Shown: one piece after another, positions 1-51,398 of the stretch
How the letters are laid out: the number at the start of each line of letters is the position of its first letter
Position numbering within the stretch: position 1 is the stretch's first letter
From: an uncultured Lachnospiraceae bacterium
GTDB taxonomy: Bacteria; Bacillota; Clostridia; Lachnospirales; Lachnospiraceae
NCBI GenBank assembly: GCA_947626985.1
Contig: CANQUG010000021.1
Span: 1-51,398, forward strand
DNA length: 51,398 nucleotides
Direction of reading: 5' to 3'
Notes under the pieces: model-generated
What the model was told of the DNA's origin: nothing
The model's input: only the letters and a program-made list of their open reading frames with translations
Database searches by the model: none
Made by a program: the position numbers and the translations under genes

Positions 1-1
1 G

Positions 2-2782
2 CACAGGAGACTTTACAGGCGTCTGAAAATCAGGGGGGGGGTATTTTGCTCCGGGGACAGTAATGATACCCAGGAAGAGACCGCATATGCGGAAAAACTG
101 TTCCAGGCGGACAGCCTGAGTGAAAAAGACCTTCCTATTGGAGAAACGGTGACTGTTCCGGAGTACCAGGAAGTGCTGTACAAGCTTGCCCTGGACGAAC
201 CGGGATATTATGTAATTGAGAGTAATGATTTAATTTTCAACACTTCTGTCTGGCTATATGATGATCCCGAGAAAAGAGAATCTTTTTTTGGGAAAACGAC
301 TACTACTTATGAACTGCTGTATTTCAAAGATGTTTTGGAACCATGTTATTTATATGTAAAATCATATGCTGACGCGGCTGTGCCGCTTACGCTTTACAAG
401 GTTCCTGTTCAGGAGATGAAAGCAGGGGTAAAGTATACTGTATCCCCTGAAAAAGAGAGGTATTTGTTTAAGATACAGGCGGATGAGAAGGTACCGGCAT
501 ATAGTTTTTATCACTATCCCATCAATTCTACTGTTGCTGTGGATGGTTATTTTTTAAGGGATGCTGATACCGGACATGCGCTTGATGCCATGTGGTCTTT
601 TTCCGGAGATTCATATTCTATAGAACTGGAGCCGTCTGAAATCTGTTATCTGTGGATCGACAGCAGTAAACTGACTTCAGAAGGGACGATCTGCCGTGAG
701 GAAGACCGTGAGAAAACGGAAGAAGAAAAAGTGATTGCCAAGTTTAAAGAACTTGAGCAGTCGAATAAATTGCCTGTGCTTTATGAAGCAACGAATTTTC
801 CGGTAGTTCCGACGACAGAAATAATTCCGGAAAAAACTCAGACAGACTATGGGCTGGAATGGAAGATCTACTTGAAGTTTATTCCTAAAAGTTCAGGCGG
901 TTATGTATATGTTTCTGAAGAAGCGAAACGTTCCCTGATTGAGGAAAGGATATTTGATTCAGAATTTCGTGCAGTGGGAGATGGGGATGATTTAACCGAA
1001 GGAAATACATATTATCTTGTGCTGCGTGATGATGCTAATAATTATGATCAGATTCCGGAAAAAATCCATTTGTATGCCGGATGTGTGGATCAGATTAACC
1101 TCAGTGTTGAAGGAAAACTTTCCAGAAATGTACTCTATCGCGGAGTGGACATAATCGGACTAGATAGTCCAGAGGATTTAAACGGTGGATATAATACACT
1201 TCCGGGAATCAGCGCAAAGCTGACCTATAGCTGGGGAGAAACAGAAATCGTCAGCTGTGCCGGGGGACGGGGACGTTTAGATTCGGGGTTTTTAAATTCC
1301 TGGATCGCTCCGATGCGTCTGAGATATTTTTTGGAAAAAAGCAGTGCCGAAGGAGTTTATAACGCAAGAATTGATTTGTTTTATGGAAGGGATGTTTTTG
1401 CTTCAGTACCGGTGGATGCCACTGTACAAGTTGCAGATATTTCAGAAGTGCCGATGCTGGAGAAAAGTGGAAAGATTGATGCCGTAGTGAATGCCATAGG
1501 AACCGGCTGTTTCCGTTTTAAGACAGGACAGGGAACGGAATATTCTTTTACTGATCCATGGTTGGTGGAGGATTGGCCATATGGCGGACATATTTCTATC
1601 GGAACGTCGTGGGATGGGCATTTTTCATCTGTTGAAGAAGAGGCAGAAGGTAAACGGGATGGAAATATTGTTACGTTTACCCTGAAACCGAATACCGAGT
1701 ATTATGTTTTTATTGCTCCTAACTGGAATCCAAATGGGTCTCGATTTTTACCTGAACATCTTTTAACTGAAATGGAGATTACCGTTACAGAGAAGGATGC
1801 AGAGCCATATCCGTCGGTAACACCTGAAGTTACGGTAACACCAGATCCATCGGTAACGCCTGAAGTCACAGTAACGCCAGATCCATCGGTAACGCCTGAA
1901 GTCACAGTAACACCGGATCCGTCGGTAACGCCAGATCCGGAAGAAACGCCAATTCCTACTGCATCACCTGAACCGACGGAAACACCGGATGTGACAGTTA
2001 CTCCGATTCCCGTTACACCAGAACCTACAGTAACACCGGATCCTACGGTGACACCGGGTCCGTCGGAAACGCCGACGCCAACGCAGGTTCCTTCTGCAAC
2101 ACCGACGCCGACTCCGACACAGGTTCCTACAGTAACACCAACACCCGACATTACGCTGACGCCTACTCCAGCCGCAGGAACGCCTGAATTGAAAATCACC
2201 GCAGAGCCCGGAACCAGAAAAGTGGTCTTCCACTGGGATTCTGTGACAGACGCTGACGGATATCAGATTTTCAGATGGAATCCTGAAAAGGGAAAATACG
2301 TCGGATTAAAGACAATTTTGGCTTCTTCCGGGGAACTTACATATGAAAGGCGTTTTGCCTTCGGGAAAAGTTATACTTTCAGGACGAGATCGTTTAAGCT
2401 TGATTCTGATGGAGTGACGCGGATTTACGGAGAATTTGGCCCTGAAATAACCGTTGAGATCCCACAGTACAGCAAATGGGTAAGGCCGCAGGTAAAGGCT
2501 TCTGTCAAGACAGCCCGCAGGAAAGTATACCTGGATTGGGAGAAGATAGACGGCGCGGATGGTTATAAGGTCTATATGTTCAATAAAGCAACAAAGAAAT
2601 ATGATCTTGTAAAGACAATTTCTGATCCCGACGTTACGTCTTATGTTCAGAGTAAACTGAACCCAGCGACCACTTATGCGTTCCGGGTCCGCTCCTTTGT
2701 AACGAAAGAAGATGGAACACAGGTTGATGGCAAAATCAGCGCGGCAGCGAAAGCGGTAACTCCGTCCCGGCGGGCTGCATAA
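2..2782 (+). CDS. Large secreted/surface fibronectin type III protein with Pro/Thr-rich linker (5' end missing)
   Basis: The frame is open from the window edge, so the 5' end lies outside; a GTG at 149 is only the first possible internal start and has no clear ribosome site. From that codon there are 877 residues. The first ~550 show no domain I recognise. They are followed by a Pro/Thr/Val-rich linker (about residues 551–680) built partly from 12-residue PDPSVTPEVTVT-type units encoded by 36-bp repeats. Two fibronectin type III modules come next (about 683–775 and 785–872), each with the DADGYQIF / GADGYKVY signature. The product ends at TPSRRAA without an LPXTG motif or membrane anchor. The role is inferred to be extracellular binding or scaffolding. 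A G9 tract at 33–41 separates a protein-like reading in frame 1 upstream from this frame downstream, so the gene may be frameshifted, phase-variable or misassembled. Confidence is high for the C-terminal modules and low for the N-terminus. Confidence 0.75.
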   Translation, partial: HRRLYRRLKIRGGVFCSGDSNDTQEETAYAEKLFQADSLSEKDLPIGETVTVPEYQEVLYKLALDEPGYYVIESNDLIFNTSVWLYDDPEKRESFFGKTTTTYELLYFKDVLEPCYLYVKSYADAAVPLTLYKVPVQEMKAGVKYTVSPEKERYLFKIQADEKVPAYSFYHYPINSTVAVDGYFLRDADTGHALDAMWSFSGDSYSIELEPSEICYLWIDSSKLTSEGTICREEDREKTEEEKVIAKFKELEQSNKLPVLYEATNFPVVPTTEIIPEKTQTDYGLEWKIYLKFIPKSSGGYVYVSEEAKRSLIEERIFDSEFRAVGDGDDLTEGNTYYLVLRDDANNYDQIPEKIHLYAGCVDQINLSVEGKLSRNVLYRGVDIIGLDSPEDLNGGYNTLPGISAKLTYSWGETEIVSCAGGRGRLDSGFLNSWIAPMRLRYFLEKSSAEGVYNARIDLFYGRDVFASVPVDATVQVADISEVPMLEKSGKIDAVVNAIGTGCFRFKTGQGTEYSFTDPWLVEDWPYGGHISIGTSWDGHFSSVEEEAEGKRDGNIVTFTLKPNTEYYVFIAPNWNPNGSRFLPEHLLTEMEITVTEKDAEPYPSVTPEVTVTPDPSVTPEVTVTPDPSVTPEVTVTPDPSVTPDPEETPIPTASPEPTETPDVTVTPIPVTPEPTVTPDPTVTPGPSETPTPTQVPSATPTPTPTQVPTVTPTPDITLTPTPAAGTPELKITAEPGTRKVVFHWDSVTDADGYQIFRWNPEKGKYVGLKTILASSGELTYERRFAFGKSYTFRTRSFKLDSDGVTRIYGEFGPEITVEIPQYSKWVRPQVKASVKTARRKVYLDWEKIDGADGYKVYMFNKATKKYDLVKTISDPDVTSYVQSKLNPATTYAFRVRSFVTKEDGTQVDGKISAAAKAVTPSRRAA
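1815..1932 (+). repeat. 36-bp in-gene tandem repeats coding Pro/Thr linker
   Basis: About three near-identical 36-bp units encode PDPSVTPEVTVT-like segments. They are followed to about 2190 by degenerate TP-rich repeats (PTPTPTQVP). Such linkers hold extracellular modules apart and readily change copy number. Confidence 0.75.
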
Positions 2783-2865
2783 AATACGGCAGCAGCATAA
2801 AAGTAACAAAAAGAATTATAAAAGCAGTATAAAAGCAGATAGAAAGCCTAGTGATCTGCCGCTGC

Positions 2866-2917
2866 AGCAAAAAAATACCCCCTCTCTCCCATATCCGGGA
2901 GAGAAGGGGATTTTTTT
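2866..2917. terminator. Bidirectional Rho-independent terminator
   Basis: A C-rich arm at 2879–2890 pairs with a G-rich arm at 2897–2909 (one mismatch, six-base loop). A runs lie to the left (about 2868–2875) and a T7 run at 2911–2917. It can serve both the rightward fibronectin gene and the leftward ABC exporter operon, whose stop codon abuts it. Confidence 0.85.
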
Positions 2918-4826
2918 ATCCATTATACAGCTGATAATATTTGCCTTTTTCTTCCAGCAGCTCCTCATGGGTACCGCGCTCGATGATGCGTCCCTGCTCC
3001 AGAACCATGATACAGTCGCTGTTGCGTACGGTGGACAGCCTGTGGGCGATAACGAAGGTGGTCCTTCCCTTCATCAGCTTATCCATACCGTCCTGCACCA
3101 GCTTTTCTGTACGGGTATCGATGGAACTGGTCGCTTCATCCAGAATCAGCACCGGCGGATCCGCCACAGCGGCTCTGGCGATGGAGAGCAGCTGTCTCTG
3201 GCCCTGGCTGAGGTTGGAGCCGTTGCCTCTCAGCATGGTATTGTAGCCTTCGGGAAGTCTCCGGATAAAGCCGTCCGCATTGGCCAGTTTGGCGGCTGCA
3301 ATGACCTCCTCATCGGTGGCGTCCAGCTTGCCGTACCGGATATTTTCCATAACGGTGGCCGTGAACAAATTCGTATCCTGAAGAACGATTCCCATGGAGC
3401 GCCGCAGATCTGCCTTTTTAATCTTATTGATATTGATTCCGTCATACCGGATCTTTCCGTCCTGAATATCGTAGAACCGGTTCAGCAGGTTGGTGATGGT
3501 GGTTTTTCCCGCGCCGGTGGAGCCTACGAAGGCGATCTTCTGACCGGGGGTAGCGTACATCTTCACATCGTGGAGAACGATCTTATCCGGATTGTACCCG
3601 AAATCCACTCCGTCCAGAACCATATCGCCGGTGAGCTCCACGTAATCCGTGGTGTCCGTGGCCTTGTGATAATGCTTCCAGGCCCAGCGTCCGGTACGGT
3701 TGGGAGACTCCGTCAGCTTTCCGTCCTTCTCCACCGCATGAACCAGCGTCACATACCCATCGTCTGTCTCGGAGGGCTCATCCAGAAGGTCGAAGACACG
3801 CTTCGCGCCGGCCAGAGCCATGACGATGGAGTTGAGCTGCTGGCTTACCTGATTGATGGGCATGCTGAAGCTCTTATTAAAGGTAAGGAAGCTGGCCAGC
3901 CCTCCCAGGGTGAAGCCGCCGAAATTCTTGATGGCGAGAACGCCGCCCAGCATGGCGCAGAGCACGTAGCTCACATTGCCCAGCTGCGCGTTGCAGGGCC
4001 CTACGACGTTGACGAATTTGTTGGCGTTATCGGCGCTGACAAAGAGCTTCTGATTCAGCTCGTCAAATTTCTTAATATTTTCTTCCTCATGACAGAAGAC
4101 CTTTACCACCTTCTGCCCCTCCATCATTTCCTCGATGAAGCCGTTCATGGCGCCCAGATTGGTCTGCTGCTCCACGAAATACTTGCCGCTCAGACCTGCC
4201 AGACGGCCGGTGACATTCATCATCACCACCACCATGAGCACGGTAAGGATGGTCAGAGGAATGCTGAGGATGATCATGCTTATGGCAACGCTCACCACCG
4301 TAATGATACTGTTGAGTATCTGCGGAAAGCTCTGGCTGATCATCTGCCGGAGGGTATCGATATCGTTGGTGTAGATGGACATGATGTCTCCGTGAGGATG
4401 GGTGTCAAAATATTTCACAGGGAGAGTTTCCATCTTGGCAAACATCTGGTTTCGCAGGTCACGAAGGGAACCCTGGGTGACAAAGATCATAATCCTGTTA
4501 TAGGTATACGCGGCCGCCACGCCGATGGCGTAGAAGCAGGCCACTCTTCCGATGGCTGCAGCCAGGGGACCGAAGTCCGGATGATCGCTTGCCAGAAGCG
4601 GAAGGATATAATCATCGATGAGGGTTCTGGTAAACATGGTACCCTGAACATTAGCCAGCACCGAGGCAAAGATGCACACGATCACGACGATCATATGAAT
4701 CTTGTAGGTTTTCAGGACAAAGCCCCATACCCGCATCAGGAGCTTGCCGGGATTTTCCACTTTTTTTCCGGGCATCCGCATATTTCTCATGCCCCGGGGA
4801 CCGGGACCATTGGGACGTGGACTCAT
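2916..4826 (-). CDS. ABC exporter half-transporter, catalytic partner (multidrug type)
   Basis: This 636-residue fused permease–ATPase has an N-terminal six-helix ABC transporter membrane domain (about 40–350) and a C-terminal nucleotide-binding domain. The domain has Walker A GSTGAGKTT, signature LSQGQRQL, Walker B LILDEATSS with the canonical catalytic Glu, and an H-loop AHRLS. A ~45-residue insertion precedes the ATPase domain. Its start overlaps the stop of the upstream 586-residue half by 4 nt, so the two are translationally coupled. It is read as the catalytically competent half of a heterodimeric exporter of the BmrCD/TM287-288 kind. Substrate is unknown; control by the adjacent MarR protein suggests drug or toxic-compound efflux. 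Confidence 0.9.
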   Translation of the reverse strand: MSPRPNGPGPRGMRNMRMPGKKVENPGKLLMRVWGFVLKTYKIHMIVVIVCIFASVLANVQGTMFTRTLIDDYILPLLASDHPDFGPLAAAIGRVACFYAIGVAAAYTYNRIMIFVTQGSLRDLRNQMFAKMETLPVKYFDTHPHGDIMSIYTNDIDTLRQMISQSFPQILNSIITVVSVAISMIILSIPLTILTVLMVVVMMNVTGRLAGLSGKYFVEQQTNLGAMNGFIEEMMEGQKVVKVFCHEEENIKKFDELNQKLFVSADNANKFVNVVGPCNAQLGNVSYVLCAMLGGVLAIKNFGGFTLGGLASFLTFNKSFSMPINQVSQQLNSIVMALAGAKRVFDLLDEPSETDDGYVTLVHAVEKDGKLTESPNRTGRWAWKHYHKATDTTDYVELTGDMVLDGVDFGYNPDKIVLHDVKMYATPGQKIAFVGSTGAGKTTITNLLNRFYDIQDGKIRYDGININKIKKADLRRSMGIVLQDTNLFTATVMENIRYGKLDATDEEVIAAAKLANADGFIRRLPEGYNTMLRGNGSNLSQGQRQLLSIARAAVADPPVLILDEATSSIDTRTEKLVQDGMDKLMKGRTTFVIAHRLSTVRNSDCIMVLEQGRIIERGTHEELLEEKGKYYQLYNG

Positions 4827-6583
4827 GATTTTTCACCTCCTGCCATATGTTCGTCAAAGTCGCCGCCGCCTTCCATCTGAGACTGATAAACCTCCTGGTA
4901 GATGGCGTTGGAGGCCAGCAGCTCCTCGTGAGTTCCGAAGCCGTCGATCTCGCCGTTTTCCATGACGATGATCCGGTCGGCGTTCTGAACGCTGGAAATT
5001 CTCTGAGCGATGATCAGCTTTGTGGTATCGGGAATTTCCTGGGCAAAGGCCCTGCGGATCTTCGCGTCCGTAGCGGTATCCACGGCGCTGGTGGAGTCGT
5101 CCAGAACCAGAACCTTCGGCTTTTTCAAAAGAGCGCGGGCGATGCAGAGACGCTGCTTCTGACCGCCGGAAACATTGCTTCCGCCCTGCTCGATATAGGT
5201 GTGGTATTTGTCCGGCATTTTTTCAATAAATTCATCGGCGCAGGCTAGCTGACAGGCACGGATGCACTCTTCCTCGCTGGCTTCCTTATTTCCCCAGCGG
5301 AGGTTATCCAGAATGGTGCCGGAGAACAATACGTTTTTCTGCAGCACTACGGAAACCTGATTCCGAAGAGCCTCCATCTGATATTTGCGCACATCGATGC
5401 CGCCCACCTTCACGGAACCGTCCGTCACGTCGTAAAGCCTGCTGATCAGATTCACCAGACTGGACTTGGCGCTTCCGGTTCCGCCGATGATTCCGATGGT
5501 TTCCCCGGAATGGATATGAAGATTGATGTCCTTCAGCACATGCTCCTGGCTGTTCTTTTTATAGCTGAAGTTTACATGGTCAAAGTCGATGCTTCCGTCC
5601 GGCACTTCCATGACGGGATTCTCCGGATCGGTGAGGTCCGCCTTCTCATTGAGAACTTCCGCGATACGTTCTGCGCTGGCGGTACTCATGGTCACCATGA
5701 CAAAAATCATGGACAGCATCATCAGACTCGAAAGGATATTCATACAGTAAGCCAGAAGACTCATAAGCTCTCCGGTAGTGAGAGAGCTTCCCACGATCAT
5801 CTTCGCTCCCAGCCAGCTGATGCCCAGAATACAGCTATAAACAGTAAACTGCATAACCGGCATGTTCATAACCACCAGTTTTTCCGCGCGGATAAACATC
5901 TCGTACAGCTTCCCGCAGGCAGCCTGGAACTTGGTGGTCTCGTAATCTTCCCGGACAAAGGCCTTCACGACGCGGATACCGGTGATATTTTCCTGCACAC
6001 TGGCATTCAGATCGTCGTATTTGGAAAATACCTGTTTGAAATAGCGGGTGGCGTGGCTCATGATGTACATCAGAACAGCGCTCAGAAAGATAACCGCGAT
6101 AAGGTAAATGCTGGCAAGCTTTGCGTTTACCAGAAAGGCCATGGTCATGGCGCAGATCAGACTGGCCGGCGCACGGGTAAACATACGCAGAAGCATCTGA
6201 TAGGCGTTCTGAATATTGGTCACATCCGTGGTAAGACGGGTGATCAGACCGGCAGTGCTGAACTTGTCGATGTTGGAGAAGGAGAAGGTCTGAATATTGT
6301 CAAACATGGCCTTCCTTAAATTTCGGGCGAAACCGGTGGAAGCCCTTGCTCCGAAGGTACCGCCCAGGATTCCGGTAAGAAGTCCCAGAAGCGCCAGGAC
6401 CGCCATCACCGCGCCCATGCGGAAAATATGGCCCATATCGCCCTTTTCCACACCGTTGTCAATGATGGACGCCATTACCAGGGGAATCATGGTCTCCAGA
6501 AGCACTTCCAGAATCATAAAGACGGGAGTGAGAATGGAGGCCCTCTTAAATTCCTTCACCTGACTAAGCAGTGTTTTAATCAT
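4823..6583 (-). CDS. ABC exporter half-transporter, degenerate-site partner
   Basis: 586 residues: a transmembrane domain (about 15–300) and an ATPase domain with signature VSGGQKQR. Its Walker A reads GGTGSAKSS, with Ala in place of the usual Gly before Lys. The residue after the Walker B Asp is Asp instead of Glu (LVLDDSTSAVD), and the H-loop position is AQRIS with Gln in place of His. These three departures mark the non-catalytic site of an asymmetric heterodimeric exporter. A strong ribosome site (GAAAGGAGA) precedes the ATG at 6583. The partner gene follows with a 4-nt overlap. Confidence 0.9.
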   Translation of the reverse strand: MIKTLLSQVKEFKRASILTPVFMILEVLLETMIPLVMASIIDNGVEKGDMGHIFRMGAVMAVLALLGLLTGILGGTFGARASTGFARNLRKAMFDNIQTFSFSNIDKFSTAGLITRLTTDVTNIQNAYQMLLRMFTRAPASLICAMTMAFLVNAKLASIYLIAVIFLSAVLMYIMSHATRYFKQVFSKYDDLNASVQENITGIRVVKAFVREDYETTKFQAACGKLYEMFIRAEKLVVMNMPVMQFTVYSCILGISWLGAKMIVGSSLTTGELMSLLAYCMNILSSLMMLSMIFVMVTMSTASAERIAEVLNEKADLTDPENPVMEVPDGSIDFDHVNFSYKKNSQEHVLKDINLHIHSGETIGIIGGTGSAKSSLVNLISRLYDVTDGSVKVGGIDVRKYQMEALRNQVSVVLQKNVLFSGTILDNLRWGNKEASEEECIRACQLACADEFIEKMPDKYHTYIEQGGSNVSGGQKQRLCIARALLKKPKVLVLDDSTSAVDTATDAKIRRAFAQEIPDTTKLIIAQRISSVQNADRIIVMENGEIDGFGTHEELLASNAIYQEVYQSQMEGGGDFDEHMAGGEKS

Positions 6584-6771
6584 GGGGTGAATCTCCTTTC
6601 ATATAATGTATCGCCGGCAGCGTGCGGCCGGAAGACCGCTCCTGCCGTGAGAAGAGACTGTCTTCTCAATCTATGTAAAGCAGCGCGCAGGAAAAATTCC
6701 TTCACACAGAGGATGCCTTTCCGGTACAGATCATACATGGCAAACGAAAATCGTTTTAGCGTTCCGTATAA

Positions 6772-7305
6772 TCAGTGTCCGCGGGCAGACTCTGTTTCCT
6801 GTGCTGCAGTGTGCGCTTCATCTGTTTCTTCGGAATTGCAGGGATGAGAGCAGAAGGGAGATCCTTCGTTCAGGCCTTGTGAAATATTCTCCCGGATCCT
6901 TTCCACCGTCTCAAAGAAAATCCTCATGTCCTCAGGGGAGATCCCTCCCTTTAAAATCTCCTCCATTCTGGCAAAGTTCTCCATGGTAGCGATCTGAAGC
7001 CGGATTCCCTGTTCCGTAAGGACCAGCCGCTTCAGCCTGGCGTCTGAGGGAACCGGTTCTCTGTTCAGAATCCCGTGCTTTTCCATCACCTGAAGAACTC
7101 CCGTGGCGGTGGAGCGGGCCATATGAAAATGGGCCTCGATATCCTTCTGAAAAATATTTTCTTTCTGACGGTCATACAGAAAACCGATGACCCAGCTCTG
7201 AGTAATGGTCAATCCCTCCTTCTCAAAGAGAGAATTGATCAGCTGTCCGATCATCCGGTCCAGTGTATGAACCTCGTATCCCACACGCTTCTGTTCCTGC
7301 TCCAT
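6772..7305 (-). CDS. MarR-family transcriptional regulator
   Basis: 177 residues with the MarR winged-helix core: DRMIGQLIN helix, recognition region around FHMARSTATGVLQVMEKHG, and a wing near DARLKRLVLT. The last ~35 residues are a polar extension beyond the usual ~145. It is the first gene of a leftward unit with the two ABC exporter halves, separated from them by 188 bp. The promoter ~150 bp upstream carries a palindrome immediately after the -10, the classical arrangement for autorepression by a MarR protein released by a small ligand. The family is clear; the ligand is unknown. Confidence 0.9.
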   Translation of the reverse strand: MEQEQKRVGYEVHTLDRMIGQLINSLFEKEGLTITQSWVIGFLYDRQKENIFQKDIEAHFHMARSTATGVLQVMEKHGILNREPVPSDARLKRLVLTEQGIRLQIATMENFARMEEILKGGISPEDMRIFFETVERIRENISQGLNEGSPFCSHPCNSEETDEAHTAAQETESARGH

Positions 7306-7421
7306 GCTATCCTCTTTTCCTGTAAAGACCGCGATGATCCTCCCAAAAGAATCCGCTTCCTGCCGCAGCCATTCTTCCGGCAGCAGATTCCGCCGCAGTA
7401 TTTCTCTTAGAAACGAAAAAA

Positions 7422-7450
7422 GTTCGAACCCGAATTGTTAGGGTTCGAAC
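7422..7450. promoter_or_regulatory. Palindromic operator, probably for the MarR regulator
   Basis: A perfect 10-bp inverted repeat, GTTCGAACCC – 9 nt – GGGTTCGAAC. Each arm contains the self-complementary octamer GTTCGAAC, giving two octamers 19 bp apart. It lies directly downstream of the -10 box, where a bound repressor would block initiation. Confidence 0.75.
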
Positions 7451-7452
7451 AG

Positions 7453-7481
7453 ATTATAGTGTTGCCGTATCCATTTGTCAA
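7453..7481 (-). promoter_or_regulatory. Consensus sigma-A promoter of marR–ABC operon
   Basis: Read on the minus strand, TTGACA (7481–7476), 17 bp and TATAAT (7458–7453) match consensus exactly. Transcription would start close to 7446, inside the palindrome described next. Confidence 0.9.
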
Positions 7482-7524
7482 CAGAGAAATCAAAAACTAA
7501 ATTTGAACTTTTTGTGAAAAAAGG

Positions 7525-7622
7525 TTCTGTATATTTTATAAGCCAACAACGGGAAAAGCTTCTGTACATTTTGTGAGCTGACAACGATAAAAGATCTGTT
7601 TATATATTTAAGCTGACACAAG
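7525..7622. repeat. Degenerate tandem repeat, ~35 bp x ~2.8
   Basis: Three consecutive units start TTCTGTAtA / TTCTGTACA / ATCTGTTTA and contain AGCtgACAacg, with a period of about 34–35 bp (starts near 7525, 7560, 7594). There is no coding potential. They fill the spacer between the MarR promoter and the long inverted-repeat element. Confidence 0.6.
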
Positions 7623-7637
7623 TCTTCTGGAAGATCA

Positions 7638-7896
7638 GGCAGGGAGAGGGGCCTTCCCCGGCGGACTGCCTTTGCAGGAGTCCTTAGAACAACTTAGGTC
7701 CTGGGATTTTGCGTTATGTCCCCGAATCATGTTGTCTGAGCCAGCGCGCGGTCACATCCGGAGCCTTTCGGCACGAATGCGGCAGTGCGATGAGCGAGTT
7801 CATGATTCGGGGACATGCTTTTAGCAAAATCTCAGGACCTTAGTTGTTCTTGGGCTCCGAAACAGCAGTCCGCCGGGGAAGGCCCCTCTCCCTGCC
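7638..7896. repeat. 259-bp long inverted-repeat element (MITE-like or structured RNA)
   Basis: The outer arms are a perfect 32-bp inverted repeat (7638–7669 and 7865–7896). A second pair (7686–7712 and 7824–7850) matches at 25 of 27 positions, and an inner pair (7716–7731 and 7801–7816) is a perfect 16-bp match. A ~69-nt central loop remains (7732–7800). The whole can fold into one long hairpin. No ORF of note and no transposase are present. It could be a miniature non-autonomous mobile element, a dispersed repeat or a structured transcript. Confidence 0.7.
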
Positions 7897-7980
7897 GTCC
7901 GTCTCCCGCTTTTTTCTCAATTACTCAACTAACTGGAAGAGTCTGTCGCAGTGATGTTTTGTACAGGTCCATCTCCCGCT

Positions 7981-9018
7981 TTAGAACATAATCTGATGAG
8001 GCAGACGGAATCCGTCAAACACAGGCATTCCGAACTTCTCTTCGTTATACTTGTCAATATTATTGCACATGGACAGATAAGCCCCCGGATAAACGCTTCC
8101 AGGGCCGCCCTGAGCGATACAGGGAATAAAGTAATTCATACCGCAGGCCTCCATAACCATAGTGGACGCCTTCCTGGTATCCTCATCCGTCCATCCCTCG
8201 AAGTCCATAAACTTATTATCAATACCGCCCATAATGGTGATATCCCCGCCGAACTTCTTAATCAGATCCGGAATCTCATTGGCCCATACGGCACCCTGCC
8301 AAACATCGATGCCCATCTCGATCATATCCGGAACCAGAGTAGCGGCATAGCTGTCGGAATGATGAATCACCAGCTCCACGCCATGATTGTGATAATATCC
8401 GTAAATCTCTTTGTAAGCGTCTTTATAGAAATCATCGAACATATCCACGGACATAAAGGTACTCTTGGCGCTTCCCCAGTCATCATGATGGAAAATGGCG
8501 TCGGGTTTCAGCTTGTCGCAGATGAGCTCCGCAAGACGCAGCTCCCACTCGGTAAGATATTTGATCAGATCATGCATCTCATCCGGATACTCATACAGAT
8601 TGATCAGAGCCTCCTCAATACGAAGAAAATGATGGCACTGCTCGAAGAGACCGGGAGCAATAAAGGTGGCCTTGTAGGCTTTCGAACCGTCCACAGCATC
8701 ATAAGCGGCCTTCATCATATCCCACTCTGCCTGGGGGAAATCCAGGGACGGAGCCGTTACATAGTCTTTCCAGTGCTCGATATCCTTGATCAGAAGATGA
8801 GCGTCGTCCTGTACAGGGAACTGTCCCGGCGTGCCCTTGGGGAAGGAATTATAAACGCCCCACGCGTTCTTCACCATGGTATCGCCCGGCTTTAACAGAG
8901 CGTCATGCAGCGCCCGGGGATCAAAAAGAAGCTGAACGGCCTCATATTGATTTACGAAACGCTCGGGTTTTCCGCCCTTTTTGATACACTCGCGCATGTT
9001 TTCCTTTGCATTTAACAT
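7981..9018 (-). CDS. Uroporphyrinogen decarboxylase (URO-D) family protein, corrinoid methyltransferase-like
   Basis: A 345-residue protein of the URO-D superfamily. Besides uroporphyrinogen decarboxylase, this superfamily holds MtaA/MtbA/CmuA-type methyltransferases. Features include IHHSDSYAA, GIDVWQGAVWANE and the late GGIDNK region that in the fold lines the barrel. I chose ATG 9018 because GGAGG lies 9 nt upstream; an in-frame ATG 14 codons earlier (9060) has no ribosome site. True HemE is unlikely: no other haem gene is nearby, and Clostridia carry many HemE-like methyltransferases. The gene is divergent from a PucR-type regulator, so regulation by it is likely. Substrate is unknown. 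Confidence 0.75.
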   Translation of the reverse strand: MLNAKENMRECIKKGGKPERFVNQYEAVQLLFDPRALHDALLKPGDTMVKNAWGVYNSFPKGTPGQFPVQDDAHLLIKDIEHWKDYVTAPSLDFPQAEWDMMKAAYDAVDGSKAYKATFIAPGLFEQCHHFLRIEEALINLYEYPDEMHDLIKYLTEWELRLAELICDKLKPDAIFHHDDWGSAKSTFMSVDMFDDFYKDAYKEIYGYYHNHGVELVIHHSDSYAATLVPDMIEMGIDVWQGAVWANEIPDLIKKFGGDITIMGGIDNKFMDFEGWTDEDTRKASTMVMEACGMNYFIPCIAQGGPGSVYPGAYLSMCNNIDKYNEEKFGMPVFDGFRLPHQIMF

Positions 9019-9141
9019 AATACTAATCCTCCGCTGAAATTTATTCAGAATACTCTCCATATTCTGTCTGATAAGAATTATTGTATTCTTTATTTTTATG
9101 AAAGAAAATCCATGGATATGATTGAAGTTTTATGAAAAACA

Positions 9142-9158
9142 TCGTACACTATGTACGA
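9142..9158. promoter_or_regulatory. Palindrome in the divergent URO-D/PucR intergenic region
   Basis: A perfect 7-bp inverted repeat, TCGTACA – CTA – TGTACGA, lies in the 291-bp spacer between the divergent genes. It is placed to serve as an operator for one or both promoters. The binder is inferred to be the adjacent regulator; no promoter boxes are clear enough to call. Confidence 0.45.
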
Positions 9159-9309
9159 CGGCAAAAAAGAATTCCCTGATCCTTCGGAGGACCAGCCCTC
9201 CGGGGACGGAACAGACATCCGCGGCGTCGGAATCTTTGCATCGGAATACAATCATAAACCGCAGCCATGCCCGACAGATACGGACAAAAAGAGAGGAGAA
9301 GCAGCGCCC

Positions 9310-10836
9310 ATGAAAATCAACGCCACTTTACTGTTCCATGAGATGCAGCTGTATTTCCAGGTGGATTACATGGAAATCTCATCCAGGTGCTTCGTAAAAA
9401 CACCGATGTTTTATAATATATTTTTTGACATGGACGAACACATTGTATTGGTACAGGGGGAGCAGCTGGAGGAATGCCTGAGCCGGGTGCATAATTCCAT
9501 CATCATCTGTCTGGACCGGGTGGCGCAGCTCCCTCCCGTGGGAGAAAACGACCTGATCGTTCTCAACGACCCCATGTCCGGCAGGATGGCCTTTAACATT
9601 CTGAATCACATTCTGGAGAAATTCCAGGAATGGGAGGCTGCCATGAACGACGTCCTCTACAAAAAGCGCAGCTTCCAGGACATGGTGGACCTCACCGGCG
9701 AGATTGCGGGGCTGCCCATCGCCCTTATGGACACGAATTTCCGTTATATCGCCTACAGCAAAGGCTCCGACATTTACATGGACGATTATGTGACCCCGGA
9801 CAATTCCCTCACCTCCGAGGCCATTGAAGCTCTGCGGAAAAGCAGAGACTTCATGGAGCTGGAGCAGCTTCACGAGGCGTTTGTGACCAGTGCCATTGAA
9901 CCGCTGGTCTGTAAAAATCTTTTTTTTCAGGGAATCTACGTGGGAAGACTGGCGGTGATCCTCAGAAACGAGATGGAGGACAGAGAATATTACAAGACTC
10001 TGTTTGAACAGGCCGCGCCTTTTCTGGAGGAGCTCTACGCACAGTACAACAGTTTTGAAAACGTAAATCAGCAATACCGGGACGCCCATCATTTTTTAAC
10101 GCTTATCCTGACCCAGAAACCGGCGGACAGACGGCGGTTCCATGAGCTGATGAAAAATCTGGGCGCTCTGGAGCAGGATCGATGGCAGATTATGGTTTTG
10201 TCGGCGGAGAACCGAAGCTCCTCCATGTACAGCCGGTCTTTCATCTGTTCGGAGATCGAACACAGAATACCGGGGAGCTATGTGATCGTTTTGGACGAAC
10301 AGATCACTGTTCTTTTTAATCAGGACCTGTACGTCAGAAAACACGGGGAGGACGGCTTTCAGGAACTGGGAGATATCCTGCAGATGATCCATTTTCACGC
10401 GGGGATCAGCCGTTCCTTTACGGAGATCACCGGTTTTGAAAATGTGTGCTTCGCACATCGCCAGGCCGTATATGCGGAGCGGAAGCTGGCTCCGGCCGAT
10501 TCGGACAGGCTTCTTCTTTTTGAGCGCTGCGCACTGGATTATCTGGTGACGTACGGCGGGAGAGAGACGGTTTTTGAACAGATCTGCCATCCTGCCCTCC
10601 TGCGGCTGAAAGAATATGACAGGCTCCACAATACATCCTTTATCAGGACGTTGTACACCTATCTTTCCTGCAACATGAACGCGGTGAAAACAGCCGGGAT
10701 GCTGTTTATTCACAGGAGCTCCTTTATCAACCGTATGCAGAGGATTCACCAGCTGGTATCACTGGAGCTGGAGGATCCGGAGGAGAGGCTGTATCTGAAT
10801 TTGTCCTTCAAAATTTTTAAAACGGAGTTATTGTAA
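9310..10836 (+). CDS. PucR/CdaR-type transcriptional regulator
   Basis: 508 residues from ATG 9310, chosen because GAGGAGAA lies about 9 nt upstream; the frame is open for 53 more codons but without a ribosome site. The C-terminal ~70 residues form the PucR-type helix-turn-helix (HTH_30): LRTLYTYLSCNMNAVKTAG-like sequence followed by HRSSFINRMQRI. The middle resembles the GGDEF-like/ligand domain found in PucR and CdaR activators. These regulators usually respond to small metabolites such as purine catabolites or sugar acids. The neighbouring divergent URO-D gene is the obvious target. The 3' end overlaps the convergent transporter by 9 nt. Confidence 0.75.
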   Translation: MKINATLLFHEMQLYFQVDYMEISSRCFVKTPMFYNIFFDMDEHIVLVQGEQLEECLSRVHNSIIICLDRVAQLPPVGENDLIVLNDPMSGRMAFNILNHILEKFQEWEAAMNDVLYKKRSFQDMVDLTGEIAGLPIALMDTNFRYIAYSKGSDIYMDDYVTPDNSLTSEAIEALRKSRDFMELEQLHEAFVTSAIEPLVCKNLFFQGIYVGRLAVILRNEMEDREYYKTLFEQAAPFLEELYAQYNSFENVNQQYRDAHHFLTLILTQKPADRRRFHELMKNLGALEQDRWQIMVLSAENRSSSMYSRSFICSEIEHRIPGSYVIVLDEQITVLFNQDLYVRKHGEDGFQELGDILQMIHFHAGISRSFTEITGFENVCFAHRQAVYAERKLAPADSDRLLLFERCALDYLVTYGGRETVFEQICHPALLRLKEYDRLHNTSFIRTLYTYLSCNMNAVKTAGMLFIHRSSFINRMQRIHQLVSLELEDPEERLYLNLSFKIFKTELL

Positions 10837-11730
10837 TCGCTTCTCCGGCAGCTGAGCCAGCACAATAGCGCTGAACATAATCACGCATCCCAGAAGCTCC
10901 CGCGAGCTGAGGCGCTGTCCCAGAATCAGCCATCCGGCTATAACGGAAATACAGGATTCCAGGCTGAGAATCAGAGAAGCCACAGTGGGATTCATATTTT
11001 TCTGTCCCACAATCTGCAGGGTATAGGCCACCCCGCAGGACATGGCTCCCGCGTAGAGGATCGGCTTCCACGCCGCCAGAAGCTGAGACATCCGCGGATG
11101 CTCCAGGATGAGTGCGGGAATCCCGGACAGAATCCCGGACACCAGAAACTGTATGCAGGACATCTTTACCCCGTCCGCTTTCGGAGAAAAATAATCGATC
11201 ACCAGAATGTGCAGGGAAAATAAAAAGGCGCAGACCATCACCAGAATATCTCCCTTTCCGATGGAAAAACCGTCCCGAATGCAGAGCAGATAAAGACCCA
11301 GAAGGGCCATTCCCACAGCCCCCCACACAAAGGAACTGCATTTTTTCCCCAGAAATATTCCAAGCACCGGCACGATGACGATATAACAGGCCGTGATAAA
11401 TCCGGCCTTTCCCACGGTGGTGTACTTGATTCCAAACTGCTGGAAATTGCTTGCCAGACAGATGAATATTCCGCAGGAGATCCCTCCCGCGATGAGATCC
11501 TTCCGGTTTTCCCGGCCCCGGGATTCCGGATTCTCCCGTTTCCTTCTGAAATCCATCACAAGGATCACCGGGAGAAGCACTGCCGACCCGATGAGGCTCC
11601 TGGCGGCATTGAAGGTAAATGCCCCCACATAATCCATCCCCACGCTCTGGGCCACAAAAGCCACTCCCCAGATGAGAGCGGCCAGAAGAAGAATCAGTGA
11701 ATTTTTCAGTTTCAAAGATTGTTTTTTCAT
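10828..11730 (-). CDS. EamA/DMT-superfamily transporter
   Basis: 300 residues, nearly all hydrophobic, with about ten membrane helices in two homologous EamA halves (about 10–145 and 160–295). The first carries LLAALIWGVAFVAQS and the second LILSLESCISVIAGWLILGQ, both typical of drug/metabolite transporters. The start is ATG 11730, with GAGG just upstream; a GTG four codons earlier places that motif inside the gene. Its 3' end overlaps the convergent PucR gene by 9 nt. Substrate is unknown. Confidence 0.85.
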   Translation of the reverse strand: MKKQSLKLKNSLILLLAALIWGVAFVAQSVGMDYVGAFTFNAARSLIGSAVLLPVILVMDFRRKRENPESRGRENRKDLIAGGISCGIFICLASNFQQFGIKYTTVGKAGFITACYIVIVPVLGIFLGKKCSSFVWGAVGMALLGLYLLCIRDGFSIGKGDILVMVCAFLFSLHILVIDYFSPKADGVKMSCIQFLVSGILSGIPALILEHPRMSQLLAAWKPILYAGAMSCGVAYTLQIVGQKNMNPTVASLILSLESCISVIAGWLILGQRLSSRELLGCVIMFSAIVLAQLPEKRLQ

Positions 11731-11908
11731 ATCCAGCCTCACATATCCAAAAGTCAGCCTGATCTGCCGCAGACGCGCATTTTAAGGGAAGCGGCATCAG
11801 AAAACTTTCAGTCCTTCCCTGCTTCCGTCTTTGGCACGCCGACGTTCATTATAGCAGAAATACCGGAGCAATGGAATGGATGAGTCATATTTTTTGTCTC
11901 TAAAAATA

Positions 11909-12874
11909 TCAGAAACATTTCTCCTCCAGGAAGGAAAACACCTTCCCGAAATATCCCTCCGGGTCCATGGAGTAGGAACTGCCGTGGCCCGCGCCTTCCA
12001 CCACCAGAAGATCTTTGGGGGCGGGGCAGGCATCATAAAGCTTATAAACCATATCCGTATGTACGAAATTATCCGCGGAGCCATGGATAAAGAGCATGGG
12101 CACCCGACATTTTTTCACCTGCTCCAGAGCGGAGGCCTCCCCGAAGGAATAGCCCGCCTTCACTTTGGAGAAGGCACTGGCGGCGTAGAGGACAGGGAAG
12201 GGCGGAAGGTGGAAGAGGTAGTTCAGCTCATCCGAAAAAATATCCCACACCGAGGTATATCCGCAGTCCTCAACCACGCCCTTCACCTGAGGCGGCAGCT
12301 CTTCCCCTGCGGTCATCATTACAGTGGCTCCTCCCATGGAAACTCCGTGAAGAATGATCTCGGCCCGGGGATCCAGCTCCAGCAGCCAGGAGATCCAGTC
12401 CAGCACATCCAGCCGGTCCGGCCATCCCATACCTATGTATTTCCCTTCGCTTTCCCCGTGGGCCCGCATATCCGGCATCAGGGCATTATATCCCTTTTCG
12501 CCGTAAAAGGCGGCGATGTTCTGCATGTCTGTCCGCCTTCCCGTGTATCCGTGAACGGTGAGAACCCAGCGGTGACTGTCTCTGTCCGTCCAGGCGACGT
12601 CCGCCTTCAGTTTCAGTCCGTCCCGGGAGGTGAGCTCCGCCGGTTCCATTTCAGCTTCCGCGAGCCATGCTTCCCTTCTGCTGCGGATCCCAGTCATATT
12701 GTTTTCCATGACAGCCTGATCCTCTGCCTTCACGATGGAATCCGGCGCGACCGACATATTTACGTTTTCCTTGTGGGCGATGGCAAAGTCCGTCAGATAG
12801 TTTCCGGCCACAGCCAGGACGCCTGCCAGAAGAACCAGCAGAACCGCTATGATTCTGATCCCTGTTTTTTTCAT
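11909..12874 (-). CDS. Membrane-anchored alpha/beta hydrolase
   Basis: 321 residues. A hydrophobic N-terminal segment (about 6–27) probably anchors the enzyme outside the membrane. The hydrolase fold follows with oxyanion motif TVHGYTG (about 106–112), nucleophile elbow GVSMGG (Ser near 179), an acid candidate in IHGSADNFV (Asp near 268) and the catalytic His in GAGHGSS (near 297). It resembles the YqkD/BAAT-like serine hydrolases of Firmicutes. The natural ester or amide substrate is not predictable. It stands alone between the EamA transporter and the two-component system. Confidence 0.85.
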   Translation of the reverse strand: MKKTGIRIIAVLLVLLAGVLAVAGNYLTDFAIAHKENVNMSVAPDSIVKAEDQAVMENNMTGIRSRREAWLAEAEMEPAELTSRDGLKLKADVAWTDRDSHRWVLTVHGYTGRRTDMQNIAAFYGEKGYNALMPDMRAHGESEGKYIGMGWPDRLDVLDWISWLLELDPRAEIILHGVSMGGATVMMTAGEELPPQVKGVVEDCGYTSVWDIFSDELNYLFHLPPFPVLYAASAFSKVKAGYSFGEASALEQVKKCRVPMLFIHGSADNFVHTDMVYKLYDACPAPKDLLVVEGAGHGSSYSMDPEGYFGKVFSFLEEKCF

Positions 12875-13075
12875 TTTTATCCCGCTCTTTCTCCGATGTA
12901 TTTTACGGTATGCTGCTTACTTTTTACGCCGTATACCTTTCATGCCGCTGTGCCGTTGTACTTTTACCTGAACGCACAATTCGCACAGCCGGAAAGTATT
13001 TTTCCTGGTTCTTATTTTATCATATCATCTGATTCCGCTACAATCCATGAAACACTGGAATCCAGAAATTGCCGG

Positions 13076-13102
13076 AAAAAAGGGCTGCGTGTCCCGCAGC
13101 CC
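13076..13102 (-). terminator. Rho-independent terminator of the two-component operon
   Basis: On the minus strand an 8-bp GC-rich stem (GGGCTGCG / CGCAGCCC, 5-nt loop) is followed by a T run (A run at about 13076–13081 on the plus strand), just past the histidine kinase stop codon. Confidence 0.8.
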
Positions 13103-13119
13103 GATAAAACCCATAGCCG

Positions 13120-14655
13120 TCACGCCTTCTGATCCAGCGTAAACCAGAAAGCCACTCCGTTATCGTAATTCTGCACCCCGTATTCCTGATGCAGCCCTTC
13201 CATAATAGCCTTCACGATGGAAAGCCCGATCCCGCTTCCCCCGTATTCTCTGGTCCTGGCCTTATCCACCTTGTAAAATTTATTCCACACCATAGGCAGA
13301 TCCGCCTCGGGAATGGGCTGACCTGTATTGAATACGGTCACCCGCACCCGTTCGCCCTCGTCCGCGATCTTTATTTCAATCTGATGCTCCCCCTCCAGAT
13401 GATTCAGAGCATTGCTCACATAGTTGGTGACGACTTCCTCGATCTTGAATTCATCCGCCCATACAAACACAGGCTGCTCCTGCTCGAAGATCACCCTGGC
13501 TTCCTTCTGCTGAATGAGAATATCCATGGACTGGAGCACGCCGCGGATAAGGGGCACCAGATCAAAGTGTTCCATCGTCACCTCGTCCCGGCCGGATTCC
13601 AGCTGATTGAGAGTGAGAAGATTTTTCACCAGCTTGTTCATTCTGGCGGATTCATCCATGATTACGTCGCAGTAGAATTCCCGGCTTTCCGGATCGTCGG
13701 AAATATTTTCCTTAAGGCCCTCCGCGTATCCCTGAATGAGAGCGATGGGAGTTTTCAGCTCGTGGGAAACATTGTCCAGAAATTCCTTCCGCATCTGATC
13801 GATCTTGATTTTGTCAGCAATATCCTGCTTCAGTTTATTGTTGGCGGATTTCAGCTCGGAGATGGTCCTCTCCAGCCGGCGGGACATGCTGTTGAAATTG
13901 TCGCCCAGAATGTCGATCTCGTTCCCCGCCCTGCTGGAATATCTGGCGTTGAATTCCAGCTGGCTCATGCGCTGGGAGAGCACCGTCAGCTCCCGGATGG
14001 GCTGCGTGATCCGGTTGGTGCAGACCCAGATCACGATTCCGCTGAGGAGAAGGATGAACAGACCCACGAAGAAGTAAAACTTATTGGAAATGGCGGCGCT
14101 TTCCTCCATGCTCTCCAGAGGAGTCCGGATCAGGAAGAAATTTCCGCTGAGCAGGGAGCCCCAGGCCTCCACGTAATCCATCCCCGCGTAGCGGTCGTGA
14201 ACCTGCTGGATCACATAGCTGTCCGTCTGGTCCAGAATGTGCACCCCCGTGTTCTGCACGTCCAGATACACATATCCGAACAGCCGCTCCTGCAGCATGC
14301 TTTTATTGTCCCCCACATGGGCGATCCTCTGATTGTCCCGGGAGATGATCACCCAGGAAAGATTATTGCCGGAGCTGGCTCTGCGCAGGTCCGCGGGGAC
14401 CTCCACCTCCTCCCGCTGGCCGTTATCGTAGAGCTCCTCCTGAGTATCCAGCTGTTCCAGAGAACAGACTGCCTGCTGGAGCACCTTGGCCTTTCTGGAA
14501 ATATAGTAGCGTTCCAGAAACAGCGCGTTGATCACGGTGATGGACAGCAGGGTCAGAAGAAACAGTCCGATGAACAGCGCGGCGATCTGATTTCGAATGG
14601 AGCGGGCCTTTTTCTGCTTTTTTAACCCCTGTTTCAAATCAGCTGTGAACTTCAA
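13120..14655 (-). CDS. Sensor histidine kinase (HAMP, HisKA, HATPase)
   Basis: 511 residues. A transmembrane segment near 25–48 is followed by an extracytoplasmic sensor region of ~140 residues, a second membrane segment near 190–212 and a HAMP linker. HisKA follows, with the phospho-acceptor His in NVSHELKTP (near 300), then an HATPase domain with the N box (VTNYVSNALNH) and a G box (GGSGIGLSIVKAI). The start is a TTG inside the end of the response regulator gene (17-nt overlap) with a weak GGGG upstream. It forms an operon with the regulator. The signal is unknown. Confidence 0.9.
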   Translation of the reverse strand: MKFTADLKQGLKKQKKARSIRNQIAALFIGLFLLTLLSITVINALFLERYYISRKAKVLQQAVCSLEQLDTQEELYDNGQREEVEVPADLRRASSGNNLSWVIISRDNQRIAHVGDNKSMLQERLFGYVYLDVQNTGVHILDQTDSYVIQQVHDRYAGMDYVEAWGSLLSGNFFLIRTPLESMEESAAISNKFYFFVGLFILLLSGIVIWVCTNRITQPIRELTVLSQRMSQLEFNARYSSRAGNEIDILGDNFNSMSRRLERTISELKSANNKLKQDIADKIKIDQMRKEFLDNVSHELKTPIALIQGYAEGLKENISDDPESREFYCDVIMDESARMNKLVKNLLTLNQLESGRDEVTMEHFDLVPLIRGVLQSMDILIQQKEARVIFEQEQPVFVWADEFKIEEVVTNYVSNALNHLEGEHQIEIKIADEGERVRVTVFNTGQPIPEADLPMVWNKFYKVDKARTREYGGSGIGLSIVKAIMEGLHQEYGVQNYDNGVAFWFTLDQKA

Positions 14656-15319
14656 ATTTATACCCCATTCCCCACACGGTCTTGATGTATTCGCCCTTTT
14701 CGCCCATCTTGCTGCGAAGCTTCTTTACGTGGGTATCAATGGTCCTGGCGTCCCCGAAGTAGTCATAATTCCATACGGAGTTCAGGATCTTTTCTCTGGA
14801 GAGAGCGATCCCCTCGTTTTCCAGGAAATAGGTGAGCAGTTCAAATTCCTTGAAGCTCAGCTCCATGGGCTTTCCGTCCACGGAGGCCAGGTGGGCCGTT
14901 TTGTCGATGACGATGCCGCCGGAGCTGATCACGTCCTGGGCGGCGTCCTGTCCGGAACGGCGGAGGATGGCTTCCACCCGGGCCACCAGGATCTTGGGGC
15001 TGAAGGGCTTGGAAATGTATTCGTCCACTCCCAGCTCGAAGCCCAGCAGCTCGTCCCGCTCGTCTCCCCGGGCGGTCAGCATGATAATGGGCATTTTGGA
15101 ATTTTTGCGCACCTCCCGGCAGACCTCCCATCCGTCCATTTTGGGCATCATCACGTCCAGGATCATCAGGGCGATATCCTTTTCCTTATAGAAGATATCC
15201 ATGGCCTCCTCGCCGTCGGCCGCTTCCAGGACCTGGAAGTTCTTTTTCGTAAGGAAGTCCTTTACCAGCTTCCGCATTCTGCTCTCGTCGTCCACTACTA
15301 AGATTTTCAGAGTTTCCAT
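14639..15319 (-). CDS. OmpR/PhoB-family response regulator
   Basis: 226 residues: a receiver domain (about 4–118) with acidic DDE, phospho-acceptor Asp in LDVMMPKMDG, Thr in MLTARG and Lys in SKPFSP, then a winged-helix DNA-binding domain (about 130–224) ending in TVWGMGYKFE. AAGGAGGAATT precedes the ATG. It is the first gene of a leftward pair with the histidine kinase. The leader just upstream carries ~20-bp direct repeats that could be its own binding sites. Confidence 0.92.
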   Translation of the reverse strand: METLKILVVDDESRMRKLVKDFLTKKNFQVLEAADGEEAMDIFYKEKDIALMILDVMMPKMDGWEVCREVRKNSKMPIIMLTARGDERDELLGFELGVDEYISKPFSPKILVARVEAILRRSGQDAAQDVISSGGIVIDKTAHLASVDGKPMELSFKEFELLTYFLENEGIALSREKILNSVWNYDYFGDARTIDTHVKKLRSKMGEKGEYIKTVWGMGYKFEVHS

Positions 15320-15350
15320 AATTCCTCCTTGGAGCTTCTGTCTCTTTACT

Positions 15351-15445
15351 AAATGCTGTTTATGGTGTTAAACGCTGCTTATGATGTTAAACGCTGTTTT
15401 ATGATGTACAACACTGTTTATAATGCTGAATCTGTTTATGATGTT
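15351..15445. repeat. Five degenerate ~19-bp direct repeats in the response-regulator leader
   Basis: Units resembling AAACGCTGTTTATGATGTT start near 15351, 15370, 15389, 15408 and 15428. They lie 30–125 bp upstream of the response regulator start. The ~two-helical-turn spacing fits an array of OmpR-type regulator sites, but they could equally be a non-functional tandem expansion. Confidence 0.55.
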
Positions 15446-15569
15446 TTCCGGCAGTATTTTTTATCAGAGGATTCACCCGCTGAAAGGGTCCCATTTCCCT
15501 GGGGCAGAATCATAAAATATCCGTTCTTACTATAGCAGAGATTTATGACGCTTCTGTGAATTCCGGACA

Positions 15570-15608
15570 CAAAAAAACCAATCAAATAAAATTTGATTGG
15601 TTCTTTTA
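15570..15608 (-). terminator. Terminator downstream of tRNA-Glu
   Basis: The arms AACCAATCAAAT (15576–15587) and ATTTGATTGGTT (15591–15602) form a perfect 12-bp stem with a 3-nt loop. A7 on the plus strand gives a T tail for leftward transcription from the tRNA. Confidence 0.85.
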
Positions 15609-15662
15609 CATAGGTGAATTCGGAGAAAGGAAGAACCGAATTCCGGAACAACGACAACTGAG

Positions 15663-15734
15663 CAGCCAGTACGGGAATCGAACCCGTGTTTCCGCCGTGA
15701 GAGGGCGGCGTCTTAACCCCTTGACCAACTGGCC
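15663..15734 (-). tRNA. tRNA-Glu (CUC anticodon)
   Basis: On the minus strand a cloverleaf folds with acceptor GGCCAGT/ACTGGCT (one G–U pair), anticodon loop CTCTCAC (anticodon CTC, reading GAG), and T-arm GGGTTCGATTCCC. No CCA is encoded. It has a good promoter upstream and a terminator downstream. Confidence 0.93.
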
Positions 15735-15753
15735 ATGTTCAACCGACTCGCTT

Positions 15754-15782
15754 AGTATATACTACTTTGTCGGAAGATGCAA
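15754..15782 (-). promoter_or_regulatory. Promoter of tRNA-Glu
   Basis: On the minus strand, TTGCAT (15782–15777), 17 bp and TATACT (15759–15754) end about 20 bp before the tRNA 5' end. Confidence 0.75.
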
Positions 15783-16012
15783 GCTTTTTTTGAAAAAATA
15801 TTATTAAGTTATTATTTCGAAGATGTTACAATGTGAGAAAAAACTTGCGCAGGCCGGGTAAATATGAGATTATAGTTAAATATAACTGCCGGCGTATCGG
15901 TCTGATCTGTGTTCTGCGCGCCGGTTCCGGCCGGACGGAGGAGCGGGAGGATGCCCGTTTCAGAGTGCGGCGGTGTGATTTTGCCGGATGAGGGCGACAA
16001 AGGAGGAGAGTT

Positions 16013-17236
16013 ATGAAGGTATTTGAAAAATCGTCAAAGCTTGACAATGTACTATATGATGTGAGAGGCCCTGTGGTGGATGAGGCCGGAAGAATGGAGG
16101 AGAACGGGATGGAGGTCCTGAAGCTGAATATCGGCAATCCCTATCCCTTCGGATTTTCCGCGCCCCAGGAGGTGATCCTGGATATGATGAGCAATATCCG
16201 TACTTCCCAGGGCTATTCCGATTCCAAAGGGATCTTTTCCGCAAGAAAGGCGATCATGCAGTATTCGCAGCTGAAAGGAATTCCCGGAGTTGCCATCAGT
16301 GATATCTATACGGGCAACGGCGTGAGCGAGCTGATCAATCTCTGCATGCAGGCTCTTCTGAACAACGGCGATGAAATTCTGATCCCGTCGCCGGACTATC
16401 CTCTGTGGACGGCCACCGCTACGCTGGCCGGAGGCAAGGCGGTGCATTACATCTGCGACGAGCAGTCGGAATGGAACCCGGATATCGGGGACATCCGCAG
16501 CAAGATTACGGACAGAACCAAGGCCATCGTCATCATCAACCCCAACAATCCTACGGGAGCGGTTTATCCCAGAGAGATCCTGGAACAGATTGTGCAGATC
16601 GCCAGGGAAAATGAGCTGATCATCTTTTCCGATGAGATCTATGACCGGCTGGTGATGGACGGATACGAGCACACATCTATCGCGTCTCTGGCGCCGGATG
16701 TGTTCTGCGTGACCTTTTCCGGACTTTCCAAGTCCCATATGATCGCGGGCTTCCGGGTGGGCTGGATGATCCTCAGCGGGGCCAAGCACAAGGCGAAGGG
16801 CTACATAGAAGGACTGAACATGCTGTCTTCCATGCGCCTGTGTTCCAATGTGCCCGCCCAGTCCATCGTGCAGACTGCTCTGGGAGGATACCAGAGCGTA
16901 AACGAGTATATCCGGCCGGGCGGACGGGTATATGAGCAGAGGGATTTCATCTACAATGCCCTGACGGACATTCCGGGCATTACCGCGGTGAAGCCCAAGG
17001 CGGCCTTTTATATTTTCCCGAAGCTGGATATCGAAAAATTCGAGATCGTCAACGACGAGCAGTTTGCCCTGGATTTCCTCCACGAAAAACAGGTGCTCAT
17101 CGTTCCGGGCAAAGGCTTTAACTGGGGAGTTCCGGACCATTTCCGCATCGTTTATCTGCCCAATGTGCGCCAGCTGGGAAAGGCCATGGACAAGCTCAGG
17201 GATTTCCTGAGCACCTACAGACAGGGGAGAGTGTGA
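16013..17236 (+). CDS. PLP-dependent aminotransferase class I/II, AlaA-type (glutamate–pyruvate)
   Basis: 407 residues with a class I aminotransferase fold. The N-terminus (SKLDNVLYDVRGPVVDEA) and interior blocks (LNIGNPYPFGF, QGYSDSKGIFSARKAI, GNGVSELI, PDYPLWTA) match the AlaA/YfbQ alanine transaminase group closely. The PLP lysine is in SGLSKSH (Lys240), with the substrate-binding Arg near the C-terminus in HFRIVYLP. An AAAGGAGGAGAG ribosome site precedes the ATG. It probably makes alanine from pyruvate and glutamate. It is followed by a citrate synthase but separated by 180 bp with its own promoter-like sequence. Confidence 0.88.
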   Translation: MKVFEKSSKLDNVLYDVRGPVVDEAGRMEENGMEVLKLNIGNPYPFGFSAPQEVILDMMSNIRTSQGYSDSKGIFSARKAIMQYSQLKGIPGVAISDIYTGNGVSELINLCMQALLNNGDEILIPSPDYPLWTATATLAGGKAVHYICDEQSEWNPDIGDIRSKITDRTKAIVIINPNNPTGAVYPREILEQIVQIARENELIIFSDEIYDRLVMDGYEHTSIASLAPDVFCVTFSGLSKSHMIAGFRVGWMILSGAKHKAKGYIEGLNMLSSMRLCSNVPAQSIVQTALGGYQSVNEYIRPGGRVYEQRDFIYNALTDIPGITAVKPKAAFYIFPKLDIEKFEIVNDEQFALDFLHEKQVLIVPGKGFNWGVPDHFRIVYLPNVRQLGKAMDKLRDFLSTYRQGRV

Positions 17237-17266
17237 GAGTCCGATAGTTTTCCTGCTTTTTCCTGT

Positions 17267-17295
17267 TATCTGAAAAGATTATGAATTTTCAGATA
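17267..17295. terminator. Perfect 10-bp hairpin after the aminotransferase
   Basis: TATCTGAAAA – 9 nt – TTTTCAGATA. There is no T tail, so it is a weak terminator candidate or transcript-end stabiliser. Confidence 0.4.
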
Positions 17296-17417
17296 TAGAC
17301 CGGAAAGGGATTTAATGCTATAATAAAAAAGATTTTACATAAGTAAGCGGACGCAAAAAAGGAAAGCGAATGAGGAGGGACGAAAATCGGCAGAATTCAG
17401 AAAGGGGAATTTATTTT

Positions 17418-18779
17418 ATGACAGGATTTAATATGAAAGTAACGCCGCAGATTGAAAGACTCACAGACATCTGTAAGGACCACAGCACCATTGAACTGTC
17501 CAACTACGGACTGTATGACGTGAAGCGGGGACTGAGGGACATTAACGGAAAGGGCGTCCTGGCCGGTCTCACCCAGATCTCCAACGTGCAGGCCACCCGG
17601 GTGGTGGACGGGAAGGAGGTTCCCTGCGCCGGGGTTCTTTCATACCGCGGATACGATATCAAGAAACTGACGGAAGGCTTTGTAAGGGACAGACGCTTCG
17701 GCTTTGAGGAGACCGCCTATCTCCTTCTGTTCGGAGTGCTGCCGGATGAGGCGGAACTGAGAGATTTTGGCAGGCTGCTGGCGGAACAGCGGTCCCTGCC
17801 CAGGAATTTTGTGAGAGATGTGGTGATGAAGGCGCCTTCCAAGGACATCATGAACGCTCTGTCCAGAAGCGTGCTCACCCTGTATTCCTATGATAAGAAC
17901 CCGGACGACATTTCCCTGCCCAATGTGCTGCGGCAGTGTCTGAACCTGATCTCCGTGTTCCCGCTGCTCTCGGTGTACGGCTATCAGGCCTATAATCACT
18001 ACATCAGAGGAAAGAGCCTTTACATTCATAATCCTAAAAGAGAATTATCCACGGCGGAGAATCTTCTCCGGATGCTCCGGCCGGATAAAAAATATACGGA
18101 TCTGGAAGCGCGGATCCTGGATCTGGCGCTCATTCTCCACATGGAACACGGCGGCGGCAATAATTCCACCTTTACCACCCATGTGGTGTCCTCCTCCGGA
18201 ACGGACACCTATTCGGCCATCGCGGCGGCCCTGGGCTCTCTCAAGGGTCCCAAGCACGGCGGCGCCAACATCAAGGTGGTAAGCATGTTCCAGGATATGA
18301 AAAAGGAGATTAAGGACTGGACGGACGAGGAGGAAGTGGGGGCTTATTTAAAACGGCTTCTCCACAGGGAAGCCTTCGACAGGATGGGACTGATCTACGG
18401 TATGGGACATGCCATATATTCCGTGTCGGATCCCAGAGCGGAGGTTTTAAAGAGCTTCGTGGAATCCCTTGCCAGAGAAAAGGGAAGGATGAAGGATTAC
18501 GCTCTCTATGCCACGGTGGAGCGCCTGGCGCCTCAGATCATCGCCCAGGAACGGAGAATCTACAAGGGCGTCAGCGCCAATGTGGACTTTTACAGCGGTT
18601 TTGTGTACAGCATGCTGGACCTTCCGCTGGAGCTGTACACGCCCATCTTTGCCGTGGCGCGTATCGTGGGATGGAGCGCCCACCGCATGGAGGAGCTGAT
18701 CAATACGGATAAGATCATCCGTCCCGCATACAAGAACATTCTACCTCCGGCAGATTACGTTCCGCTGGCGGAGAGATAA
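17418..18779 (+). CDS. Citrate synthase (paralogue 1)
   Basis: 453 residues from ATG 17418, chosen because AAAGGGG lies 9 nt upstream and because 16 earlier in-frame codons contain it. Citrate synthase catalytic residues are present: His in EHGGGNNS (near 243), His in YGMGHAIY (near 330) and Asp in NVDFYSGFVYS (near 389). It condenses acetyl-CoA and oxaloacetate, feeding 2-oxoglutarate and glutamate synthesis in an anaerobe with a partial TCA cycle. No other TCA gene is adjacent. A closely similar paralogue lies at 36486–37865. Use of propionyl-CoA (methylcitrate) cannot be excluded. A TATAAT (17319–17324) upstream with a weak -35 may drive it. Confidence 0.9.
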   Translation: MTGFNMKVTPQIERLTDICKDHSTIELSNYGLYDVKRGLRDINGKGVLAGLTQISNVQATRVVDGKEVPCAGVLSYRGYDIKKLTEGFVRDRRFGFEETAYLLLFGVLPDEAELRDFGRLLAEQRSLPRNFVRDVVMKAPSKDIMNALSRSVLTLYSYDKNPDDISLPNVLRQCLNLISVFPLLSVYGYQAYNHYIRGKSLYIHNPKRELSTAENLLRMLRPDKKYTDLEARILDLALILHMEHGGGNNSTFTTHVVSSSGTDTYSAIAAALGSLKGPKHGGANIKVVSMFQDMKKEIKDWTDEEEVGAYLKRLLHREAFDRMGLIYGMGHAIYSVSDPRAEVLKSFVESLAREKGRMKDYALYATVERLAPQIIAQERRIYKGVSANVDFYSGFVYSMLDLPLELYTPIFAVARIVGWSAHRMEELINTDKIIRPAYKNILPPADYVPLAER

Positions 18780-18795
18780 AAAGGAAGCGGCAGAA

Positions 18796-19299
18796 ATGTT
18801 TCGATGCTTTTTTCCGGACGAGTACCGGAACTCCACCTATGAAATTGATTTTGAACAGCTGTACCGGGAGGGGTACAGAGGACTGCTGTTCGATATTGAC
18901 AACACTCTGGTGCCTCACGGCGCGCCGGCGGACGACAGGGCGAAGGCCCTGTTCCGGCGTCTGAGGAAGCTGGGATTCCGCAGCTGTTTTTTGTCAAATA
19001 ATAAGATCGGCCGGGTATCGTCTTTTAATGAGGACATCGGAGAAATATTTATTGAAAACGCCCATAAGCCTTCCGTGGGCAGCTATCTCAGGGCCATGGA
19101 GCTACTGGGCACAGACAGGTCCAATACCATCTTTATCGGAGATCAGCTTTTTACAGATATTTACGGTGCAAAGCGGGCGGGGATCCGCAACATTCTGGTG
19201 AGACCGATACATCCCCGGGAAGAAATTCAGATCGTACTAAAAAGATATTTGGAAAAAATTGTTCTATACTTTTACCTGAAGGAGGAGGGGACTTCATGA
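18796..19299 (+). CDS. YqeG-family HAD phosphatase
   Basis: 167 residues, the normal YqeG length. HAD motif I is LLFDIDNTLVPH, motif II is in SNNKIG, and motifs III/IV are in FIGDQLFTDIYGAKRAG. In Firmicutes yqeG commonly neighbours aroE or ribosome-related genes; here it overlaps the shikimate kinase start by 4 nt, so the two are coupled. Substrate is uncertain (a nucleotide or phosphatidylglycerophosphate-type phosphatase role has been suggested for relatives). Confidence 0.85.
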   Translation: MFRCFFPDEYRNSTYEIDFEQLYREGYRGLLFDIDNTLVPHGAPADDRAKALFRRLRKLGFRSCFLSNNKIGRVSSFNEDIGEIFIENAHKPSVGSYLRAMELLGTDRSNTIFIGDQLFTDIYGAKRAGIRNILVRPIHPREEIQIVLKRYLEKIVLYFYLKEEGTS

Positions 19300-19817
19300 A
19301 CCATATCGTAATTATTGGATTTATGGGTTCAGGAAAGACGAGAGTGGGCAAAAGACTGTCTCAGGATCTGGGAGTGCCGTTCATAGACGTGGACAGGGTG
19401 GTAACCGCGAAGCTGAATATGTCTATGAAGGAAATCTTCCAGCGGTTTGGAGAACCTTTTTACCGTGCATTGGAGACGATGACTATTAAAGAACTGGCGG
19501 GGGATAAGGAGCGGAAGGTGGTTTCTCTGGGCTCCGGAGTTCCCCTGCTGGAACAGAATCAGAAGTATCTGAAGGAACTGGGCGTCATCGTTTATATCAG
19601 GGGTTCCTATGAAACTCTGCGGAAGAGACTGGAAAACTCCAGTTCCAATCCCTTTTTGGATGATGAGGATCAGGAGGAAAAACTGAAAAAGCTCATCAGG
19701 CAGAGGGATCCGGTTTACGCGAAATACGGGGACATCGAGGTGGTCACCGGCGTGAAGCCTTTTGAGGGTCTGATCAGGGAAATTGAGGAGAAATTGGAGC
19801 CGTATTTAAAAAAGTAG
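19296..19817 (+). CDS. aroK: Shikimate kinase
   Basis: 173 residues, normal length. Walker A is GFMGSGKT (about 8–15), with the shikimate-contact Asp in FIDVDR, the conserved Arg in FYRALE, and the lid/adenine Arg in RDPVYAKY. The usual GGG triplet that contacts shikimate is here GSG (LGSGVPLLEQN). It phosphorylates shikimate in the chorismate pathway. Its ATG overlaps the yqeG stop, with GGAGGAGG before it. Confidence 0.87.
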   Translation: MNHIVIIGFMGSGKTRVGKRLSQDLGVPFIDVDRVVTAKLNMSMKEIFQRFGEPFYRALETMTIKELAGDKERKVVSLGSGVPLLEQNQKYLKELGVIVYIRGSYETLRKRLENSSSNPFLDDEDQEEKLKKLIRQRDPVYAKYGDIEVVTGVKPFEGLIREIEEKLEPYLKK

Positions 19818-19846
19818 TTGAAAAAAAGCAAGAGGTATTATAGAAT
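19818..19846 (+). promoter_or_regulatory. Promoter of efp
   Basis: TTGAAA (19818–19823), 17 bp and TAGAAT (19841–19846) lie about 65 bp before the efp start. Confidence 0.65.
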
Positions 19847-19912
19847 AACTCGTAGTGAAATTGAAAAAGTGAAATCGAATAAGATACTTAATTTAGAGGA
19901 GGAAAACATTTT

Positions 19913-20470
19913 ATGATTTCAGCAGGTGATTTCAGAAACGGCGTCACACTTGAAATTGACGGCAATGTATGCCAGATCGTGGAATTCCAGCACGTAAAGC
20001 CGGGCAAGGGAGCGGCCTTTGTCAGAACCAAATATAAAAATATCATCACGGGAGCCGTGTTGGAGAGGTCCTTCCGTCCTACTGAGAAATTCCCCCAGGC
20101 GCGTATTGACAGAGTGGATATGAGCTATCTGTATAATGACGGAGAGTTCTATAATTTCATGAACAATGAGACCTTCGATCAGGTTGCCCTTACGGCGGAT
20201 CAGGTGGGGGATTCTCTGAAATTCGTGAAGGAAAATGAGATCGTGAAGATTTGTTCCCATAACGGCAACGTGTTCGCCATCGAGCCGCCGCTGTTCGTGG
20301 AGCTGGAGGTTGTGGAGACCGAGCCCGGCTTCGCCGGAAATACCGCTCAGGGCGCTACCAAGCCCGCTATCGTGGAGACCGGCGCTCAGGTAATGGTTCC
20401 CCTTTTCGTGAACCAGGGAGACAAGCTGAAGATCGATACCAGAACCGGCGAGTATCTGTCCAGAGTATAA
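19913..20470 (+). CDS. efp: Translation elongation factor P
   Basis: 185 residues, the standard length, with the KOW-like domain I ([15 protein letters not shown], modifiable Lys near 32) and two OB domains. The C-terminus ([17 protein letters not shown]) is diagnostic. EF-P rescues ribosomes stalled at polyproline. AGAGGAGG precedes the ATG. No modification enzyme is nearby. Confidence 0.96.
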
Positions 20471-20480
20471 TGATATAAAC

Positions 20481-20536
20481 AGGGGCTGTGAGAAAATGAG
20501 GCGGAAAATTCCATTTCTCACGGCCCTTCTATTGTT
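20481..20536 (+). terminator. Terminator of efp
   Basis: A long imperfect stem pairs AGGGGCTGTGAGAAAATG with CATTTCTCACGGCCCT (20511–20526), followed by TCTATTGTTTT. Confidence 0.65.
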
Positions 20537-20723
20537 TTCATATAATGCCAGACAGGCATTGCTTATATTCAATATAACAGAAGGTATACGATTTCCTTTT
20601 TTCTCGAACTTTCCCGTACGAATAGCCCTTCCTTATTCCGGACTTTCATGGTAGGTTATATACACAATCTTAGCAGTATCATACAGGATACATGTTGTCT
20701 GCAATGACAGAAAGGGGCGGTAT

Positions 20724-21959
20724 ATGACCAGCAAACTGAAAAGTTACTTTCCAATGATCCGTACACAAGAGGAGATTCTGAAGGAGATCAGAGAAAACAG
20801 GAAACTGTCCTACATATTTGATTCCTGGGAGGAGAAACGCCGGCAGGAATTTCTGGATTCCTGCAGCGGAGTAAAAGGCGTCAAACTGCTTTATGATTCC
20901 TTTTTTAAAGCTGTCGTGGACCCGGAAAGGGATCCGGAGAGACTGAGCGGACTGCTGACTCTTATTCTGGAGAAGAAAGTGCGGGTAGTATCCGTGCTGC
21001 CTCATGAAGGCGGGCGGATTACACCCAGGACTCTCGTGGTGATGGACATTATCGTACAGCTGCGGGACGGAAGCCTGACCACAGTGGAGGTTCAGAGGTA
21101 CGGCTATGCTTTTCCGGGACAGAGGGCAGCGTGTTACTTGGCGGATATGCTTCTGAGACAGTACAGACAAAAGAGGGACGAGGCCGCTGCAAAGAAAAAG
21201 CGTATGAGTTACAAAGCGATCAAACCCGTATATACGATTGTCCTGTATGAACAGAGCCCGGGGGAGTTCGGCAGATTTCCTCATAAATATATCCACAGGT
21301 TCAGCCAGTGTTCGGACACGGGACTGGAGATGGAACTGCTGGAGAAATACGTGTTTATTGCCCTTGACAATTTCAAAAACATCATCCAGAATAGAGGTAT
21401 CAGAAACAGACTGGAGGCCTGGCTGGCATTTCTCTGTATGGATGAACCGGAATGGATCCTGCGGATTATCGAAAAGTATCCCCGGTTCAGAGTCATGTAT
21501 GAGGAAGTATATGAGATGTGCCGGAATTTGGAAAGGGTGATGGAGATGTATTCCAAAGAACTGCTGGAACTGGATGAAGGTACGGTGCAGTATATGATTG
21601 ATGAAATGCAGGAGCATATTAATGAACAGGCAGAACAGTTAAGAGGAAAAGATGAACAGCTCAGTGAACAGGCAGAACAGTTAAGAGGAAAAGATGAGCA
21701 GCTCAGTGAACAGGCGGGACAGCTTAACGAGCAGGCGGAACAGTTAAGAGGAAAAGATGAGCAGCTCAGTAAACAGGCGGGACAGATCAACGAGCAGGCG
21801 GAACAGCTGAGGGGAAAAGAGAAGCAGCTCAGTGAACAGACAGAGAAACTCAACGAACAGGCAGAACAGCTGAAGAATGCATATGCTCAGATAGAAGAGA
21901 TGAAACGAAAACTGGAAGAACTCCAGGGTTTAACGTTCCTTTCAGAAAGTAATATATAG
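20724..21959 (+). CDS. Rpn/PD-(D/E)XK nuclease-family transposase-like protein with repetitive coiled coil
   Basis: 411 residues. Positions ~30–270 resemble the PDDEXK_2 family (recombination-promoting nuclease, often called PD-(D/E)XK nuclease family transposase). The putative active site is MDIIVQLRDGSLTTVEVQRY, giving D...ExQ. The C-terminal ~120 residues are a predicted coiled coil made of near-identical EQAEQLRGKDEQLS units, alternating with EQAGQLN units. No terminal inverted repeats were found around it. In Clostridia such genes are often numerous and vary in their C-terminal repeats. It is preceded by AAAGGGG. Confidence 0.75.
   Translation: MTSKLKSYFPMIRTQEEILKEIRENRKLSYIFDSWEEKRRQEFLDSCSGVKGVKLLYDSFFKAVVDPERDPERLSGLLTLILEKKVRVVSVLPHEGGRITPRTLVVMDIIVQLRDGSLTTVEVQRYGYAFPGQRAACYLADMLLRQYRQKRDEAAAKKKRMSYKAIKPVYTIVLYEQSPGEFGRFPHKYIHRFSQCSDTGLEMELLEKYVFIALDNFKNIIQNRGIRNRLEAWLAFLCMDEPEWILRIIEKYPRFRVMYEEVYEMCRNLERVMEMYSKELLELDEGTVQYMIDEMQEHINEQAEQLRGKDEQLSEQAEQLRGKDEQLSEQAGQLNEQAEQLRGKDEQLSKQAGQINEQAEQLRGKEKQLSEQTEKLNEQAEQLKNAYAQIEEMKRKLEELQGLTFLSESNI
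21610..21872 (+). repeat. 42-bp in-gene tandem repeats (coiled coil)
   Basis: Units encode EQAEQLRGKDEQLS and EQAGQLN (42 and 21 bp). The nearly identical copies at nucleotide level point to recent expansion. Confidence 0.75.
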
Positions 21960-22005
21960 AAAACTCTGCCGGAGACGGATATTACGCTTCCCTGAGAATC
22001 TGATA

Positions 22006-22052
22006 CAGATACAGAGTCAGAGACACATCAGATACACAGTCAGATACACCGG
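22006..22052. repeat. ~12-bp tandem repeat upstream of tmRNA
   Basis: About four units of the CAGATACACAGT type, period 11–12 bp, end about 10 bp upstream of the tmRNA -35. Confidence 0.5.
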
Positions 22053-22064
22053 GATAAAAACTCC

Positions 22065-22093
22065 TTGACAAACGCTCCCGCTTCTGCAATAAT
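22065..22093 (+). promoter_or_regulatory. Promoter of ssrA
   Basis: TTGACA (22065–22070), 17 bp and AATAAT (22088–22093) lie 26 bp before the tmRNA 5' end. Confidence 0.75.
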
Positions 22094-22119
22094 AAAAAAG
22101 CCTCAAAGGCGGCCAATAC

Positions 22120-22463
22120 GGGCTTGTACTGGTTTCGACGGGGGTTTCGAAGTTGTGGAAGCCATCCGCAGCCTCCTGGACTGCGTAATAACCGGGAAAT
22201 TAAATATAAACGCTAACGATAATTACGCGTTAGCAGCGTAAGCTGCTCGTCAGCCCCGACGCACTCACACGCCGGGAATCTGGCGTCGACGATGTGAGAA
22301 ACCTTGCCGGGTAAGCTTTGCCCCGGCAGATGTATCATGAAGCTACTGAAGTCTTAAGCCTGTCGCCGGGCGTAAGGCGGAGGGAATGTAAAATCAGCGA
22401 CTGTGATGGGAGATGCTGCAAGGGACAGACTTTCGGACAGGGGTTCGATTCCCCTCAGGTCCA
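22120..22463 (+). ncRNA. ssrA: tmRNA (transfer-messenger RNA)
   Basis: 5' GGGCTTG pairs with 3' CAGGTCC to form the acceptor stem. The conserved TGGTTTCGACGGGG follows the 5' end and a T-arm GGGGTTCGATTCCCC lies near the 3' end. The tag frame at 22212–22241 reads GCT AAC GAT AAT TAC GCG TTA GCA GCG TAA, giving ANDNYALAA. It rescues stalled ribosomes and tags the products for proteolysis. Total 344 nt, normal for the class. A promoter and terminator flank it; smpB is not in the window. Confidence 0.95.
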
Positions 22464-22525
22464 TTCCCTGTTTCCCGTGCCGTTACGGGAGACGGACTTA
22501 AAAAATCGAATATATTCACAGAAGG

Positions 22526-22569
22526 ATTCAGAGCATGTGGGAGAAGGGATCTGCGCTCTGAATTTTTTT
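22526..22569 (+). terminator. Terminator of ssrA
   Basis: Arms ATTCAGAGC (22526–22534) and GCTCTGAAT (22555–22563), with a T7 tail overlapping the end. Confidence 0.85.
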
Positions 22570-22599
22570 GGCCTTTTTCAAGTTGGATTTCTCTTTCGC

Positions 22600-22775
22600 T
22601 GATGCTGCGTGCTCCGGTATTGTGTTGTTTCGAACAAGTACCCCGCCCGGGAGCAGGTCGGAAGACTGACGCTGCGTGTTCCGTCATTGCACTTTCTCGG
22701 ACAAGTATACCACCCGGGAGCAGGTCGGAAAACTGACGCCGCATGCTCCTGTCTTGCATTTTCTCTCCGGGAGAA
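22600..22775. repeat. 67-bp tandem repeat, 2.6 copies
   Basis: Copies start at 22600, 22667 and 22734. Each begins TGAcGCtGCrTGcTCC and ends GGGAGCAGGTCGGAArAC; the third is cut short after ~42 bp. They fill the spacer between tmRNA and rhaD. Copies are adjacent with no spacers, so this is not a CRISPR. Confidence 0.75.
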
Positions 22776-22855
22776 TAAGGAAAAATGGTTGCCTGCGGCA
22801 TAAAAAGGGAGTATCATCAAGACATATAAGTACGACCATAGGAGGTAACTGACTG

Positions 22856-23686
22856 ATGAAGATACTTGATACAAAATTTGTGAAGGGTTTTGTGAAAATG
22901 GCGGACGACGGATTTCATCAGGGCTGGCATGAGAGGAACGGCGGGAACCTGAGCTACCGTCTGAAACCCGAGGAGGTGGAGGAGATCCGCCCCCGTCTGA
23001 TGGATTATGACAACTGGGCGCCCATCGGTACGTCTGTTCCCGGACTGGCCGGTGAATTTTTTCTGGTGACAGGCAGCGGAAAGTATTTCCGCAACATCAT
23101 CGAGGATCCGGAGGCCTGTCTGGCGATCATCGAGCTGGATGAGAAGGGAGAGAACTACCGTATCCGCTGGGGTCTTGTGGAAGGCGGCGTGCCCACCAGC
23201 GAGCTTCCTGCCCATCTGATGAACCACGAGGTGAAAAAGCGGGTTTCCGAGGGAAAACACCGTGTGATTTATCATGCCCATACCACCAATATCATTGCCC
23301 TCACCTTTATCCTGCCCCTGCGCGACGAAGCCTTCACGAGGGAGCTGTGGGAGTCCGCGACGGAATGTCCGGTGGTATTTCCCGACGGTGTGGGCGTGGT
23401 TCCCTGGATGGTTCCGGGCGGCCGGGATATTGCGGTGGCTACCAGCAAGCTGATGGAAAAGTACGATGTGGCCATCTGGGCGCATCACGGAATGTTCTGC
23501 TCCGGGGAGGATTTTGATCTCACCTTCGGCCTGATGCATACGGTGGAGAAGTCTGCGGAAATTCTTCTGAAGGTTCTCTCCGTGAGAGGAGACAAGCGTC
23601 AGACCATTACGGCGAATAATCTTCGTCAGGTGGCGGAGGGCTTCCATGTGACTCTGCCGGAGAGATTCCTGTTCGAAAAAGAATAA
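22856..23686 (+). CDS. rhaD: Rhamnulose-1-phosphate aldolase
   Basis: 276 residues, matching RhaD class II aldolase in length and motifs: WHERNGGNLSYRL, VTGSGKYFRN, VPTSELPAHLMNHE, zinc ligands in YHAHTTNIIALT, FPDGVGVVPWMVPG and the late His pair in WAHHGMFCSG. It splits L-rhamnulose 1-phosphate into dihydroxyacetone phosphate and L-lactaldehyde. An AGGAGG site precedes the ATG. It stands alone here, with no rhaA/rhaB neighbours, so the rest of the rhamnose pathway must be elsewhere. Confidence 0.93.
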   Translation: MKILDTKFVKGFVKMADDGFHQGWHERNGGNLSYRLKPEEVEEIRPRLMDYDNWAPIGTSVPGLAGEFFLVTGSGKYFRNIIEDPEACLAIIELDEKGENYRIRWGLVEGGVPTSELPAHLMNHEVKKRVSEGKHRVIYHAHTTNIIALTFILPLRDEAFTRELWESATECPVVFPDGVGVVPWMVPGGRDIAVATSKLMEKYDVAIWAHHGMFCSGEDFDLTFGLMHTVEKSAEILLKVLSVRGDKRQTITANNLRQVAEGFHVTLPERFLFEKE

Positions 23687-24046
23687 ATCAGAAGTGAATT
23701 CTGAATGGCTGCCGGAAAATTGCAGGACAGCACAAGATATTATCAGATTATTTATGCGATCGGTAATGATATTGCGCTTTTCCTGCATGGAACGGCAGCA
23801 TTTTTATTACGCTTCCTTCGATACATACTGTTTACAGATAACGGAAGAATGATTTTCGTTTTGCCCGTGCCCTGTGTCGAATTTGTGCTGCATACGCAGC
23901 AGATTTCCACAGCAGATTTGTGCACATTCCCCGGAGAAATGATGGAAAACGGAAAATCATTTGACGTTTGTTGCAATTCCGGCTTATGAAAAGCTAGCAG
24001 AGTGACAGAATCAGATTAAATCGGAGAAATATTCCCAAGAATCTAC
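23687..24046. other. 360-bp spacer with no recognised gene
   Basis: The spacer between rhaD and the feo promoter has an AT-rich tail. A 94-codon frame at 23705–23989 lacks a ribosome site and family resemblance, and I do not call it. Confidence 0.5.
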
Positions 24047-24078
24047 TTGACATTCCTTTGCGGTTAGCATATACTAAC
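24047..24078 (+). promoter_or_regulatory. feo operon promoter with DtxR-like iron box
   Basis: TTGACA (24047–24052), 17 bp and TATACT (24070–24075). A palindrome GTTAG–6 nt–CTAAC (24063–24078) overlaps the -10. TTAG...CTAA half-sites are typical of iron-dependent DtxR/IdeR-type repressors, so iron repression is inferred. Confidence 0.7.
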
Positions 24079-24127
24079 GTTTGAAAGATACAACTATCCA
24101 TTACAAAGAAGAAAGAGAGGGATAATG

Positions 24128-24340
24128 ATGCCGTTGACATACGCAAAAGCAGGCGAGCCGAACATCGTCGCCAGAGTGGGCGGAAAGGAAGAGACGAGAA
24201 GATTCCTGGAAAATCTGGGATTTGTGTCGGGGGCGGAGGTTACCGTGGTTTCCGAGGCGCAGGGAAACATGATCGTAAATATCAAGGATTCCCGGGTAGC
24301 CATAGGCAGGGATATGGCCAATAAAATTATGATAAACTGA
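24128..24340 (+). CDS. feoA: FeoA-family protein 1
   Basis: 70 residues, a single SH3-like FeoA domain: MPLTYAKAGE start, LENLGFVSGAEVTVVSEAQGN, and an ending IGRDMANKIMI. Of two adjacent ATGs (24125, 24128) the second is 6 nt from GAGAGGG and gives the usual MPL start. FeoA assists FeoB in ferrous iron uptake. First gene of feoA–feoA–feoB; 13 bp to the next. Confidence 0.88.
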   Translation: MPLTYAKAGEPNIVARVGGKEETRRFLENLGFVSGAEVTVVSEAQGNMIVNIKDSRVAIGRDMANKIMIN

Positions 24341-24353
24341 AGGAGGAGCAGCA

Positions 24354-24575
24354 GTGAAGACGTTGAAGGAAGTTCCGTGCGGTCAGACCGTAAAGGTGGT
24401 AAAGCTCTCAGGGGAGGGCCCGGTAAAAAGACGGATCATGGATATGGGGATCACGAAGGGCGTGGAAATCTATGTGAGAAAGGTAGCGCCTCTGGGAGAT
24501 CCGGTGGAAGTCACTGTGAGAGGCTATGAGCTGTCCGTGAGAAAAGCGGACGCGGAAATGATCCAGGTGGGATAA
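24354..24575 (+). CDS. feoA: FeoA-family protein 2
   Basis: 73 residues with a GTG start behind AAGGAGGAG. SH3-like FeoA fold: CGQTVKVVKLSGEGPVKRRI, MDMGITKGVEIYVRKVAPLGDP, and an ending ADAEMIQV. It is quite divergent from the first FeoA, so the two probably have separate roles rather than being a recent duplication. Confidence 0.88.
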   Translation: MKTLKEVPCGQTVKVVKLSGEGPVKRRIMDMGITKGVEIYVRKVAPLGDPVEVTVRGYELSVRKADAEMIQVG

Positions 24576-24593
24576 ATTTTTTTTGAAGGATAG

Positions 24594-24607
24594 TTAGTTT
24601 ATACTTA
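24594..24607 (+). promoter_or_regulatory. Second iron-box-like site with -10 upstream of feoB
   Basis: TTAGTTTATACTTA matches the feoA-promoter site TTAGCATATACTAA at 11 of 14 positions and contains TATACT at the same offset. The -35 region is only a T run. It lies in the 162-bp gap between the second feoA and feoB. Confidence 0.5.
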
Positions 24608-24737
24608 TAAAAATTAGGAAGCATTAAATCAAAGTAGAGTTAACTAAAATCAGTTCGCCTTGTAAAACTTTCGGGAAAGGAATCTGACCCGCTATCGGCA
24701 CAGGGAGAACGGAAAGAAGATAGAGGAGGAAAGAGAA

Positions 24738-26891
24738 ATGGCGATTACAATTGCTTTGGCAGGGAATCCCAACAGCGGAAAGACCACGCTGTTCAATGCT
24801 CTGACCGGTTCCAATCAGTTTGTGGGAAACTGGCCGGGCGTGACGGTGGAGAAGAAGGAAGGACGTCTCAAGGGAAATAAGGACGTGATCATTGCCGACC
24901 TTCCGGGAATTTACTCCCTGTCCCCCTACACGCTGGAGGAAGTGGTGGCCAGAAATTATCTGATCAATCAGAAGCCGGACGCGATTTTAAATATTGTGGA
25001 CGGAACCAATATCGAGAGAAACCTGTATCTCACCACTCAGCTTATGGAGCTGGGAATTCCGGTGGTCATGGCTGTGAACATGATGGATATTGTGAGGAAA
25101 AACGGGGATCAGATCTACATCGACAAGCTGGCCAAAAGAATGGGCTGCCAGGTGGTGGAAATCTCCGCACTGAAGGGCGACGGCGTGCAGAAAGCCGCGG
25201 ATACGGCGGTGAAGCTTGCGGGACGGCATCAGGCTTCCGCTCCGGTACATAATTTTGATAAGAGGGTCGAGAAGGTACTGGATTCCATAGAGGAGAAGCT
25301 GGGGGATTCCGTGGAAGACAGCCAGAAGAGATTTTTTGCCGTTAAGCTTCTGGAAAGAGACGACAAGATCGCGGGTCAGCTGAAGAGAGTTCCGGATGTC
25401 TCCGCGGAAATTCAGGAGATTGAGGAAGCGATGGACGACGATACGGAGAGTATCATCACCAATGAGCGCTATACGTATATTTCTTCTATTATCGGGGAGT
25501 GTTATAAAAAGAAGCAGACGGGAGAAAAGCTGACCGTGTCCGACAGGATCGACCGGATCGTGACCAACCGGATCCTGGCTCTGCCCATCTTCGCAGTGGT
25601 TATGTGGCTGGTGTACTATGTTTCCGTTACTACTGTGGGAACCATCGTGACAGACTGGACCAACGATGTACTCTTCGGGGAGATCATTCCTCCGGCTGTG
25701 GAAAGCTTTCTGGTGAGCATTCACTGCGCGGGCTGGCTGCAGGGGCTGATCCTGGATGGTATTGTGGCCGGTGTAGGCGCTGTTCTGGGCTTCGTGCCCC
25801 AGATGCTGGTGCTGTTCCTGTTTCTGGCGTTTCTGGAGGGCTGCGGCTACATGGCCAGAGTCGCCTTTATCATGGACCGTATTTTCCGCAAGTTCGGACT
25901 TTCCGGAAAATCCTTTATTCCCATGCTTATCGGTACGGGCTGCGGAGTTCCCGGGGTTATGGCCTCCAGAACCATTGAGAATGACCGTGACCGGAAAATG
26001 ACGATTATGACTACCACCTTTATTCCCTGCGGAGCGAAGCTTCCGATCATCGCTCTGATCGCCGGAGCGCTTTTCGGCGGCGCGTCCTGGGTGGCTCCCA
26101 GTGCGTATTTTGTAGGAATCGCAGCGATCATCTGCTCCGGCATCATCTTAAAAAAGACCAAAATGTTCGCCGGGGATCCGGCTCCCTTCGTTATGGAGCT
26201 TCCCGCTTACCATATGCCTACCGTGGGCAGTATTCTCCGCAGCATGTGGGAGCGGGGCTGGTCCTTTATCAAAAAGGCGGGAACCATCATCCTTCTTTCC
26301 ACCATTCTGCTGTGGTTCCTCATGAGCTTCGGCTGGGCGGACGGTTCCTTCGGAATGCTGGAGGCGGAGCAGCTGGACAGCAGTATTCTGGCCCGTATCG
26401 GCAGCGTGATCGCGCCGCTCTTCGCGCCTCTGGGCTGGGGCGACTGGAAGATGGCTGTGGCGGCCGTAACCGGTCTGATCGCAAAGGAAAATGTAGTGGG
26501 AACCTTCGGTATTCTCTTCGGATTCGCGGAAGTGGCCGAGGACGGAGCGGAGATCTGGGGACAGCTGGCCGGAAGCATGACGGCTGTGGCGGCTTACTCC
26601 TTCCTGATCTTTAATCTGCTGTGCGCACCCTGCTTCGCGGCCATGGGCGCCATCAAGCGTGAAATGAACAACGGCAGATGGTTTGCTTTTGCCATCGGTT
26701 ATCAGTGCCTGCTGGCCTACGTGACTTCTCTGTGTGTATACCAGATCGGGACCCTTCTCACCGGCGGCGGATTCGGATTCTTCACTGTGGTTGCTTTTGT
26801 GCTGGTTGCGGGATTCTTGTATCTGCTCTTCCGTCCGTACAAAGAAAGTGGTACACTGAATGTGAATCTGAGAAGCGTTGCGGCGAGGTAA
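24738..26891 (+). CDS. feoB: Ferrous iron transport protein B
   Basis: 717 residues. The N-terminal G-protein domain has G1 GNPNSGKTT (about 9–17), a G2 Thr in WPGVTVE, G3 DLPG, G4 NMMD and G5 SALKG. A helical GDI-like region (about 175–270) follows, then the membrane core with the two Gate motifs (GCGVPGVMASRTI and NRD-type follow-up, then PCGAKLPI) and FIKKAGTIILLSTI. Iron(II) permease of the inner membrane. AGAGGAGG precedes the ATG. Confidence 0.96.
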   Translation: MAITIALAGNPNSGKTTLFNALTGSNQFVGNWPGVTVEKKEGRLKGNKDVIIADLPGIYSLSPYTLEEVVARNYLINQKPDAILNIVDGTNIERNLYLTTQLMELGIPVVMAVNMMDIVRKNGDQIYIDKLAKRMGCQVVEISALKGDGVQKAADTAVKLAGRHQASAPVHNFDKRVEKVLDSIEEKLGDSVEDSQKRFFAVKLLERDDKIAGQLKRVPDVSAEIQEIEEAMDDDTESIITNERYTYISSIIGECYKKKQTGEKLTVSDRIDRIVTNRILALPIFAVVMWLVYYVSVTTVGTIVTDWTNDVLFGEIIPPAVESFLVSIHCAGWLQGLILDGIVAGVGAVLGFVPQMLVLFLFLAFLEGCGYMARVAFIMDRIFRKFGLSGKSFIPMLIGTGCGVPGVMASRTIENDRDRKMTIMTTTFIPCGAKLPIIALIAGALFGGASWVAPSAYFVGIAAIICSGIILKKTKMFAGDPAPFVMELPAYHMPTVGSILRSMWERGWSFIKKAGTIILLSTILLWFLMSFGWADGSFGMLEAEQLDSSILARIGSVIAPLFAPLGWGDWKMAVAAVTGLIAKENVVGTFGILFGFAEVAEDGAEIWGQLAGSMTAVAAYSFLIFNLLCAPCFAAMGAIKREMNNGRWFAFAIGYQCLLAYVTSLCVYQIGTLLTGGGFGFFTVVAFVLVAGFLYLLFRPYKESGTLNVNLRSVAAR

Positions 26892-26921
26892 CTGCAGAGT
26901 CTCCTGAGGAAAATGTTCCTG

Positions 26922-27040
26922 TGCCTGATACTGCATTATACGATACGAAGATATAACTACAGTGTTTCCGAAGGGCAACGTGCCTGATGCTGTGTTATGC
27001 AGCAGGAAGATGTAATTTCGGCGTCTTCGAAAGGAGACAT
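26922..27040. repeat. Degenerate 59-bp tandem repeat downstream of feoB
   Basis: TGCCTGATaCTGcaTTATaC... (26922) recurs as TGCCTGATGCTGTGTTATGC... (26981), with shared GAAGATaTAA and TTCcGAAGG blocks. Non-coding. Confidence 0.5.
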
Positions 27041-27121
27041 TATTCGGCTGAGACCGGCCGGAAAATTCCGGAGAACAGGGAAAATCAGCTCTGTGGGATC
27101 TGAATGATTGGAGGTATGTGT

Positions 27122-27382
27122 ATGGGTACAATCTTTGTGCTGGCGGTTTTAACTGCCGTTGTGGCTCTGGTGATCCGGGGAATGATCCGGGACAAAAAAG
27201 CGGGCAAATCCCTTCAGTGCGGCGGCGACTGCAAATTCTGCGGCGGATACTGTCATCAGATGCGCACCGCGGAGACGGCCGGGACGCCCGGCGCCAGAGA
27301 AATCAGAACCTCCGGAACGCCGAAGGCTGAAAGGGCTGCGGCTGAGCTGCGGGAACAGGCAGGAGGAAGAAGCCATGTCTAA
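27122..27382 (+). CDS. FeoB-associated Cys-rich membrane protein
   Basis: 86 residues from ATG 27122 (GGAGG 7 nt upstream; an earlier in-frame ATG lacks one). One membrane helix at 1–19, then a CGGDCKFCGGYCHQ cluster with four Cys and a His, then a polar tail. This is the small FeoB-associated protein of Clostridia, probably handling Fe(II) at the cytoplasmic mouth of FeoB. It overlaps the next gene by 8 nt. Confidence 0.85.
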   Translation: MGTIFVLAVLTAVVALVIRGMIRDKKAGKSLQCGGDCKFCGGYCHQMRTAETAGTPGAREIRTSGTPKAERAAAELREQAGGRSHV

Positions 27383-27743
27383 TGTGATCATTGTAGCGAT
27401 TCTGGTTTTTGTGGTCATACTGGCGGTGAAGAGCTCCGCAAAGCATTTCCGGGGAGAGGGAGGCTGCTGCGGAGGCGGGGGCGGCGATATCCGTACCCGG
27501 GACATTCCGGAGAAAGCGCTGGAAGGAAAAAAGCTGGGAGAGAAGATTGTGTCTCTTTCGGGAATGCACTGCGATCACTGCGCGGCTTCCGTGACGAAGG
27601 CCATCAACAGCATTGACGGAGCCTCGGCGAAGGTGAGCCTGAAGCGGAACAGGGCTGTGGTGTCCTACGACCGGGAAGTGCCGGACGAGGCGCTGAAGCG
27701 GGCTGTGGAAGCGGCGGGATTTCAGGTGACCGAGATCAGATAA
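27375..27743 (+). CDS. Membrane-anchored HMA-domain metal-binding protein
   Basis: 122 residues. N-terminal membrane helix (2–20), a Gly/Cys stretch GGCCGGGGG, and a C-terminal heavy-metal-associated domain (about 55–122) with GMHCDHCAASVTKAI. The CxxC is the copper- or zinc-binding site of CopZ-like chaperones. AGGAGGAAGCC precedes the ATG. Its overlap with the FeoB-associated gene ties it to iron transport, which is unusual for an HMA protein. The metal is not predictable. Confidence 0.85.
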   Translation: MSNVIIVAILVFVVILAVKSSAKHFRGEGGCCGGGGGDIRTRDIPEKALEGKKLGEKIVSLSGMHCDHCAASVTKAINSIDGASAKVSLKRNRAVVSYDREVPDEALKRAVEAAGFQVTEIR

Positions 27744-27796
27744 ACAGATATTTGGCTGTAAACAGATAGAATACTTCGATATAATCAGAGACGGGG

Positions 27797-27846
27797 AAAG
27801 ACCATTTTTGCTGCCGGGACATACAGCGGGGAAATGGTCTTTTTTC
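27797..27846 (+). terminator. Terminator of the feo operon
   Basis: Arms AAAGACCATTT (27797–27807) and AAATGGTCTTT (27832–27842), T tail to 27845, with a small inner GCTG/CAGC stem. Confidence 0.8.
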
Positions 27847-27968
27847 CGTGTCGGGAACTGCCGGAAAATGACATGGCAAAGCGGCAGGCTCCGTGGCAAT
27901 GCATAAAATTTTTTTATTCGGTATATGCTATAAAAAACCGGAATGGAGAAGAATGCGGAGGGATAATT

Positions 27969-28403
27969 ATGTGGGGAATTCTTACGGCGCTTCTGTCGGG
28001 AGCTCTCATGAGTATTCAGGGAGTTTTTAACACGGAGGTCACGAAACAGAGCAGTCTCTGGGTGTCCACAGGCTGGGTGCAGCTTTCGGCCTTCGGAGTA
28101 TGCGTGCTGGCGTGGCTGTTTACGGGACGGGAGAGTATCGGCGCGCTCTGGCAGGTGGAGAACAGATATATGCTGCTGGGCGGCGTGATCGGAGCGTTTA
28201 TCACGGTGACGGTGATACAGAGCATGGGGGCCCTGGGACCGGCCAGAGCGGCTATGCTGATCGTGGTCTCTCAGCTGGCGGTGGCTTATGTGATCGAGCT
28301 TTTCGGGATGTTCGGAACGGACCGGGTTTCCTTCGAGTGGAGAAAGCTTCTGGGCATGGCGGTGGCCGTGGCGGGAATCATTATTTTTAAGTGGCAAAAA
28401 TGA
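27969..28403 (+). CDS. Small DMT-superfamily transporter (YdcZ/DUF606-type)
   Basis: 144 residues from ATG 27969 (GGAGGG 6 nt upstream); upstream codons of the open frame are discarded. About five hydrophobic helices, ending KLLGMAVAVAGIIIFKW, the half-size EamA-like form. Such proteins work as dimers. No partner copy is adjacent. Substrate unknown. Confidence 0.8.
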   Translation: MWGILTALLSGALMSIQGVFNTEVTKQSSLWVSTGWVQLSAFGVCVLAWLFTGRESIGALWQVENRYMLLGGVIGAFITVTVIQSMGALGPARAAMLIVVSQLAVAYVIELFGMFGTDRVSFEWRKLLGMAVAVAGIIIFKWQK

Positions 28404-28410
28404 GAGATTT

Positions 28411-28444
28411 CTATTGTAATATTGTTAAAAAAAAGTTACAATAG
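28411..28444 (+). promoter_or_regulatory. Candidate comEA operon promoter with inverted repeat
   Basis: CTATTGTAA (28411–28419) and TTACAATAG (28436–28444) form a perfect 9-bp inverted repeat. It contains TTGTAA (28414–28419), 17 bp and TACAAT (28437–28442), so operator and promoter coincide. A short CCGTA/TACGG hairpin follows in the leader. Confidence 0.55.
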
Positions 28445-28511
28445 AACATGGTTAAGTATGAGTATCGGGAAGCCTGCCGTAAATTACTACGGTAAAGGAG
28501 TGAACCGATAA

Positions 28512-29399
28512 ATGAAGAAATCAGAGAGAATGTGTCATGTTCTGGGAAGGTGGCTTCTGTTTCTGTGCCTGCTGATGGGCGTCAGCGGCTGTGTCAGGAA
28601 GGAAGACGAGTTTTTTTCCCTGTCGGAGCTGGGGGAGGAAGCCGGAGCGCCGGATTCTTCCGGGATGGAAGGAGCGGGCGGGCCCCGGGATTTATCCGGG
28701 TCGTCCGGTAAAGCTGGAGAGCAGGATGTTTCCGCCGGATCGAACGGGGCTGTGTCGTCGGATGTTTCCACAGCACCGGGCGGGGCCGGATCATCGGAGT
28801 TTTCCGCTGCGTTGGGCGGAGCCGCACCGAAGGAACCGCAGGTGACGGACTCTTCCTCAGCACCGGATGGAGCCGGACAGGCGGACACGTCTGTATCATG
28901 CCCGGACACGGCGTCGAAAGACGCCAGGATATACGTGGACGTATGCGGAGCTGTGGCAGCTCCCGGAGTCTATCGGCTGAAAGCAGGCAGCAGAGTATTT
29001 CAGGCGGTGAAGCGCGCGGGCGGTCTTCTGCCCGGGGCGGCCGGCGAGTATGTGAATCAGGCCCGCAGCCTGGCGGACGGGGACCAGATTTACATTCCCA
29101 CCAGAGACGAGGCGGAGGCGCTGCATCTGCCGGAGCCTGAGGGACGGACGGGGAAGAATGCGGGGAAAGAAGCTTCCACGAAAGACGGAGAAATTTCCGA
29201 TGGAGGAAAGGTTAACCTGAACACCGCGGATCTGGCGGCTCTTACGACCCTCACCGGCATTGGGGAGTCCAGAGCCCGGGCGATCCTGGCCTACAGGGAG
29301 GAACACGGCGGGTTTTCTTCCATAGAAGAGATCTGCAGCGTGCAGGGGATCAAGGAAGGCACGTTCGGCAGGATCAAGGATAAGATTGTAATAGAATAG
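28512..29399 (+). CDS. comEA: ComEA-type DNA-binding lipoprotein
   Basis: 295 residues. Signal peptide with a lipobox-like VSGC (Cys27 region); a low-complexity Ser/Gly/Ala/Asp stretch (about 40–135) with imperfect repeats; a SLBB domain (VDVCGAVAAPGVYRL, about 140–205); and a C-terminal helix-hairpin-helix domain (KVNLNTADLAALTTLTGIGESRA, about 232–295). ComEA binds incoming duplex DNA at the cell surface for natural transformation. A lipid anchor instead of the usual membrane helix, and the long spacer, are noteworthy. It heads a run with a two-component system, a GerMN lipoprotein and comEC. Confidence 0.87.
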   Translation: MKKSERMCHVLGRWLLFLCLLMGVSGCVRKEDEFFSLSELGEEAGAPDSSGMEGAGGPRDLSGSSGKAGEQDVSAGSNGAVSSDVSTAPGGAGSSEFSAALGGAAPKEPQVTDSSSAPDGAGQADTSVSCPDTASKDARIYVDVCGAVAAPGVYRLKAGSRVFQAVKRAGGLLPGAAGEYVNQARSLADGDQIYIPTRDEAEALHLPEPEGRTGKNAGKEASTKDGEISDGGKVNLNTADLAALTTLTGIGESRARAILAYREEHGGFSSIEEICSVQGIKEGTFGRIKDKIVIE

Positions 29400-29409
29400 G
29401 AGAGGACAG

Positions 29410-30099
29410 ATGAGCAGGAAAGTATTGGTAGTAGATGACGAGAAACTGATCGTGAAGGGAGTCCGTTTCAGTCTGGAGCAGGAGGGAATGGAGGTGGACT
29501 GCGCCTATGACGGCGAGGAGGCAGTGGAAAAGGCCAGAGACACCAGATATGACATCATCCTTCTGGACCTGATGCTTCCCAAGATGGACGGACTGGAGGT
29601 CTGTCAGCAGATCCGGGAGTTTTCCAATGTGCCCATCGTTATGCTTACTGCCAAGGGGGAGGATATGGACAAGATCCTGGGGCTGGAATACGGTGCGGAT
29701 GATTATATTACCAAACCCTTTAATATTCTGGAGGTGAAGGCCAGGATCAAGGCCATCATGCGCCGCGCAGGGTCGGATCATGAGGAGAAGGAGAAGGCGC
29801 GCACCATCGAGGCGGGAGACCTGCGGATGGACTGCGAGGGCCGCCGGGTGTTTATCGCCGGGAAGGAGATCAACCTTACCGCCAAGGAATTTGACGTGCT
29901 GGAGCTCCTGGTGTTCAATCCCAATAAGGTCTACAGCAGAGAAAATCTTCTGAATATCGTGTGGGGCTACGAATATCCCGGCGATGTGAGAACCGTGGAC
30001 GTACATATTCGGAGGCTCAGGGAGAAGATCGAGACGAATCCCAGCGAGCCCAAGTATGTACACACAAAATGGGGAGTCGGATATTATTTCCAGGCGTAA
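29410..30099 (+). CDS. OmpR/PhoB-family response regulator
   Basis: 229 residues. Receiver: DDEK, Asp in LLDLMLPKMDG, MLTAKG, TKPFNI. Winged helix at about 132–227 ends KWGVGYYF. It starts 10 bp after comEA with GGAGAGG, and the kinase follows 3 bp after its stop, so all are probably one transcript. Best considered a WalR/PhoP-like envelope regulator. Confidence 0.92.
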   Translation: MSRKVLVVDDEKLIVKGVRFSLEQEGMEVDCAYDGEEAVEKARDTRYDIILLDLMLPKMDGLEVCQQIREFSNVPIVMLTAKGEDMDKILGLEYGADDYITKPFNILEVKARIKAIMRRAGSDHEEKEKARTIEAGDLRMDCEGRRVFIAGKEINLTAKEFDVLELLVFNPNKVYSRENLLNIVWGYEYPGDVRTVDVHIRRLREKIETNPSEPKYVHTKWGVGYYFQA

Positions 30100-30102
30100 G
30101 GC

Positions 30103-31521
30103 ATGAAGAAGAGGACGAAGTATTTTAAAAGCCTGAAGTTCCGCATCATGGTGATCCTGATCATTCTGGGGATCCTGCCGGGGATCGTGGTGATGGGGAT
30201 GGTCATCCAGACCTACGAAAAAAAGGCCTTCGATCTGCGCATCGGCAGCATTGAGGATGAATGCGGGGTTTTATGCAACCTGTTAATTAAAGAGAATTAT
30301 ATGAATAACTCCAGCTCGCAGGCGGCCAACAGCAAGCTGGAGTTATTATCTGATATCTACGGCGGAAGAATTCTTGTGGTGGACAGGAATTATCAGATCA
30401 TACAGGATACCTATCACACCGATCTGGGAAAGGTTCTGATCTCCCCGGAGGTGCTCCGCTGCTTTAAAGAGGGAAGCAGCCGGTATACCCGGCACGAGCA
30501 TACCATCACCCTGGCGTTTCCCGTGATGAGTCCGGAAGTCCAGCAGCCCCAGGGGGCAATGCTCATGATGATTTCCGCGGGTGAAATCGAGGACACCGTG
30601 GCGGATCTGGAGCAGAAGGGAATCCTCATTATCGGCATTATCGCCGTGGTCTCCATTCTGCTGGGATTTATTCTTTCCACGATTCTTGTGAAGCCCTTCG
30701 CCAGAGTGACCAGAGCCATCGAGGATCTCACGGACGGGTATCAGAATGAGGAAATCTCCGTGCCCGATTACAGGGAGACGGAGCTGATCACGGACGCTTT
30801 TAACAAGCTTTTGAACAGGATGAAGGTGCTGGATGATTCCCGTCAGGAGTTCGTATCCAACGTGTCCCATGAGCTGAAAACGCCCATGACCTCCATGAAG
30901 GTTCTGGCGGATTCCCTGGTGGGTCAGGAGGGGATTCCGGAGGAGCTCTATCAGGAATTTCTCCGGGACATCACGGCGGAGATCGACCGGGAAAACAAGA
31001 TCATCACGGACCTTCTCACACTGGTGAAGATGGATAAAAAGGCGGCGGATATCAATATTCAGCATATGGATATCAACCAGCTTCTGGAGGACATTCTCAA
31101 GCGTCTCCGTCCCATTGCGGACAAGCAGAAGATCGTTCTGATCCTGGACAGCTTCCGTCCGGTGGAGGCGGATGTGGATGAGGTAAAATTCACTTCAGCC
31201 ATCAGCAATCTGGTGGAAAACGGCATCAAGTACAATGTGGATGAGGGATGGGTCCGGGTGACTCTGGACGCGGATCACAAGTATTTTTATGTGACGGTGG
31301 CGGACTCCGGCATGGGAATTCCGGAGGACTCTCTGGAGCGTATCTTCGAGCGTTTTTACCGGGTGGACAAGTCCCATTCCAGGGAGATCGGAGGAACGGG
31401 GCTTGGACTTTCCATAACCCGGAGCACCATCGCCATGCATCACGGCGCCATTACGGTGTTCAGCAAGGAGGGAGAGGGAACCACCTTCTCCGTCAGGATT
31501 CCTTTATCATATATCCCGTAG
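30103..31521 (+). CDS. Sensor histidine kinase
   Basis: 472 residues. TM1 at about 14–34; extracytoplasmic sensor (about 35–165); TM2 at about 170–195; HAMP; HisKA with the phospho-acceptor His in NVSHELKTP (near 258); HATPase with ISNLVENGIKYN and GGTGLGLSITRS. WalK/PhoR-like architecture without a PAS domain. Forms a tight operon with the regulator before it and the GerMN lipoprotein after it (10 bp). Confidence 0.92.
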   Translation: MKKRTKYFKSLKFRIMVILIILGILPGIVVMGMVIQTYEKKAFDLRIGSIEDECGVLCNLLIKENYMNNSSSQAANSKLELLSDIYGGRILVVDRNYQIIQDTYHTDLGKVLISPEVLRCFKEGSSRYTRHEHTITLAFPVMSPEVQQPQGAMLMMISAGEIEDTVADLEQKGILIIGIIAVVSILLGFILSTILVKPFARVTRAIEDLTDGYQNEEISVPDYRETELITDAFNKLLNRMKVLDDSRQEFVSNVSHELKTPMTSMKVLADSLVGQEGIPEELYQEFLRDITAEIDRENKIITDLLTLVKMDKKAADINIQHMDINQLLEDILKRLRPIADKQKIVLILDSFRPVEADVDEVKFTSAISNLVENGIKYNVDEGWVRVTLDADHKYFYVTVADSGMGIPEDSLERIFERFYRVDKSHSREIGGTGLGLSITRSTIAMHHGAITVFSKEGEGTTFSVRIPLSYIP

Positions 31522-31531
31522 GAGGTGCCGG

Positions 31532-32482
31532 ATGAAGAAAAAAATATGCTGGATGCTGGCCGTTTTTATGCTGTGCGCATGGATGGCCGGCTGTACGATC
31601 GAAGTGGAGGAGCAGGACGCGGGGACGGAGGAGAGCGGGTATCATCTTTTTTATCTTACCGCCTCCGAGGACGGACTGGTGAAGGAAAATTATGCTCCCG
31701 AGGAAGAAACCGGTGAATTCATGCTGTCCGATCTCATGCAGCGTCTGGGAAAAAAGGAGGATATCAAGGGCGGTCTCAGTCTGCTGTCCGCCGAGGTGTC
31801 CATCAACTCCTACGAAAGGCGCGACGACCTGCTGATCATTGATTTCAACAGGGCCTACAACAACATGAGCAGCGCCAGGGAGGTCCTGGTGAGGGCGGGC
31901 GTGGCCCGGACCTTTCTGCAGATTCCCGGGATCCGCACCGTCCGTTTTACCGTGGCGGGAAACGATCTTCTCAATACGAAAAATGAGAAGGTGGGGGATA
32001 TGGACCGGGATACGTTTCTGGAGCTGTCCGGGGAGGATCCGGACGCTTACCGCTACGGCACGTTTACATTGTATTTCACAGACCGGAGCGGTGAAAAGCT
32101 GGTGGAAGAAACCAGAAATGTGTATTATAAGAGCAGTCTTTCCCGGGAACGGGTGGTCCTGGAGCAGCTGGCCAAGGGCCCCATGGTAAAAGGAAATTAT
32201 CCTACGATTCCGGGGAATTCCGCTGTGGTGGATATTACCGTGGCCGACCGGGTCTGCTACGTGACCATGAACAGAAGCTTTGGAGAGTCCATGGATGTTT
32301 CTCCGGAAATCTCTCTGTATTCCGTGGTAAATTCCCTGCTGGCCGTTTCTGACGCGGATAAGGTGAAGCTGTCTGTGGGAAATCAGTCCGGCGGCACTCT
32401 GGGAGGCAGCGTGCAGCTGTATGCCTTTTACCAGGAGAATCCGGATCTGGTGGCGCCTGCACAGGAGGAAGGAGCTGAATAA
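31532..32482 (+). CDS. GerMN-domain lipoprotein
   Basis: 316 residues. Signal peptide ending in lipobox MAGC (Cys near 21), then two GerMN modules (about 40–155 and 170–300) with LSAEVSINSYERRDDLLIIDF and TVADRVCYVTMN patterns. GerMN proteins include spore germination GerM and LpqB-like partners of sensor kinases. Its place right after a histidine kinase suggests it modulates that kinase at the membrane, as LpqB does MtrB; this is inference. GGAGG precedes the ATG. 6 bp to comEC. Confidence 0.85.
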   Translation: MKKKICWMLAVFMLCAWMAGCTIEVEEQDAGTEESGYHLFYLTASEDGLVKENYAPEEETGEFMLSDLMQRLGKKEDIKGGLSLLSAEVSINSYERRDDLLIIDFNRAYNNMSSAREVLVRAGVARTFLQIPGIRTVRFTVAGNDLLNTKNEKVGDMDRDTFLELSGEDPDAYRYGTFTLYFTDRSGEKLVEETRNVYYKSSLSRERVVLEQLAKGPMVKGNYPTIPGNSAVVDITVADRVCYVTMNRSFGESMDVSPEISLYSVVNSLLAVSDADKVKLSVGNQSGGTLGGSVQLYAFYQENPDLVAPAQEEGAE

Positions 32483-32488
32483 AGGTTT

Positions 32489-34705
32489 ATGAGAAGACGC
32501 CCGTTGTGCGCGGTGTGTCTGCTCCTGATGGCCGGGATTTATCTGGCCGGATGGCTGGGGATTCCGTTTTTTGACGGAAATCCTCTGCCCCGGGCGGTGC
32601 AGTCCCGGATCCGGGAGCATCCGGAAGCTGTCATCTGCGGGGAGGTACAGCGCTGCGAAAACAAAAAAGATTCCCTGTCTGTCTATCTGAAACATGTCTT
32701 TCTGATCTGCAGATCAAAAAAACGGTCTGAAAAAATTCCTGTTGAAAATGTAAAAGTTTATCTGAAAAGCCGGGAAGAGCTGCCTGCCGGAACCCGGCTT
32801 GTGGCGTCCGGCATCCTGGAGCCTGTGGGGGAGATGAGAAATCCCGGCGGATTTGATTCCAGGCATTATTATGCCAGTCAGCATATCTACTATTTCCTGA
32901 AAAAGGGAGTGGTGAAGGAGCGGATTCCGCCCGGCGGAAACGGAGCTCAGGCGCGCGCCGCCGTAAAAGAAGCGCTGACGGATTCCCTTGAGAACTGCGC
33001 GGGGGAGGACGCGCCTGTCTTTCAGGCCATGGTTCTGGGAGAAAAGAGCAGTCTGGAGGAGGAACGGAAGCTTCGCTATCAGATGGCGGGGATTTCCCAT
33101 ATTCTGGCTATTTCCGGACTGCATATCAGCCTTTTGGGGGTGGGGCTGCATAAGCTGCTGAAAAGGGCGGGAGCGGGACTGTGGATTTCCGGCGTTCTGT
33201 CTCTCTTTGTGATGATTCAGTACGGCCTGCTTACCGGGGCGGGCGTGGCCACAATGCGGGCGGTGTGCATGTTTTTTCTGACTGTGATGGGGGAAATGCT
33301 GGGAAGGATCTATGACGGAATGACGGCTATGGCTCTGACTGCCATTCTTCTGCTGCTGGATTCCCCCGCCTGTCTTTACAGCACCGGTTTTCTCTTATCC
33401 TTCGGGGCTGTGCTGGGAATCGGAGCGGTATCCCCGGGGCTGATCAGGATTCTGGGGGCCGAATCGGGTATTATGAAAGCTTTTCTCACGTCTCTGGGAG
33501 TTTCGCTCTCCACCCTGCCTGTGATGCTGGTCTGTTTCGGAGAGGTTTCCCTGGCCGGGATTTTCCTGAATCTTCTTGTGCTGCCTACGGTGGGCATGGT
33601 GCTGACAAGCGGCTTTGCGGGAGCGATTCTGGGGCTTGTGAGCACGAAAATGGGTTGGGCGGCGGTTCTTCCCGGAAGGGTTTTTCTGGAAATCTATGAA
33701 AAACTGGGCAGCGGGGCGGGAAAGCTCCCCTTCTGTACCTGGATCCCGGGAGCGCCTCAGCTGTGGCAGTGTGCGGGATATTACGGACTTCTGGGGGCGG
33801 CTCTGGTTCTGGGATGCCGTGATACGGCAGGAACCGGAGGAAAGCGGCCCCGGCGGATGTGGCTTTTTCTGATTGTCTTCGGGATCGGGCTTCTGGCCTG
33901 GCGTCCTGTCAGAGGGCTTGTCATTACTTGTCTGGACGTAGGACAGGGAGACGCGGTTCTGGTGGAAACGCCGGAGAGACGGAGCATGCTCATCGATGGT
34001 GGAAGCTCCAGCCAGTCCGGGGCGGGCATCCGGCAGATCCTGCCCTGCCTGAAAAACAGGGGAATTTCCCGGCTGGACGCTGTCCTGATCTCCCACACGG
34101 ACGAGGACCATATCAGCGGGATCCGGGAGCTTCTGGAGCTGATCCGGGACGGTCTGACCTCCATAAGGGTCAAAAGGCTGATTCTTCCCCAGTGGCTGGA
34201 AAAAAACGAAGCCTACATCGAACTGGTGAGTCTGGGCAGGGCTGCCGGCGCGGAGATCCTTGCGGGGCAGGAGGGAGACGCCTTCCGTATCGGTTCCGTG
34301 GGGCTGGACGTGCTTTCCCCGGCGGCGGGCAGCATGGGAAGAGATACGAACGAGGAGAGCATGGTCCTGGAGCTTCATTATGGAGCATTTACCGCGCTGT
34401 TTACGGGGGATATGGGGCAGGAAACAGAAAAACGCCTTCTGGACTCTCTGGAGGATGTGGATTTTCTCAAGGTGGCTCATCATGGTTCCGCTCATTCTTC
34501 CTCCGGGGAATTTCTGGATAAGGTAAAGCCGGAGGCGGGAGTGATCTCCTGCTCCTCCTCGAATCGTTACGGTCATCCTTCTCCGGAGACGGTGGCGCGC
34601 CTGGAACGCGCAGGCTGCCATGTGGAGTATACCATGAAAAACGGCGCGATTTCTGTGCTCTGCCAAAGGACAGGAGCGATGAAGATCCGGCGTTTTGTAC
34701 CCTGA
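32489..34705 (+). CDS. comEC: ComEC/Rec2 DNA uptake channel
   Basis: 738 residues. N-terminal DUF4131-like region, a central Competence domain with many membrane helices (about 210–460; ISHILAISGLHISLLG is the family hallmark), and a C-terminal metallo-beta-lactamase-like domain (about 475–738) with DVGQGDA, ISHTDEDHISG and HHGSAHSS metal-site motifs. It moves single-stranded DNA into the cytoplasm and its MBL domain probably degrades the other strand. Pairs with ComEA upstream. All key motifs intact. Confidence 0.93.
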   Translation: MRRRPLCAVCLLLMAGIYLAGWLGIPFFDGNPLPRAVQSRIREHPEAVICGEVQRCENKKDSLSVYLKHVFLICRSKKRSEKIPVENVKVYLKSREELPAGTRLVASGILEPVGEMRNPGGFDSRHYYASQHIYYFLKKGVVKERIPPGGNGAQARAAVKEALTDSLENCAGEDAPVFQAMVLGEKSSLEEERKLRYQMAGISHILAISGLHISLLGVGLHKLLKRAGAGLWISGVLSLFVMIQYGLLTGAGVATMRAVCMFFLTVMGEMLGRIYDGMTAMALTAILLLLDSPACLYSTGFLLSFGAVLGIGAVSPGLIRILGAESGIMKAFLTSLGVSLSTLPVMLVCFGEVSLAGIFLNLLVLPTVGMVLTSGFAGAILGLVSTKMGWAAVLPGRVFLEIYEKLGSGAGKLPFCTWIPGAPQLWQCAGYYGLLGAALVLGCRDTAGTGGKRPRRMWLFLIVFGIGLLAWRPVRGLVITCLDVGQGDAVLVETPERRSMLIDGGSSSQSGAGIRQILPCLKNRGISRLDAVLISHTDEDHISGIRELLELIRDGLTSIRVKRLILPQWLEKNEAYIELVSLGRAAGAEILAGQEGDAFRIGSVGLDVLSPAAGSMGRDTNEESMVLELHYGAFTALFTGDMGQETEKRLLDSLEDVDFLKVAHHGSAHSSSGEFLDKVKPEAGVISCSSSNRYGHPSPETVARLERAGCHVEYTMKNGAISVLCQRTGAMKIRRFVP

Positions 34706-34824
34706 AAGGGAGACGGCGAAGGCGGAGAATGGGAACGGAGAAGGCAGAGAGTTCTTGAAATATGGCTGCCGGGGCATTATAATGCAGAAAGAAACGTATG
34801 CGGGAAAAAGACAGGAGGACTGCC

Positions 34825-35817
34825 TTGAAACAGATTCAGGAAGACATAAAAAAGAAAGAATTTAAGCCGGCGTATCTTCTTTTCGGGGAGGAGGATTATC
34901 TGAAACAGCAGTACCGGGACAATCTGGTGAAGGCTCTGAATCCGGAGGAGGACACCATGAATTTTAACCGGTATTCCGGAAAGGGAATCGATGTGGAGGA
35001 GATGATCAGCCTGTGCGAGACCATGCCCTTTTTTGCGGACTGCCGGGTGATCCTGGTGGAGGATTCCGGTTTTTTTAAGAATAAATGCGATGAGCTGGCA
35101 GAGTACATGAAGGCGCTGCCGGACTACCTGCGGCTGATCTTCGTGGAGTCGGAGGTGGATAAGCGCAGCCGCATGTACAAGGCGGTGAAGGCCTGCGGCC
35201 GGGTGACGGAGTTTGTCCGCCAGGACGAAAGGACGCTGATGCGGTGGGCGGCCGGGATTCTGGGCAGAGAGGGCTTAAGGATCACCCAGGGGGATATGGA
35301 GCTGTTTCTCACGAAGACCGGAACAGACATGTCCAATATTCGCATGGAGCTGGAAAAGCTGATCACATATGTCCAGGGCAGAGATACGGTGACGGCGCGG
35401 GATATTGAGGAAATCTGCACCACACGGACGGTGAACCGGATCTTTGACATGGTGCGGGCGGTGTCGGACAGGAATCAGAAGCGGGCCCTGGAGCTGTATC
35501 AGGATCTTCTCACGCTCCGGGAGCCGCCCATGAGGATCCTTTTTCTTCTGGCCAGACAGTTCAATCAGCTGCTCCTGGCAAAGAGGCTTGCCGCTCAGGG
35601 GGTATCTCAGGGGGAGATGGCTTCCCGGCTGGGCATTCCTGCATTTGCGGTGAAAAACGTGACGGCCTGCGCCCGCGCCTATACCAGTGAGGAGCTGGAA
35701 CGGGCCGTGGAGGATTTTGTGGAAAGCGAGGAGGCGGTGAAGACGGGCCGCCTGGGAGACGCTCTGAGCGTGGAGCTGCTGATCATCAGGTACAGCTCCG
35801 GCGCGGGCGCTCCGTAA
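34825..35817 (+). CDS. holA: DNA polymerase III delta subunit
   Basis: 330 residues from a TTG at 34825 with AGGAGG 7 nt upstream; the ATG nine codons earlier has no ribosome site and this start yields the usual KQIQEDIKKKEFKPAYLLFGEE beginning. Clamp-loader delta: AAA-like domain I–II (about 15–210) and collar domain III (about 210–330; RILFLLARQFNQLLLAK). comEC–holA–(rpsT) order is typical of Firmicutes. Confidence 0.9.
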   Translation: MKQIQEDIKKKEFKPAYLLFGEEDYLKQQYRDNLVKALNPEEDTMNFNRYSGKGIDVEEMISLCETMPFFADCRVILVEDSGFFKNKCDELAEYMKALPDYLRLIFVESEVDKRSRMYKAVKACGRVTEFVRQDERTLMRWAAGILGREGLRITQGDMELFLTKTGTDMSNIRMELEKLITYVQGRDTVTARDIEEICTTRTVNRIFDMVRAVSDRNQKRALELYQDLLTLREPPMRILFLLARQFNQLLLAKRLAAQGVSQGEMASRLGIPAFAVKNVTACARAYTSEELERAVEDFVESEEAVKTGRLGDALSVELLIIRYSSGAGAP

Positions 35818-35840
35818 AAATACAGCGAGGCAAAACAGAC

Positions 35841-35882
35841 AAAAAAAGACAGCCGCTGACGGCTGCGGCTGTCTCTCTTTTT
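35841..35882. terminator. Bidirectional terminator between holA and rpsT
   Basis: GACAGCCGC (35848–35856) pairs with GCGGCTGTC (35865–35873); A7 on the left and T-rich on the right serve both converging genes. Confidence 0.88.
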
Positions 35883-35936
35883 AATTCTAAGCTTATAATT
35901 AAAAATTTTATGAAATGTTCCGGCAGAAAAGGTGCA

Positions 35937-36200
35937 TCAGCCGATGCTGTTGACGGCTTTGGTCAAACGGGAAACTTTTCTGGCGCAGTTGTTTTTATGA
36001 TAAACGCCCTTGGAAGTAGCCTTGCTGATGGTGGAAATCGCGTTCACCAGCGCAGCCTGAGCGGCTTCCTTGTCCTTGTTCTGAACTGCGGCCTCTACCT
36101 TCTTGATAGAAGTTTTTACAGCAGAGCGGATCGATTTATTTCTCGCAGCTTTGGTTCTGTTTACTAAGATTCTCTTCTTCGCAGATTTAATATTTGCCAA
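35937..36200 (-). CDS. rpsT: 30S ribosomal protein S20
   Basis: 87 residues; the TTG start at 36200 gives the canonical ANIKSAKKRI N-terminus with GGAGG 8 nt upstream. Lys/Ala-rich helical protein binding 16S rRNA. The rare TTG start is known for rpsT in other bacteria, where it takes part in autoregulation. Convergent with holA. Confidence 0.95.
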   Translation of the reverse strand: MANIKSAKKRILVNRTKAARNKSIRSAVKTSIKKVEAAVQNKDKEAAQAALVNAISTISKATSKGVYHKNNCARKVSRLTKAVNSIG

Positions 36201-36279
36201 TGTGTACACCTCCAATCCCCAAAGTGATTTCAGATATTCGTGGGAACTGACACGGACGGCCCACGAAATATGCTAATAT

Positions 36280-36308
36280 ATTTTAGTATACAGAAAATGG
36301 ATTGTCAA
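36280..36308 (-). promoter_or_regulatory. Promoter of rpsT
   Basis: Minus strand TTGACA (36308–36303), 17 bp, TAAAAT (36285–36280). Confidence 0.7.
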
Positions 36309-36356
36309 TAACTTTTGCAGGAAAAATTTATCTTTCCGGAGGGACAAAAAAAGTTA

Positions 36357-36385
36357 TTGCAATCCCGGTTCGTTTCGTGTATGAT
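36357..36385 (+). promoter_or_regulatory. Promoter of second citrate synthase
   Basis: TTGCAA (36357–36362), 17 bp, TATGAT (36380–36385), about 100 bp before the gene and back to back with the rpsT promoter. Confidence 0.65.
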
Positions 36386-36485
36386 AAGGAACAGTGCAGA
36401 GAATATTCATATTTTACAGTCACAACATCGATTACGAGGGCGTATCGTCGTAATGGATGTTTTTTTTTAAAGGAGGAAAAACAGG

Positions 36486-37865
36486 ATGCTTGATCAGGAA
36501 AAGACAATTCCGGAGAGTGAAATTGATTTAAGGAACGAGATGGAGTTCCTGGAGGGGGAGCTGTTTAAAAATCACCGTATCGATCCCAATCTGTATATTG
36601 AATACGATGTAAAACGGGGACTCCGCGATTCCGCAGGAAAGGGCGTCCTCACCGGTCTGACGGAAATTTCCGACGTGTGCGCCTACAATCTCATCAACGG
36701 CAGGCAGATTCCGGCGGAAGGCTCCCTGTATTATCAGGGCGTAAATGTGCAGGATATCGTGCGGGGCCTGGAGGGACGCAGATTCGGCTTTGAGGAGACG
36801 ATCTATCTTCTTCTTTTCGGCAGGCTGCCCAGCCAGAAGGAGCTGGACATGTTTCTGGATGTGATGTATAAGCTGCAGACCCTGGGTGCGCGGTTTGTGC
36901 GGGACGTGGTCATGAAGGCCTCCAACGCCAATATTATGAATGCCATGCAGCGGTGCGTTCTCACTCTGTATACATATGACGAAAACGCGGACGACATCTC
37001 CCCTGCCAATGTGCTCCGCCAGTCTCTGGAACTGATCTCCAAGCTGCCGCTGATCGCCGTGTATTCCTACCATGCGTACCGTCATTTCCGCAGGGATGAG
37101 ACGCTGTTCATCCGGAATCCCCAGAAGGGCCTGTCGATGGCGGAAAATATTCTTCTGATGCTCCGGCCTGACGGCCTCTATACGGAGCTGGAGGCCAAGG
37201 TTCTGGATATCGCGCTGATCCTCCACGCGGAGCACGGCGGCGGTAATAATTCTACCTTCACGACCCATGTGGTAAGCTCTTCCGGAACGGATACCTATTC
37301 CTCCACGGCCGCCTCCATCGGTTCTCTGAAGGGACCCCGCCACGGCGGCGCGAATCTGAAGGTGCAGAACATGTTTGCGGACATTAAGAGCCATATTCAG
37401 AACTGGGCGGATGAGGAGGAAGTATCCGCTTATATTCAGAAGATTCTGAACAAGGAGGCCTTTGACCATACAGGACTTGTCTATGGCATGGGGCACGCGG
37501 TGTATACCCTGTCTGATCCCAGAGAGCTCATTCTGAAAAAGTTTGCCGCCGCGCTTGCGAAGGAGAAGGGCCGTGAGGACGAATTTGCCCTGTATGAGAC
37601 TGTGGAACGTTTGGCGGGAACGCTGATCATGGAGCAGCGCAGGCTGTTTAAAAATGTGTGCGCCAATGTGGACTTCTACAGCGGACTGGTGTATTCCATG
37701 CTGGGGATCCCGGAGGAACTCTTTACTCCCATTTTTGCCATTGCCCGTATGCCCGGCTGGAGCGCGCATCGTCTGGAGGAGCTGATCAATGCCAGCAAGA
37801 TCATTCGTCCGGCTTACAAATATGTGGGGACCCACGTTCCTTTCACTCCTTTTAACGAACGGTGA
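36486..37865 (+). CDS. Citrate synthase (paralogue 2)
   Basis: 459 residues with the same core as the copy at 17418: YDVKRGLRDSAGKGVLTGLTEIS, EHGGGNNS (His near 249), YGMGHAVY (His near 336), NVDFYSGLVYS (Asp near 394). AAAGGAGG lies 9 nt before ATG. The N-terminus is a little longer and more acidic. The two copies look alike through most of their length, so they are true paralogues; different regulation or acyl-CoA preference (methylcitrate) is possible. Confidence 0.9.
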   Translation: MLDQEKTIPESEIDLRNEMEFLEGELFKNHRIDPNLYIEYDVKRGLRDSAGKGVLTGLTEISDVCAYNLINGRQIPAEGSLYYQGVNVQDIVRGLEGRRFGFEETIYLLLFGRLPSQKELDMFLDVMYKLQTLGARFVRDVVMKASNANIMNAMQRCVLTLYTYDENADDISPANVLRQSLELISKLPLIAVYSYHAYRHFRRDETLFIRNPQKGLSMAENILLMLRPDGLYTELEAKVLDIALILHAEHGGGNNSTFTTHVVSSSGTDTYSSTAASIGSLKGPRHGGANLKVQNMFADIKSHIQNWADEEEVSAYIQKILNKEAFDHTGLVYGMGHAVYTLSDPRELILKKFAAALAKEKGREDEFALYETVERLAGTLIMEQRRLFKNVCANVDFYSGLVYSMLGIPEELFTPIFAIARMPGWSAHRLEELINASKIIRPAYKYVGTHVPFTPFNER

Positions 37866-37975
37866 GGGAGTGAGGGGGAGGCGGAACGCCGCGGCTGATA
37901 AAAGAACGAAAAAAGAACTGAAAAAAAGAAAATAATCAAAAAATAAAAAAAATACAAAAAATTTGCAGACATCCC

Positions 37976-38003
37976 TTGACATTTCTTTCTGAGGTGTTAT
38001 ACT
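37976..38003 (+). promoter_or_regulatory. Promoter of sodium:solute symporter
   Basis: TTGACA (37976–37981), 16 bp, TATACT (37998–38003), about 67 bp before the start. Follows an A-rich stretch that could act as an UP element. Confidence 0.75.
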
Positions 38004-38069
38004 GTAAGGACGATTTAGCGGTTAAAAGCGTAACACTTTAACGTGCGAAAAAGAGGAAGGAGAGAAGAG

Positions 38070-39599
38070 ATGCTTGTAAAATTGATTCTGCTGTTTGTGT
38101 TTTTTGGAGTGATGGTGTCCGTGGGCGTATATTCCCGCCGGCATGCCTCCAACGTCAATGATTTCGTTCTGGGCGGGAGAAGCGTGGGCCCCTGGCTCAC
38201 TGCCTTTGCCTACGGAACGTCCTATTTCTCGGCGGTTGTGTTCGTGGGATACGCGGGACAGTTCGGCTGGAAATACGGTCTGGCTTCCACCTGGATCGGC
38301 ATCGGAAATGCGTTTCTGGGGAGCCTTCTGGCCTGGGTGGTTCTGGGAAGAAGAACCAGGATCATGACCAACCATTTAAAGGCGGCTACCATGCCGGATT
38401 TCTTCGGCAAGCGGTTTGACAGCAATGCCCTGCGCATTGCGGCTTCCGCCATTGTGTTTGTATTCCTGATTCCCTATACGGCCTCCCTTTACAACGGACT
38501 TTCCCGGCTGTTCGGAATGTCCTTTGATATTCCCTATTCCGCATGCGTCATCCTGATGGCTACCCTGACGGGCGTGTACGTGATTCTGGGCGGTTATATG
38601 GCTACGGCGATCAATGACTTTATTCAGGGTATTATCATGATCGGCGGCATCATCGCCGTGGTGGCGGCTGTGCTGAACGGTCAGGGCGGTTTTATGGCCG
38701 CGGTGGGAAAGCTTGCCCAGCTGGACAGCGATGTTCCCATTACCATGGGACAGCCCGGCGCCTTTACGTCCTTCTTCGGACCGGATCCGCTGAACCTTCT
38801 GGGCGTGATTATCCTCACCTCTCTGGGTACCTGGGGACTGCCCCAGATGGTGCATAAGTTCTACACCATTAAAAACGAAAAGGCGGTAAAAACCGGAACC
38901 ATTATTTCTACCTTTTTTGCGGTGATCATTTCCGGCGGATGCTATTTCCTGGGCGGTTTCGGACGGCTTTTTGACAATCCCTCCATTTATAACGGAGACG
39001 GCAGTATGGCCTACGACGCCATCATTCCTTCCATGCTCTCCACCCTTCCCGATATCCTTATCGGCGTGGTGGTGATCCTGGTGCTGTCCGCTTCCATGTC
39101 CACCCTGTCCTCCCTGGTGCTCACCTCCAGCTCCACGCTGACGCTGGACTTCATCAAGGGTAATGTGGTGAAGGACCTGGATGACAAAAAGCAGCTTCTG
39201 ATCATGCGCGTGCTGATCGTGTTCTTTATCGTGATTTCCGTAGTGCTGGCTCTGGATCCGCCTACCTTTATCGCGCAGCTGATGGGTATCTCCTGGGGAG
39301 CTCTGGCAGGCGCGTTCCTGGCGCCCTTCATGTACGGTCTGTTCTGGAAGGGAACCACCAGGCTCAGCGTGTGGGCAAGCTTTATCACGGGCGTGGGCAT
39401 TACGGTGGCAAACATGTTCTTCAAATTTATCGCCTCTCCCATCAACGCGGGCGCTATCGCCATGGTGGCCGGCCTGATCGTCGTTCCGGTGGTAAGTCTC
39501 ATTACGCCGAAGCTGGAGCGGAAATGGGTGGATAAGATTTTCGAATGCTATGATGAGCAGGTACAGGTGAAGAGAAAGGTGGCTCTTCCCGAGAAATAA
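38070..39599 (+). CDS. Sodium:solute symporter (SSS family)
   Basis: 509 residues from ATG 38070 (AAGGAG 7 nt upstream). Twelve or so membrane helices; SSS features include FAYGTSYFSAVVFVGYAG in the first helices and SASMSTLSSLVLTSSSTLTLD near helix 8–9, whose Ser/Thr cluster forms the sodium site. Substrate could be proline, pantothenate, sugar or a carboxylate; the sequence does not tell. Single-gene unit with its own promoter. Confidence 0.88.
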   Translation: MLVKLILLFVFFGVMVSVGVYSRRHASNVNDFVLGGRSVGPWLTAFAYGTSYFSAVVFVGYAGQFGWKYGLASTWIGIGNAFLGSLLAWVVLGRRTRIMTNHLKAATMPDFFGKRFDSNALRIAASAIVFVFLIPYTASLYNGLSRLFGMSFDIPYSACVILMATLTGVYVILGGYMATAINDFIQGIIMIGGIIAVVAAVLNGQGGFMAAVGKLAQLDSDVPITMGQPGAFTSFFGPDPLNLLGVIILTSLGTWGLPQMVHKFYTIKNEKAVKTGTIISTFFAVIISGGCYFLGGFGRLFDNPSIYNGDGSMAYDAIIPSMLSTLPDILIGVVVILVLSASMSTLSSLVLTSSSTLTLDFIKGNVVKDLDDKKQLLIMRVLIVFFIVISVVLALDPPTFIAQLMGISWGALAGAFLAPFMYGLFWKGTTRLSVWASFITGVGITVANMFFKFIASPINAGAIAMVAGLIVVPVVSLITPKLERKWVDKIFECYDEQVQVKRKVALPEK

Positions 39600-39613
39600 A
39601 TGTGCAGGCGCTT

Positions 39614-39654
39614 CCGGGGCGCTGTATCGCAAAAGGGGTACAGTGCCCCGGTTT
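39614..39654 (+). terminator. Hairpin after the symporter gene
   Basis: CCGGGGCGCTGTA (39614–39626) pairs with TACAGTGCCCCGG (39639–39651) with one mismatch; only a short T tail. Confidence 0.65.
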
Positions 39655-39704
39655 GTATGGAAAAAATGGTATGGAAAAAATTTTTGCAAAAATGAAAAAT
39701 ACTA

Positions 39705-39733
39705 TTGACATTTTAAATTTCATGGAGTAGAAT
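39705..39733 (+). promoter_or_regulatory. Promoter of tRNA-Arg
   Basis: TTGACA (39705–39710), 17 bp, TAGAAT (39728–39733), 29 bp before the tRNA. Confidence 0.8.
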
Positions 39734-39762
39734 ACTCAGTGTTGTGAAGGTAATTCACAGAT

Positions 39763-39836
39763 GTGTGTTTAGCTCAGCTGGATAGAGCGTTTGGCTACGG
39801 ACCAAAAGGTCGGGGGTTCGAATCCTCTAACACACG
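39763..39836 (+). tRNA. tRNA-Arg (ACG anticodon)
   Basis: Acceptor GTGTGTT/AACACAC, D-arm GCTCAGCTGGATAGAGC, anticodon arm TTTGG–CTACGGA–CCAAA (anticodon ACG, read as ICG for CGN codons), T-loop TTCGAAT. CCA is not encoded. A terminator follows. Confidence 0.93.
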
Positions 39837-39847
39837 TCAGCGGAAGG

Positions 39848-39885
39848 GCTCTGAAGTCTTAATGGATTTCAGAGCTTTTTCTTTT
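39848..39885 (+). terminator. Terminator of tRNA-Arg
   Basis: GCTCTGAA (39848–39855) and TTCAGAGC (39868–39875), then TTTTTCTTTT. Confidence 0.85.
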
Positions 39886-39989
39886 GCATAAACGCAGCAT
39901 AAAGAAGGCATACAAATCCCAGGTTCCGCCCGGGATTTTGTGCGGATAAAAAAGTACCTGAAAAGTCAGGAAGTTCTGCGGCGGACGTA

Positions 39990-40018
39990 TTGCAGATGAG
40001 CGCAGATTGACTTATAAT
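39990..40018 (+). promoter_or_regulatory. Promoter of the unknown membrane protein
   Basis: TTGCAG (39990–39995), 17 bp, TATAAT (40013–40018). Confidence 0.65.
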
Positions 40019-40093
40019 AGGAAAAGAAGATGCGGACCTCCCGCCGTTTCGCAGCGGCAGAAGTTTTATTTTTAAAGGGATGGAGAAAAGAAT

Positions 40094-40828
40094 ATGGATA
40101 TCAAATTTCGAAAAACTGTGCTGGATGATGATGCGGAAATGTATCAGGCGTCCAAGGATGCTGTAACTAAAGAGGACATTAAAAAGCTTTCCGGGAAGCA
40201 GAAGCTGGCGTATTTCCAGGATTATTATCTGAAAATCTGTGTCGTGGTGATTTTGTGCGTAGTGGCTGCCGTTTATTTCCTCTATACTTCTGTGATAAAT
40301 CCTTCCAGAGAAGTGTTTTCCGTTATTTTTCTTAACGGGTGTTATGTGGAGGATACGGAAGGACTGAGCGGTCTCCTGGAAGAGAAGATCGGTATGGAGC
40401 GTAAGAAGGATTATGTGGGGGTGGAATATTTTAATCTGGAGGATTACCAGATGAACATGGTCTTTATCACCAGAATCAGCGCCGGCAGCGCGGATATTGT
40501 CATATGCTCCCCCGATGATTTTACGGAACAGGCGAAAAACGGGATGTTCCTGGATCTGCGCGAGTGTCTTCCTGAGGAAACATATGAATCCTTCGGGGAC
40601 CGCATCGTGATGGGAAAGACCGCCGAGACGGATCTTCAGGGAAACGTCATTTCCTACAGTGAAGAGATTCCCTTCGGTATTGAGCTTCCTGACAGCGGTG
40701 TGTGCGGGGAATATGTGGAGTCGTCCCAGACGCCGGTATTATGCGTATCCGCATCGTGTAAGGATATTGACAAGGCACTGAAGGTGATTGAATGTTTTGC
40801 GGAGGATTCCGCGGTTTCAAATTCATGA
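40094..40828 (+). CDS. Uncharacterised membrane-anchored protein
   Basis: 244 residues; I do not recognise a family. A cytoplasmic N-terminus (1–45, acidic then KEDIKKLSGKQKLAYFQDYY) is followed by one membrane helix (about 46–67) and an extracytoplasmic domain of ~175 residues. That domain contains ISAGSADIVICSPDDFTEQAKNG and ends with an ASCKDIDKALKVIECFA helix. The arrangement vaguely recalls a solute-binding fold tethered by an N-terminal helix, but this is a guess. It has its own promoter and lies just before the cobalamin riboswitch; whether it is part of that system is unknown. Confidence 0.75.
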   Translation: MDIKFRKTVLDDDAEMYQASKDAVTKEDIKKLSGKQKLAYFQDYYLKICVVVILCVVAAVYFLYTSVINPSREVFSVIFLNGCYVEDTEGLSGLLEEKIGMERKKDYVGVEYFNLEDYQMNMVFITRISAGSADIVICSPDDFTEQAKNGMFLDLRECLPEETYESFGDRIVMGKTAETDLQGNVISYSEEIPFGIELPDSGVCGEYVESSQTPVLCVSASCKDIDKALKVIECFAEDSAVSNS

Positions 40829-40837
40829 AATTCCTTC

Positions 40838-40866
40838 TTGACTTTTTTTACACTATCATATACCAT
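40838..40866 (+). promoter_or_regulatory. Promoter of the cobalamin-riboswitch operon
   Basis: TTGACT (40838–40843), 17 bp, TACCAT (40861–40866), about 20 bp before the riboswitch aptamer. Confidence 0.65.
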
Positions 40867-40887
40867 TCTTAATTGAGAATTAGTTGT

Positions 40888-41085
40888 GAGTGCCGTTAAA
40901 GTGTTTCACGGTTAAAAGGAAAACAGGTGCAAGGCCTGTGCTGTCCCGCAACTGTAAACAGGGAGTTTTCCGCGATGTATCCCACTGGGCGACCGGGAAG
41001 GGGGCGGAGGATGAGGATCTGTGAGCCAGGAAGCCTGCTTACGACTTATTATCAGGTGTCACGAGGTATGACAGGATAATAGATA
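40888..41085 (+). promoter_or_regulatory. Cobalamin (B12) riboswitch
   Basis: Conserved blocks in order: GGTTAAAAGGAAAACAGGTG, the core GCTGTCCCGCAACTGTA, CACTGGGCGACCGGGAAG, and the B12 box GAGCCAGGAAGCCTGC. A hairpin TATTATC–TGTCA–loop CGAGGTA–TGACA–GATAATA (41047–41081) follows, in the position of P13 whose loop kisses L5. Adenosyl- or other cobalamin binding is expected to switch off the operon. Boundaries are approximate by ~10 nt. Confidence 0.93.
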
Positions 41086-41146
41086 GTGTGTGTGGCGGAC
41101 TTTTTTTTGCTGTGCTTGTTTGTTGGACCAGAATTTTCACTGAGCT

Positions 41147-41178
41147 ATCCTGTCTCTTCGGAGACGGGATTTTTTTTG
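41147..41178 (+). terminator. Riboswitch-controlled intrinsic terminator
   Basis: ATCCTGTCTC–TTCG–GAGACGGGAT with a T run after it, 107 bp before the first gene. Its left arm (41146–41154) is exactly complementary to 41070–41078 in the riboswitch hairpin, giving an antiterminator alternative. Confidence 0.85.
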
Positions 41179-41284
41179 TTCTGTTTTGCAGGGAAAAGCT
41201 CCGGATTCTGTCATTCTCACAGGCAGAGGCCAAAGTGACGGGGCTGAACATATTCTGTTATGAAAACGCAGGAGGAAAAAATAG

Positions 41285-42310
41285 ATGAACCGGAAGAAAA
41301 CCTATTGTTTTACCGCCATCGTGGGGCAGGAGGACATGAAAACCGCGCTGATTCTGAACGTGATCAATCCGGGCCTTGGAGGCGTGCTGATCCGCGGGGA
41401 GAAGGGAACGGCGAAATCCACGGCCGTGCGCGCCCTTGCGGAGCTTCTGCCCCTTCGCCGTCAGGTAAAGGGATGCAGGTTCGGCTGCGATCCCGACGAC
41501 GCGGCTCATTTGTGCGACGAGTGCAGGGCGCGCCTGGAGCGGGGAGAGATTCTGGAGGCGGAGGAGCAGCCCATGAGGGTGATCGATCTGCCTGTGAGCG
41601 CCACGGAGGACCGGGTGGTAGGAACCCTGGATATCGAGCATGCCATCAAAACCGGGGAAAAGAAATTTGAAACGGGAATCCTGGCCGGCGCCAACCGGAA
41701 TATTCTCTATGTGGACGAGGTGAACCTGCTGGACGATCATGTGGTGGATGTGCTTCTGGATTCCGCGGCCATGGGCGTCAATACGGTGGAGCGGGAGGGG
41801 GTTTCCTATTCCCATCCGGCGGCGTTTATTCTGGTAGGGACCATGAACCCCGAGGAGGGGGACCTGCGGCCCCAGCTCATAGACCGTTTCGGGCTTTCCG
41901 TGACCGTTGCGGGGGAACACGAGGTGGAGCGCCGGGTGGAGGTTCTGGAGAACCGGCTGAAATATGAGAATGATCCGGAAGCGTTTTTTCAGGAATATGA
42001 GCCGAAGCAGGCGGAGCTGCGGGCGCGGATTTCGGAAGCCTGCGCGCGTTTGCCGAAGGTGACCTATTCCCGCGCCGTGATGGAGCTGATCGCGAAGATC
42101 TGTATTCAGCTGGAGGTGGACGGCCACCGGGCGGATATCGTGATGCTGAAAACCGCCGTCACCCTTGCCGCCTACCATGGGAAGGATCAGGTGGAGAAGG
42201 AAGAGATCCTGCAGGCGGCCCGGCTGGCCCTGCCCCATCGGATGCGCAGGCGGCCCTTCGAGGACGCGCAGTTTGACTTTTCCAGGATCGAGGAGCTTCT
42301 GAGAGAATAG
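41285..42310 (+). CDS. ChlI/BchI-like magnesium/cobalt chelatase AAA+ ATPase
   Basis: 341 residues. Walker [10 protein letters not shown] (about 38–46), a four-Cys insert near 63–79 (CRFGC...CDEC) as in BchI/ChlI, Walker [13 protein letters not shown], sensor region [20 protein letters not shown], and a C-terminal helical lid. This is the motor subunit that, with a VWA subunit, drives metal insertion by a large ChlH/CobN chelatase. GGAGG lies 10 nt before the ATG. First gene after the B12 riboswitch. No chlorophyll genes are near, so a corrinoid or cobalt role is favoured. Confidence 0.85.
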
Positions 42311-42365
42311 AAGATACGTCGTCTGGAATGATCTGAGAGAATAGAAGATACATCGTCTGGAATGA
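42298..42365. repeat. 34-bp tandem duplication spanning the chlI stop codon
   Basis: Two 34-bp copies (42298–42331, 42332–42365) differ at one position; the stop codon of the ATPase gene lies in the first copy and is repeated in the second. Confidence 0.85.
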
Positions 42366-42416
42366 GGAATATACGATTCTCCCGCAGAATCTGCCGGAGG
42401 GAATGGAGGAAATGAG

Positions 42417-43451
42417 ATGGTACAGGAAAAGAACCGGGGATGGAGGATGACAGGCTGGGGGCTGCTGTTTCTGCTTCTGGCCGGCGGGCTTTTGCTGCTG
42501 TTTTTTCTGAATGTGGGGGTGGGCTCCGCGGATATCTCCGTGAAGGATATTTTTCAGATCCTGTTCGGCGACGCGGAGGCTTCGGACAGCAAATATCTGA
42601 TCATCCGGAAGATCCGGCTGCCCCGGGCCATGGCGTCCATCGCGGGGGGAGCCGCCCTGGCTGTGTCCGGGTTTCTGCTGCAGACCTTTTTTTCCAATCC
42701 CATTGTGGAGCCTTACGTGCTGGGGATTTCCTCCGGCTCGTCGCTGTTCGTGGGACTGGTGTTTCTGGGAGGCTTTACCTTCGGTGTGAACCGGGTGACG
42801 CCGGCGTTTCTGTTTTTCGGCGCCTTTGCCGGGGCCATGCTGGTGATGGTCATTGTGGTAATTGCAGCCAGGAAGGTCAAGAGTATCGTCACGCTGCTGA
42901 TCATCGGAATGATGGCGGGGTATGTCTGCAGCGCGGCCACCAGCCTTCTCACCGCCTTTGCGGAGAAGGAGAATCTGAAAATGTTTACCATGTGGACCAT
43001 GGGAAGCTTTGCCGGGTTTACCTGGTCCCAGATCGGTGTGCTGTACGCCATTGTGGTCCCCATGATTCTGATTTCCTTCTGTATGGCAAAGCCGCTGAAC
43101 GCTCTGAATATGGGCGACCGGTATGCCGAGAGCATGGGGATCAATGTAAAAGGGGTGCGCTACGCTCTGATTCTGATTTCCAGTATTCTCACGGCCGCGG
43201 TCACCGCTTTCGCCGGGCCGGTTTCCTTTATCGGACTGGCGGTGCCTCATATCTGCCGGATTCTGTTCCATACCTCCGACAGCCGGGTGATGGTTCCGGC
43301 GGCTGCTCTGGGGGGAGGACTGATGGCGGGAATCTGTGATTTTACGGCGAGAAATATCATGTCGCCTGTGGAACTGCCGCTGGGAGCGATCACGGCGATC
43401 ATCGGCGCGCCCATTGTGGTGTACCTTCTGATCAGAAGAGGGGAAATATAG
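42417..43451 (+). CDS. btuC: BtuC/FecCD-type ABC permease (corrinoid importer)
   Basis: 344 residues with about ten helices. Family marks: IRLPRAMASIAGGAALAVSGFLLQTFFSNPIVEPYVLGISSG-like N-terminal block (split here only by wording) and a C-terminal GPVSFIGLAVPHICRI. FecCD permeases import siderophores, haem or cobalamin; the upstream B12 riboswitch and downstream cbiZ point to corrinoids. GGAGG precedes the ATG. Next in order are its ATPase and binding protein. Confidence 0.88.
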   Translation: MVQEKNRGWRMTGWGLLFLLLAGGLLLLFFLNVGVGSADISVKDIFQILFGDAEASDSKYLIIRKIRLPRAMASIAGGAALAVSGFLLQTFFSNPIVEPYVLGISSGSSLFVGLVFLGGFTFGVNRVTPAFLFFGAFAGAMLVMVIVVIAARKVKSIVTLLIIGMMAGYVCSAATSLLTAFAEKENLKMFTMWTMGSFAGFTWSQIGVLYAIVVPMILISFCMAKPLNALNMGDRYAESMGINVKGVRYALILISSILTAAVTAFAGPVSFIGLAVPHICRILFHTSDSRVMVPAAALGGGLMAGICDFTARNIMSPVELPLGAITAIIGAPIVVYLLIRRGEI

Positions 43452-43454
43452 AAA

Positions 43455-43550
43455 GAAAATGCCGCAGGGCTGCCGGATGGGCGGAGATTATGTGCGGTAA
43501 ACGGAAATGCAGGGCTACCGGACGGGCAGAAAGCATGAAAAAAGATACCG
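43455..43550. repeat. Degenerate direct repeat between permease and ATPase genes
   Basis: ATGCcgCAGGGCTgCCGGAtGGGCgGA and ATGCAGGGCTaCCGGAcGGGCaGA recur about 47 bp apart, with a third partial TACCGGATGcGC. Confidence 0.5.
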
Positions 43551-43584
43551 GATGCGCGAACCGTGCGCAGCGAGGAGGAAACTT

Positions 43585-44790
43585 ATGGAACCGATTCTCA
43601 GCACAGAACAGCTGAATGTGGGATATGAACAGAAAACGGTTATAGAGAATGTGGATATCCAGGCCTTCAAAGGGCAGACCATCTGTCTCATCGGGCCCAA
43701 CGGAGCGGGAAAGTCTACCATACTGCGCACGCTGACCGGAATGCTGGCTCCGGTGGAGGGATGCGTTTATATCGGCAGGGAGGACGTGCGGAGAATGAAG
43801 TCCTCCGACAAGGCCAGGCAGATGGCGGTGGTTCTGACGGAAAAGCTGAATCTGAATATGACCAGGGCTTACGAGGTGGTGGCCATGGGCCGGACGCCCT
43901 ACACGGGATTTTTCGGCAGGCTCAGCCAGGAGGACCGGGATGTCATCGAGAAGTGCCTGAGAACCGTGGGGGCCTATGAGCTTAGGGACCGGGATTACAC
44001 CAGTCTGAGCGACGGAGAGAAGCAGAAGGTGCTGATCGCCCGGGCTCTGGCCCAGACGCCGGAGCTGATTGTTCTGGACGAACCGACCAGCCACCTGGAT
44101 ATCAAACATAAGATCGAAGTGATACGGATTCTGAACAGGCTTGCCCTGGAGACGGGACTCACGGTGATCCTGGCCCTTCATGATATCGATATCGCCGTGA
44201 AGTTCTGTCAGGTGGTGCTGATGGTGAAGGACGGCAGGGTAGTGGCTCAGGGGAGACCGGAGGATATTGTAAAGCGGGACACGCTGAGCAGGCTGTACGG
44301 CATTGACGGGGCATATTACGACTCTGTTCTGGGCAGCGTGGAAATCTGTAATGACGCCGCACCGGAGCTTTTCGTGGCGGCGGGGGCCGGATACGGGATC
44401 CCCGTGTACCGTATGGCTTCCCGGATGGGCTTCGGGATTGCCACGGGCATTCTCAAAGGAAATGATATCGATTACGCGGTGGCTTCGGATATGCATCTGA
44501 CTACGGTGGCAGGCCCCAGTTTTGAACCGGTGAATGAAAAGCTGGTGAAGGAGGCCGGGGAATGGATGGAGAAATGCCGGATCCTTCTGGACGCGGGTTT
44601 TCCTGTGGGGAAGGAGAACCGGGAAAATATCCGGCTGCTGGCGGACGCCGCGAAAAACGGCCGGGAGGTCCTCTGCCTCCGGACGCGGGAGGAGGGAGAA
44701 CGTCTGTACGGCAGTCTGGAAAATATCTGCGTGCTGGCCTCCATGGCGGAGCTTTCGGAGAAGCTGTGCGCCGACGGGGCGCGGCAGTGA
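43585..44790 (+). CDS. btuD: BtuD-type ABC ATPase with C-terminal extension
   Basis: 401 residues from ATG 43585 (GAGGAGG 6 nt upstream). The ATPase core (1–~250) has Walker A GPNGAGKST (about 37–45), signature SLSDGEKQK and Walker B LIVLDEPTSHLD. The remaining ~150 residues (about 255–401) form an extra domain with GIPVYRMASRMGFGIATGILKGNDIDYAVA, not part of canonical BtuD; similar extensions occur in some clostridial and archaeal corrinoid importers. Possibly a regulatory domain sensing corrinoid or nucleotide. Energises BtuC. Confidence 0.87.
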   Translation: MEPILSTEQLNVGYEQKTVIENVDIQAFKGQTICLIGPNGAGKSTILRTLTGMLAPVEGCVYIGREDVRRMKSSDKARQMAVVLTEKLNLNMTRAYEVVAMGRTPYTGFFGRLSQEDRDVIEKCLRTVGAYELRDRDYTSLSDGEKQKVLIARALAQTPELIVLDEPTSHLDIKHKIEVIRILNRLALETGLTVILALHDIDIAVKFCQVVLMVKDGRVVAQGRPEDIVKRDTLSRLYGIDGAYYDSVLGSVEICNDAAPELFVAAGAGYGIPVYRMASRMGFGIATGILKGNDIDYAVASDMHLTTVAGPSFEPVNEKLVKEAGEWMEKCRILLDAGFPVGKENRENIRLLADAAKNGREVLCLRTREEGERLYGSLENICVLASMAELSEKLCADGARQ

Positions 44791-44913
44791 TTCCCGGAAG
44801 GGCATATAAAGAGGGATCATTGTACGATCCGGCTGAGATGCGGAGCAGCCGGGGATGTTTGATGATATCAGAAGCAAATGGTTTTATGAGTGAATAGCAG
44901 ACAGGAGGAAAAG

Positions 44914-46185
44914 ATGAGACGTAAAGAATGGATGGGAAAGCTTTTGGCAATGACTCTGGCAGGAATGATGTGTGTCAGCCTGCCGGCAGCAGGTGTGTGC
45001 GCCGATGCGGAGGGCGCCGGAGAGGAAGCTGTGGAGGCAGCTGAACAGGAGACAACGGACGCGGCGGACGAAAATGCGGAAGAAGCTGCTGCGGATACGG
45101 AAGAGGATGCTTCGGGAGATGCCGCTGAGGAGACCGGCAGCGAGCTGGGCCTGAAGTACGCTCAGAATTTTACCATCGAGTATCTGGACAACGATGTGAA
45201 GCTGATCACGGACGGCGACGGAAGTCAGAGACTTCTGGTGCCGAAGGAGGCGGAGGTGCCGGAAGGCTATGAGGATGCCGTGGTGATCCGTACTCCCGTT
45301 GAGCGGGCCATGATCTGCTCCACCACCCATGCGGGCCTGATCACGGCGCTGGGAGATCCTTCCCTGTATGATTCTCTGGCAGTGGTGACGACGCCGGCGG
45401 AGGACTGGACGATTCCGGAGATCGTCGAGAATCTCGAAAGCGGTAAGACCACCTATATCGCATGGGAGCAGTACGCCAACGGGGATATCGAGGAGGTCGT
45501 GACACTGAACCCGGACGTGGTGCTCATAAGCGGCGGAGACGACGTGGCGGTTCAGCTGGCTTCTCAGCTGGATGAGGTAAATATTCCCTACATTTCCGTG
45601 ACGGAGTGGATGGAGCCCACCGGAGAAGGGCAGCTGGAGTGGATGAAGCTTTTCGGCGCTCTGTACAATATGGATCAGGAAGCGAACGATATTTTTGACG
45701 CAAAGATTGCCCGTATGGATGAACTGAAAGCCATGGCTGCAGATGTTCCGGAGGAAGAAAAGCCGGTTGTGGCCTGGGGCATGGTGTATGACGGCGTCGT
45801 GTATACCCAGGGAGGAGATTCTCCTACGGCGAAGACCATCGAGGACGCAGGCGGTATCTATGCGCTGAAGGACCTGGAAGGCGAGGGCAGCGTTCAGGTA
45901 AATATGGAGGAATTCCTGGACAAAGCCAAAGATGCGGATATTCTGATCTATTCCAGTCTGGTGACCTACACCACGGATAAAGCGGCGCTGCTCGCGGAGG
46001 ACGCTCTTCTGGAAGAATTCGCGGCATACCAGAATGACCGGATCTATGTTTACGGCAAGGATTATTATATCAACAGCACGGCGGTGGACGAGAAGTTCTC
46101 CGATATGGTGGCCATCATTCATCCGGAGCTGATGGAGGGCTATGAACTGATGCATTCCGTGAAGCTTCCGGACGCGGCGGAGTAA
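44914..46185 (+). CDS. btuF: Corrinoid ABC transporter substrate-binding protein
   Basis: 423 residues from ATG 44914 (GGAGGAAAAG upstream). Signal peptide ending near VCADA; no clear lipobox (no small residue before either Cys), unusual for a Gram-positive binding protein. A Glu/Ala/Asp-rich spacer (about 27–75) precedes the periplasmic-binding fold (about 90–420). The fold is of the type III, helical-backbone kind, with TPVERAMICSTTHAGLITALG and LNPDVVLISGGDD. It would deliver corrinoids to BtuCD. Stop is 1 nt from the next start. Confidence 0.82.
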   Translation: MRRKEWMGKLLAMTLAGMMCVSLPAAGVCADAEGAGEEAVEAAEQETTDAADENAEEAAADTEEDASGDAAEETGSELGLKYAQNFTIEYLDNDVKLITDGDGSQRLLVPKEAEVPEGYEDAVVIRTPVERAMICSTTHAGLITALGDPSLYDSLAVVTTPAEDWTIPEIVENLESGKTTYIAWEQYANGDIEEVVTLNPDVVLISGGDDVAVQLASQLDEVNIPYISVTEWMEPTGEGQLEWMKLFGALYNMDQEANDIFDAKIARMDELKAMAADVPEEEKPVVAWGMVYDGVVYTQGGDSPTAKTIEDAGGIYALKDLEGEGSVQVNMEEFLDKAKDADILIYSSLVTYTTDKAALLAEDALLEEFAAYQNDRIYVYGKDYYINSTAVDEKFSDMVAIIHPELMEGYELMHSVKLPDAAE

Positions 46186-46186
46186 A

Positions 46187-48178
46187 GTGAAGCGGGTGGT
46201 GTACCCCTTTGCGGCGGTGCTGGGGCAGGATGAAATCAAAAAGGCGCTGTTGTGCAATCTGGTGAATCCCATGATCGGAGGCGTGCTGATCTCCGGGGAG
46301 AAGGGCACGGCGAAATCCACGCTGGTGAGAGGACTGGAGGCCCTTGCCGGCAGCCAGAGGCTGGTGGAACTTCCTCTGAATATTACAGAGGACCGCCTGG
46401 TGGGGTCTATCGACTTAAGCCGCGCTCTTCTGGAGGGCCGGAGCGTGCTGGAACCCGGTGTTCTATGGGAGGCAGACGGAAACATCCTTTATGTGGACGA
46501 AGTGAATCTCCTGAGCGATCATATTGTGAACACGCTTCTGGAGGTGGCGGCGGGAAAGCAGAACGTGGTGGAACGGGAGGGAATTTCCTGTGTCCATGAC
46601 AGCCGGTTTGTGCTGATCGGCAGCATGAATCCGGAGGAAGGGAAGCTGCGGTCTCAGTTTCTGGATCGGTTCGGCCTGTATGTGGAAGTGCAGGGGGAGC
46701 GGGATCCGGCCGCCCGGGTGGAGATCATGAGCCGGAGGCTGGAGTTTGAGCGGGATCCCCTGGGCTTTCTGGAGGCGTACCGGGAGGAAACGGCGCGCCT
46801 TCAGAGAGCGGTGACAAAGGCGCGGGAGCTCCTTCCGAAGGTGGAGGTCACGGAGAACGCTCTGGCGCTGGCGGCGTCCTTGAGCGAAAATGTCCATTGC
46901 TGCGGACACCGGGGAGAGCTGGCCACAGTGGAGACAGCCAGAGCGCTGGCCGCTCTTGACGGGAGACGCATGCTGAACACGGAGGATATCCGGGAGGCGG
47001 CCCGCTTCGCGCTGGCCCACCGGGCGCGGGAGATCGCGCCCGGGACGGCCCTGCCGCCGGAGGGAGAGCCTGACAGCCGGGAAGACCGGGATCGGCAGGA
47101 TCAGGAAACACAGCAGGAAGAAAATCAGGAACCGGCGGAAAATCCGGATAAGACGCCGGAGGAAGAAAGAAATCAGGATTCGGAACCCCAGACTTCGGAA
47201 GAGCAGGAGAAACCGGCGGAGCAGCAGGATTCTGAAAATACCGGCGAAGAATCCGGACGCAGGGAACCGTCCCGTCAGATTTCGGACGGCGAGGACAGAG
47301 AAGGGGATTTCGGCGAGTCGGAAGAGGTGCAGGAAAGCGGGGAAGCCTTCGAGATTCCCAGATGGCAGGAGCCGCCGGCATTTCACAGAGTAAACCAGGG
47401 AGCAGGGAAGAGGACGCTGGTGAAATCCGACAATCATCAGGGCCGCTATGTGGGATACCGTACAGCCGGCGGAGAGAAGGCGGAGGATCTGGCTTTTGAC
47501 GCTACCGTGCGGGCCGCCGCGCCTTTTCAGAAAAACAGGAAGAAAAACGGAAGGGCCATCGCTATCGAAAAGGCGGATATGCGGTTGAAGATCCGGGAAA
47601 AGCGCACCGGCGGCTGTATTCTCTTTGTCGTGGACGCCAGCGCCTCCATGGGCGCCAACCGGCGGATGACCGAGGTGAAGGCCGCGATCGTTTCTCTTCT
47701 CAATGTTTCCTACCAGAAGCGGGACCGTGTGGGATTGATCGCCTTCCGCAAGGACGGGGCGGAGCTTCTGCTGGGAATCACCAGGAGCGTGGATCTGGCC
47801 CAGAAAAGACTGGCGGAGCTTCCCACCGGAGGAAAAACCCCGCTGGCGGCAGGGCTGGATCTGGCCTATGAGGTGATCATGGGGCTGAAGATGCGGGAGC
47901 CGGAGGTGCAGCCGGTCATCGTTCTGGTGTCGGACGGGCGTGCCAGCGGAAAAAAGGACAAAAACAGCAATCCCTTCGCGGAGGCCCTGAAATCCGCAGA
48001 GCGCATCGGGAACCAGAAGATCCGTACGATCATTCTGGATACGGAAAACGGATTTATCCGGTTTCACCTGTGCGGGAAGCTGAATGAAAAGCTGAAGGGA
48101 ACTCTTCTCACCATGGAGGAGCTTCGTTCCGACGGAATTATAGAAGCGGTGAAGGGATATGCTGCGCCATTGGCTTAG
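46187..48178 (+). CDS. ChlI–ChlD fusion: AAA+ ATPase with VWA domain (chelatase subunit D-like)
   Basis: 663 residues, GTG start right after btuF stop, hence coupled. AAA+ module (1–~285) with intact Walker [10 protein letters not shown] (near 37), Walker [13 protein letters not shown] (near 101) and SMNPEEGKLRSQFLDRFGL. Then an acidic Glu/Gln/Pro-rich linker (about 290–400) and a C-terminal VWA domain (about 475–660) with MIDAS DASASMG. Canonical ChlD has a degenerate ATPase site; this one looks active. It would bridge the AAA+ ring to a large chelatase subunit. No such subunit lies within the window. Confidence 0.87.
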   Translation: MKRVVYPFAAVLGQDEIKKALLCNLVNPMIGGVLISGEKGTAKSTLVRGLEALAGSQRLVELPLNITEDRLVGSIDLSRALLEGRSVLEPGVLWEADGNILYVDEVNLLSDHIVNTLLEVAAGKQNVVEREGISCVHDSRFVLIGSMNPEEGKLRSQFLDRFGLYVEVQGERDPAARVEIMSRRLEFERDPLGFLEAYREETARLQRAVTKARELLPKVEVTENALALAASLSENVHCCGHRGELATVETARALAALDGRRMLNTEDIREAARFALAHRAREIAPGTALPPEGEPDSREDRDRQDQETQQEENQEPAENPDKTPEEERNQDSEPQTSEEQEKPAEQQDSENTGEESGRREPSRQISDGEDREGDFGESEEVQESGEAFEIPRWQEPPAFHRVNQGAGKRTLVKSDNHQGRYVGYRTAGGEKAEDLAFDATVRAAAPFQKNRKKNGRAIAIEKADMRLKIREKRTGGCILFVVDASASMGANRRMTEVKAAIVSLLNVSYQKRDRVGLIAFRKDGAELLLGITRSVDLAQKRLAELPTGGKTPLAAGLDLAYEVIMGLKMREPEVQPVIVLVSDGRASGKKDKNSNPFAEALKSAERIGNQKIRTIILDTENGFIRFHLCGKLNEKLKGTLLTMEELRSDGIIEAVKGYAAPLA

Positions 48179-48317
48179 GCTGGATAAGGGGCAGGAAAAC
48201 AGGTGCGCTAAAAGATTGGGATTCTTGAGAAACAGCCGGGATGCCGGCTGGCGAATCGGATTCAGGAATGGTATGGTTTCACGAATATAAACTGAGAAAT
48301 ATGCGGGAGGTGCGGGT

Positions 48318-49427
48318 TTGAGGATCGCGGTATTGGAAACGGGAGAGACGGTGCACCGCTACAAGAAATCACTGGTGGTTTCTTTTGCGGGAAAACGGCG
48401 GGTGCTGAGCACGGCGCCCCACAACGGCGGCTACAGAGAAGATCTGACGGCGGCGTTTAACAATGACGGCACGGTGGGCGCGGGAATGGCCTGCACGCTG
48501 AAAGCCCCCACTTACGCGGAGCATATGGCTGTCCTGGCGGAGGAGATCGGGCTGGATCCCGGGACGGCCGTGGGGATTTCCACCGCCGCCCAGATGGAAA
48601 ATGTGTCGGTTAAAACGGAAAAATGGGAGAATCTTGCGGTCACCGCGGTTGTGACCGGTGGAATCGAGGTGAACGGCGGCCGTGTGGGAGATACCGCGTC
48701 ATGGAATGAGGTGGCGGGGCAGGCCCTTCCGGCAAAGCCCGGCACCATCAATATGATGATCTTCTTTAATTCGGATCTGGCGGAAGGCACCCTGGCAAGG
48801 GCACTTGTGACCTGTACGGAGGCCAAGACCGCCGCAATCCAGGAGCTGCTGGCGCCGAGCCGTTATTCCATGGGGCTTGCCACAGGCTCCGGAACAGACG
48901 GGACGATTCTCGTGGCGAACATGGAGAGCGGGATCTGTCTGACGGACGCGGGCAAACACAGCAAGCTGGGGGAACTGATCGGAAAAGCGGTGAAGGCTGC
49001 AGTGAAGGAAGCCCTGAATCTCCAGAGCGGTCTTTGTCCGAAGCGCCAGCATCAGATCGTGAAAAGGATGGACCGTTTCGGCATTACCAATGACCTGCTG
49101 TGGGAGAATTATTCGGGCGGGAAATGCCGGGCGGAGTTTGAAGAATGTCTGGAAGAGCTTTTGTGCAGGGATATGCTGGTGACATACACGTCTCTTTACG
49201 CCCATCTGCTGGATCAGCTGATGTGGGGAATGCTTTCCGTGAGTGAAGTGCGGGAGGGCGCTGCCAGTCTGCGCACCCTTATGGGGATGGAGGACGGGGA
49301 GCCGGACTTCCATATGGGGGAGACTCCGGAGCTGCCTGCCGGATGTGCGGCGGAGCGTTCCTGTGTACTGGAGCTGGTGAGAGCTTACGGTTCCGGGCTG
49401 ATGAAGCTGATCATGAAGGAAGAGTGA
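48318..49427 (+). CDS. cbiZ: Adenosylcobinamide amidohydrolase
   Basis: 369 residues; TTG start at 48318 with GGGAGG 7 nt upstream. CbiZ motifs: LSTAPHNGGYREDL, VGISTAAQMENV, PGTINMMIFFNSDL, TCTEAKTAAIQEL, ATGSGTDGTI, GKHSKLGELIGKAV. CbiZ cleaves the aminopropanol side chain of adenosyl-(pseudo)cobinamide to give adenosylcobyric acid, letting imported corrinoids be rebuilt with a preferred lower ligand. The ~150 residues past the core are not matched to a known domain. Placement after the importer fits a salvage route. Confidence 0.9.
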   Translation: MRIAVLETGETVHRYKKSLVVSFAGKRRVLSTAPHNGGYREDLTAAFNNDGTVGAGMACTLKAPTYAEHMAVLAEEIGLDPGTAVGISTAAQMENVSVKTEKWENLAVTAVVTGGIEVNGGRVGDTASWNEVAGQALPAKPGTINMMIFFNSDLAEGTLARALVTCTEAKTAAIQELLAPSRYSMGLATGSGTDGTILVANMESGICLTDAGKHSKLGELIGKAVKAAVKEALNLQSGLCPKRQHQIVKRMDRFGITNDLLWENYSGGKCRAEFEECLEELLCRDMLVTYTSLYAHLLDQLMWGMLSVSEVREGAASLRTLMGMEDGEPDFHMGETPELPAGCAAERSCVLELVRAYGSGLMKLIMKEE

Positions 49428-49528
49428 ACGGGGAGAAGGAGTACGGGAAGAAAGAGCACGGGGCGGGTGAGCGTTGCCGGAACATCGGAAGCACGGTACG
49501 AGAGCTGTATTTTGCGGCGGAAAGGCAG

Positions 49529-49564
49529 GCCGTGACAGAAACGCGGGCCGTGACAGAAACGCCT
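49529..49564. repeat. 18-bp tandem duplication
   Basis: GCCGTGACAGAAACGCGG repeated at once as GCCGTGACAGAAACGCCT, in the spacer before the ABC-2 ATPase. Confidence 0.7.
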
Positions 49565-49586
49565 GTGGAAGAATTTGGAGAATGAT

Positions 49587-50447
49587 ATGATCGTATATTC
49601 GGATATAGTGAAACAGTATGGTTCGATCACTGCGGTGAGTCATCTGAACCTGGAAATTGAAAAGGGCGAGATCTTCGGGCTTCTGGGACCGAACGGGGCG
49701 GGAAAAACCACAGTCATGCGGATGACCTCCACTCTGACGCCTCCCACTTCCGGAAAAATCTTTATCGGGGGTGAGGAGATAGACCGGGATTCGGCGGCGA
49801 TCAAAAACCGGATGGGGATCGTGCCTCAGTCCAGCAACCTGGAGGATGATCTGAACGCCTGGGAAAATCTGGAGTATCACGGGATGCTCTACGGCATGAA
49901 TAAAAAGGACAGGCGGAAAAGGGCGGAGGAACTGCTGGATTTTGTGGGGCTCCTCGATCGAAAGAACGATATTGCGCGGCATTATTCCGGGGGAATGAAG
50001 CGGAAAATGATGATTGCCAAGGCGCTGATGCACAGGCCGGAGATCATTCTGATGGACGAACCCACCGTGGGTCTGGACGCCGCCATCCGCAGGAAGATCT
50101 GGGATCTGATCCGGGAGCTTCATGCCCAGGGGATGACGGTGTTTCTCACCACCCATTATCTGGATGAAGCGCAGATGCTCTGCACCAGAGTGGGAATGAT
50201 TCATGAGGGCAGACTGGTGAAGACCGGAACGCCTGAGGAGATGATCCGGGAGGCGGGACGCCATGTGCTGGAGTATTATCAGGACGGGAGCACCCATCAG
50301 CAGTTTTTCACGGAGCGTTCCCGGGCGCTGGAAAGAGGAAATCAGCTTTCTGTGGGGTTTCAGGTGAGGGAAACGAACCTGGAGGATGTGTTCATCCGGC
50401 TGACCAATCAGAGGCTCAGCGAGAAGGAAAATACGCTGGGAATGTAA
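49587..50447 (+). CDS. ABC-2 type exporter ATPase (NodI/DrrA-like)
   Basis: 286 residues from ATG 49587 (GGAG 6 nt upstream; an earlier TTG would swallow it). Walker A GPNGAGKTT (about 35–43), signature HYSGGMKRKM, Walker B IILMDEPTVGLD, H-loop TTHYLDEA, and the DrrA/NodI C-terminal tail (EDVFIRLT). Pairs with the permease that follows. Presence after cbiZ hints at export linked to corrinoid or metal handling, but the pair could be independent of the B12 operon. Confidence 0.88.
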   Translation: MIVYSDIVKQYGSITAVSHLNLEIEKGEIFGLLGPNGAGKTTVMRMTSTLTPPTSGKIFIGGEEIDRDSAAIKNRMGIVPQSSNLEDDLNAWENLEYHGMLYGMNKKDRRKRAEELLDFVGLLDRKNDIARHYSGGMKRKMMIAKALMHRPEIILMDEPTVGLDAAIRRKIWDLIRELHAQGMTVFLTTHYLDEAQMLCTRVGMIHEGRLVKTGTPEEMIREAGRHVLEYYQDGSTHQQFFTERSRALERGNQLSVGFQVRETNLEDVFIRLTNQRLSEKENTLGM

Positions 50448-50479
50448 TGCAGGGGTCGGATGGAGGAAAGGAGTCTGCT

Positions 50480-51208
50480 GTGAAGTTTTATGCGGTTTTA
50501 TGGAAAGAATGGGTCGTGTTCCGAAGGACATTTTTCAGTACGAGTCTGGGGATGGCGGTGGGACCGCTGCTGTACCTGATAGCTTTCGGCTGGGGGCTTG
50601 GGAACACGGTCCAGATGGAAGGGACGAGCTATCTTGCCTTTGTGATTCCCGGTATTGTTGCCATGAACTCCATGACCAACAGCTTCAGTCCCATTGCTTA
50701 TGATATCAATTTGTCCCGTATTTACGGACAAACCTTCGAGGCCACCATGACGGCTCCCATCAGTATGAAGGTGTATACGGCCGCAAGGATTCTGGCCGGA
50801 GCTCTGCGCGGCGTGTACAGCGCCTGCCTGATTTTGCTGCTGTCTCTCCTGTTCCGGGCGGATATTTACGCGGGAGGATACTTCTGGCTGATGCTGGTCC
50901 TGAACTGTCTGGTTTTTTCCTCTCTGGGATTTATTGCGGGGCTGGTGATCAATTCCCATGCGGATATGGCTAAGGTGACAAATTTTATTATCACCCCCAT
51001 GTCTTTTCTGTGCGGCACTTTTTTCTCGCTGGACAAATTCCCGGGATTTTTGCGGCTGGTGGTGGAGATCCTGCCCCTCAGCCAGGCGGTGAGAGGTATG
51101 CGGGGCGGACTGAGAGGATCGGAAGCCGTCCTTCCTCCGGTGATTTTGCTGATATATCTGGCTGTGCTCGGGTTTGCCGCCGTCAGACTGTGCAGACGGG
51201 CGGAGTAG
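50480..51208 (+). CDS. ABC-2 type permease (NodJ/DrrB-like)
   Basis: 242 residues from GTG 50480 (AAAGGAG 6 nt upstream); an ATG overlapping the ATPase stop (50447) has a poor ribosome site. Six membrane helices, the family block SFLCGTFFSLDKFPGFLRLVVEILPLSQAV near residues 175–205 being typical of ABC-2 membrane proteins. Partner of the preceding ATPase. Confidence 0.87.
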   Translation: MKFYAVLWKEWVVFRRTFFSTSLGMAVGPLLYLIAFGWGLGNTVQMEGTSYLAFVIPGIVAMNSMTNSFSPIAYDINLSRIYGQTFEATMTAPISMKVYTAARILAGALRGVYSACLILLLSLLFRADIYAGGYFWLMLVLNCLVFSSLGFIAGLVINSHADMAKVTNFIITPMSFLCGTFFSLDKFPGFLRLVVEILPLSQAVRGMRGGLRGSEAVLPPVILLIYLAVLGFAAVRLCRRAE

Positions 51209-51343
51209 CCCTGTGGCAATTGTTACGTCGGTTGCCGTCAGTTTTCTGCCAGGCTGTGCAGACGGTCGGAGTAAATCTGCGGGGAATCAGCTTCTGATTG
51301 ATGACTGTGGAAAGAAAGGGATGCGGGGAGTGAGGTGAAAATT

Positions 51344-51398
51344 ATGAGGATTGTGTTTTTGCTGCAGGGAGACGGGATCGACTGGTTTTTCCGGCAGG
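51344..51398 (+). CDS. Start of a further gene (truncated by window end)
   Basis: ATG at 51344 preceded by GAGGTGAAAATT; 18 residues MRIVFLLQGDGIDWFFRQ run off the window. Too short to identify. By context a CobN-like large chelatase subunit is one guess; confidence in that guess is low. Confidence 0.5.
   Translation, partial: MRIVFLLQGDGIDWFFRQ

What the first reader, a model, noticed from the sequence alone, without database searches (positions are those of the whole stretch)
41285..51398. B12-repressed corrinoid import–remodelling–chelatase operon
One riboswitch appears to govern ChlI-like ATPase, BtuC, BtuD with extension, BtuF, an AAA+–VWA fusion with an intact ATPase site, CbiZ and an ABC-2 exporter. 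Anaerobic B12 synthesis uses CbiK/CbiX rather than the CobN/S/T chelatase, and no corrin synthesis gene is present. A two-ATPase motor sitting inside a salvage operon suggests metal insertion into, or removal from, imported corrinoids or other tetrapyrroles, or use of the VWA–AAA motor for transport. I know of no described system with exactly this composition.
Basis: inference. Interest (0 to 1): 0.75.

Follow-up and report, generated by a model that had tools for sequence, protein, structure and literature searches.

The report
B12-switched corrinoid salvage chelatase operon
One operon behind a vitamin B12-sensing RNA switch appears to take up B12-like molecules, trim them and handle the metal in their ring with a complete ATP-driven machine, which includes an odd second ring-holding protein that lacks the usual catalytic histidines and carries conserved cysteines.

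Summary
A cobalamin riboswitch (40871-41056) and a terminator-like hairpin precede chlI, btuC, btuD, btuF, a chlI-chlD fusion, cbiZ and an ABC-2 exporter. The window is a whole contig; its last 77 bases equal the first 77 of contig C99, where the missing subunit follows: CobN1 (canonical), then a second CobN-like protein, CobN2. All ten genes recur under B12 riboswitches in two other loci (L129, L173), parts of the set in many more. A described relative exists, Dehalobacter restrictus operon-2, raised about 46-fold at low corrinoid, so 'no described system' fails. The genome also encodes a cobalt-early B12 pathway (cbiL not found), so this late-type chelatase is not obviously needed for synthesis. 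Best reading: ATP-driven metal handling, most likely cobalt insertion, during corrinoid salvage; direction unproven. New here: CobN2 has both histidines of the HxGTHG active-site motif replaced (DxGTEG), and its clade and a sister clade carry conserved cysteines in what by position is the loop gating the metal cavity. New variant of a known kind.

The parts
40871..41056 (+). Cobalamin riboswitch aptamer (RF00174)
   Evidence: cmscan 105.8 bits, full length
41147..41170 (+). Terminator-like hairpin, probable expression platform of the riboswitch
   Evidence: 10-pair stem followed by TTTTTTTG; 90 bases after the aptamer, 114 before chlI
41285..42310 (+). ChlI/BchI/CobS-type AAA+ ATPase
   Evidence: TIGR02030 428 bits (cut-off 467), TIGR02442 N-terminal half; Walker motifs
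42417..43451 (+). BtuC-type (FecCD) permease
   Evidence: PF01032 283.6 bits; 47-56% identical to the BtuC of 11 other fetched loci, 31% to the genome's other BtuC-like protein on C39
43507..44790 (+). BtuD-type ATPase with C-terminal extension
   Evidence: ABC_tran 100 bits; PRK09536 corrinoid ABC ATPase 228 bits over residues 29-371, below its cut-off of 537
44890..46185 (+). BtuF-type substrate-binding protein
   Evidence: PF01497 77.5 bits
46187..48178 (+). ChlI-ChlD fusion (AAA+ plus VWA)
   Evidence: TIGR02442 665.6 bits; Walker and MIDAS patterns; several relatives named 'magnesium chelatase subunit D'
48318..49427 (+). CbiZ adenosylcobinamide amidohydrolase with C-terminal extension
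   Evidence: PF01955 186.4 bits over residues 23-229
49575..50447 (+). ABC-2 exporter ATPase
   Evidence: ABC_tran 119 bits, drrA-like 286 bits
50447..51208 (+). ABC-2 exporter permease
   Evidence: PF01061 91.4 bits
51335..51398 (+). Start of CobN1 (1318 aa, continues on contig C99 to position 3970); CobN2 (C99 4239-7637) and a TIM-barrel protein (C99 7595-8590) follow
   Evidence: 77-base unique overlap of contig ends; TIGR02257 928.1 bits for CobN1, cut-off 822.05; PF02514 1231.6 and 851.8 bits

Best explanation
This is a B12-repressed corrinoid salvage operon built around a complete class I (CobN/ChlH-type) chelatase. At low B12 the riboswitch lets transcription pass the terminator (inferred from family and layout). 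A BtuFCD-type transporter imports corrinoids (inferred from family), and CbiZ cuts off the nucleotide loop to give a cobyric-acid-type ring that the genome's CbiB/CobU/CobT/CobS can finish (genes present; flux inferred). ChlI and the ChlID fusion form the ATP-driven motor that acts on CobN1, the canonical catalytic subunit, most likely to insert cobalt into imported cobalt-free or wrongly metallated corrins (direction inferred). CobN2 is a paralogue with the same predicted fold whose motif histidines are replaced and whose gating loop carries conserved cysteines; it most likely holds the ring, the metal or an iron-sulfur cluster for CobN1 rather than doing standard chelation (inferred). The ABC-2 exporter, repeatedly linked, probably expels a ring or by-product (inferred).
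For: Riboswitch and hairpin. CobN1 directly downstream, over the CobN cut-off, motif HLGTHGTLEWLPGK intact. Motor motifs. All ten genes on one strand behind a riboswitch in L129 and L173. RF00174 in 18 of 36 related loci that I chose for cmscan, one cut at a locus end, and 0.7-6.5 kb from a CobN frame in 10 of 11 carrier genomes (positions, distances). Described relative raised about 46-fold at low cyanocobalamin (PMC4285132). HmuS, the known dechelatase of the fold, needs no ATP (PMC12583661, passage), so a full ATP motor speaks for insertion. The genome has the later nucleotide-loop genes.
Against: No natural supply of cobalt-free corrinoids is known to me for such hosts; one paper search returned nothing. 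CbiZ's known substrates already carry cobalt (recalled). The host has the cobalt-early route and should not need a late chelatase. CbiZ is in only a minority of related clusters (8 of 27 and 1 of 80), and 18 of 36 loci scanned showed no riboswitch, though many are short or cut. The CobN1 motif carries T, as in ChlH and HmuS, where the solved CobN chains 7c6o and 9uk9 carry K. In L171 CobN1 is only fragments while CobN2 is whole, which does not fit CobN1 as sole catalyst. Chelatase loci carry at least two types of BtuC, so the importer is not one fixed partner. Nothing here measures a reaction.
Confidence: 0.5

Rival explanations
1. Demetallation: imported corrinoids or other metallo-tetrapyrroles are stripped of metal by the CobN proteins, perhaps reductively with electrons from a cluster held by the CobN2 cysteines; the ring is expelled by the ABC-2 exporter and the cobalt feeds CbiK.
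Against: HmuS works without ATP, whereas here two ATPases are kept. Destroying corrinoids under B12 shortage is hard to justify.
Confidence: 0.2
2. Metal insertion into another tetrapyrrole, or a tetrapyrrole metallophore cycle for cobalt: the ring is exported by the ABC-2 pump, re-imported with metal by the BtuFCD-type transporter and handled by the chelatase.
For: Importer and ABC-2 exporter both recur with the chelatase (7 of 36 named loci outside the Streptomyces-type group hold CobN, ChlID, BtuC and both ABC-2 genes). B12 riboswitches also precede cobalt uptake genes (operon-1, PMC4285132).
Against: cbiZ in the same operon points to corrinoids. No ring-synthesis gene was recognised in the operon.
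Confidence: 0.12
3. The chelatase completes the host's own corrin synthesis by a cobalt-late or mixed route.
For: CobN plus ChlID is listed as the late chelatase in a genome reconstruction of gut bacteria (PMC6593275, passage).
Against: The host has CbiK, CbiD and CbiG, the cobalt-early set, and the chelatase is grouped with uptake, not synthesis. CobG and CobF were not searched for.
Confidence: 0.06
4. The AAA-VWA motor serves transport or another task and chelation is incidental.
For: MoxR-type ATPases have such roles in other families (recalled); bpMoxR matches the fusion weakly (35.4 bits).
Against: The usual partner CobN is in the same operon and both ATPases score far higher with chelatase models.
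Confidence: 0.03

Closest known systems
Dehalobacter restrictus corrinoid operon-2 and its Acetobacterium woodii counterpart (PMC4285132)
   Same: Cobalamin riboswitch, FepBCD/BtuCD-type transporter, CbiZ, CobN and magnesium-chelatase subunits; strongly raised at low corrinoid; thought to be horizontally acquired
   Different: The sections read name two cbiZ and one CobN and no ABC-2 exporter or second CobN; the order here starts with chlI; the sections read report no test of the chelatase's function. Compared by text only, not by sequence
CobNST cobaltochelatase (late cobalt insertion, hydrogenobyrinic acid a,c-diamide)
   Same: CobN1 passes the CobN model (TIGR02257) and keeps the HxGxHG...E motif
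   Different: Motor subunits are ChlI and a ChlI-ChlD fusion, not CobS/CobT; the host has the cobalt-early route; the operon is for uptake and remodelling
Magnesium chelatase ChlH/ChlI/ChlD
   Same: Same subunit architecture and the THG form of the motif
   Different: No chlorophyll context in the operon; CobN1 scores 928 as CobN (cut-off 822) and 736 as BchH (cut-off 829)
HmuS/BtuS haem dechelatases of Bacteroidota (PMC12583661, PMC6460266)
   Same: Same large-subunit superfamily in a salvage operon; fold match to CobN2
   Different: HmuS acts without ATP and is predicted membrane-anchored; here two ATPases are encoded and the HmuS LSLDHxxEFMGG motif is absent
Haloarchaeal CobN plus ChlID beside cobalt-early synthesis (PMC8305020)
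   Same: Late-type chelatase in a cobalt-early organism, proposed for salvage
   Different: Adjacent cobN and chlID genes; no riboswitch operon with transporter and exporter in the passages read

Membership tests
Cobalamin riboswitch RF00174 | Match over the gathering score with a plausible expression platform | tested here: met
   105.8 bits against 31.5; hairpin at 41147-41170; ligand response not measured
Class I chelatase | Large CobN/ChlH subunit (PF02514) | tested here: met
   CobN1 1231.6 and CobN2 851.8 bits
Class I chelatase | AAA+ I subunit and AAA-VWA D subunit | tested here: met
   Models, motifs
Class I chelatase | Active-site HxG(T/K/A)HG motif with following Glu, in CobN1 | tested here: met
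   CobN1 HLGTHGTLEWLPGK
Class I chelatase (CobN2 as an ordinary member) | Same motif; second His said to appear strictly conserved across the superfamily (PMC12583661) | tested here: not met
   CobN2 DIGTEGSVEFLPGK; Glu kept
Class I chelatase | ATP-driven metal insertion | not testable with these tools
   Needs assay
CobN cobaltochelatase (TIGR02257) | Score over the curated cut-off 822.05 | tested here: met
   CobN1 928.1; CobN2 545.3 is below it
TIGR02442 putative cobaltochelatase (ChlID) | Score over the curated cut-off 779.45 | tested here: not met
   Fusion protein 665.6 bits
Dehalobacter operon-2 type salvage cluster | Riboswitch, BtuCDF-type transporter, cbiZ, cobN, magnesium-chelatase subunits together | tested here: met
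   compared with the text of PMC4285132, not with its sequence
Dehalobacter operon-2 type salvage cluster | Raised expression at low corrinoid | not testable with these tools
   Only the riboswitch suggests it
HmuS/BtuS dechelatase | LSLDHxxEFMGG motif of the HmuS family | tested here: not met
   Absent from CobN1 and CobN2 (motif)
HmuS/BtuS dechelatase | N-terminal membrane anchor | not tested
   No signal or membrane-segment prediction was run
CbiZ (PF01955) | Score over 27 bits | tested here: met
   186.4 bits
CbiR phosphodiesterase (NF041277) for the C99 TIM barrel | Score over 105 bits | tested here: not met
   20.8 bits; it is an AP_endonuc_2 protein, 45.9 bits

The most novel reading that the evidence does not exclude
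CobN2 and its sister clade form a distinct 'cysteine CobN' class of chelatase subunit in which a cysteine-rich Loop I over the metal cavity holds an iron-sulfur cluster or a transfer metal, and in CobN2 the superfamily's axial histidines have been given up. Paired with a canonical CobN1 on one shared ATP motor it would make a two-subunit metal exchanger: one CobN takes metal from, or gives it to, an imported ring while the other handles the acceptor, with the ABC-2 pump removing the spent ring. That would be a new kind of tetrapyrrole metal-swap chemistry.
Probability: 0.13. Interest if true: 0.85.

Novelty: new variant of a known kind. Interest (0 to 1): 0.6.

Why it matters
[quoted passage not shown] This operon ties such a chelatase to B12-controlled corrinoid uptake and remodelling, shows that the association recurs, and supplies concrete handles: an importer-exporter pair, and two CobN types on one motor, one with a canonical site and one with histidines exchanged and a cysteine loop. 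If the chelatase reloads or swaps metals in salvaged corrinoids, that adds a layer to B12 sharing in anaerobic communities.

Tried and rejected
Naming the host: not done; the nearest relative of the ChlID protein that bears a species name is from Robinsoniella peoriensis, 64%. CbiR for the TIM-barrel gene: rejected as a family call, 20.8 bits against 105; no PDB match at E 0.001. The TIM gene appeared in none of the printed tblastn neighbourhoods, so I do not count it in the conserved module. Vertical family trait: unlikely, PF02514 in 1 of 200 sampled genomes of the host's family, the host itself. First idea that CobN2 always has an intact CobN1 beside it: rejected, 5 of 6 CobN2 loci have one in the fetched stretch, L171 has only CobN1 fragments. 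Same cysteines as the BchH iron-sulfur protein: not claimed; only the existence of that cluster was seen, in a review. Geometry of the cysteines could not be checked: no model coordinates were laid and the loop has low pLDDT at 453-455 and 458-461. A CobN1 model was not attempted (over the length limit).

Limits of the counts. One search uses bit-score thresholds of my own; its ChlI count is not specific, since ChlI and ChlID cross-match; L129 fell below the ChlID threshold only because its hit is split in two pieces; of 28 regions fetched, one of 3416 bases (L163) was left out; the split of the 80 named loci into 44 and 36 is by genus name. The cmscan set was chosen by me: 22 of 80 named loci and 14 of 20 genome loci. 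The 11 genomes were chosen because they carry CobN. The 120 CobN2 relatives are the best of 662 matches, so they are biased to CobN2-like proteins; two of the 120 under 1000 aa, and CobN frames under 850 aa in loci, were left out of the alignment (scripts). The genome-contig scan kept 80 of at least 590 relatives and may leave out near relatives.

Literature searches for this system or for a cysteine-type CobN; only the open PMC library was searched. Rodionov 2003 was not read, only seen as cited in PMC6460266 and PMC8305020. Passages only were seen of PMC6593275, PMC6460266, PMC8620254, PMC7242693, PMC7689651, PMC3087415, PMC7733943 and PMC8305020.


Full report
What is there. The window carries, on the plus strand, a cobalamin riboswitch (40871-41056, RF00174, 105.8 bits), a 10-pair terminator-like hairpin with a T-run (41147-41170) and eight genes: chlI, btuC, btuD with a C-terminal extension, btuF, a chlI-chlD fusion, cbiZ and the two genes of an ABC-2 exporter. 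Both chelatase ATPases keep the Walker A and B patterns, and the fusion the MIDAS pattern. Gaps up to CobN1 are at most 147 bases.

What lies beyond the window. The window is the whole of contig C21. Its last 77 bases are the first 77 of contig C99, unique in both. The same exact 77-base overlap links contigs C141, C170 and C64 of this assembly, so it is probably the assembler's word size and the join is credible, though not proven by a read. Across the join CobN1 (1318 aa) starts 126 bases after the exporter permease; CobN2 (1132 aa) follows after 268 bases and a TIM-barrel frame overlaps its end. CobN1 passes the curated CobN model (928.1 bits, cut-off 822.05); CobN2 does not (545.3) but matches PF02514 with 851.8 bits. 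C99 has no Rfam match. The chelatase is therefore complete in subunits.

The host. It has CbiK (PF06180 279 bits; 257 of a cut-off of 400 in NCBIfam, beside haem genes) and a contiguous operon CbiD-F-G-H-J/E-T-A-B-CobD-P-C over three overlapping contigs, plus CobT, CobU, CobS and CobC (CobU and CobC below their NCBIfam cut-offs). CbiL is missing from the assembly: the five PF00590 hits are one on C8 beside the haem genes (taken as CobA/HemD), CbiF, CbiH and CbiE on C170, and a frame on C93 that I read as RsmI by eye. The genome is about 97.6% complete, so this may be a gap. It recalls D. restrictus, whose cbiH is broken and whose operon-2 was proposed to alleviate this (PMC4285132 section 19). 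The host has five further cobalamin riboswitches, one before a second BtuFCD-like set on C39.

How widespread. Among 80 named loci found with ChlID, 0 of 44 from Streptomyces and similar actinobacteria carry a BtuC-type or ABC-2 gene at my thresholds; of the other 36, 15 carry BtuC and 7 carry CobN, ChlID, BtuC and both ABC-2 genes. A search of 398 genomes of the phylum with CobN2 matched 45, the host included, and of 391 genomes of the class with a CobN2 alignment matched 10, the host included. L129 and L173 hold all ten genes on one strand (BtuF of L173 runs off the fetched stretch); L175 lacks only CobN2. L129 comes from a 3,558,951-base contig, the length given for a protein named from Candidatus Contubernalis alkaliaceticus. 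cbiZ is present in 8 of 27 of these loci. RF00174 was found in 18 of 36 related loci scanned, one cut at a locus end, and 0.7-6.5 kb from a CobN frame in 10 of 11 carrier genomes (none on that contig in G948). Within 200 sampled genomes of the host's family only the host has PF02514, so the operon may be horizontally acquired. The BtuC of the window is 47-56% identical to that of 11 loci and 38% or less to the rest, including 31% to the host's other BtuC-like protein. All loci were fetched through ChlID or CobN, so this shows two importer types at chelatase loci, not one chelatase-specific type.

The unusual second subunit. In an alignment of 194 CobN-like proteins the motif HxG(T/K)HGxxE reads HLGTHGTLEWLPGK in CobN1 and DIGTEGSVEFLPGK in CobN2. 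The HmuS structure paper places the second histidine across the putative active site from another, as possible axial ligand and acid, and says it appears strictly conserved across the superfamily (PMC12583661 section 14). In the CobN2 clade (121 proteins, support 0.999) the second histidine is lost in 80 and the first in 54, while the following glutamate stays in 119 (aspartate in 2); in the other 73 proteins all three are kept in 73. States differ by subclade: some members such as those of L129 and L130 keep both histidines, others read HxGTGG, HxGT(D/E)G, DxGT(D/E)G or ExGTKG. Parsimony on the extended tree gives five presence/absence changes for the second histidine. The sample is biased towards CobN2-like proteins. 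In loci, 5 of 6 CobN2 genes have a non-cysteine, histidine-keeping CobN near by; the sixth, L171, has only fragments of one.

How it probably works. Shown by sequence: gene set, riboswitch, motor motifs, canonical CobN1, altered CobN2, recurrent linkage. Inferred: B12 repression, uptake of corrinoids, trimming by CbiZ, and ATP-driven metal handling, most likely cobalt insertion, because ATP motors go with insertion in CobNST and ChlHID while the dechelatase HmuS needs no ATP (PMC12583661, passage). Against it stand the unknown source of cobalt-free rings, the cobalt-early host, CbiZ in only a minority of clusters, and L171 with a decayed CobN1.

What is known. D. restrictus operon-2 is the closest described system and its proteins rose on average 46-fold at low cyanocobalamin; its authors already wrote of 'salvaging enzymes (CbiZ and cobaltochelatases)' (PMC4285132 sections 13, 14, 17, 19). 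A salvage role of a late-type CobN-ChlID was proposed for haloarchaea (PMC8305020, passages). A cobN-bchH-bchI-bchD cluster, and cbiZ beside cobalamin transporter genes, were noted in an Antarctic Chlorobium (PMC8620254, passages). My searches showed no paper on a histidine-less, cysteine-bearing CobN type in their listings; they cover one open library only.

Verdict. Observation confirmed, interpretation partly supported, composition not new as a kind, but the two-CobN arrangement with an altered second subunit is a new variant worth testing.

Noticed in passing
G000 contigs C141, C170, C64 (L183, L182, L090): The host's anaerobic corrin operon is contiguous over 77-base overlaps but cbiL was not found in the assembly (5 PF00590 hits, none taken as CbiL).
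   Followed up: partly
G000:C130:69-439 (L178): Two cobalamin riboswitches in tandem, 7 bases apart, on the minus strand at the end of a contig, so the regulated gene is not visible.
   Followed up: no
G000:C39:23686-27071 (L181): A second riboswitch-led BtuFCD-like set, whose BtuC-like protein is only 31% identical to the window's BtuC.
   Followed up: partly
window 51189-51207 and 51255-51273: TGTGCAGACGGNCGGAGTA occurs twice between the end of the exporter permease gene and CobN1; not tested against chance.
   Followed up: no
L004 (G000:C99) 7595-8590: AP_endonuc_2 TIM-barrel gene right behind CobN2, weakly like CbiR (20.8 bits, cut-off 105); possibly a further remodelling enzyme.
   Followed up: partly
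L171 (G644:C15) 12264-13148: CobN1 survives only as fragments while CobN2 (HVGTGG type), ChlI, ChlID, CbiZ and BtuCDF remain.
   Followed up: partly
Loci L007, L009, L016, L052, L061, L063, L084, L131-L147, L174: CobN3, a cysteine-bearing but histidine-keeping CobN type found also in methanogen loci and in Acetobacterium; 7 of 25 such loci also hold a non-cysteine CobN in the fetched stretch; function unknown.
   Followed up: partly
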